Source: Nannobrachium achirus (taxonomy: Eukaryota; Chordata; Actinopteri; Myctophiformes; Myctophidae). From it: DNA of 64,000 nucleotides. The DNA lies in the NCBI GenBank assembly GCA_963921795.1, contig OY997647.1, positions 61,757,857-61,821,856 of the forward strand, in the 5' to 3' direction. Under the pieces are notes generated by a model. That model was not told where the DNA came from and made no database searches. It worked only from the letters and a program-made list of their open reading frames with translations. The translations under genes and the position numbers were made by a program. This document shows, one piece after another, positions 1 through 64,000 of the stretch; position 1 is the stretch's first letter; each line of letters starts with the position of its first letter.

Positions 1-32
1 CCCCCAAACATCGAATCACCAATGCAACACTG
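1..32. mobile_element. Right end of a hAT-like miniature element (cut by window start)
   Basis: The first 32 bases match the last 32 bases of the two complete 200-229 bp miniature hAT elements at 41366 and 56684, with a few substitutions, and end in the same ACACTG/CACTG terminus. The rest of the element lies outside the window. Confidence 0.6.
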
Positions 33-113
33 ATTTTGAAGGGTGACTTTGTAACTTTGTGGGAAGTAATTTGGTGTTGATGACTGACATTTGTTTTTAT
101 TTTCTCTCTCCAG

Positions 114-3879
<3,766 letters not shown>

Positions 3880-5745
3880 AACCTTTTAGAAACCCATGGA
3901 CCAATCGGGTGACTCACTGCCATTTGCACTGGGCGGGACCAATGGACATGGGCCTGTCGAATCGTAGTGATGCCGCCTTGTCCAATTACATTGCTGCTCC
4001 TAAATGTCTTCAAATCTTTTCTTTAATGACGCAACGTCATGGCAACAGCCTGGCCATCTCCTTCCTGGAATAAGTATCTGACCCTCTTCAACTGTGACTT
4101 CAAGGTCTAACGCCACCATATCTACGTTTATTGCCAATTAGACCAACTTTCGAAACCTGTATTCTTTGTACATTGAACTAGATGGGAGTTCTATAAATGT
4201 TTTGTTTTTTTGTTAAAGTTGCACAAGATCTTGAAATGTGATGTGGATGCATTTTGTGGACACTGCCAATGTTGGTTCTATTTAGAACTGAGTTTCTATC
4301 CCAATAGACATATCTACGCCATATCACAGTTAATGTTGGAAATTCACAACCTTGAGCAATGCGCTAAAATAACTTTATACTCCATGAGATGTATTAGGGC
4401 CTACATGAGAAACTTGAACAATGGTAACGATGGCTTAATTTCTTTACATATATTTTCTCTTTTTGTTTTACAAATGCCACAAATTCTGATACATTTTGAT
4501 AGATTTTTATACAACACGTTTTAAAGTCTATTGAAGTATTTCTATCCGATTTCTAAAGTGTTTGTTACATTTGGCATTTGTATCATTTTGGACCACCTGA
4601 TACTCAAAATGGCCTTCTAATGTTGGTTAAATGGAACCAAGCTACAAACTTACTTTGGTCAGTAGTGGTACCTACCTATCCAGCATCAGCATTTTTAAGA
4701 ATTCCGTTCCCCTTCTCTAGAACAATCTCAAAATGACTTTGTTCTTTTGTTTGCCAATTTGTGCGCACAGCGCGTTTACTGTAATCAACTGGCCTGTCCC
4801 CATCCTACTGACTTTGCGCAAAACAGATGGTTAACTATCTGGTCTTTAATTAAGTGTTTGCACTGTGTAGAAGCTGTGCTCACTAGTTTTAATTCCCCTA
4901 ACATTGTATTGAAACCACTAAGATAGGACAGCAGTTTGTTTGCACAGTCAAGCAGTTGACAATATAAATGACACAGCCAATAACATTTACATTTATTTAA
5001 GAGCACAGCTACTGAAGACCAGATATGGATTACTGTCTTTTATATTATTTACGTTATTGAGCGACTCCATAAGTGCAACTGGTACTATTCTAGAGTTATT
5101 TAAGTATTTATTAGTATTGATTTTAGTGTTTTTGAGTTCATGTTTGCAGGAAGGTCATGTTTTCCACAGTATTTAACCTGTTCAAGGCATCCAAGTTAAT
5201 TCCAAATGAGCAAGTGTTGAATGAAGTAGGGGGGATCGGTGATGTGTTGTATGTATTAATGTGAGGAGTCTCAAAAGTTGAAAAAAAAAACTTTTTAAAT
5301 AGACAAATTCTGGAGCCTTTTAAATGCATGTCCTTGATCGAATCCAGTCCCCCCCCCCCCCCACCCCCCTTCACCTGCATAAAAAAGGGAAGCACATCAT
5401 TTTGGAAAAAAAACAAACCCAGGTGGTTGGATATGTGAATTTTGTATTGTCAAGAGTTTGTATTTGTGTGTCAACGTTGCGAAATCGATGTACAGTTAAA
5501 GGAATGACTAGATTACTTTATAATCCTCCGAATGGGGAGAGAAAAAAAGATCATTTAATTGTTTCCTATCTTGGATATGGAACCTGTGCAGTCATATGTT
5601 ATACATACTGTTACATCTTCAACGTTATGTTGATTCTGACGACCGGGATATCGGGATTTTTTTTTTTTTTTTGTAATCTATTTGCCTCTTTTCCTCAAAG
5701 TTTATTTCCCTCACCCACTAAAGCCTAATTCATTCTTTGTCGTAC

Positions 5746-6198
5746 TTAAAGGGGCACTCCACCACTTTTCAACCTTTTCAACCTATGTTCATACAATTGA
5801 TCCTCACTCAAAAATAGCTTTTCTTTTTTTTTTTTTTTCTTTTTTTTTTTTTTTCAGAGGAGGGCTGTGGGCAGGTCAGAAACCCATAGTCTTGTGACAT
5901 CATCGATTGCCAATCCAGCTTATAGAAACTGCAGGCTTTCTATTCCTGAAAAGTTGCAATTTTAAAGTGGAAGCCATTGTTCTCGCGATAATAAAAATCT
6001 TTTTTTTTTTTTTCAAAAATATTGATAAATTTTTTTTTTGGGAAAATGATGATGTCACAAGACTATGGATTCTGAACTTCCCACAGCTCTCCTAGGAGAC
6101 TTGGACTAAGTAGATTTTTTTTTTGATATTTTATCATGACCATTAGTGAGGACCTATTATATGAAGACAGGTTGAAAATTGGTGAACTACTCCTTTAA
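5746..6198. mobile_element. TTAA-flanked miniature element
   Basis: It starts TTAAAGGGGCACTCCACCAC and ends GGTGAACTACTCCTTTAA. The interior holds an inverted pair around CCATAGTCTTGTGACATCAT and ATGATGTCACAAGACTATGG. The same interior recurs at 29820-30178. It lies inside the presumed mfsd2a 3' UTR. Confidence 0.7.
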
Positions 6199-6655
6199 GC
6201 ACGATTTATATTTAGTCACATGGTGGTGTCGCGCGCCAAAAATATCCGCGACACATAGTGAGCATGTATGTCACACTGGCATGAAGGTGACCTTTGCCAA
6301 AAAAGAACTTGTCTTTCTGCAAAAAAACAAACAAACATGCAAATTATAAATTAGGCTTCTCTGTAAAAATGGTGCCATATTTTTTTTATATTCTTTCTCG
6401 GTCATTATTGTTTTAAGAAACTGTTGGACAACTTCCCTCCTGTCTCTTGAGGCTGCGGCCAAAATGTGTGAGCTTTAATCAATCTATAAAAAGCTCACAA
6501 GTCTTGTGTATACATGCCTCCTGTTCATAATGTATATATTGTACAGTATGTAAATATCTTTGATATTTGTGGCAGCAAGTGAAATGAACTTGTGTTCATT
6601 GATGTACTGTAGTTATTTAAGAAAAACGTGAGATTAAATATGGAAAGATATTGTT

Positions 6656-6661
6656 AATAAA
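6656..6661 (+). promoter_or_regulatory. Polyadenylation signal AATAAA for mfsd2a
   Basis: AATAAA follows about 2.8 kb of non-coding sequence after the mfsd2a stop. It is the most plausible distal signal because repeats unrelated to the gene follow it. Confidence 0.5.
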
Positions 6662-6879
6662 TACTGATTCTTCATAATCTCAGTTGTCAGAATTCATCAT
6701 TTGTTTGTCAAACTTTGTGTATATTTTGTATAGACTATAGGCCTATATATGGAATGTCCATAAATGAAAATGGCATATTAAAAGTATTTTCATGTGCATA
6801 TTTGGCCAATGTTTTTACAATTTGAAACGCATGAACTAAAAACATTTCTCTAATACTCTTATGTGAAAGCCGTGTAGGG

Positions 6880-7571
6880 CATGGGTATTCAACTGGCGGC
6901 CCGCGGGCCAAATGCGGCCCGCGGGGACCTTCCTTGTGGCCCCTGGAGCAATTTTGAAAAAAAAAGATTTTGAAAAAAAAAAAATCCAAAATCATTTTTT
7001 TGGTGGAGGCTAATACGTTATAGGTATGGTTTGCGCGATATGAAACGTGAGCTTCATCTTACCATACTCACAGTAATCCCTAATCATATTCCATCATATT
7101 CAAGTGAAGTGACTCCAGTCAGAGCACAGCAGCAGAGTGGAGTGTGTGTGTCTGCGACTCACCTGATCCTCGTTGAGCATCGTTAAGGCATCAAAGAAGG
7201 CAATTGTGTGTGCACTGTCAATAAGGTCGACATCTACTCTAAGATAGCATCAAAGCCAAGTTATTGGCCATCACTAGTGTGATGTAGTTAGCACTAGATT
7301 TTAAACAAGAAAGCATGTTTACAGTTGTCAACATGTTGAACAGAAATTAAGCACATTAACATGAAAAGTATTCTACTTGAAAAGTATTCTGCTTTGCAAT
7401 GTAGTTAAAATGTGGTTGTTTGTGAAAATGTAGTGTAAATGTGGTCGTGCCGTTGTTTCAAGTGTACAATAGCTGGGGGGGGGGGGGGGGGGGGGGTTAC
7501 GTCAGTGCGGCCCCCGGCCCCTTGGGTTTCTGTCAATGTGGCCCCCTGGACAATTTAGTTGAATACCCCTG
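6880..7571. mobile_element. hAT-like element with perfect 8-bp target duplication GTGTAGGG
   Basis: Flanked by GTGTAGGG at 6872-6879 and 7572-7579. Termini are CATGGGTATTCAACTGGCGG and TTAGTTGAATACCCCTG. GC-rich ends (GGCGGCCCGCGGGCC) and a G homopolymer at about 7474-7496 lie inside. Non-coding. Confidence 0.85.
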
Positions 7572-8159
7572 GTGTAGGGGGTATTTCTATGTTCCAATCC
7601 ACTTTATTTATAGATCACATTTTAAAACTACAGTGTTGAACCAAGTCTTATAAGCACATGGCAGATGCCATGCTAAAATAACGAAAAACTGCAATAAGAA
7701 TGCAACATAATAAAAGTGCTTTATATGTATGAAGTGTTATGTGCTGTAGGGGAGAGCGGGGTAAACTGAGACACTGGGTAAACTGAGACACCCCCTGGAT
7801 CTAGGCATTGAAACACATTTGTGGTCATGTGACCATTATATTTTCAAGACCCTTGAATTTTCCCCTTGCCATGAAGGAGAGGACCTGATAGTGCTGTTGA
7901 AAACATGCTTTTTTCACGAAAATATGTTTTTTGCATGTAAAAGTACATTTTCTTGCTGTCAACATAATCAGCTGTTGTGTCACAGCAAATTGAATCGGGG
8001 AGAACATTTTATATCATACATGTTGATGAACTACCAACTTATAATTCCATGTGATAGATGCTAGCAGAAGATTACCCTGAATTGATAAGAGATGTCCCTT
8101 TTCCCAAAATGTGGCTATGGGGTAAAGTGAGACAATTGCTTCGGGGTAAAGTGAGACAC

Positions 8160-8462
8160 TATCTCACATTACCCCAACATGATAGACCAGGAGAAAGCTG
8201 TACAAACTTGATTAAAGGGTTTACCAAACTTCTCTCAATTGATTCCTATGTATTTTTCCCTGTAGAATCTGCAAAGTATATTGTTGTATACTTGTATTGT
8301 GCACAATTAATGAGATAATTAGCATATTTGACTAATTCAGAGCCTCTGTTCACCTCTTCATCCAGGACTTTGTGTCAGGTGAGTGGGTTTTACTGTGGGC
8401 AGCCTCCACCCCTCAGGTGGAGGCTGGTAGCATTCTAGACACTGAGACTTCCCAGCACAACA

Positions 8463-8465
<3 letters not shown>
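8160..8465. repeat. Internal direct duplication, first copy (second at about 9420-9835)
   Basis: ACATTACCCCAACATGATAG, the following AAAGCTGTA, and CTCTTCATCCAGGACTTTGT through CCCAGCACAACACACGCACG recur at 9424-9835 with insertions. Confidence 0.75.
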
Positions 8466-8722
<257 letters not shown>

Positions 8723-10418
8723 GTTCCAGAAATGGACCTGGGAGTACCAATAGGGGAGGTCTTTGCCTGGGTGACACCAGAAACCCAAAGGTTACCAGAA
8801 ACCCACAGTATTGCTTTTTTTTAATTGTATTTATTTAATTATATTTTAATGGCAAGTACACCATTTCTGTCTCCATACTGCTGACTGCTGTAACTTTGAA
8901 AATGAAAAATAAAATCTATATCAAATAAAGAAGGAAGCTGCTTTTTCTCCCTTCAAAGACCCACCACACACAATCTTTTTTTCTAGCGTTGTGTTGTGTT
9001 ATTTGAAATAAGATTAATAAAACACAACCTTTGGCGTTATAGTGACATTTAGCACATTTATTTTCAGAGTGACAGTATAGACTAGAGACTGCTGGCTTTG
9101 AAGAGAGTGTTACTTGAGGACAGGAGGAGATCAGACCAGCTAAACTAGTTTTCTTTTCGGCAAGTAAACTAATAGTTGTGGTTTTCATTAAGGATGGGTA
9201 TTCTGTTGATGAGAAAGGCTTGGAACATTATTGTGATTCCATTCTAGACTAGTTAAGTAATGGAACATTGGAGGAAGAAACTTGAACACTGATTAAATTG
9301 ACTGTCATGTCATGGCATGGAATGCAATGTCACAACTACTTTCATGTTTATCCTGATGCAACACAACAGTATCATGCTACAAAGAAAATCATTCAAAGAA
9401 GAAAAGAATAAAGAAAGATAACGCATTACCCCAACATGATAGACAGGGAGAAAGCTGTAAAAACCTGATTAAAGGGTGTACCAAACCTTTCTCAATTGAT
9501 TCCTATTTATTCTTCCCTGTAGAATCCATTTATCTTTTACATATTTTATTTTTGTTTTTTTCAATTTTTGAACTCAGACAAACACAGAAGAGTACAGTAG
9601 AATCCATTTCTGCAAAGTATATTGTTGTATTGCATAATTAATGAGATAATTAGCATATTTGACTAAATCAGAGCCTCTGGGGTCCTGGGTAAGTGTGGGA
9701 GACGTTCACCTCTTCATCCAGGACTTTGTGTCAGGTGAGTGGGTTTTACTGTGGGCAGTAGAACCCCTCAGGTGGAGGCTGGTAGCATTCTGGACACCTA
9801 GTGGCTTCTGAGACTTCCCAGCACAACACACACACGCACGCAGGCAGGCAGGCAGACAGGCAGGCAGGCAGGCAATATACTTTGCAGAAAAGGATTCTGC
9901 AGGAAAGATTACATAGGGAACAACTGAGAAAAGTTTGGTAAACCCTTTTATAATATTTGTATAGTTTTTTTTTCTTTTTTCTTTCTTCTCATACATGGGT
10001 GGAAATGACAGGACCAAACACTATTAAAATAATTTCTGCTATGTAAATTTTGGTATTGTGCATTTAACCTGGTTAACCAGGTTTTTATGGTAGTTTTAAA
10101 GAGACAAAAGTAAGTGGATCACTTTACCCCCTTGATTTATCTGGTCTGTCTCAGTTTACCCCGATGCTGGGGTAAACTGAGACACAAGACCACTTTTTTT
10201 TAAAACAATCATATTTTCACTGCCTTTTGTCTTGAACACATTCTGATAACTTCCATTGTTAGGAAACATCCCAAATTACTAGGACATTTGAACATTTGTA
10301 CTGATTTATCTTTTAGTTCACCTAGAGCATACATGGGCAACTGGCGGCCCGGGGGCCACATGCGGCCCCCACCTTCACTTAATGCGGCCCTCAGGTTAAT
10401 ATCGGAATACTATAATAA

Positions 10419-10852
10419 TTAGGGATGGTCCGATCAGGTTTTTTGGAACCGATCACCGAGCACCGATCACAAAAGTTTGATCACCCGATACCGATCAATC
10501 ACCGATCCGATGAAGTTATTATTTATATATTATTTATATTTTCTAAATGTTAATGTTTTAACTTTAATTAATTAATTCACTCATGAATTCATTTATATAT
10601 TTGCCTTATAGTTATTTACCAGCATTACTATGTATTTATTATCATAGCAGTAACTAATTATTCCTTCAGCACTGTGGAAATCAATACCCCAAAATGGCCT
10701 CAAGTGGGCATACTGAACGGCTGGTTGATCGGATGCACCGATCGGATCGGATCGGTGAATTTACCTTTTGATCTAAACCACCGATTATCGCCGATCACGC
10801 TTTGATTGGCCCGATCCGATCCATTGCCGATTGATCGGTAACATCTCTAATA
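10419..10852. mobile_element. Nested miniature element rich in CCGATCGATC
   Basis: It starts near TTAGGGATGGTCCGATCAGG and ends near TTGATCGGTAACATCTCTAA, with repeated inverted CCGATC motifs. It resembles a common fish repeat beginning AGGGATGTCCCGATC. Confidence 0.55.
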
Positions 10853-11062
10853 ATAATATATTATTGATTTCAGCTGTTCCAAACATGACCCGCTTTCATT
10901 ACTTCAGTCTATATTCGTAGCTTAATGGCATAGCACTAGTCTTTTTTATGTCCAATGTATTTGTATTTAAGTTCATAAAGTTAACATATGAACATATAAA
11001 TGCATTTGAAATGAAATAAAAACTTTATTTACAATAATCCTAAAGTTACAATGTTGGATTCC

Positions 11063-11134
11063 AATTCAAAAATAGCAGATCTACAAGCTCAAAACGTATC
11101 GCGCTGCAAAACGTTTTGAGCTTGTATATGAATT
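11063..11134. repeat. Short palindrome cassette, copy in hAT element
   Basis: The stem GATCTACAAGCTCAAAACG pairs with CGTTTTGAGCTTGTATAT around a TATCGCGCTGCAAAA centre. Confidence 0.8.
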
Positions 11135-11567
11135 GTGGCCCTCTGGAGTGAGTGTGAAAATATAGTGGCCCTCTCCATCATCAAAGTTGCCCACCCCTGA
11201 CCTAGAGGGGAGCAAATTGTGTCTCAGTTTCTCAGTTTACCCCACTCTCCCCTATATATGCCATTCACACTGAGCACTATAACTATAAAAATATAGTTTT
11301 AAAAATCATTCTAAGCCAAGTGGGTGGCAGAGTTCACAGTAAATATAAAAACACATAAATACAATGGTGAACGATATAGTTATCTTTATATAGTTCTAAT
11401 GCTCAGTGTGAACAGCCCTTTAGTTATAGGGTTAGGAGGAGACAAGTGAAAGGTGGAGAACTGGACACTGCAGTGCCAGGAGAACAACCTGTTTCTCAAC
11501 ATCAATAAGATCAGCTGATATTGGACTACAGGAGGCCATAATGAGAGTGTGCCCAATGTACTGTACA

Positions 11568-11603
11568 TCCATGTACTGTACATCCATGTACTGTACATCC
11601 ATG
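11568..11603. repeat. Three 15-bp tandem copies of CATCCATGTACTGTA
   Basis: A short tandem array in the intergenic region. Confidence 0.85.
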
Positions 11604-12214
11604 GCATTGCAGTGGAGATGCCTGGATAAAAGCACAACATGGATGTTGCTAAAGATTATTTTTTGTGAATGACTTTTTTTCTTTTCTTTTTTGTGTGTTG
11701 TAGATTTCGATTTGACACTGCTGATTAAGTGTTACGGAAAGCTGAGTCAGTTCATAAAGTGACACAGTTAGTGATATCCGGACTAGCTTGGATGAGGTTA
11801 AGAAGCAATATTTGCCCTTTAAACACTGGTACATCAAATCCATGACCTGTGGAAATATTCTTTAATTGTATGACCAGTGGATCAACACCAGCAATACAAT
11901 GCCATGCTGTTTTTTTAAATCAAGTTCATACACAGTTCCACACTGTGTTTTATCAAGTTCATAGTCAACACAGCCATCTACCCAGGGATTTGGTAGCCTG
12001 GCGGGCCATCCCTGATACTGCGTTCACTCATTCAGACAAGTAGGTGAATGCACAGTATGAGGTTGGCTTGCCAGGCTAGATATTTGGAGAACTTGGTGCT
12101 TCCATAGGTTGACAAGCTTCTTTATGGAGATGATTTCCTTTAGCCAGAAGCACTTGCACCTGCCCTAACTGGTGTACTGACCATGGTGTTACTGGGGTTA
12201 ACTGACCAGCAAAC

Positions 12215-12460
12215 TGGCCTGACCTGAACCCCACAGAGAATCTGTGTTGTGTTGTCAAGAGGAAGATGAGAGACACCAGACTCAACCACACAGATGAGCT
12301 TAAGGCCTCTATCAAAGCAAACCTGGGCTTCCATAAGCAGTACTACAGGCTGACCACCTTCATGCCACACCCCATTGATGAAGATATTTGTATTCCAGAC
12401 CAAGTACTGAGTGCACAAATAAACACAACCTTTCAGAAGCTTGACATTTCTGTATTATAA
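12215..12460 (+). pseudogene. Tc1/mariner-type transposase remnant (C-terminal part)
   Basis: The frame begins WPDLNPTENL, the motif around the second catalytic Asp of the DDE domain in mariner-like transposases. It continues as KRKMRDTRLNHTDELKASIK and YRLTTFMPHPID to a TAA at 12458. The upstream half is not open, so it is a fragment. The 3' flank resembles that at about 48595-48790, which suggests a second, even shorter remnant there. Confidence 0.7.
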
Positions 12461-12699
12461 ATCCCTCTTTTGAGTGAATATTCTTGCGATATGGACTTTT
12501 CATTTTCATGAGCTGTATTATGCCATAACAATCTAAATTTAAACAAAACTATTCACTGCATGCACAATTAATCTAGAATATATGAAAGTTTAACACATGT
12601 AAGTAGGCCGATATACAGAAGAAAAGGAGCTTTTACACTATATTCTAAATCTAAAGGCCAAAGGCACAACAGTGGTGTACGTCTGCCATCTAGTGGCGC

Positions 12700-12850
12700 G
12701 GGCGCGGAGTAACAGCCTCGACCTCTGTACTCGACTGCTTTGGCCTGGGTGCGGTGTACAGTCTGAAGTCGATCACAGAGCCAGAGTGCTGATGCAACAC
12801 TGACTGACAGATCCCTAACTAACTGTGCCAGAGAGAAATCCATCTTAACG
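12700..12850 (+). other. yars1: yars1 5' noncoding exon and promoter-proximal region
   Basis: The GC-rich stretch ends CCATCTTAACG followed by the donor GTGAGT at 12851. The ATG lies in the next exon. No TATA box is visible, as expected for a housekeeping gene. The 5' limit of transcription is unknown and the interval is approximate. Confidence 0.5.
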
Positions 12851-13379
12851 GTGAGTTAACTGATCATGTTGCTGTACGGATCTTCATTACACCAATATGT
12901 GATTTAGCTCACTGAATGACAGACATGGACGCTACGCCTACAACTGTAGTTTACTGGTGCTTCACATACACACACATGGCAGAGCAGCTAGCCTGTCCAT
13001 TCACTGGTTTCAACGTGTCTGCTAATCCATGTTAGCATCATCATCACATGCATGTTAAGTCAAGTCTAATGTGTGCTCCCTCGACAAGTACTCAAGTTAA
13101 CATGATGTGGCTTTTTAGCTTGTTGTGGTTCTGTTCTTGTCGGCAAGCAACACCGTCGTACGACATAGTATGAAACAAGCCTGCTGATTAGGGGATTAAT
13201 ACCATATGTTCCATCATGGGGCAGCACTTGAGCATCAGAATGTATGTTATATTCAAATGTATAAAAATCGTTTGAAAAATGTAGGCTATATAGGGATGAA
13301 GTGGTTAATAATATATGTTTTGTAACAATAATAATCGAAATCTACAAAGTATCCTTCTAGGTTTGAATATATTATATTG

Positions 13380-13525
13380 GAATAAAAGTACAATATTTGG
13401 ATCTGAGATGTTGTGGAGTAGAAGTAAAGCAATGAAAATGGTCCATACTACTCAAGGAAAGTACCTAAAAATACTTTAAGTACAGTACTTTCAGTAAATG
13501 TGGCCTACTTACTTTACACCACTGC
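13380..13525. mobile_element. Fish miniature repeat ending TTTACACCACTGC
   Basis: The core AAGTACTTTCAGTAAATGTG and the terminal ACTTTACACCACTG match the widespread fish repeat of the type CAGTGGTGGAAAGTAACTAAG. The same type recurs at 37770-37870 and 55440-55580. Confidence 0.5.
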
Positions 13526-13890
13526 ATGGGAACGGGCAGCCTGTTGGCAATAACCACAATGTTGCATTAACCACAGTACTACTAGGGGATGGTAACATTG
13601 GTGTTGTATATTTGTCATTTAATGTCTCAATGAAGTGACTTCAAAAGGACCCCAATGTAAACAAGCCATAGTGATTTCTTGGGTTGAAATCCTAATAGTA
13701 GACCTTGTATCAGAATTGTACTGTCATGTCTTTTCCTATAGGGCTATGCGAACTGCTAAAAAAAGTATTCAATCAATCAAACAATCAATGATATTACATA
13801 CATTTCATACATTTCATGTATTCCAAATACACAGCATCTAGATGGGTCCTATCCGCGCCTGGTTAGCAGACTGGTCTCCACAGCATAACA

Positions 13891-13977
13891 GTTCTCCATG
13901 CTGCAAGTGTACCAGATACTGTTGTCTAGTTAAGTTCTCCATGCTGCAAGTGTACCAGATACTGTTGTTGTCTAGTT
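13891..13977. repeat. 43-bp tandem duplication
   Basis: GTTCTCCATGCTGCAAGTGT followed by ACCAGATACTGTTG and TCTAGTTA occurs twice in succession. Confidence 0.9.
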
Positions 13978-14340
13978 ACATATCCATTTGAAAGTTCTGA
14001 CAGAAAACATATCTTTAGTAAAATATCTCTCCACTTTTCCATGACTGCTGTGGTTACACATCTCCATTCAGAAGCATTGCCATTCAGAAGATTGACTTCC
14101 ATTATTCTAAATGGAGGTGTTACCTAAACCTAACCTAAGCCCTAACCCTAACCTCAGTGGGGGTGTTTCAGAATGGAAATGTTTCTAAGTGGGGGTGTTT
14201 CTGAATGGAGGTCTGCCCCCGACTGTTGGACTGAACATTTGAAACTTCCTTTGGGAACAGCAGTCTATGTTTGGGAAGCATAAAGGTGCAATTGACAGGT
14301 GCATTGTGATTGGTGTGTGATCATTAATCACACCACCTGC

Positions 14341-14510
14341 CAATTAGCCAGTAGCTATGCCCCTCCCAAAAAGCTTTTGTCCAATGCTAGCTTAGAATAA
14401 CTTCCTGCTTGCCAAGGTTTGCCTTGGCAACAGCCTTGGCAAGCTGCCGGTTGCTAAGCTAGCATTGGACAAAAGCTTTTAGGGGAGGGGCATAGCTACT
14501 GGCTAATTGT
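14341..14510. repeat. Inverted repeat with GCTAGCATTGGACAAAAGCT arms
   Basis: Arms of about 65 bp (left CAATTAGCCAGTAGCTATGC, right GCATAGCTACTGGCTAATTG) flank a centre that itself contains inverted GCCTTGGCAA. It is probably a miniature inverted-repeat element. Confidence 0.8.
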
Positions 14511-15549
14511 GTGCCCTATACATTTGTGCTTCGCAAAGAAGTTTTGATATATTCAGTCCTGCACTCACTTTGGGCCCCTCGCCCGGAAAGAATGTCGTCT
14601 GTGTGCAGCTTGTGGAAAGGTGGAGGTATTTTACTCATAGACTGTAGAAAAATATGGACGAAGCGAAGCCATTGGTTTCTATGCAGTGCAAATGGCCCTT
14701 TCTACCCCTTGGAATGAGTTTCGCCATCATAGAATTGTAAAGGCATCAGAGATGCTATTGGCTGCCAACGGTCACGCGCAACGCAGGGATACATGGGAGA
14801 ATGTGGTCGGAGCCTCCCGAAATACAGCACACGAAGAAGAACACAGCCGGCTGGTATCAGTTTAGTTGGCCACGCCCCCCCGCAACTTTATCATTTATTT
14901 TAAAATACATTGGACCACATTTCGACAAAACGAATATGATGGTGATTGAAAGGCAATTTTTAACTAGCGATAGGAACCATACAGTATTCATGAAAATGTT
15001 AATTAAGGTTAGAAAACGAAAGGGGAAAATTAATGGGATCCAATGGAGGGCAATTCTTTTTGCGATCGGCCGGGGGGAAAACAGCGCAACTAGCGGCCAA
15101 TCATAGGAAGTTTTAGTTCCGTATTGGAGTCATTTTAAATCGGCAGAACTATGCCCCTGATTTTACTAAACACAGACTTTCTACCAGAATGGATATGAAA
15201 CTAGAGGACAATATCTGACTCTTAGGAATACATTTTGGTAGACTAGAGAAGATTTATGCCACAGAGATTAGTCTGCTAACTGGGCAGGGATAGGACCGAT
15301 CTATGGCTGGAATATTATACAAGTAATACAAGAAATGTATAATATCACTGCTAAAAGCCAACCCTGAACCGCCACAGCCACTATATGTTTTTTGTTTTTG
15401 TTTATTGTTCACTTAGATAAGAAAATCAATTAAACACACTGACAGGGCCTGTCTGTGTAGTTGATTTCTGATAGATACAAATTGTCTGTTGGCTCTGATG
15501 ATAATGCTTGATGATTTCATCTTGGTTTAGCTGTGTAGGATCCAGAGTG

Positions 15550-32208
<16,659 letters not shown>

Positions 32209-32760
32209 ATTGCACACTGCTTATAAAGCTGCTCATTACCACGTCACTATGGTAAACCCAACTCTCAACCATAATCCTTCTTGCTTTGAGAACCAGATTG
32301 CTAAAGTAATTGGACTTTAATCCAATCAACAATACTGTCTGTGGAACTCAATGACTGGTGAGTTTTAGACATTAAATGTATATAAAGAATAATATCAACA
32401 TTTCTTGTATTATATGGTTATATTGATGGTGGGTTTGTTTTAATTTAATTTTTTTCATTGTGAAATGTTTGGCACTTCCAGGCTACCATAGAAATGGTTC
32501 AGCAAGGTTCAACATTGCATCATCTGTAATATGAAATAAACAATGGTTCAGATCTCTGATCGTCAACTCAACAATAATTATTCATTATTATTATTTACAA
32601 AAATAATTATGTTTCTTATTTTATTTTTTTTCCCCTCACATTTAAATTTAAATTTAATGTTTTCTGTAGGAGGCCAAACGTGACACAAACATCATTACAT
32701 TTTACAATATTGTAAAAATGTGTAGAATAAATATTGCATTTCAACATTTTTGTCAACTAA
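32209..32760 (+). other. yars1: yars1 3' untranslated region
   Basis: AT-rich with AATAAA at 32535-32540 and another at about 32728. The first is the likelier signal. Confidence 0.6.
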
Positions 32761-34150
32761 GATTGACGCCATTGTTTGCGACCCACGTTGTGGCGGTGCC
32801 AGTCAGGTGGCTACGGTAACGGTACCAACTGAGGGGATTAATGCTCATAGTGATTTTTGTCATGGTATACAACATGTCTAGAGTTAGAAAATATGTGATC
32901 GCCTTGCACCAGAGGTAGCTTTATGGGTGCTATCATGCATTTTATTTTATAACACTAGGCGAAAATTACATGGGTCAATATATGAAAACATACTACTTAA
33001 CTCCTCTATACAAAAGGTTTTTCCACTAGTTCTGGTACCTCTAGGCATGCTTAAGAACACCAGGTGTCCAAGCAGGCAGCAGCTATGGTTACTGTTTGAC
33101 ACAGAGTATTCACCTCACGATTGACGTGCATGCATTCCTCAGCTGCATTGCAATACTGTTGCAAAGTTCAGCACTGGAAATGCATGTGTTTGCATATGGA
33201 GGGCTGACAGGCAAGCTCAGTGGTAATAGTCTTGTGTATCAGCAGCACTCTGAAGTGCTTTCTATCAACTACGAGACCAAAGACCTTTTGAGCAGATACA
33301 GCAGCAGCCTACCTGACTAGACGACACTGCATCTGACTGGCTGACTTTGTGTAGACAACTTAATTCTTCCTACTGTATACTTCCCATCCACCGGTTTGAA
33401 TGTGCAGGGAGACGCCTTGTCAATAGGTTGCCACCTTTTCTCTCATGACGCACATGGTGAAGTACTTCTTCCGTGCTGGCCATGTGCAGTATGCTTGATA
33501 TCTCACCCAGTGCCTGCTAAGATGCATGTGCTCCATGCCAGGGGCTAAGCTAGAACTTGTCAACTGTCAGCACCATGATGGATTCTGGATCACTGTCTCT
33601 GCTCACCAGTCTGGGGAGCAGACTGCCATAAAGAGCAGGCAAGATGCTGTCATGATGCATGTGGGTGGGTGGAGTATTTATAAAGGAACCCTTTGTGTTA
33701 CATCTTTAATGAAAACAAAAGTACATCTTGTGTAATGTAGTCACTACACTACAGTATATAGTATGTTGTCACAATGCCTGTAATAGATACCATTTCTAGA
33801 GATGCTACTTTTAACAACCTTTGAAAATGAAAAACATGTAGTCTGAGCTTTATCCTTGCCATTTTTCAAAGACAGAGGGTCAATAATACTAAGAGAGAAT
33901 CATTGGTTTGAAGTAGAATGTTTCATTCGGATTTTGAAAACTGTGTTTTGGCATGTGATTATAAATGAAGTGTAATTTTAACACCTTTGATATTTAATTA
34001 AATTGGAGTTATTTGAAAGAGTCGATCACGTCAGTGTTATCCCAGAGTTGATTTTCACTCCCAAAGTGTAATGTTAACACTTTCTGATAATGGGTTAAGT
34101 GTTTGGAGTTATTTTAAATAGTTGATTAAAAAGTGTTACCCAACTCTGGT
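32761..34150. other. Intergenic stretch without recognisable gene
   Basis: Only short unsupported frames. A repeat with AAGTGTTA/TAACACTT motifs is at about 33965-34150. No RNA gene or promoter is recognised. Confidence 0.5.
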
Positions 34151-34154
34151 ACTG

Positions 34155-34495
34155 AGGAGGACAGAATCAGCATTCTTGATAAGCCTATTCAGACCAAGAG
34201 AGTCTAGGACGAGTGGATCGTTGTCCTGGGGTTTTTAGCGAGGGTTCTGTCAGCTTCCCTGTGGAGCTGAGCCTCCTCAGGAAGTAAAGCCCTTCATCAT
34301 CCACTCCCTCAAAGGATTCTGTTTACTTTGCACCACAGTCCTCTGCTCTGTACTACATCTCTTAACCTCCACTGACACATGCCATAATAGCAGAATCATC
34401 TGCAAACACCAAGTAGCTGTATGTGCCTTGTGCCTGAAATCTGAGGTGTTGTAGACAGAGGCTAAAAAGTTAGAGACAAAACTGTCCACTGGGAG
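34155..34495 (-). mobile_element. Possible LINE 3' fragment
   Basis: On the minus strand the text reads TTTGCAGATGATTCTGCTAT (FADDSAI), reminiscent of the FADD box of reverse transcriptases, and the plus strand CTGAGCCTCCTCAGGAAGTA resembles the 3' region of fish L2-type elements. No longer frame is open, so the assignment is weak. Confidence 0.35.
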
Positions 34496-34642
34496 GCGCC
34501 AATGTTACTCACCACCTCCAGTCTGGAGGGGGGGGGGGGGGGGGGACTGATTGGCAAAGCGTTAATCAATACTCAGCCTATCCTAACTGGATCTCCTAAC
34601 TGGTTAGTCAGCTGTATCCCATGTTGTCATTAATCAGTCAGA

Positions 34643-34650
34643 TATAAAAG
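34643..34650 (+). promoter_or_regulatory. TATA box of copy A
   Basis: TATAAAAG within a block, from TGATTGGCAAAGCGTTAATC to GCAGGTCAAATC, that is conserved at 52425-52545 (copy B). GTTAATCAATACTC upstream resembles an HNF1-type half-site palindrome, which is only suggestive. Confidence 0.55.
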
Positions 34651-34672
34651 CAGGTCAAATCCCGCTAATATT

Positions 34673-34701
34673 TATTTCTGTGCTGAACAGCGTCTTCTGT
34701 T
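34673..34701 (+). other. Putative first exon, copy A (non-coding)
   Basis: Starts about 30 bases below the TATA box and ends before GTAAGT at 34702 (ACAGCGTCTTCTGTT then donor). Copy B shares AACAGCGTTTTCC then GTAAGT, so both the exon and the donor are preserved. Confidence 0.5.
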
Positions 34702-35711
34702 GTAAGTAGACCCGCCCCACACACACGCAAGCACCGCAACTCGGACCCCGCGAGCCTCCGTGACCCAAGACAAGATTAATGTTTGCACACTGACCACATA
34801 ACGGTAAATGTTTGAAAAGGTTATATAGGCTATTATCAGACCAGAGTCAGACAGCATTTCCAGTTGCTGCTTTTAATCTGCTGCCTTACCTAGACTGAGC
34901 AGAGGCATTTAATCCTGGTGCGTTTGTGCGTGCATTATTATAACAAAAGAAACATACAGTAACCACGAGCCTGAAAGCAATTGGTGCGTGTGTGCGTGCC
35001 GTGCTTTCAAGAACTGATGAAAAGCACAAATAAAAACAATACAATTCGACGAAACAGTGGGCCTATTTTAATTTAAATGTCGCCACACACCTCACTCCAA
35101 ATAAACACGTTTTAATTTACAGTAGTCTTCTCTCACGACCAGTTATGTTTGAGGGCTAGCATGCGTCCTCAACGTGCTCAGAGTTGAAGCGGCTCCCCCC
35201 ATTCATAATTTATGCATGAAGGAGCTTTCTGTGATTTTCCAGCAGCTTTGGTAGATCAGTTGTTTTGGTGCTGAGGCTGAGCACCGAACAGCGGGGGAAT
35301 AAAATGATACAAACAGTCTGAAACGTTACGTGACCTCTTTTCACACAGCTCATCCAAGCTGCCCTCATCAGTCAGCAGAGGCTTTTTATTGAACACACCC
35401 ACATTGTCAATGAATATCACAGGTGGATCAATCAGTCATCAGTCAAACAGCATAAACAATAAAAAACATTTTTCTTAAGTTTCCCCCTTTACAATACATC
35501 ATTTTCCAAACAAATTCAGCAAACTTAACAATTTAGAAGCTTTTGTCATCACATGACAGTTTGTACATTCTTTTTTTTTATAATCAAAATTTTTATTGAG
35601 TTTACATAAAAATGTGTGACAGAAAAGTATTAATATAATATACAAACTGCAATAAAACAAATTAAAGACATCAAACGGAAACAAGAACAAAAAAGAAAAA
35701 TTTGTGTTTTT

Positions 35712-35831
35712 ACCCAAAAGATGGCAGCTAAGGACTACAATTGCGTCACCGTTGGCACACACTATAGTGTTTGCCAATAGTGTGTGCCAACGGTGACTCA
35801 ATTGTAGTCCTAGAGCTGCCATATTTTGGGT
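35712..35831. repeat. Large palindrome
   Basis: ACCCAAAAGATGGCAGCTAA ... pairs with AGAGCTGCCATATTTTGGGT; inner arms CACCGTTGGCACACACTAT / ATAGTGTGTGCCAACGGTG. Confidence 0.9.
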
Positions 35832-35904
35832 CAAGCTCAGGTGTTTCAATAAACCCTTTTGCAAATCCCGCCCCATTCTGCCCTGTTACTATGATGGGAC
35901 ATTA

Positions 35905-36310
35905 ACCCTGGGCAGATTGTTTTTATAGTGGAAGTGGATGGGATTTTTTTTCCCCTTCATAGCCTCATTACAGCTATATAAAGTACCAAAGGAAAAACAC
36001 CTAGGTGATATTAATAAAAAGGGAAGACAAAGGTACAGTAGTTACATTGCAAAACAGGGGGTTTACCCGAAAATATATGTTTTAATTTGTTTAATCCCAG
36101 TGGGACAGAATCCTCTTTGCAGATTATTTTATAGTGGTAGTGGATGGGATTTTTTTTTCCCTTCATAGCCTCATTACAGCTATATAAAGTACCACAAAAA
36201 ACACATCTACGTGATATTAATAAAAAGGGAAGAAAAAGGTACAGTAATTACATAGCAAAACAGTAGTTTTCCCCCGAAAAATAAATGTTTTAATTAGTTT
36301 AATCCTCTGG
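35905..36310. repeat. 206-bp direct tandem duplication
   Basis: CCCTTCATAGCCTCATTACA, then GCTATATAAAGTACCA, then GGGAAGA(C/A)AAAGGTACAGTA, appears twice at a 206-bp spacing with minor differences. Confidence 0.85.
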
Positions 36311-37653
36311 ATCAGAGATAGAAAGAGAAGCGCATTGCATCTTGGGTACTAGGAAGAGGACAGAGAGAATGTTTCTCCTCACATAATAGGCTGGCTTTTC
36401 GTAATTCTGCCCATTTAAATTATATGTACCCAATCGTGACTCTTAGACCATTGATAAGGTACATGTGAACTAGTTTGTTGAAGCTTATTCGTTATGATGA
36501 GCGAGATCGCTTGACGCTTGCCGTCGCTATCACCGTACCGGCCGATCTCCGTGTCGCGCACTGCGGACAGTTGTTGAAAGCCACATTCAATATTCTCCAC
36601 TGCACAAACTCCACCCCCGATAGCAAAAAGTGAATGTTTTTTTCTGGTTGGCCAGTCAGGGAGTCTCAGGGACCAATCAGAAGGCTGACAAACGGTCTAT
36701 TGTTTGATTGGCAAAGAGAACTAATGCTCTGCTCCAATCAGAACACCTGTGTAAGGCTGTGTTGACCCAAGAAATGGCTGCTCTAGAACTACATATTGGC
36801 ACACCCTATCCACCTGTTTCCGCGGGAGTTTACTGGAGATTATTTGGACCTGTTTGGACCACACTTCCGGTTTAACAGCAGACATACAAGCTCACGTCGC
36901 GTGACTCGCGTCGCAGATGCAACCCGTTGTGAGCTTGTATCACACTCGGCTGCGGCGCCGGAAGCTCGGTACAGCATCTGGGCAATGCACTATGGGGCGA
37001 TGGAAAGCCGTGGATAGGCCCTGGATGGGGAGTGTCTGATAAAATGAATATCAAATATATATCTAAATATTGAATCAAGCTAATTAAACTGTCCAGGGTG
37101 TTCACAAAAGCCTGATTAGATGATAACATGTCGAAAAGCTGTTTAGAAAGTGGAATATTCCTCAAGTTTGGACACTTAAACATGTACATGTCACAACCTA
37201 CTGAACTGAACAACCACAGTCTCATTAGACAGGCTTGCTTGTATCAGCAATTTGTAAGTTTGGACACAACACATTTTATTTGCACATAAAAACAAAAATA
37301 ACACATCTGAAAAAGTATTGTATAATATTGGGTTGGGTTGTGCAGATGAGATTTAGAAAACCCAGTGGAGTTTAAAGTTAATCTCATTTAACAACAAAAA
37401 TACAAAATAATCATAAATAATAATCCATCATAAATAAAAAGAACATAACAGAGGCAGTAACATGTACAGTATACACAGTAAATGATTGACTGTTGGGCGA
37501 GCCAAGGACAAAACAAAACACTTGCAAAAAGACCTTAAATGCAGAGCCAATAATATTGGCTGCCAGCTGATATACCAATGACACTTTAAAATGACTGATA
37601 GGCCATGTAAACATAGGTCTATGACAGGAGATTTCAGCCCTATACATTTTGTC

Positions 37654-37732
37654 CATTTGAAAATAGCAGATCTACAAGCAATGTGTCACGATGCGGCGCA
37701 TTGTGAGCTTGTAGATCTGCTATTTTCAAATG
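37654..37732. repeat. Short palindrome cassette copy (paralogue of 55320-55402)
   Basis: CATTTGAAAATAGCAGATCT pairs with AGATCTGCTATTTTCAAATG. This copy lost part of CTCACAACGC from the left arm. Confidence 0.9.
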
Positions 37733-37876
37733 ATTTCTATACATTTTGAAAACTTGAAATGGGACATTCTGCCTAATGAATACTTTTACTTTTGGTACTT
37801 TAAGTACATTTTGGTGCCAATACTTTTGTACTTTTAATCCAAGTACATTTTGAATTCCGGACTTCTACTTGTAACA

Positions 37877-37919
37877 GGAAACCAAAGTCTTTGGGTTCCG
37901 GGGGGAGTATGGTTGCAAA

Positions 37920-37950
<31 letters not shown>

Positions 37951-38136
37951 ACACCAGGAGTGGAGCCTGCGGCTTAATTTGACTCAACACGGGGAAGCTC
38001 ACCCGCCCCGGACACAGAAAGGATTGACAGATTGATAGCTCTGTCTCGATTCTGTGGGTGGTGGCATGGCCGTTCTTAGTTGGTGTAGTGATTTGTCTGG
38101 TTGATTCCGATAACGAACGAGACTCCGGCTTGTTAA
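37877..38136 (+). pseudogene. 18S rRNA fragment, copy A (about 250 bp)
   Basis: GGAAACCAAAGTCTTTGGGT through GGAATTGACGGAAGGGCA and TTGACTCAACACGGGGAAGC to ACGAACGAGACTCCGGC is unmistakable nuclear small-subunit rRNA (around positions 1080-1350 of vertebrate 18S). It carries substitutions and deletions and lacks the rest of the gene. Relative to copy B, the first two thirds have been deleted. Confidence 0.93.
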
Positions 38137-38332
38137 GTAATACATTTGACTACTTTTTCCACCACTGATTTTAAGAGAGACGTTTACTGAACTAATTCAG
38201 CTTATTTATGCGACAGAGAATCTTACTTAGTCTGTATGTCTGTCTGTCCCTCTGTCTGTATGTCTGTCCCTCCCTCTCTCTCTCTGCTGTAGTTTCACTG
38301 CGTTCTACGCTGAACTAAGGTAATCTTCTCAG

Positions 38333-38575
38333 CCGAATAACTGGAGGTGCAGGAGGGACTCCCTTCATGCCCATAAACCCTGGTCCAACCCCGATAAAGA
38401 GAAGACTGTGGTGGACGCTGGGAGGATGGGTGGGATTCCCCTCGAGGGTACCGATGTGTGCCAAACCGGTGTTCAGCTGCGCTGGAAACATGATACTGGA
38501 CTACCCACGTTGCTGTCATTCCACCGCGAAGCAGAATACACAACGTGGGCGGTTGCAGTGAACCACCGAACTGGG
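38333..38575 (+). CDS. Unknown protein, 81-codon exon, copy A
   Basis: Acceptor CTTCTCAG, donor GTAAGT, length a multiple of three, fully open in phase 0. Readable segments are RCRRDSLHAHKPWSNP, EKTVVDAG, IPLEGTDVCQTGVQLRWK and SFHREAEYTTWAVAVNHRTG. Copy B (56528-57013) has the same frame with 83 codons once its transposon insertion is discounted, and differs by many substitutions without a stop. I recognise no family. Caution: the part encoding PTL...TTWA is itself a hairpin (CCACGTTG / CAACGTGG), so it may derive from a palindromic repeat. Confidence 0.4.
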
Positions 38576-38912
38576 GTAAGTCTAGAGAAGATGTGTTTGT
38601 TACATTCTGCAACAGTATATTGCTGTTCTCACTATAAAGTTAACTACAACTACTTTATATCACTCACCATTGTATTTATAGGGCTCAAGCCTGAAAGGCT
38701 GGATTAAAACTCTTTGTTTTATTGTGGGGTCCTTATAAGGCCACTCAATTGAAATTCTGGTATAACTCATGTCCTTGACCTACAGACATGAAACTTCATT
38801 AAACAAGTGCATCTCCTCATACAGAACAACTCTAACAGTCTGACTTTTTAAAGACAGCCATGCCTCGTTAAATAAAAACAAATGTAATACTTCCTATGGT
38901 TAAATCCCTCAG

Positions 38913-39014
38913 TTCAACTACAAGCACCAGGCCCAGGTGGAGTGCCCGCGAAGCCAAGTCGGAAGGCTGCCGGTTGTGGCGCGGCCAAATGGGAGATACA
39001 CCCAGTCTCCTTAA
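38913..39014 (+). pseudogene. GRLP-type terminal exon, frameshifted copy
   Basis: After AATCCCTCAG it begins TTCAACTACAAGCACCAGGC, as in the exon at 46427. The frame ending VGRLPVVARPNGRYTQSP-stop is present, but a one-base loss near 38955 separates it from the start frame. TAA at 39012, donor TCA-GTAAGT at 39023. Confidence 0.4.
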
Positions 39015-39256
39015 ATCCCTCAGTAAGTAATTTTCTTGATCAACAATAGCCGAAAATGTTTCGATATAATAATTAAAAACAAAAACGTAGGAAACTGGAA
39101 ACGCAACTGTGGCAAGCGTCCCCCCCCCTTGTTGATCTGCTATTTTCAAAAGATTTGTACACATTTTGTACATTTGAAACGTGTGAAATTAGTTGCTACT
39201 CTGAAGAAATCATTTAATTTTTTTTCAACACTTTAACTCTCTCCTTGGTGTTTCAG

Positions 39257-39361
39257 GTGGCACCAGCAGTTCCACCCCCACCTCCACTCAGACCACGGGT
39301 ACAAGTGGGACGACTGCCCATTGTGGCCAAAAAAGATGGCAGATACGTACCGTCCCCCTAA
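39257..39361 (+). CDS. Unknown protein, GRLP-type terminal exon (35 codons with stop)
   Basis: Acceptor GGTGTTTCAG. Phase 0 reads VAPAVPPPPPLRPRVQVGRL then PIVAKKDGRYVPSP-stop. The frame ends in the same GRLPxVA..GRYxxSP-stop as four other units. A proline-rich N-terminal part precedes the conserved block. The downstream donor for this unit is less obvious (GTAAAT at 39415). Confidence 0.4.
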   Translation: MAPAVPPPPPLRPRVQVGRLPIVAKKDGRYVPSP

Positions 39362-39508
39362 ACCCCTCCCCGTCCCCCTACAAGCTCGCAGTGGCAGAGA
39401 GGACAATGACAACGTAAATAAAAATTGAGTTGGAACTGGCTGTTGACTAAAATAATATTAATCACTAATAATGTTTCTGTGGGTTTGTTTGTTTGTTTGT
39501 GGTTCCAG

Positions 39509-39594
39509 GATTGTCGCTTAACCCTAACCCTGCAGATGTTAACAGAGGAGCAGCTCTCTGCCCTGGGCCCTGAGGCTTCCTTCGACAGCAATCA
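39509..39594 (+). CDS. Unknown protein, exon reading LTEEQLSALGPEASFDS
   Basis: Acceptor GGTTCCAG, donor GTGAGT. The single open frame reads DCRLTLTLQMLTEEQLSALG then PEASFDSN and splits a codon after CA. Joining it to the acceptor at 39835 keeps frame into LFQLFSQVGFNQAGFDPHTQ. LTEEQLSALGPEA resembles helices of mesothelin/stereocilin-like repeats, but the segment is too short to call. Confidence 0.35.
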
Positions 39595-39835
39595 GTGAGT
39601 GTGTAAGTCAGAGGTTCTCCGCCACGACCCCCCAAAATAATCATACATTAACTGGAGACCCCCATTCCCTGACAGAGTTGAGGCATTACATTTTGTATAA
39701 CACGGTTCTATTGTGAAAATAGTAGATCTACATGCTCACAACGCCTCGCAGCGGCTATTTTCACAATGTCAGCCTCTAATATTTGACAATTTGACCAACG
39801 TATCATTTTTTTTCAACACTTTTTAACTCTCCTAG

Positions 39836-40061
39836 GCTATTCCAGCTGTTCAGCCAGGTGGGGTTCAACCAGGCGGGGTTCGACCCCCATACGCAAAGGC
39901 CATTGGGACAACACAACAGACCGCAACACAGCAAAACAAAGACAAATGCGAACACTAACAAACCCTCACAGTTAACCACCCACCATGCCAAAATAAATTG
40001 GCACGTAAATACAATTAATGGTGGTATCATAGTAGGAAATAATGGGTGCCAGGTTTTGTAG
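39836..40061 (+). CDS. Unknown protein, possible continuation exon
   Basis: Follows TTTTTAACTCTCCTAG, the same acceptor type used by the GRLP exons, and stays open for 75 codons to TAG at 40059. From about 39900 the DNA (CAACAGACCGCAACACAGCA) recurs in presumed introns at 40625, 44283 and 57890, so the real exon may end earlier. Confidence 0.25.
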
Positions 40062-40326
40062 AAGTTATTCACCGAGCCTCTAACCCCCACAGGTTGAGAA
40101 CCACTGGTCTAATAATTCTTATTGTGGGTCATTATTAACCTTTTTGTATTGTCATCACTCAGGCGCAACTGGAAACGCCCCTGTGGCAAGCATCCCCCCC
40201 CGTGTTGATCTATTTTCAAAAGATTTGTACACATTTTGTACATTTGAAACGTGTGAAATTAGTTGCTACTCTGAAGAAATCATTTAATTCTTTTTCAACA
40301 CTTTAACTCTCTCCTTGGTGTTTCAG

Positions 40327-40432
40327 GTGGCACCAGCAGTTCCACCCCCACCCGGACCACGGACCACGTCTGCAAGTGGGACGACTGCCCATTGTGGCCA
40401 AAAAAGATGGACGATACGTACCGTCCCCCTAA
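40327..40432 (+). pseudogene. GRLP-type terminal exon with 7-bp tandem-duplication frameshift
   Basis: Same acceptor and VAPAVPPPP start as 39257, then GGACCAC is tandemly duplicated, throwing the frame. After it LQVGRLPIVAKKDGRYVPSP-stop is in another frame. Donor GTAAGT at 40441. Confidence 0.45.
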
Positions 40433-40467
40433 ATCCCTCTGTAAGTAATTTTCTTGATCAACAATAA

Positions 40468-40530
40468 CCGATCTACAAGCTCACAACGGCAACGCGTCAA
40501 TTCACGCTGCGGTGTGAGCTTGTAGATCGG
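40468..40530. repeat. Short palindrome cassette copy
   Basis: CCGATCTACAAGCTCACAAC pairs with GGTGTGAGCTTGTAGATCGG. Confidence 0.85.
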
Positions 40531-40872
40531 CTATCTTCTTCCTTTTATCTATTTTAGAACATAAGACAATACAGTACATGGTCACACACAGGGTAGGAGA
40601 AACAGAACATAACAAAATAAACACAACAGACCGCAACACAGCAAAACAAAGACAAATGATGTCATTGTAATGATTTATGCCAGTGTGCCAGTGATCACCC
40701 TCTCCTGTGCCACCTTTTGGCACGCGTGCCTAAGGTTGCCTACCCCTGAGCTAGAGAGACCCCTGTTACTAAGCAAACACTCTTTAAAACAATGATGAAC
40801 AATGCTCAATGATGAACAATGCTCAATGATGAACAATGCTATCAGAAATGTAGTGCTTTTTTTTCCCACCAG

Positions 40873-40988
40873 GGGAAGTGCTGCTTCCCGAGCTCCAGCC
40901 CCTCCCACACGAGGGAGCCCCTCCCCCCACTGTTTCCATCCAACCCCCGCCAGGCCTGACACTGGAACTAAAGGTCAATTATTTTTGA
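40873..40988 (+). CDS. Unknown protein, VNSF-type terminal exon 1
   Basis: After TTTCCCACCAG the frame reads GEVLLPELQPLPHEGAPPPT then VSIQPPPGLTLELKVNYF-stop. TGA 40986 is followed by GA and donor GTAAGTAAAG. It is one of seven paralogous units with the pattern LLP.LQ.LP..GAPPP..VPI..PPGL.I.VNSF-stop. Confidence 0.4.
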
Positions 40989-41125
40989 GAGTAAGTAAAG
41001 TACAGTAAAGCCACGGCTTAAAAGGCAGATGTTGGCACCCACCCGTGCCTAAGGTTGACCACGGGTCCCTGAGCTAGAGAGACAGAAATCAGAAATGTAG
41101 TGCCTTTTTTTTTACACTCCTGCAG

Positions 41126-41251
41126 GCCCTCCTCCCACCAGAGCCGGTCCTCCTGACCGCACTGCAGGACCTCCCACGCGGGGGAGACCCTGGCCCTAAT
41201 GTGCCCATCCAAGCCCCACCAGGACTTAAAATGATTGTCAACTCAAAGACG
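41126..41251 (+). CDS. Unknown protein, VNSF-type terminal exon 2 (stop lost)
   Basis: Acceptor CACTCCTGCAG. Phase 0 reads ALLPPEPVLLTALQDLPRGG then PNVPIQAPPGLKMIVNSK. The TTTTAA of its sister at 58167 is missing and the donor has become GCAAGT, so this unit is probably damaged. Confidence 0.4.
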
Positions 41252-41345
41252 CAAGTAAAGTAATTTTCTTAGAACAGAAATGTACATATTCCACCTTCCC
41301 ACTTGAACTTTTTGCAGCTTTTTAATCCTCTATTCTCCCCTACAG

Positions 41346-41764
41346 ATGATTCCAGGAGTTCTAAGCAGTGTTGCAGTGGTCTTGGGTCGCGCGCCCCCGA
41401 CGACCCATATCTTTTTTGAGCCGGGGTCTCGCACCCACCGAAGTTCACACCTCCTCGACAACCGTTTAACAAGAAACTAGCCTATTTGCATATCAATAGA
41501 CCTGTATAGTAGGTGTCGAGCGACGTTCGCGACCCCCCAAACATTGAATCACCACTGCACCACTGGTTCTAAGTCCATGTTCAGGACATTAAAGAAACAA
41601 CCCCGATGCCCCTTTTTAAACACTCCTGCAGCCCCTCCTCCCCACCAGGGGAAGTTCTCCTCCCCGACCTCAAGCCCCTCCCACGCGAGGGAGCCCCTCC
41701 CCACACCGTTCCAGTCCCACCCCCTCCAGGCCTGACCATTAAATTGGTGGTCAATTCTTTTTGA
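41346..41764 (+). pseudogene. VNSF-type terminal exon 3, interrupted by hAT element
   Basis: Acceptor CCCTACAG; DSRSSK is interrupted by the element 41366-41565 and resumes with SMFRTLKKQ. An inner acceptor CTCCTGCAG at 41641 leads to PPGEVLLPDLKPLPREGAPP and VPVPPPPGLTIKLVVNSF-stop. TGA 41762, donor GTAAGTAAAG. Paralogue at 58736 lacks the insertion. Confidence 0.5.
41366..41565. mobile_element. Complete 200-bp miniature hAT element, target duplication GTTCTAAG
   Basis: Ends CAGTGTTGCAGTGGT and ACCACTGCACCACTG are inverted. A perfect 8-bp duplication GTTCTAAG flanks it (41358-41365, 41566-41573). The uninterrupted site GGAGTTCTAAGTCC survives at 58744-58757. Confidence 0.95.
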
Positions 41765-41861
41765 GAGTAAGTAAAGTCATTTTCTTATAACAGAAATGTA
41801 CATATTCCACCTTCCCACTTCACCTTTTTGCAGCTTTTTAACCCTCTATTCTGCCCTACAG

Positions 41862-42034
41862 ATGATTCCACAAGTTCCAAGTCCATGTTCAGGACATTAA
41901 GAAAGCAGGCCCTCCTCCCACCAACCCCCCAGCTCCAGCCCGCACTACAGCCCCTCCCACGCAGGGGAGCCCCTCCCCCTGTGGGAAATGTGGCAGTCCC
42001 GCCAGGCACACCCATAACAGTAAATTCTTTTTGA
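41862..42034 (+). CDS. Unknown protein, VNSF-type terminal exon 4 (longest intact)
   Basis: Acceptor CTGCCCTACAG. With one upstream base the frame reads DSTSSKSMFRTLRKQALLPP, then LQPLPRRGAPPPVGNVAVPP and GTPITVNSF-stop (TGA 42032), 57 codons without a break. The preceding interval 41769-41861 is a model 93-bp intron (GTAAGTAAAG ... TTTGCAG ... CTACAG) joining it to unit 3. Confidence 0.45.
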
Positions 42035-42083
42035 GCTTACACACGTGCCTTGACCCAAGAGGAACACATCTGTGTTTTTGTCC

Positions 42084-42164
42084 AAAACGGATTTAAGTGT
42101 TTTATTAACTGCTCAAAATGGAGCTTCCATTTTGAGCAGTTAATAAAACACTTAAATCCGTTTT
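42084..42164. repeat. Perfect 39-bp-arm palindrome, absent from copy B
   Basis: Arms AAAACGGATTTAAGTGTTTT.. and their exact complement are separated by three bases (GCT). Copy B at about 59372-59390 reads straight through CATCTGTGTTTTTCCCT, so this is an insertion in copy A. Confidence 0.95.
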
Positions 42165-42266
42165 TTTCCCTGGGACTTTTGATCAATTCGCAAAAGACAT
42201 TCTACACACAATCTGAGAACCATTAACTAGAGCAGGGGTTCTCCTTTCTTCCCTTTCGTCCCCCAG

Positions 42267-42503
42267 GAATATGAAGTTCTCCGGAGGTTCAATTGGGGAT
42301 ATAAGTTTGTTGTGCCGCGTGTGCCGACTTCCGCTGCAGCTCTGGCAAACTTTGATCAGACGGATGTGAGGAATGTGGCCTACAACGAGCATTGCTTTCC
42401 AGAAGACGACGACTACCAACAAAACCAACAAATAGACAGACATGCCTTGACCTCACCAAGGTTTGAACCCAAGGAATGTTGGCAGAAAAAGAAAGGACAA
42501 TAA
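42267..42503 (+). CDS. Unknown protein, 79-codon terminal exon, copy A
   Basis: Acceptor TCGTCCCCCAG. Phase 0 reads EYEVLRRFNWGYKFVVPRVP, TSAAALANFDQTDVRNVAYN, EHCFPEDDDYQQNQQIDRHA, LTSPRFEPKECWQKKKGQ-stop. TAA 42501 lies 9 bases before a GTAAAA donor. A paralogue in copy B (59481-62860) is the same length less one codon but is split by a 3.1-kb element. A more diverged relative is at 57198-57356. Confidence 0.5.
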   Translation, partial: EYEVLRRFNWGYKFVVPRVPTSAAALANFDQTDVRNVAYNEHCFPEDDDYQQNQQIDRHALTSPRFEPKECWQKKKGQ

Positions 42504-43039
42504 ACCAAAGGTAAAATTCATAACATATTCATAGACGGACAACCATTGACTTTGCAAAAATATACAGTTGTGCTTGAAATTATTCAACCCCCTCTGACAA
42601 ATGTATTAATTAGTGTAACCACTGTTCCTTTGACTTAAAACTTGTGAACTTTGCTCAAAACTGTACTTTTTGGAACATTCAGTGTCTTTGCAATTGTTTT
42701 ATATCCTTTTCTTTTTAACAAAACAATCATCTCTTCTCTGAACTTTTCTGACCATTCCTTAAACTTAGCCATGTTTCTAACTGCTCTAAACACAGCCAAC
42801 AAGTCAACAAACGTCTAGTCATAGCTGGGAGGGAATTCCTAAACATTGATGTTTACGATGCTGCCAAATATTTCAATTCACGTTTCTGCGCCCCACTGAA
42901 ATATTTAAAAAATGCACCATCTTGTAGATCTGCGCCTTTTCAACCAAATTGTGATGATTTCAAAAATATGGAAATTGTCTGAAGATATTTTAATTGTTTA
43001 AAAACATTGTTAATGTTGGTTCATGTTTTGTTTTTGTAG

Positions 43040-43171
43040 CCAGCAGTCCTAGTCGTCCTCGCGAAAGAGATGACGGATACATTCATGCTCGAGCCATTCC
43101 GTTTCCTCCAGGATGAGCTCCTATACCTGGAGAACCACCTGCTAGCCAATGACTTCAAATACCTAACTGGT
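43040..43171 (+). CDS. Unknown protein, 44-codon internal exon, copy A
   Basis: Acceptor TTTTTGTAG, donor GTACGG, 132 bases, phase 0, fully open: PAVLVVLAKEMTDTFMLEPF then RFLQDELLYLENHLLANDFK, YLTG. It looks amphipathic-helical and has an identical reading in copy B (63397-63528). The donor is immediately followed by a long CA repeat. Confidence 0.5.
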
Positions 43172-43175
43172 GTAC

Positions 43176-43286
<111 letters not shown>

Positions 43287-43424
43287 TGTGTTATGCGTTA
43301 ACGCATTACCTTTCCGATTCAGTAACGCTGTTATTGTTACTGTGGTGTAAGGGGGCTTGTTAGTCAGTTATTTTCTACTAGAGGGTCGCGGCCCTTCGGG
43401 CCGCTCACATCTAGTTAAAAAAAG

Positions 43425-43698
43425 GTGGGAGGACCTTTAAGTCTAGCTACTTGACAGACTTCCTCAAGGCAGGGTGTGAGGTGGGAGGACCTTTAAGTCT
43501 AGCTACTTGACAGACTTCCTCAAGGCAGGTGTGAGGTGGGAGGACCTTTAAGTCTAGTTACTTGCACCAGCAGAACGTGCAAGTACCGTGTCTGTATCCG
43601 GCTGACAGTACAAAGGATAGAGACAGCACTGATCACAGTACTTGTGCGCTCTGCCTCGCGCACAAGTAGGCCATATATGGCCACGAGTGCACAAGGCA
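43425..43698. repeat. Copy of yars1 intron 3 minisatellite and adjacent element
   Basis: GGTGGGAGGACCTTTAAGTC, CTACTTGACAGACTTCCTCA and AGGCAGGGTGTGAG repeat twice, then ACTTGCACCAGCAGAACGTG to GTGCACAAGGC as at 18131-18353. A shorter copy is at 63663-63828. Confidence 0.9.
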
Positions 43699-44123
43699 CA
43701 ATTCGTAAACATTGGGCACTTGGTGACAAGTTTTAGATTTTTGGCATGGTGTTAGGTATGGCGATAAGGTTTTCAAAAATCATCGCAAACAAATTGGGAT
43801 TGCCCCCTAGTGGTCTGTTTGCAATGGATCCAATATTAGATATGGTTGAAATCCCAAATAATTGACTAATTGATTCTGTTACTATTGGGTATGCTAAATA
43901 ACATACTACGATGGCTGCTGGGAGCTTAAAATGCCTGTAAACTGGGATTTGATATATAAAAAATCGTAACAACTGTGCACTTGGTGACAGGTTTTTGATT
44001 TTCGTCATGATGATAATTCAATGTATTTAGCCCCATATCAAATGGCCAAATTTTAGCATCAGATTTTCAGAAGTTAATTCGTTCTCTGTAACCTTTCTGA
44101 CCCCAAACGTGTATAGTACACAG

Positions 44124-44227
44124 ATGACAACACAGTCCAACACAGGGTTGGACCCCGAAGTGCGAGGGCCGTTGGGCGGCTGCCCGTGGTGGCAAGGCCA
44201 AATGTCCGCTACGTACATTCCCCCTAA
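44124..44227 (+). pseudogene. GRLP-type terminal exon, diverged
   Basis: In one frame it reads TVQHRVGPRSARAVGRLPVV then ARPNVRYVHSP-stop (TAA 44225), with donor GTAAGT at 44236. The acceptor (CACAG at 44123) is one frame off, so a small indel is likely. Confidence 0.35.
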
Positions 44228-44370
44228 ATCCCCAAGTAAGTAATTTCTCTTGATCACAATCAAATCATATCAGAACACCACCACAACAGACAACACAGCA
44301 GAACAAAGACAGCCCTCACAGTTAACCACCCACCATGCAAAAATAAATTCAATATTTAGATATTTGATGT

Positions 44371-44479
44371 AATTGCGACCGTAGGGGGACCCCCAGATGT
44401 AAAAAATGACCAAATGTGCTCACACGTCACACTTTTTCCCTGCTTATATCTCCGCACCCGTTGACCCGATCCATGCCAG

Positions 44480-44512
<33 letters not shown>

Positions 44513-45064
44513 TCCTTGCCTGCCAAACTACAACCTCCAAGGACCCCCGGAGCCCCAGGGACCCCCAGGTCCCTGGGGGACCCCCAGATGTAAAAAATGA
44601 CCAAATGTGCAAAAATGACCAAATGACCACCCCAACGGGGCTGCTCACGGGGAATTCCCGGGGACCACCGACTCCTGGTGCTCCAGAACGGATGCAAAAG
44701 TGGTGGCGCCCCCAGTGGAGGACCCCCTGCCACTGCAGCGCACATAAAATGCCGTAACTCGGGCTAGGAGCGTCCGGGAGAGCCGGGGCCGGTACCTATT
44801 CGTCCGCCAAGGCAACGCGGAGACCCCACCCCTCATTTCTCACATGGCCCTATTCTAGCGCCACCTTCAGGCCGATTTTTAAAACACATTTTTGGACACT
44901 GCTCCTATAGTTTTTGCCCTAAAATCACGAATATCACTACACAGCATGTCTACACTCATGTCATCAACATGGATCAGGAAGATTTGGGAAAAACAAATTT
45001 TTGCCCTATTTGTGGAGATAAGCCACCTACGGTCGCTTATCTCCCGATTAGGGAGTCTTACTGG
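44371..45064. mobile_element. Transposon-like repeat beginning GCGACCGTAGG (copy 2)
   Basis: Homologous to 16273-17085. It adds a CA run, and ACCTACGGTCGC near its right end is the inverse of its left end. Confidence 0.65.
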
Positions 45065-45160
45065 TGTAATATTTGATAAAATGTCCAGGACCCAACAGTG
45101 TACTAACATACTTCTCTTTTCTTCCAGTCTTCCGGTCTGATAAAAAAAAAAAATCAATGA

Positions 45161-45210
45161 TAGCTCACAACGCGTCGCTTCACGCCGCGGTGTGAGCTTG
45201 TAGATCGGCT
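45161..45210. repeat. Short palindrome cassette, right-hand part
   Basis: TAGCTCACAACGCGTCGCTT then GGTGTGAGCTTGTAGATCGG. Most of the left outer arm is missing. Confidence 0.75.
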
Positions 45211-45245
45211 ATTTTTTTTTTCAACACGTTTTAACTCTCTCCTAG

Positions 45246-45377
45246 GTCTTCGGAGCACCCCCACCCCGACCAGGTGCTATTGTGCCTGCACCTGTGCCCC
45301 CACCCCCACCCCCCACGGGTACAGTGCAGTGCGGCAGGCTGCCTGTCTGTGCCATGACATACAAACACTCCCCCTAA
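45246..45377 (+). CDS. Unknown protein, GRLP-type terminal exon (44 codons with stop)
   Basis: Acceptor ACTCTCTCCTAG. Phase 0 reads VFGAPPPRPGAIVPAPVPPP then TGTVQCGRLPVCAMTYKHSP-stop (TAA 45375), 43 residues. Donor GTAAGT at 45386. It keeps GRLP and the SP-stop ending while the middle has diverged. Confidence 0.4.
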   Translation, partial: VFGAPPPRPGAIVPAPVPPPPPPTGTVQCGRLPVCAMTYKHSP

Positions 45378-45412
45378 ATCCTTCAGTAAGTCATTTTCTT
45401 GATCAACAATAG

Positions 45413-45465
45413 CCGATCTACAAGCTCACAACACGCCGCTTCACCCCGCGGTGTGAGCTTGTAGA
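45413..45465. repeat. Short palindrome cassette copy
   Basis: CCGATCTACAAGCTCACAAC pairs with GGTGTGAGCTTGTAGA. Confidence 0.8.
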
Positions 45466-45671
45466 ACAGCAATTTGCAATTTTTTTTTCCTTTTTATATA
45501 TTTATTCACCATTACAGTACATACAGTACATGGTCACTAACAGTTATTAGCTATTAACCTTCTGCACGTCAGAAAGTCACAACTAAATTCGGTTTGGGAG
45601 AGACTAGGGACAGGCCTTTAGTAAGCTATCAGAAGTTATTTTTTTTTCAACACTTTTTAACTCTCTCCTAG

Positions 45672-45857
45672 GTCTTCGGAGCACCACCACCCCCCCCCCA
45701 CCCCCACCATACCCTCTGCCTGCAGCAGTGCCTGGGCCTGGGCACAACTCTGAGGATGGCTGCCTGCCCTGATGCTGTAGTTTGGACATCCCTGTGGCCT
45801 GTTGAGTCTGATGACTCTGATGGCACCTTACGCAATTTAATACAAGGTGAATGTTAA
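45672..45857 (+). CDS. Unknown protein, 62-codon terminal exon
   Basis: Acceptor ACTCTCTCCTAG, beginning VFGAPPPPPH like 45246, then LCLQQCLGLGTTLRMAACPD, AVVWTSLWPVESDDSDGTLR, NLIQGEC-stop. The last third is half of a 111-bp tandem duplication (45770-45990). Confidence 0.35.
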   Translation, partial: VFGAPPPPPHPHHTLCLQQCLGLGTTLRMAACPDAVVWTSLWPVESDDSDGTLRNLIQGEC

Positions 45858-45990
45858 TTAATAATGACGATTGCCTGCTCTGATGCTGTAGTTTGGACAT
45901 CCCTGTGGCTTGTTGTGTCTGATGACTCTGATGGCACCTTATGCAATTTAATACAAGGTGAATGTTAATTAATATACTGTAAATAAATGT
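45770..45990. repeat. 111-bp tandem duplication
   Basis: TGATGCTGTAGTTTGGACAT to TACAAGGTGAATGTTAATTA occurs twice at 111-bp spacing with few differences. Confidence 0.93.
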
Positions 45991-46201
45991 ATGTACTCTG
46001 AACGCCACAAAGACAATGGTTCTCAACCTGTGGGTCGGGACCGAATTATTTTGGGGGGTCCCCAGATGATTAACTTAATGTGCAACGTTGTTTTCTCTCT
46101 CAACAGTAAACAAACCAACATTTCTAAAGTGACAATTTAAGGACTTTTTAATACCTCTGAAATTTTAACTTTGGCCAAATTGTCAAATATTAGAGGCAGA
46201 C

Positions 46202-46265
46202 ATTGTGAAAATAGCCCGGCATCACAACGCCTCGCAACAAGATGTAGATCTGCTATTTTCACAAT
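46202..46265. repeat. Short palindrome cassette copy
   Basis: ATTGTGAAAATAG and CTATTTTCACAAT frame a scrambled core with CACAACGCCTCGCAAC. Confidence 0.75.
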
Positions 46266-46426
46266 AAATAGAACCAAACCGTCACAAACAGTTATTAGCT
46301 ATTAACCTTCTGCACGTCAGAAAGTCACAACTCTCCAAAGAAAAGTTCGGTTTGGGAGGGGCTTGGACAGGCATTTACTAAGTTATCAGCCAAGTTATTT
46401 TTTCCAACACTTTAACACTCTTCTAG

Positions 46427-46730
46427 ACCGTTCAACTACAAGCACCAGGCCCAGGCAGAGCGGTGCCCCCACGCCCCCGAAGCCAAGTCGGGAAGCTGCC
46501 TGTGTTGGCCAGGCCAAATGGACCCCCACCGCCAGGCCAAATGGACCCCCACCACGGGTCCAAACAGGGAGGCTGCCTGTGTTAGCCAGGCCAAATGGAC
46601 CCCCACCACGGGTCCAAACAGGAAGGGGCTGCCTGTGGTGGCCAGGCCAAATGGACCCCCACCGCGGGTCCACACAGGAAGGCTGCCTGTGGTGGCCAGG
46701 CCAAATGGGAGATACACCCAGTTCCCTTAA
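46427..46730 (+). pseudogene. GRLP-type terminal exon with internal about 60-bp repeats
   Basis: Acceptor CTCTTCTAG. Starts TVQLQAPGPGRAVPPRPRSQ then VGKLPVLARPNGPPP. The block GGCCAAATGGACCCCCACC with GGTCCAAACAGGGAGGCTGC is then repeated with frame-breaking lengths, ending in GRLPVVARPNGRYTQFP-stop (TAA 46728) in another frame. Donor GTAAGT at 46740. Confidence 0.45.
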
Positions 46731-46895
46731 ATCCCTCAGTAAGTAATTTTCTTGATCAACAATTGCCGAAAATGTTTCGATATAATGATTAAAAACAAAA
46801 ACGTAGGAAACAAAAAATAAAAAGGGACACCTAAAAAGGGGTCCTGACCCACTGTTTGGGAAACAGTGTACTAACATACTTCTCTTTCCTTCCAG

Positions 46896-47000
46896 TGTGT
46901 TGACCCCACCCCCTGTTCACCAGACGTTGTACTGGACCCCGCCCCTCCCCTGTCTTGTCTTTTGTTTAATTACATTAAATTTTAATGTACAAAGATGGCT
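46896..47000 (+). other. Possible 3' terminal exon of copy A with ATTAAA signal
   Basis: Acceptor CTTTCCTTCCAG followed by an open stretch (CVDPTPCSPDVVLDPAPPLS) to TAA and ATTAAA at about 46973. No further units of this series follow before copy B. Confidence 0.3.
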
Positions 47001-48930
47001 CACTGTTTTTCCTTTTTTTCAATTCTATCAAAATGAGGGGAAGATGTTACAGTAAGTCAATGTTATTTATAGAGCAAGTTTAAAAACATTTAAACTGTCA
47101 GGAATTTGAGGAAATCAAAGAGTAAGAATTCTCCAATCATCATGTAATTGATAGTGGAAAAAGCCAATGTCCTGTTTAGGGAACTTCTGACATGCTTGTC
47201 CACTGAAGTCCAATGACACTTATTTAAATGTAAAGTATTTCAAGTTCATATCCTCCACTTAAATGCTAACACTTTGAGTACTATAAATAGTTGGTTCAGC
47301 CCTGTGCTTGCTGTCCAGCTCATCGGTTAACCTTCCTGGGACAAAACAAATGTGGGTGACCAAAGCACTTTGTTTAAATCCCCCAGGTGTTCCCCCTTGG
47401 GTTATACCCCGTGCTGTGACCTTGTATGGTTATACCCCGTGCTGTGACCTTGTATGGTTATACCCCGTGCTGTGACCTTGTATGGGTATGCGGCAGCAGC
47501 AGTCTAATTTTCGTATAGCTATTTACGTAGAGTAATATGACATAAGATTAAAAAGAATAATAGTGTAATTCAGTGTGCCGTGGATGAAAAAGGTGAAACC
47601 ATGAATATAGAGGAACCTCTGGGAACAGACCAGGTGGGGGCTCTGCTCTCTCAAAGTTAAACACACAAACTAAGCAGCGTCTGCCCTGCTATAGTTGAAT
47701 ACATGGACTGAGTTCAGTCATTTGGATTCCATTGAAGCCAGCATGACTTCTATGGAAGCATGTTGGTCACCCAAAATGTTTTGTTTGTTTTTCGATCAAA
47801 GTAATAAAAGATTCTCCAAGACCTGTCCATAGAAGTGCTGTGCTCCACTCGCCTCCCTGGCAAACTTTATTCTTAACCATGGAGTGTCTTCATGTCAGCC
47901 AAGTGGATGCCATGCTCCTTGTTCACAGACGCCTCCACACAGCTTGCATCACATGGAACCTGCAGAGAAGAAGCGTGGCTTCTGGGAAGGCCTCGGTCTC
48001 TCTGCTCCATCATCGGCTATGAAGATCTGTTGCCAAGGGTGAAAATGTAATAATGTTTTTTAAGTCAATTAATATTTTTCTATTGTGTTTGGGTACTGGT
48101 AAACCAAATACAGGCGTCATCAGACATTAAAATATCCTCCAGATCAACCTCAAGAAAAGACACAAAATGTTTGAGAACAATACAGACCGCACCACCTCAA
48201 AACTTAAATTTTACCTTGAAAGAACTGTTCCACTAAATACATGAAGGAGAACCTTTAAGATCATGTATTAGGACCAATACAAACTATATTGCATTACTAT
48301 TGCAATTTCTCTGGGGTTGGGCCTTTTTGGCTTGGACTGACTGGCCTATTAAACAACATTCTACCTGTGGCCCTCTCATTCCTCTGCCTAAGACATGACT
48401 TTCCAAACATTTTAAGCTTGACGTCAGAGATTAAAGAAACAAAGTTTAATTCATTAAGTGCACTGCGAAGCTTGGCCAATGAGCCAAGTGTGGGACATAA
48501 CAGTACGTTCATACAGCTTTGTCTCAAAATATGAATTGTGTAAAAAAGGCATTGGAAGCAGTAGATGTCATAGCATCCCAAATCATCACTGATTGAGGAA
48601 CTTTGACACTGGACTTCAATCAACTCTGACTTCAGAAGATTGACATTTCTCTAATTGTTTTGAATGGTCTTTGTAATACTGTAATATTTTGAGATATGGA
48701 TTTTTGATTTTCATGATCTGTATGCCATAAACATCAGAATTATGCCATAAAAAACTAAAATGGGTTTGCATATTTCACTGCATGCATAACGTATCCAGAT
48801 TCTAGATTCATTTCTTTACGGAATTACAGAACATTTTCCACAATATTCTAACTTGAGACAAAGCTGTACAAACAGACAAAGACAGATGACCAATTTACAA
48901 GCAACACGTTTAGACCTACTTTATTCCACT
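47000..48930. other. Intergenic stretch without recognisable gene
   Basis: Contains the 28-bp repeat and, at about 48595-48790, a decayed relative of the 3' flank of the Tc1/mariner remnant at 12215. Short open frames have no support. Confidence 0.5.
47405..47490. repeat. 28-bp tandem repeat, three copies
   Basis: GGTTATACCCCGTGCTGTGA then CCTTGTAT repeated three times. Confidence 0.92.
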
Positions 48931-48938
48931 CATTGTCA

Positions 48939-49058
48939 TTATAAGTACCTGCAGCTGAACTTCAGCTTAGGGCAGATGGAGCGGTCTGCTGACTTGTAGA
49001 AATAGTCGTCTCCATACTCGTCCTGCAGGTCATACTTCAGCAAGTGGATGGTGAATGA
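48939..49058 (-). pseudogene. Unknown minus-strand coding remnant, C-terminal exon
   Basis: The minus strand reads SFTIHLLKYDLQDEYGDDYF then YKSADRSICPKLKFSCRYL-stop. Cysteines and a GDDYFYKS stretch look like real protein. It is one of a set of four or five collinear minus-strand pieces up to 50132. Confidence 0.4.
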
Positions 49059-49202
49059 CAAGCCTCAAGGGGGGGGGGCACTCCTGCAGTGAAAATAAGG
49101 CATACAGTTTGTTATGTACAGCAGTGGATGAACTCTGACCCCAGTGATTTACAGACATTAAAGTATGTATATTGGAATTTAAGTGGGGTTTGTGTGTTAG
49201 AC

Positions 49203-49265
49203 CTGCTCAGTCCATCCACGGTGCACATAGTGGTGACTTTCCTGGTCTTGTGCTGGCATCAGTAT
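49203..49265 (-). pseudogene. Unknown minus-strand coding remnant, short piece
   Basis: Reads CQHKTRKVTTMCTVDGLSR after an in-frame stop. The Cys/His spacing hints at a zinc-binding tail. Weak by itself. Confidence 0.25.
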
Positions 49266-49505
49266 TCTACAGAACAAAATAAATAATACAAGTGCATTTT
49301 GAATATGAAATTATTCTCCAAAATGTTGCTTTATCATGAGCCTAGGTGATAACATCCATGCAAATGTGGTTGAAATGTGAAGTAATCAAAAGGATCCCTG
49401 GGTCATGAGGAGTTATCAGTCATAAATATTAACTTATGTATTGAAAAAAGTGGGAAATGAAATCACTTCCAAGAATGTTGATACATTCAAAATCACAAGA
49501 CTTAC

Positions 49506-49671
49506 TTTCAAGATGGTCTTGTGGTCTTTAGTAGGTCTGACTACAGCCACTCTCCATGTGTCCGGCAACGACTTCAGCCACACCTGTAAGTCCTCCTTCG
49601 TCTTAAGGGTCATCTGTAATGTGGCCTCGAAACTGAGGTGGTCCCAACTGCTTGGTTGGCTCACAGCCTTG

Positions 49672-49676
<5 letters not shown>
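49506..49676 (-). pseudogene. Unknown minus-strand coding exon
   Basis: Reads GYKAVSQPSSWDHLSFEATL then QMTLKTKEDLQVWLKSLPDT and WRVAVVRPTKDHKTILK, ending at a GTAAGT donor (complement of 49500-49505). The upstream edge is eroded by a CA repeat. The TKEDLQVWLKS phrase is reminiscent of transposon-derived DNA-binding proteins, but I cannot name a family. Confidence 0.4.
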
Positions 49677-49715
<39 letters not shown>

Positions 49716-49866
49716 GTACTGAGAGTCCTTTGGTAGAAAGTCCTTCAAAATAAAGATAACAAAATGTACATGGTTGTTTTCTCAGCTGAATACTGACATA
49801 CTTGTCATACTAACAAATAAAGTGTTGAATTATTTGATCGTTTTATCGACATCCCATAGCATTTAC

Positions 49867-49953
49867 CTTCAGTTCATGGTGTTGGTCCATTTTAGGCCCA
49901 TGGATGGGGCAGTACAGCTTAGCAGCATTGCATTACTGGCACTCCCTGATGGT
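49867..49953 (-). pseudogene. Unknown minus-strand exon with an in-frame stop
   Basis: 87 bases between a CTAACAG acceptor and GTAAAT donor: TIRECQ, stop, CNAAKLYCPIHGPKMDQHHE, LK. The internal TAA supports decay of the gene. Confidence 0.4.
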
Positions 49954-50077
49954 CTGTTAGGAGTTAGGATGTGAGATTAATAAGAGCTACAGCCAATTCA
50001 CACAAGGACTTAAATAGTTTATTTGAATGTTCACTTTAATGAAATGACTGCTAAAAGATGAAAGGTTACCTACCTAC

Positions 50078-50132
50078 TTTCTTCATCTGCATGCATCTTC
50101 ACAAGGCAAAGCTTCAGCAGGTAGTTCAGGTA
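50078..50132 (-). pseudogene. Unknown minus-strand exon, most upstream piece
   Basis: After a TTCTACAG acceptor the minus strand reads YLNYLLKLCLVKMHADEES up to a GTAGGT donor. Its frame is compatible with the next exon only if small adjustments are allowed. Confidence 0.3.
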
Positions 50133-52180
50133 CTGTAGAAAACACAGACACGCAGGATTAAGTTTAACATGAGGTAAGCAACATTCCAAAATTCTTTATG
50201 AAAAATATAATATATTTAATATATTTATAATCAAATATAATCAAATCAATAATCATGAGCAGACTGTTGTGTGGGAACTAAGCCTTCACTGGTTGCTTCA
50301 AAATGCTTTCTTATGAATAAGACTTCCCATGGAATTTCTATTTCATCAAATCAAACATCATGAGACTTTTCCTCATTTGGAAAGCCTTACGTTGGTGCAT
50401 ATTATTGCGCTTCAGCAATATTGACAAACAGCTGTGGCAATGCAATGGACTGAGTAAATGGTAAACTGGGCACCAATACCATCTGAGCACTAAGGAAAAC
50501 TGGGCACTAGGGAAAACTGGGCACCAATACCATGTGGGCACTAGGAAACTAATGATCTACTCCAATCAGAAAACAAAATGACGTCACCCATTATAACCGA
50601 CTGCTCCTAAACCATCTTCTCCAGGCAGAATAATTTGTGCCCCAAACTGATTTCTCACAATGGCTTTTATTTTTGCACCATGAGTAGACAACATGAAAAA
50701 CTGTCAAGGAACAAATATAAAAAAAAAATGCCATAATGAATTTACAGACATATTAGGCTACTTATCATGCAAAACAATGCAAACCCCAGTTATCAATAAA
50801 AGGCATACAACTAGGTGTATGAAAAACATTAACTTTACATAACAGTGAACCAACAACAAGATACAAAACAAACAAAGTGACGTGTAGGTGTGGCCTTCTA
50901 TACTGAATATTTAGGAGTTAAGTTACATTCTTCTCTCATCTTATCCTTTTAGAGACCCTTGTTGGCTCTGTCTTTCTTTGTATTCAAGAGACTCTTCTCA
51001 CTGAGACAGCACAACTCTGTGTGCATCTGTTCTTGTCCTCTGATTACCAGTCCATACCAGGTGCACCTCATATACTAGCCCTGATTGGCATCATGTGACC
51101 ACCCATGCCCATATACCATGATGGCACCAACCAAACATCATGGCTTCAACACATGTCCCCCACAAAAATACACAAAATGTCACCCAAATGACATAAATTC
51201 ATCCTTCACATATTTCCAGCAGAAACAATAATAAAATAAAATATTTCCCTATCCAATCATTGCTTGGACAGCTACACCCATTGACAGTTTCACTTCATTC
51301 AAACATTTCTTCACTGTAAAACGTCACTTTAAACACTCAGCTACACAATAACATTAGCGAAAATATACCATTTATAAAGACTGTTGTAATGAGGTAGGTC
51401 CATAGTTTGTTTCCATTGTACTGAGACAGAAACACAGAATAATGAAAAGACTTTACTCGACTTGACTTTTTCCAGAATCTGAGGAGGACAAGGAGAGTAG
51501 CGCTACGGCATATGGGGACCCTAGAGAATCTGGGCTAAAACAAAGGTTCCGTCCTCACTGCTCCACAAAAGTCCTTAGGCCTATGAATTCCTTACTTTGT
51601 TTTTGTTAGAGCAATATTAATTCACAGTAGCCTATCACTGGTCGAGTTTGAACTTATTGACATGACAAAGTTTGAGAACCAGGCTATATCAGTGGTTCTC
51701 AAACTTTGTCATGTCAAGGACCCCAAAATCATATCTATTTGGCTGCGGACCCCCATCTCAAAATATTTTGTTCCAGGAATATTTGCGTTAAGTGTGTGTA
51801 ATAGTTAAATGTAGGCTATTTTATACTATAAAGCTGATCTATAACGCACTGTGTTGTGAGCTTGTACATCTGATATTCTCCTAAAGAGGGGTACAAACGA
51901 GCTCAACACAAATCCTTCAAGCTCCATAGACCTGGTGATATGGTATGACAATATGATACATTACTGCACCCTGGTGCACTTCTTTTAACAGGAGTCATCA
52001 ATGTCACCCCTGCTAAATACATAGCCATACATACATTGACAAATGTGTCCATGGCAGTAGCCTATTTACTTCTCCATATCTGTGGCAAACCTTTAATTAT
52101 TGATTTGGCTTTCTGAAGCGTCAATATACATCATTTAATACACCGTTGGCCCCATCTGGTGGACACAATAAGTAACTACA
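50133..52180. other. Stretch with no recognisable gene
   Basis: Contains an imperfect repeat AAACTGGGCAC (50465-50545), an inverted pair AACTTTGTCATGTCAA / TTGACATGACAAAGTTTGAG around 51655-51720, and a GTTCTCAAAC-type remnant with part of the palindrome cassette (51830-51880). Confidence 0.5.
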
Positions 52181-52202
52181 CTGCCATGTTAATCCTGTAG
52201 TC

Positions 52203-52390
52203 CAGTTTCTCAAAGTGGATTCCAGGGACTCTGTGGGTTCCTTTGAGGGGTCTAAATGGTCCCATGCAAGTCTGTAACTCTGGCAGTGTACAACATAAAT
52301 GGAACCAAATGGACGGGTTCCTTTGGTTCCATTTGTACACTGTCAGAGTTAAGGGGAGACCTTGAAATGTGAAAGGTTTGAGAAACACTG
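52203..52390. mobile_element. 188-bp miniature hAT element, target duplication CTGTAGTC
   Basis: Ends CAGTTTCTCAAAGTGG and GTTTGAGAAACACTG; flanks CTGTAGTC at 52195-52202 and 52391-52398. Centre is an inverted GGTTCCATTTGTACACTG pair. Confidence 0.85.
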
Positions 52391-52519
52391 CTGTAGTCTA
52401 TAATGACAGTCAAGATCAGCTGATTGGCAAAGGAAAGGGGTAATCAATACTCAGCCTATCCTAACCGGATCTCCTAACTAGTAGTCAGCTGTATCCCATG
52501 TTGTCATTAATCTGTCAGA

Positions 52520-52527
52520 TATAAAAG
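52520..52527 (+). promoter_or_regulatory. TATA box of copy B
   Basis: TATAAAAG in the block conserved with copy A (TAATCAATACTCAGCCTATC ... TATAAAAGCAGGTCAAATCC). Confidence 0.55.
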
Positions 52528-52549
52528 CAGGTCAAATCCAGCTCTTAAT

Positions 52550-52578
52550 TCTTTCTGTGCAGACCAACAGCGTTTTCC
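52550..52578 (+). other. Putative first exon, copy B
   Basis: Shares AACAGCGT(C/T)TTC and the GTAAGT donor (52579) with copy A. Downstream a small candidate exon with ATG-CAG before GT (about 52868-52893) could supply a start codon, but this is speculative. Confidence 0.45.
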
Positions 52579-52683
52579 GTAAGTATGACATGCATGCGTG
52601 CAGTCATGTTTCAAGGCAAGCATGCGTGGTGCGTCCTCAACCTGCTCACTGAGCAGGTTTTTCTATCGATTACTATACTGTAT

Positions 52684-52820
52684 CCATGGAGAGGTGTTCA
52701 TTTATTTTATTTCTATACTATAGACTACTCTATCACCCCATGGAGAGGTGTTAATTTATTTTATTTCTATACTATAGACTACTCTATCACCCCATGGAGA
52801 GGTGTTAATTTATTTTATTT
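52684..52820. repeat. 54-bp tandem repeat, about 2.5 copies
   Basis: CCATGGAGAGGTGTTAATTT to ATAGACTACTCTATCACC repeated at 54-bp spacing. Confidence 0.9.
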
Positions 52821-53544
52821 CGTGGCGTTCGGCGTTCCTAATAAACTTTTTGATCATCTTCACTCAGGTCCTCCCTCCCCGCTTAACATGCAGGTCTGTT
52901 AAAGGGATATTCCACTTTTTGGAGCTGTGTGAAGCACAGGCTCCCTATACGTGGCCGTGTGGGTCTGTCTGTGTGTCTGTCTGTATGTAGCCTGAACTTC
53001 CTAAACTTCGGCACGCCACTACTAGTCCCACAGTTTTGCCACCACACACTCGCGCCATATGTCAAATCGAACGGCTTACTCGGGAATCGTGGGCTATTAC
53101 TTTTCTAAGAGAAAGGTTCTATAGTTTAATTGATATTAATTTATTAGTGAATTAATTTTCCCCATTGACTTATAATGGGAATCGCAAAAACTCACATTCA
53201 ATTATTTGTCTCTCGCAAACCATAGGGGCTAGAGTTTCAAGACTTGGAGAGGAGGTTCATAATGATTTCAAGGATTAAATAAAAAATAATTGTGTCATTT
53301 GGCCGCATGGTGGCGCCATAACACCCCACTTTACGTTTTGGCCTGTAACTCTTGAACCATAGGTCGGAAAATTAAAAATATTTTTTCCCTGGATTCCTTG
53401 GGTCATGACGCATCTCCCCATATAGGCCACGCCCATTTGCGCCATGATAGATTTTCCGCCATCTTGAATTTTCTCCAAAACACACTTTTTGCTCCTTTTC
53501 CTACATATTTTCTTCAAATGTCACAAAAATCGGTACACATGATC

Positions 53545-53547
<3 letters not shown>

Positions 53548-53638
<91 letters not shown>
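53548..53638. repeat. (CA)n microsatellite
   Basis: About 45 CA units. The preceding 52900-53540 looks like a decayed transposon (GTCTGTCTGTGTGTCTGTCT, ATGGTGGCGCCATAACACC) with no frame. Confidence 0.95.
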
Positions 53639-53639
<1 letters not shown>

Positions 53640-54137
53640 CTCCACTTCACACGGGTGTGATTTTTTTAAAATGTTTGGTCATTTTATCGTCTAATCAGGC
53701 TTTTGTGAACACCCTGGACAGTTTTTAATGTGCTTGATTCAGTAGATATTTTATCAGTCACTCCATCCATTTTTAATAAATGTTTGGGAAAATGGAAAAA
53801 ATGTAATGTAATAAGAAATAAAAAATAAATGAAAGGTTAGCGAAAGAATGTTAGGAGGGTAGTATGAGTCACCAGAAAAAACACAGGTGTTTTTGATGAA
53901 TCCATCATGGTTAAAATGGAGTTTGAAGTTACAATGGGGTTGTGTACAGTATAGGCCCTGTCTGATAAAATGAATATCAAATATATATCTAAATATTGAA
54001 TCAAGCTAATTAAACTGTCCAGGGTGTTCACAAAAGCCTGATTAGATGATAACATGTCGAAAAGCTGTTTAGAAAGTGGAATATTCCTCAAGTTTGGACA
54101 CTTTAACATGTACATGTCACAACCTACTGAACTGAAC

Positions 54138-54868
54138 GGTGTCAGGCATAATCGCCTATAACATTTTCGCCAGGTCTTTTCGCGGGGCACTTTTGCCGTG
54201 GAGGAGAGTCTTTTCACCTACCTGTCTGAGCCATTTCGCCTACCCTCAGACTGTCCATGTTTTCATATTATCTCTTTGTCATTTAAATATTAGGCCTATA
54301 GTGACTGTGACAGTGGTGTTACATGTCAAACCTACACACGGCTATCCTATGCACTCCATAGTAATCACATAAATACAGAGCTATTGGAATCAGGTGCGCC
54401 CAAATAATTAATTAATCCATGTCCCGATACTATACATTCTTTGGTGCAGTATTGAACAGTATTGTAAAATGAACAGTATTGTAGGCCTATATTGTTTTAA
54501 CATTCGGCTATACAAAATATATATATGTAGGTCTATATAAGATATGCTACACCTAAGTAGGCCTATAGAATCAACCTTGCCTGTCAACAGGCATAAAAAA
54601 CTATTTTGCCATTTTTTAGGAATAAAATGTGATGTAAATAATAAATGTCAAGTAAACTGTTAGATTCACTTGACACCACTGTCAGTCACTATAATATTTA
54701 AATGACAAAGAGATAATTTGCAAACATGGACAGTCTGACAGCAGAATTGAGGGTAGGTGAAATGGCTCAGACAGGTAGGTGAAAAGACTCTCCTCCAAGG
54801 TGAAAATGCCAGGTGAAAGGACCAAATGCGTGTAGGCGAATATGTTATAGGCGAAAGTGCTGGTGACC
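54138..54868. mobile_element. 731-bp foldback element, target duplication AACTGAAC
   Basis: Arms of about 200 bp (CGCCTATAACATTTTCGCCA, GGAGGAGAGTCTTTTCACCT, CAGACTGTCCATGTTT) are inverted at each end. AACTGAAC flanks at 54130-54137 and 54869-54876. Copy A reads CTACTGAACTGAACAACCAC without it. Confidence 0.9.
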
Positions 54869-55319
54869 AACTGAACAACCACAATCTCATTAGACAGGCT
54901 TGCTTGTATTAGCAATTTGTAAGTTTGGACACAACACATTTTATTTGCACATTAAAAAAAACACACATCTGAAACAGTATTGTATAATATTGGGTTGGGT
55001 TGTACAGATGAGATTTAGAAAACCCAGTGGAGTTTAAAGTTAATCTCATTTAACAACAAAAATACAAAATAATCATAAATAATAATCCATCATAAATAAA
55101 AAATAACATAACAGAGGCAGTAACATGTACAGTATACACAGTAAATGATTGACTGTTGGGCGAGCCAAGGACAAAACAAAACACTTGCAAAAAGACCTTA
55201 AATGCAGAGCCAATAAGATTGGCTGCCAGCTGATATTATACCAATGACACTTAAAAATGACTGACAGGCCATGTAAACATAGGTCTATGACAGGAGGTTT
55301 CAGCCCTATACATTTTGTC

Positions 55320-55402
55320 CATTTGAAAATAGCAGATCTACAAGCTCACAATACGTCATGATGCGGTGCATTGTGAGTTTGTAGATCTACTATTTTCAAA
55401 TG
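55320..55402. repeat. Short palindrome cassette copy (paralogue of 37654-37732)
   Basis: CATTTGAAAATAGCAGATCT pairs with AGATCTACTATTTTCAAATG; core CACAATACGTCATGATGCGG. Confidence 0.9.
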
Positions 55403-55439
55403 ATTTCTATACATTTTGAAAACTTGAAATGGGACATTC

Positions 55440-55585
55440 TGCCTAATGAGTACTTTTACATTTTGTACTTTAAGTACATTTTGGTGCCAATACTTTTGTA
55501 CTTTTAATCCAAGTACATTTTGAATTCCGGACTTCTACTTGTAACAGTGTATTTCTGTTTTGTATTGTGGTATTGATACTTTTAC
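55440..55585. mobile_element. Fish miniature repeat split by 18S DNA
   Basis: TACTTTTACATTTTGTACTT, AAGTACATTTTGG and GTATTGATACTTTTACTTAA belong to the repeat whose other end, TTTGACTACTTTTTCCACCA, follows the rRNA fragment at 56318. Confidence 0.6.
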
Positions 55586-55912
55586 TTAAAAAGCTCCTAG
55601 TTGGATCTCGGGACCGAGGTGACGGTCCGCCACCAGGCGAGCCACGTCTGTCCCAGCCCCTGCCTTCCGGCGCCCCCTCGATGCTCTTAGCTGAGTGTCC
55701 CGCTGGGGTCCGGAGCGTTTACTTTGAAAAACAGTGTTCAAAGCAGGCCCTAGTCGCCTGAATACTGCAGCTAGGAATAATGGAATAGGACCTCGGTTCT
55801 ATTTTGTGGGTTTTATTATCTGAACTGGAGCCATGATTAAGAGGGACGGTCGGGGGCATTCGTATTGCGCCGCTAGAGGTTAAATTCTTGGACCGGCGCA
55901 AGACGGACAAAA

Positions 55913-55952
<40 letters not shown>

Positions 55953-56103
55953 AAAAGTCGGAGGTTCGAAGACAATCAGATACCGTCGTAGTTCAGACCA
56001 TAAACGATGCCGACTTGCGATCCGGCGGCGTTACACCCATGACCCGCCGGGCAGCGCCCGGGAAACCAAAGTCTTTGGGTTCCGGGGGGAGTATGGTTGC
56101 AAA

Positions 56104-56134
<31 letters not shown>

Positions 56135-56312
56135 ACACCAGGAGTGGAGCCTGCGGCTTAATTTGACTCAACACGGGGAAGCTCACCCGGCCCGGACACG
56201 GAAAGGATTGACAGATTGATAGCTCTGTCTTGATTCTGTGGATGGCCGTTCTTAGTTGGTGTAGTGATTTGTCTGGTTGATTCCGATAACGAACGAGACT
56301 CCGGCTTGTTAA
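55586..56312 (+). pseudogene. 18S rRNA fragment, copy B (about 725 bp)
   Basis: Begins TTAAAAAGCTCCTAGTTGGA and runs through GTTTACTTTGAAAAA, GAGAGGGACGG-like AAGAGGGACGG, ATTCTTGGACCGGCGCAAGA, AACCAAAGTCTTTGGGTTCC to ACGAGACTCCGGC. This corresponds roughly to positions 650-1350 of vertebrate 18S. Numerous substitutions and short deletions (such as loss of ATTAGA after TTGAAAA) mark it as non-functional. TTAA stands at both junctions. Confidence 0.95.
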
Positions 56313-56527
56313 ATAATACATTTGACTACTTTTTCCACCACTGATTTTAAGAGACACGTTTACTTTGAACTAATTCAGCTTATTTATCCGACAGAGAATC
56401 TTACTTGGTCTGTATGTCTGTCCCCCTCTCTCTCTGCCGTAGTTTCACTGCGTTCTACGCTGAACTTTTCCCCCAGCGGAAAGCCTGGTGATGCGAGGTT
56501 AACGCTGAACTAAGGGAATCTTCTCAG

Positions 56528-57013
56528 CCGAATCCCTGCAGGTGCAGGAGGGACTCCCTTGACCGCCATCAACCCTGGTCCAACCCCGGGGCTGTTAATG
56601 AGAAGACTGTGGTGGAAGCTGGGAGCATTTGTGAGATTCCCCTCGAGGGTACCGATGTGTGCCAAACCGGTGTTCCCCTGCGCCAGTGTTGCAGTGGTCT
56701 TGGGTCGCGCGCCCCCGACGACCCATATCTTTTTTGAGCCGGGGTCTCGCACCCACCGAAGTTCACACCTCGACAACCGTTTAACACCGAAGTTCACACC
56801 TCGACAACCGTTTAACAAAGAAACTAGCCTATTTGCATATTAATGGACCTGTATAGTAGGTGTCGAGCGACGTTCGCGACCCCCCAAACATTGAATCACC
56901 ACTGCACCACTGCCCTGCGCTGGAAGAATGAAAGTGGACCACCCACGTTGCAGTCATTTCACCGAGAAAGTGAATACTCAACGTGGGTGGTTGCAGTGAA
57001 CCACCAAACTGGG
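56528..57013 (+). pseudogene. Unknown protein, 83-codon exon, copy B, interrupted by hAT element
   Basis: Homologue of 38333-38575: RCRRDSLDRHQPWSNP, EKTVVEAGSICEIPLEGTDV, CQTGVPLR, then the 229-bp element, then WKNESGPPTLQSFHRESEYS, TWVVAVNHQTG and GTAAGT. Confidence 0.5.
56684..56912. mobile_element. Complete 229-bp miniature hAT element, target duplication CCCTGCGC
   Basis: Same family as 41366-41565 with a 29-bp internal duplication (CGAAGTTCACACCTCGACAA). Perfect 8-bp duplication at 56676-56683 and 56913-56920. The uninterrupted site is present in copy A at about 38476. Confidence 0.95.
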
Positions 57014-57197
57014 GTAAGTCTAGGGAAGATGTGTTTGTTACATTCTGCAACAGTATATTGCTGTTCTCACTATAAAGTTAACTACAACTACTTTATATCA
57101 CTCACCATTGTATTTATAGGGCTCAAGCCTGAAAGGCTGGATTAAAACTCTTGTTTTATTGTGGGGTCCCATTATAAGGCCACTCAATTGAAATTCC

Positions 57198-57356
57198 AAT
57201 GATCTGCAATACTTTGATCCCAGTGTGCATGCGACCTACACACCGCATGTGGAAGCAGCAAGCATCTTACAGGAAAACCAACCTATAGACAGACACACCC
57301 TGACATCACCAAAGTTTAACAGCTACACTCGTTACCAGGATAAGAAAAAACAATAA
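57198..57356 (+). CDS. Unknown protein, diverged relative of the 79-codon terminal exon
   Basis: Reads NDLQYFDPSVHATYTPHVEA, ASILQENQPIDRHTLTSPKF, NSYTRYQDKKKQ-stop, followed by ACCAAAGGTAAAAG as at 42504. QxIDRHxLTSPxF and KKxQ-stop are conserved. Its upstream acceptor is unclear (possible deletion junction at about 57195). Confidence 0.4.
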   Translation, partial: NDLQYFDPSVHATYTPHVEAASILQENQPIDRHTLTSPKFNSYTRYQDKKKQ

Positions 57357-58166
57357 ACCAAAGGTAAAAGTCATAACATATTCATAGACGGACAACCATT
57401 GACTTTGCAAAAATATACAGTTGTGCTTGAAATTATTCAACCCCCTCCGACAAATGTATTAATTAGTGTAACCACTGTTCCTTTGACTTAAAACTTGTGA
57501 ACTATGCTCTAAACTGTACTTTTTGGAACATTCAGTGTCTTTGCAATTGTTTTATATCCTTTTCTTTTTTACAAAACAATCATCTCTTCTCTGAACTTTT
57601 CTGACCATTCCTTAAACGTAGCCATGTTTCTAACTGCTCTAAACACAGCCAACAAGTCAACAAACGTCTAGTCATAGCTGGGAGGGAATTCCTAAACATT
57701 GGGCACTTGGTGACAAGTTTGAGATTTTTGGCATGGTGTTGGGTGTGGCGATAAGGTTTTCAAAAATCATCGCAAACAAATTGGGACAACATACAAGGGT
57801 CATTATAAATCTTTTGTATTGTCATCATCACCCAGGTGTAAGTAATTTTCTTTATCAACAATCAAATCAAATCAGAACAACAACACAACAGACCGCAACA
57901 CAACACAGCAAAACAAAGACAAATGTGAACACTAACAAACCCTCACAGTGACACTGGAACTAAGGGTCAATTCTTTTTGAGAGTAAGTAAAGTACAGTAG
58001 TACACAGATGCGGTGGAGAACGGTGGGCGGGGCCGGGGTGTGACTACAAAATTACGCCGTGGCTTAAAAGGCGGATGTTGGCACCCGTGCCTAAGGTTGA
58101 CCACGGGTCCCTGAGCTAGAGACACAGAAATCAGAAATGTAGTGCCTTTTTTTTACACTCCTGCAG

Positions 58167-58292
58167 GCCCTCCTCCCACCAGAGCCGGTCCTCCTGCCCG
58201 CACTGCAGGACCTCCCACGCGGGGGAGCCCCTGGCCCTAATGTGCCCATCGAGGCCCCACCAGGGCTTAAAATAACTGTTAATTCATTTTAA
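58167..58292 (+). CDS. Unknown protein, VNSF-type terminal exon 5
   Basis: Acceptor CTCCTGCAG. Phase 0 reads ALLPPEPVLLPALQDLPRGG, APGPNVPIEAPPGLKITVNS, F-stop (TAA 58290). Donor GTAAGTAAAG at 58297. It is the intact sister of 41126. Confidence 0.45.
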   Translation, partial: ALLPPEPVLLPALQDLPRGGAPGPNVPIEAPPGLKITVNSF

Positions 58293-58529
58293 GACGTAAG
58301 TAAAGTAATTATCTTAGAACAACAGAAATGTACATATTGCACCTTCCCGCTTCACCTTTTTGCAGCTTTTTAATCCTCTATTCTACCCTACAGATAGACA
58401 GATGAAAGAACCCCCACCCTTCCAGTTGAAGAGGACCCCCCCCCCCCCCACCACCTAAAATTAATTGTAATGTGTGTGAAAACTAAAAATGTTTTAAATT
58501 AAAAAAAATTACACACACAAATAAACTCC

Positions 58530-58649
58530 TCCCACACGGAGCCGGTCCTCCTGCCCCCACTGCAGGATCTCCCGCACGGGGATGCCCCTGCCCCCATAGT
58601 CCCCATCCAGGCCCCACCAGGAATTAAAATTAAAGTTAACTCATTTTAA
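58530..58649 (+). pseudogene. VNSF-type terminal exon 6, acceptor lost
   Basis: Reads SHTEPVLLPPLQDLPHGDAP, APIVPIQAPPGIKIKVNSF-stop with donor GTAAGTAAAG at 58654. No acceptor precedes it, the upstream being an A-rich join. Confidence 0.4.
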
Positions 58650-58735
58650 GACGTAAGTAAAGTAATTTTCTTAGAACAGGAATGTATCCCACTTCACCTT
58701 TTTGCAGCTTTTTAAGCCTCTATTCTGCCCTACAG

Positions 58736-58937
58736 ATGATTCCAGGAGTTCTAAGTCCATGTTCAGGACATTAAAGAAACAACCCCGATGCCCCTTTTTA
58801 AACACTCCTGCAGCCCCTCCTCCCCACCAGGGGAAGTTCTCCTCCCCGACCTCAAGCCCCTCCCACGCGAGGGAGCCCCTCCCCACACCGTTCCAGTCCC
58901 ACCACCGCCAGGCCAGACCATAATAATGGGTGGTTAA
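58736..58937 (+). CDS. Unknown protein, VNSF-type terminal exon 7
   Basis: Acceptor CCCTACAG; DSRSSKSMFRTLKKQ uninterrupted, then inner acceptor at 58813 and PPGEVLLPDLKPLPREGAPP, VPVPPPPGQTIIMGG-stop. Sister of 41346, with a changed C-terminus. Confidence 0.4.
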
Positions 58938-59041
58938 TTCCTTTTGAGAGTAAGTAAAGTCAATTTCTTATAACAGAAATGTACATATTCCACCTTCCCA
59001 CTTCACCTTTTTGCAGCTTTTTAACCCTCTATTCTGCCCTA

Positions 59042-59110
59042 CAGATGATTCCACAAGTTCCAAGTCCATGTTCAGCTCACCATTGTATTTATAGGGCTCA
59101 AGCCTGAAAG
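59042..59110 (+). pseudogene. Truncated VNSF-type exon fused to another repeat
   Basis: CTACAG then ATGATTCCACAAGTTCCAAG TCCATGTTCAG as at 41862 breaks into CTCACCATTGTATTTATAGG, which elsewhere (38668, 57102) follows the large exon's intron. This is a rearrangement junction. Confidence 0.5.
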
Positions 59111-60585
59111 GCTGGATTAAAACTCTTGTTTTATTGTGGGGTCCTTATAAGGCCACTAAATTGAAATTCCAACTTTGAACTGGTATAACTCATGTCCTTG
59201 ACCTACAGACATGAAACTTCATTAAACAAGTGCATCTCGTCTCCACTCTTGACTTTTGATCGGTGCTTTAACAATCGTTTGAATATACACTTTAAAGAGG
59301 CATTCATGCCTTGTTTGGCCTAAAGACATGCAACTTGCTTCCACACGTGCCTTGACGCAAGAGTAACACATCTGTGTTTTTCCCTAGGATTTTTGATCAA
59401 TTTGCAAGAAACATTCTACACACAATCTGAGAACCGTTAACTAGAGCAGGGGTTCTCCTTTCTTCCCTTTCGTCCCCCAGGAATATGAAGTTCTCCGGAG
59501 GTTCAATTGGGGATATACGTTTGTTGTGCCGCGCGTGCCGACTTCCGCTGCAGCTCTGGCAAACTTTGATCATAGTAGGGGAGCCTATGTATCAGATTCT
59601 GTTGGCCGTAATTTTGGAATGTTAATTTTTGGAGACATGTATATCTTGATTCTTGGGGTTCTCAGAATGCCAAAAAAACATGTCTCCAATTTTTCTTTTT
59701 GGGTTTAGCTGGTGTAATTAGCATAATTAGTCAATTAATTGCCCAAAACAGGAAATGGCAATAACTTTGCTTCTAGGTAACTTATAAAGGTGATCTAAGA
59801 GTCTAAGTCGATGTTTGTGAGGTCCAGAAATTATCTGTTACCATTTTGAAGTCATACAAACTTTCCTAATTAGCATAATTAGCATAAATTATGCAACAAC
59901 GAGGTGAAAATAAGCAAATTGCTTATTTTTTTCAGTTTTAGTCAACTTTGAAAGCTTCTCACAGACTTTAAGATGTAAGTTTACAAATCATCAATTATCA
60001 TCATCCTATAAATAAATCATGCAACCCTGTATCTGTGTAATAATTACGTAATAATCACACCAAAACCAGAAAGCTATATTTCTTTGCTTCAAGTTAATTA
60101 ATAAACTGATCTTACAGACAGTGTAAGTCTGTTTGCAAGACTAGAAAATATTCTCTTTCCATAACTAGGATATCTAACCTTCCCTTATTAGCTTAATTTG
60201 CATATATATCCTTCATATAAAATAAAGAACAATATGAGAAATGGTCACAGAATTATCAGATTGTTTATTCTCAGAAAATATTGTAAACACATTTAAATAG
60301 AAGGGTCTCCATCTTTTTGTCGTCAACACCAATTCCCAACACCAATGCCTTGCTTACATTACAACACACCTATTCATCTGCCCCACACATGCACATCTCA
60401 GAGCAGTTAAAACGTTAAGATCGACAAGAACAATGTGACACGCACTGGGATTTCTTGCAGCCACATTTGATCAGTTGGGTATTATGGGTAATGGTGGCTG
60501 GAGCTGGGGGTTCCCGTGTTGTGACTGGCACCAGTTGTTCTCCCTCAGCCTCCATCCATATTCAGTTACTGGTGGTATCTGTGGG

Positions 60586-60852
60586 TTATGTACGTGGTCC
60601 TGACTCCTCATACCATATTGCCTTGTAATGGGAACGGGCAATGGCTTGATGTAATGCTCCTTGTGTAGGTGGCAGCTTATCGGCTTCTAATTGGTTCTTT
60701 GTGAATAACCTCCACCTGAGCTCACCAACATCCACAAGATTTGTACCGGGCTCGTACAGCTGGCAAACAAATGTTTCAACCTTTTTTTCTGTGTCAGAAC
60801 TGAGCTTTTTTGTAATACCTAGAGTAGCAAATGCAAATGGGAAAGCCATCAT
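60586..60852 (-). pseudogene. Transposon protein fragment, left arm (minus)
   Basis: Reads FAFATLGITKKLSSDTEKKV, ETFVCQLYEPGTNLVDVGEL, RWRLFTKNQLEADKLPPTQG. Further out on the same strand a frame-shifted Cys-rich tail (KCGCKKSQCVSHCSC) resembles tesmin/TSO1-type CXC tails of a protein family found widely in fish and invertebrate mobile elements. Confidence 0.6.
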
Positions 60853-60910
60853 GGATCAAGACATGTTCCCAGTGGGCTGACCACTTCATAGCCACACTGG
60901 ACAGGAACAT

Positions 60911-61180
60911 AGTGAGACTCATGTAGTATTTGACCGCTATGGCATTGCATCTTCACTGAAGGATGCCACATGTAAGCGACACCAGGGTGGCAAGCCCCCT
61001 ACCACTTATGATGTGGAAGACAACACACCGATAGGGAAGGTGTCAGAAAAACTATTCTTGTCAGGTATCCACACCAAAGATGAGCTGATTGTCTATCTTG
61101 CTAAGAAAGCCCTCCAACTCTTCCAGGGAAAACCCAACATTATCATAATCAAGGCAAGATGTCCACTCAAACTCTATTGA
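60911..61180 (+). pseudogene. Transposon protein fragment, central part
   Basis: Reads SETHVVFDRYGIASSLKDAT then CKRHQGGKPPTTYDVEDNTP, IGKVSEKLFLSGIHTKDELI and ends CPLKLY-stop (61178). Probably the N-terminal continuation of the right-arm protein. Confidence 0.55.
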
Positions 61181-61227
61181 TGTACAGTAAAACATACCAG
61201 GGTATGAAAACTTACCAGGGTTCCATG

Positions 61228-61735
61228 CCATCATGGAACTGACCAGACAGGCCATTTTGTTGGCAAGGGAAAGTTAACCTGTTGGCAAGCTCTAAACCGG
61301 TGTCCTGTGGAGGTGGTATTTGCATTTGATACTCTAGGCACTGCAAAAAAGCTCAGTTCTGACGCAGAAAAAAAATACTAAGATTTAAGCATTTGTTTGC
61401 AAGCTGTACGAGCCCGGTACAAATCTTGTGGATGTTGGTGAGCTCAGGTGGAGGTTATTCACAAAGAAACAATTGGAAGCAGAGAAGCTGCCACCTACAC
61501 AAGGAGCATTACATCAAGCCATTGCCCGTGCCCATTACCAGGCAATGGTATGGTATGAGGAGTCAGGACCACGTACATAACCCACAGATACCACCAGTAA
61601 CTGAATATGGATGGAGGCTGAGGGAGAACAACTGGTGCCAGTCACAACACGGGAACCCCCAGCTCCAGCCACCATTACCCATAATACCCAACTGATCAAA
61701 TGTGGCTGCAAGAAATCCCAGTGCGTGTCACATTG
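61228..61735 (+). pseudogene. Transposon protein fragment, right arm (plus)
   Basis: TGHFVGKGKLTCWQALNRCP, VEVVFAFDTLGTAKKLSSDA then a frameshift. The Cys-rich end LIKCGCKKSQCVSHCSCRS-stop is intact in another frame. It mirrors the left-arm fragment. Confidence 0.55.
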
Positions 61736-61929
61736 TTCTTGTCGATCTTAACGTTTTAACTGCTCTGAGATGTGCATGTGTGGGGCAGATGAATATGTGT
61801 GTTGTAATGTAAGCAAGGCACATCTGTTGGGAATTGGTGATGATGACGATGGAGACCCTTCTATTTAAATGTGTTTTCACAACTTTCTGTAAATATTAGA
61901 ATAAACAATCTGATAAATCTGTGACCATT

Positions 61930-61933
<4 letters not shown>

Positions 61934-62012
<79 letters not shown>
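61934..62012. repeat. (AT)n microsatellite with CCATCCATCCATC insertion
   Basis: AT run, then CCATCCATCCATCTTCAACC GCTTATCCGGAATCGGGTCA, a common fish repeat segment, then another AT run (62061-62096). Present only in the right arm. Confidence 0.9.
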
Positions 62013-62015
<3 letters not shown>

Positions 62016-62056
62016 ATCCATCCATCCATCTTCAACCGCTTATCCGGAATCGGGTC

Positions 62057-62101
<45 letters not shown>

Positions 62102-63396
62102 CATGCAAATTATGCTAATAAGGAAAGGTTAAATATCCTAGTTATGGATAGAGAATATTTTCGAGACATGCAAACAGACTTACACTGTCTGTAAGATCAT
62201 GTTTATTAATTAGCTTAAAGCAAAGAAATATAGATATTTCTGGTTTCGGTGTGATTATTACATAATTATTACACAGACAAAGTGTTGCATGATTTATTTA
62301 TAGGATGATGATAATTGATGACTTGCAAACATACATCTTAGAGTCTGTGAGAAGCTTTCAAAGTTGACTAAAACTTAAAAAATGCAGCAATTTGCTTATT
62401 TCCACCTCATTTTTGCATAATTTATGCAATTTATGCTAATCAGGAAAGGTTGTATGACTTCACAATGGTAACAGATGAATTTCTTGACCTCACAAACATG
62501 GACTTAGACTCTTAGATCACCTTTATAAGTTACCTAGAAGCAAAGTTCTGTTTTGGGCAATTAATTGTCTAATTATGCTAATTACACATGCTAAACCCCA
62601 AAAGAAAAATTGGAGACATGTTTTTTTGGCATTCTGAGAACCCCAAGAATCAAGATGTACATGTCTCCAAAAATTAACATTCCAAAATTACGGAAATACA
62701 TAGGCTCCTCTACTATCAGACGGATGTGAGGAATGTGGCCTACAAAGAGCATTGCTTTCCAGAAGAAGACTACCAAAAAAAACAACAAATAGACAGACAT
62801 GCCTTGACCTCACCAAGGTTTGAACCCAAGGAATGTTGGCAGAAAAAGAGAGGACAATAAACCAAAGGTAAAAGTCATAACATATTCATAGACGGACAAC
62901 CATTGACTTTGCAAAAATATACAGTTGTGCTTGAAATTATTCAACCCCCTCTGACAAATGTATTAATTAGTGTAACCACTGTTCCTTTGACTTAAAACTT
63001 GTGAACTATGCTCAAAACTGTACTTTTTGGAACATTCAGTGTCTTTGCAATTGTTTTATATCCTTTTCTTTTTAACAAAACAATCATCTCTTCTCTGAAC
63101 TTTTCTGACCATTCCTTAAACTTGGCCATGTTTCTAACTGCTCTAAACACAGCCAACAAGTCAACAAACGTCTAGTCATAGCTGGGAGGGAATTCCTAAA
63201 CATTGATGTTTACGATGCTGCCAAATATTTCAATTCACGTTTCTGCGCCCCACTGAAATATTTAAAAAATGCACCATCTTGTAGATCTGCGCCTTTTCAA
63301 CCAAATTGTGATGATTTCAAAAATATGGAAATTGTCTGAAGATATTTTAATTGTTTAAAAACATTGTTAATGTTGGTTCATGTTTTGTTTTTGTAG

Positions 63397-63528
63397 CCAG
63401 CAGTCCTAGTCGTCCTCGCGAAAGAGATGACGGATACATTCATGCTCGAGCCATTCCGTTTCCTCCAGGATGAGCTCCTATACCTGGAGAACCACCTGCT
63501 AGCCAATGACTTCAAATACCTAACTGGT
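63397..63528 (+). CDS. Unknown protein, 44-codon internal exon, copy B
   Basis: Same acceptor, frame, length and donor (GTACGG) as 43040-43171, with no amino-acid change that I can see. Confidence 0.5.
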
Positions 63529-63532
63529 GTAC

Positions 63533-63656
<124 letters not shown>

Positions 63657-63662
63657 AAAAAA

Positions 63663-63828
63663 AGGTGGGAGGACCTTTAAGTCTAGCTACTTGCACCAGC
63701 AGAACGTGCAAGTACCGTGTCTGTATCCGGCTGACAGTACAAAGGATAGAGACAGCACTGATCACAGTACTTGTGCGCTCTGCCTCGCGCACAAGTAGGC
63801 CATATATGGCCACGAGTGCACAAGGCAC
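63663..63828. repeat. Shortened copy of yars1 intron 3 segment
   Basis: GGTGGGAGGACCTTTAAGTC then ACTTGCACCAGCAGAACGTG to GAGTGCACAAGGC. One partial minisatellite unit remains here against two plus a partial at 43425. Confidence 0.9.
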
Positions 63829-64000
63829 AATTCGTAAACATTGGGCACTTGGTGACAAGTTTTAGATTTTTGGCATGGTGTTAGGTATGGTGATAAGGTT
63901 TTCAAAAATCATCGCAAACAAATTGGGATTGCCCCCTAGTGGTCTGTTTGCAATGGATCCAATATTAGATATGGTTGAAATCCCAAATAATTGACAGAGG

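What the first reader, a model, noticed from the sequence alone, without database searches (positions are those of the whole stretch)
38333..47000. An unrecognised gene-like array of short proline-rich exons
Seen: exon-sized units with good acceptors and GTAAGT-type donors, repeatedly open in one phase, in two diverged copies of one segment. Families recur (81/83-codon, GRLP-type, VNSF-type, 79-codon and 44-codon exons). The peptide endings are conserved between units whose DNA has diverged. Several units are broken, so it may be a decaying or fast-evolving lineage-specific gene. Inference: an undescribed secreted or low-complexity protein family.
Basis: partly seen in the sequence, partly recalled or inferred. 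Interest (0 to 1): 0.78.

Follow-up and report, generated by a model that had tools for sequence, protein, structure and literature searches.

The report
Amplified fast-diverging FAM78-like fish genes
The strange array of short exons is the start of a long tandem array of copies of a fast-changing fish gene, distantly related to FAM78 genes, whose coding pieces differ between several copies far more than the non-coding DNA beside them.

Summary
The exon-like units are real. The 81- and 79-codon units are two halves of one domain, joined at a phase-0 intron. It is homologous to a paralog on C15 that I recognise from memory as FAM78 (hhalign E=1.1e-7; 0 of 1000 shuffles reach the score). Paralogs on C1 and C5 match in two pieces that break at about the same place. 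The window holds the first two of at least 15 tandem units of mostly about 17 kb; diverged copies lie at C10:61.41 and 62.21 Mb and on C413. Proline-rich V exons show coding constraint (changes by codon position 24/32/57, p=4e-4). U1 and EYEV have dN/dS near 1, yet exceed flanking DNA 3.5- to 23-fold in four clean comparisons, at synonymous sites too; the two closest pairs show no excess. This resembles exon switching in snake-venom genes. Window copies are partly broken: a stop in A, an insertion in U1 of 14 of 14 B-type units, a transposon in EYEV of window B. Only 5 of 10 tail exons in unit A keep the conserved ending in phase 0. Without expression data, live family versus decaying array stays open. 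'Secreted' is unsupported.

The parts
34547..34701 (+). Promoter-like stretch (TATAAAA at 34643) and short first exon with donor GTAAGT at 34702, unit A
   Evidence: Conserved in unit B (52420-52578) and in the C10:61.42 Mb copy
37969..38263 (+). 18S rRNA pseudo-fragment just upstream of the first domain exon, unit A
   Evidence: Rfam RF01960, E=4.4e-37; the 62.21 Mb copy lacks 37876-38132
38293..38575 (+). U1: first half of the FAM78-like domain. Acceptor TGTAG ending at 38292, donor GTAAGT at 38576.
38913..39022 (+). G-type (GRLP) tail exon ..VGRLPVVARPNGRYTQSP*, donor at 39023
39257..39361 (+). G-type tail exon VAPAVPPPPPLRPRVQVGRLPIVAKKDGRYVPSP*, phase-0 acceptor, no GTAAGT after it
39509..39595 (+). 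DCRL exon-like unit, inside a dispersed repeat
   Evidence: Related pieces at C10:13.02 Mb and 8.03 Mb
39836..39972 (+). G-type beginning (AIPAVQPGG..) without the GRLP ending
40327..40440 (+). G-type tail exon, ending out of frame with its acceptor, donor at 40441
40873..40990 (+). V-type tail exon ..LELKVNYF*, not phase 0 at its acceptor, donor at 40991
41126..41245 (+). V-type tail exon, ending lost (VNSKTQ, donor decayed)
41632..41766 (+). V-type tail exon ..LTIKLVVNSF*, not phase 0 at its acceptor, donor at 41767
41909..42034 (+). V-type tail exon ..PITVNSF*, no donor
42267..42510 (+). EYEV: second half of the FAM78-like domain, TAA then donor GTAAAA at 42511
43040..43174 (+).
44146..44235 (+). 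G-type tail exon ..RYVHSP*, not phase 0 at its acceptor, donor at 44236
45246..45385 (+). G-type tail exon VFGAPPP..YKHSP*, donor at 45386
45672..45850 (+). G-type beginning (VFGAPPP..) without the GRLP ending
46427..46738 (+). G-type tail exon with internal repeats, frame broken inside, donor at 46739
46896..46990 (+). Likely 3' UTR exon with ATTAAA at 46974-46979 (end by eye); recurs in the array units and in the 61.41 Mb copy
56534..57013 (+). U1 of unit B, interrupted by a short hAT-like element (type recalled) at about 56684-56914 with 8-bp flanking repeat CCCTGCGC
   Evidence: both halves at the same 375-nt offset in 14 of 14 B-type units
58167..58922 (+). Three V-type tail exons of unit B (58167, 58539, 58824; the last loses its frame at the end)
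59481..62857 (+). EYEV of unit B, split by a transposon at about 59573-62714; uninterrupted in the 13 other B-type units
63397..63534 (+). PAVL unit of B

Best explanation
The array is a tandemly amplified, fast-evolving gene family of a fish. Its core (U1 + EYEV) is a diverged FAM78 C-terminal domain split by a phase-0 intron, with duplicated proline-rich terminal exons (V and G types) in and after that intron. Proposed working: a transcript starts at the TATA promoter and runs through U1. U1 then splices to EYEV or to one of those V or G tails that keep phase 0. Each tail brings its own stop just before its donor and is then joined to the 3' UTR exon. Copies evolve by unequal exchange and gene conversion, which keep introns alike, while exons are switched or left to diverge. 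Shown: domain homology, U1/EYEV phase, tandem amplification, coding constraint on V, exon-restricted divergence in several pairs. Inferred: transcription, choice between tails, gene conversion, and any function (a host-parasite or reproductive arms race would fit). Several window copies are broken.
For: Homology: hhalign of the U1+EYEV alignment to the C15 paralog E=1.1e-7 and to the C14 paralog E=3.5e-12; 0 of 1000 shuffles reach the score in 9 of 9 comparisons. Paralogs on C1 and C5 match in two pieces breaking at residues 86-94, where the U1/EYEV junction aligns to residues 93/94. The C18 paralog has the same intron, with similar ends. Array: 14 B-type units plus A. Coding: V codon-position changes 24/32/57, p=4e-4; C5 against VA3 pN/pS 0.18, p<0.001. 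Exon-restricted divergence: EYEV A-m61 56/213 against flank 2/177; U1 A-p62 55/283 against 9/222; synonymous sites exceed flanks at p<0.02 in 5 of 6 U1 pairs and 5 of 6 EYEV pairs, which share sequences.
Against: No transcripts could be examined. Only 5 of 10 unit-A tails keep the conserved ending in phase 0 at the acceptor I chose. U1 and EYEV show no codon-position bias (48/41/43 and 46/35/43), and absence of stops in single pairs is unremarkable (neutral probability 0.07-0.86). Several copies carry stops, insertions or lost donors. No 5' coding exon or start codon was established. Exon excess is absent in U1 A-m61, EYEV A-array, V VA1-C5 and VB1-VA2 and weak in G (p 0.059, 0.043, 0.49). EYEV A-C413 goes the other way: exon 64/176, flank 118/241. 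For EYEV A-m61 only the downstream flank is testable, the upstream flank being unrelated. One m61 G unit has lost its stop.
Confidence: 0.45

Rival explanations
1. A dead or dying tandem array: a FAM78-like gene was duplicated, broken by insertions and then amplified passively as a macrosatellite; the exon look is inherited and nothing is made from the window copies.
For: The U1 interruption seems to precede amplification, being at the same offset in 14 of 14 B-type units; in-frame TAA in U1 of A; transposon in EYEV of window B; dN/dS about 1 in U1/EYEV; endings lost in 2 of 8 V units; tails out of phase in 5 of 10.
Against: V units keep codon constraint. Two other loci, m61 and p62, have U1 and EYEV uninterrupted. 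EYEV is uninterrupted in 13 of 14 B-type units. Neutral decay alone does not make exons diverge faster than introns.
Confidence: 0.4
2. Exon-restricted diversification by positive selection on amino acids alone.
For: dN/dS of 1.0 or more in 10 of 15 U1 pairs, one pair being undefined; nonsynonymous rate far above flanks in most pairs.
Against: Synonymous sites are raised as much (EYEV A-m61 0.31 against 0.012 in the flank), which amino-acid selection alone does not predict; V exons are constrained yet exceed flanks in 2 of 4 pairs.
Confidence: 0.1
3. The proline-rich units are non-coding or transposon-derived repeats, and the open frames are a by-product of C-rich sequence.
For: Low-complexity C-rich sequence; the intervening DNA is full of repeats; G units give weak or no signal.
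Against: Third-position excess in V; the V peptide has 34 matches, 33 on C10 and 1 on C5, not a high-copy repeat; recurring splice sites.
Confidence: 0.05

Closest known systems
FAM78A/FAM78B (conserved vertebrate genes; name and conservation recalled, not given by any database here)
   Same: Collinear C-terminal domain with C15; shared PW, TW.VA.N, W and P I...A...P positions; intron at about the same place as in the C1 and C5 paralogs
   Different: 26% identity in the hhalign alignment, tandem amplification, fast divergence, added proline-rich terminal exons, no N-terminal exon found
Snake-venom three-finger toxin genes with accelerated exchange of exon segments (ASSET); PMC2474615, passages seen
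   Same: Duplicated genes whose introns stay alike while exon segments differ
   Different: Unrelated protein, no known toxin role here, whole exons rather than short segments, partly broken copies
Macrosatellite-type tandem gene arrays (recalled)
   Same: Near-identical units of mostly about 17 kb holding gene-like pieces
   Different: First unit and outlying copies are diverged, with older exon diversity

Membership tests
FAM78 | Sequence homology over the C-terminal domain | tested here: met
   hhalign E=1.1e-7 to the C15 paralog; 0 of 1000 shuffles. That C15 is FAM78 is recalled
FAM78 | Intron at the U1/EYEV position as in intron-bearing paralogs | tested here: inconclusive
   C1 and C5 split at residues 86-94 (the C1 piece shows one in-frame TAG), junction at 93/94; C15 has no intron there; the DNA of C1 and C5 could not be fetched to read the phase (14 requests unanswered: 91, 94, 98, 101, 107, 108, 112, 115, 118, 121, 124, 126, 129, 131)
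FAM78 | N-terminal exon | tested here: inconclusive
   No candidate established; genome search with an N-terminal peptide did not complete
FAM78 | High conservation across vertebrates | not testable with these tools
ASSET-type accelerated exon evolution | Exon divergence exceeds intron divergence between paralogs | tested here: met
   5 of 7 U1/EYEV comparisons (one, A-B, inflated by misalignment but also significant codon-aligned); 2 of 7 without excess; A-C413 opposite
ASSET-type accelerated exon evolution | Expressed product with altered function | not testable with these tools
   No expression data
Transposon or known high-copy repeat | Many dispersed copies of the units | tested here: not met
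   U1/EYEV: C10 and C413 plus weak matches on C18, C14 and C15; V: C10 and C5 only; both lists are lower bounds. The DCRL unit is in a repeat. G distribution did not complete

The most novel reading that the evidence does not exclude
A live, lineage-specific gene family built from FAM78 that diversifies by swapping or shielding exon cassettes while introns are homogenised, and that can choose among several C-terminal tails (FAM78-like EYEV, proline-rich V or G), each with its own stop placed just before a donor: an arms-race system made from a conserved gene of unknown function.
Probability: 0.2. Interest if true: 0.75.

Novelty: new variant of a known kind. Interest (0 to 1): 0.55.

Why it matters
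If expressed, it would show that a conserved gene of unknown function (FAM78, recalled) gave rise to a rapidly diversifying amplified family, a clue to what the FAM78 domain binds. It would also be a non-venom case in which coding exons diverge several-fold more than adjacent introns, even at synonymous sites. That makes the question of intron homogenisation versus exon switching testable in tandem copies from one chromosome.

Tried and rejected
Pfam gave no family for three forward frames of 34001-43002, for the units, for the C15 and C14 paralogs or for the spacer 47001-51962. NCBIfam and PHROGs gave one weak hit each, far from any cut-off or in a family of unknown function (E 0.0088 and 0.18). 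PDB gave none for the domain. Phages and plasmids gave only hits with E of 5 to 10. Prokaryote genome and viral contig scans, which look only for a few short patterns, confirmed no relative among 28, 54 and 21 candidate stretches. So a bacterial or phage origin, which I first suspected, has no support. Structure models were too poor to use (mean pLDDT 39.3 and 51.3); no fold search was run. An upstream exon near 37204-37253 was considered and left open: it has a donor in A and B, but m61 has lost it and the frame is uncertain. C413 as a tandem-domain protein was rejected, because adjacent EYEV and U1 pieces are frame-shifted fusions. A signal peptide read from the CT-rich tract before U1 was considered and rejected, because the frame is not kept between copies (by eye). 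Literature searches (listings and starts of abstracts seen, plus passages of PMC2474615) showed nothing on such a family; one search listed 20 of 112 papers.
Full report
Observation. The window lies at C10:61757857-61821856 of a 1.66-Gb genome in 564 contigs. In 34.5-47 kb the donor-like GTAAGT occurs 11 times on the + strand against a shuffle mean of 2.54, and 0 times on the other strand. 6 of 8 V units (seven in the window, one on C5) and 6 of 8 window G units keep a conserved ending followed by a stop; where a donor follows, it comes 2-8 nt after the stop. With acceptors chosen by eye, that ending is in phase 0 in 5 of 10 unit-A tails (38913, 39257, 41126, 41909, 45246) and not in the other five.

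What the core is. The 81-codon exon (U1) and the 79-codon exon (EYEV) meet in phase 0 and read as one domain. A search of the own genome found relatives in clusters on C10 and C413, and three weak matches on C18, C14 and C15. All three proved to be relatives. C15 carries a 231-residue open frame that I recognise from memory as the FAM78 last exon; no database here names it. The profile of four U1+EYEV copies aligns to it over 139 columns (E=1.1e-7) and to C14 over 86 columns (E=3.5e-12); in 9 of 9 pairwise comparisons 0 of 1000 shuffles reach the score. Searching with C15 gave 5 matches: itself, and two further genes on C1 and C5, each in two pieces breaking at residues 86-94; the first C1 piece shows one in-frame TAG. 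The U1/EYEV junction aligns to residues 93/94. The C18 locus has an intron at the same place with similar ends. I could not fetch C1 or C5 to read the phase; the machine stayed busy.

The array. Promoter to promoter, four units measure 17.9, 20.4, 28.0 and 17.2 kb over the stretch held. One search, whose counts are lower bounds, lists 14 B-type U1 copies, 14 of 14 split at the same 375-nt offset (the insertion itself was read in the window only), and 13 uninterrupted B-type EYEV copies plus the window's, which a 3.1-kb transposon splits. Unit A is the first unit: its 3' part is 99.3-99.7% identical to the three others compared, its 5' part is diverged. Diverged copies lie at 61.41 Mb (minus strand, 'm61'), 62.21 Mb ('p62') and on C413. 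In m61 and p62 both U1 and EYEV are uninterrupted. An 18S rRNA fragment sits upstream of U1 in A and B; m61 has homologous DNA there, and p62 lacks 37876-38132 of it.

Coding tests. V units: changes on a tree by codon position are 24, 32 and 57 (chi-square p=4e-4); the solitary C5 copy against VA3 gives pN/pS 0.18 (p<0.001). The 7 pairs tested range from 0.14 to 0.77, and 5 of 7 are not significant singly. In one search, with seven window units, dN/dS is below 1 in 20 of 21 pairs (the pairs overlap). U1 and EYEV show no position bias (48/41/43 and 46/35/43) and dN/dS of 0.53-1.55, with one U1 pair lacking synonymous changes. The absence of stops in single pairs is not telling (neutral probability 0.07-0.86 over the nine pairs simulated). 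I also chose open copies: one search lists two C413 pieces with stops, and A has a stop in the 5' part of U1. Gaps are whole codons by construction of the codon alignments.

Exon-restricted divergence. EYEV, A against m61: 56 of 213 exon sites differ but 2 of 177 flanking sites, nearly all downstream, the upstream flank being unrelated; A against p62: 21 of 231 and 8 of 514. U1, A against p62: 55 of 283 and 9 of 222; m61 against p62: 54 of 283 and 10 of 185. The change stops near the exon edges. A-B (41 of 283) is inflated by a misaligned exon start; codon-aligned it is 29 of 231. No excess: U1 A-m61 (4 of 283 against 9 of 688) and EYEV A-array (7 of 231 against 11 of 459). Opposite: EYEV A-C413 (exon 64 of 176, flank 118 of 241). 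For synonymous sites alone, the excess over flanks holds at p<0.02 in 5 of 6 U1 pairs and 5 of 6 EYEV pairs; the exceptions are U1 A-m61 and EYEV A-array. These pairs share sequences and are not independent. V: 2 of 4 pairs show an excess (p 0.011 and 0.028; others 0.88 and 0.31). G: p 0.059, 0.043 and 0.49. Raised synonymous divergence means that amino-acid selection alone is not enough. Homogenised introns with shielded exons, or exon switching between lineages, fit better. The closest described case of which I read passages is the viperid three-finger toxin genes, where switching is said to occur only in exons, not in introns (PMC2474615).

How it may work. In unit A the order is promoter and short first exon, U1, G and V tails, EYEV, PAVL, further G tails, and a 3' UTR exon with ATTAAA. 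In m61 the order is promoter, U1, a G unit, EYEV, G units and the UTR exon. A stop a few bases before a donor would escape nonsense-mediated decay if that donor makes the last junction (rule recalled). So each tail exon that keeps phase 0 could serve as an alternative last coding exon. This is inference; no reads were available, and no start codon or N-terminal exon was found.

Verdict. It is a real, amplified and partly broken gene family related to FAM78, not a wholly unknown low-complexity secreted protein. Whether the array is alive is open.

Noticed in passing
window 55586-56081, 56158-56429, 37969-38263: 18S rRNA pseudo-fragments upstream of U1; the 62.21 Mb paralog lacks 37876-38132, so the insertion may date the array lineage.
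   Followed up: partly
window 56684-56914 and 41366-41565: A short element with inverted ends starting CAGTG and an 8-bp flanking repeat (hAT-like by recall) lies in U1 of unit B and in an intron of A.
   Followed up: partly
window 59573-62714: A 3.1-kb transposon with long inverted halves splits EYEV in the window's B unit; EYEV is uninterrupted in the 13 other B-type units.
   Followed up: partly
window about 16084-16300: Exon of cytoplasmic tyrosyl-tRNA synthetase (best PDB match E=4.8e-26).
   Followed up: yes
L031, L032, L033 (C18:26060001-26074000): A second cluster of FAM78-like exon copies with the same intron position: three near-identical U1-like copies and a fourth different one, and three EYEV-like matches. 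Exon against intron divergence was not tested statistically there.
   Followed up: partly
L028 (C5:44551423-44551551, minus strand): A solitary V-type exon with uninterrupted frame on another chromosome; about 0.8 kb upstream an exon-like piece has a donor intron that by eye resembles the one at window 37254.
   Followed up: partly
window 43040-43177 and 63397-63534: PAVL exon-like unit with the same peptide in A and B; origin unknown; the genome search for it did not complete.
   Followed up: no
C10:61368210-61368332 (minus strand): A further V-type match about 45 kb from the 61.41 Mb copy (E=1.1e-4); not fetched.
   Followed up: no
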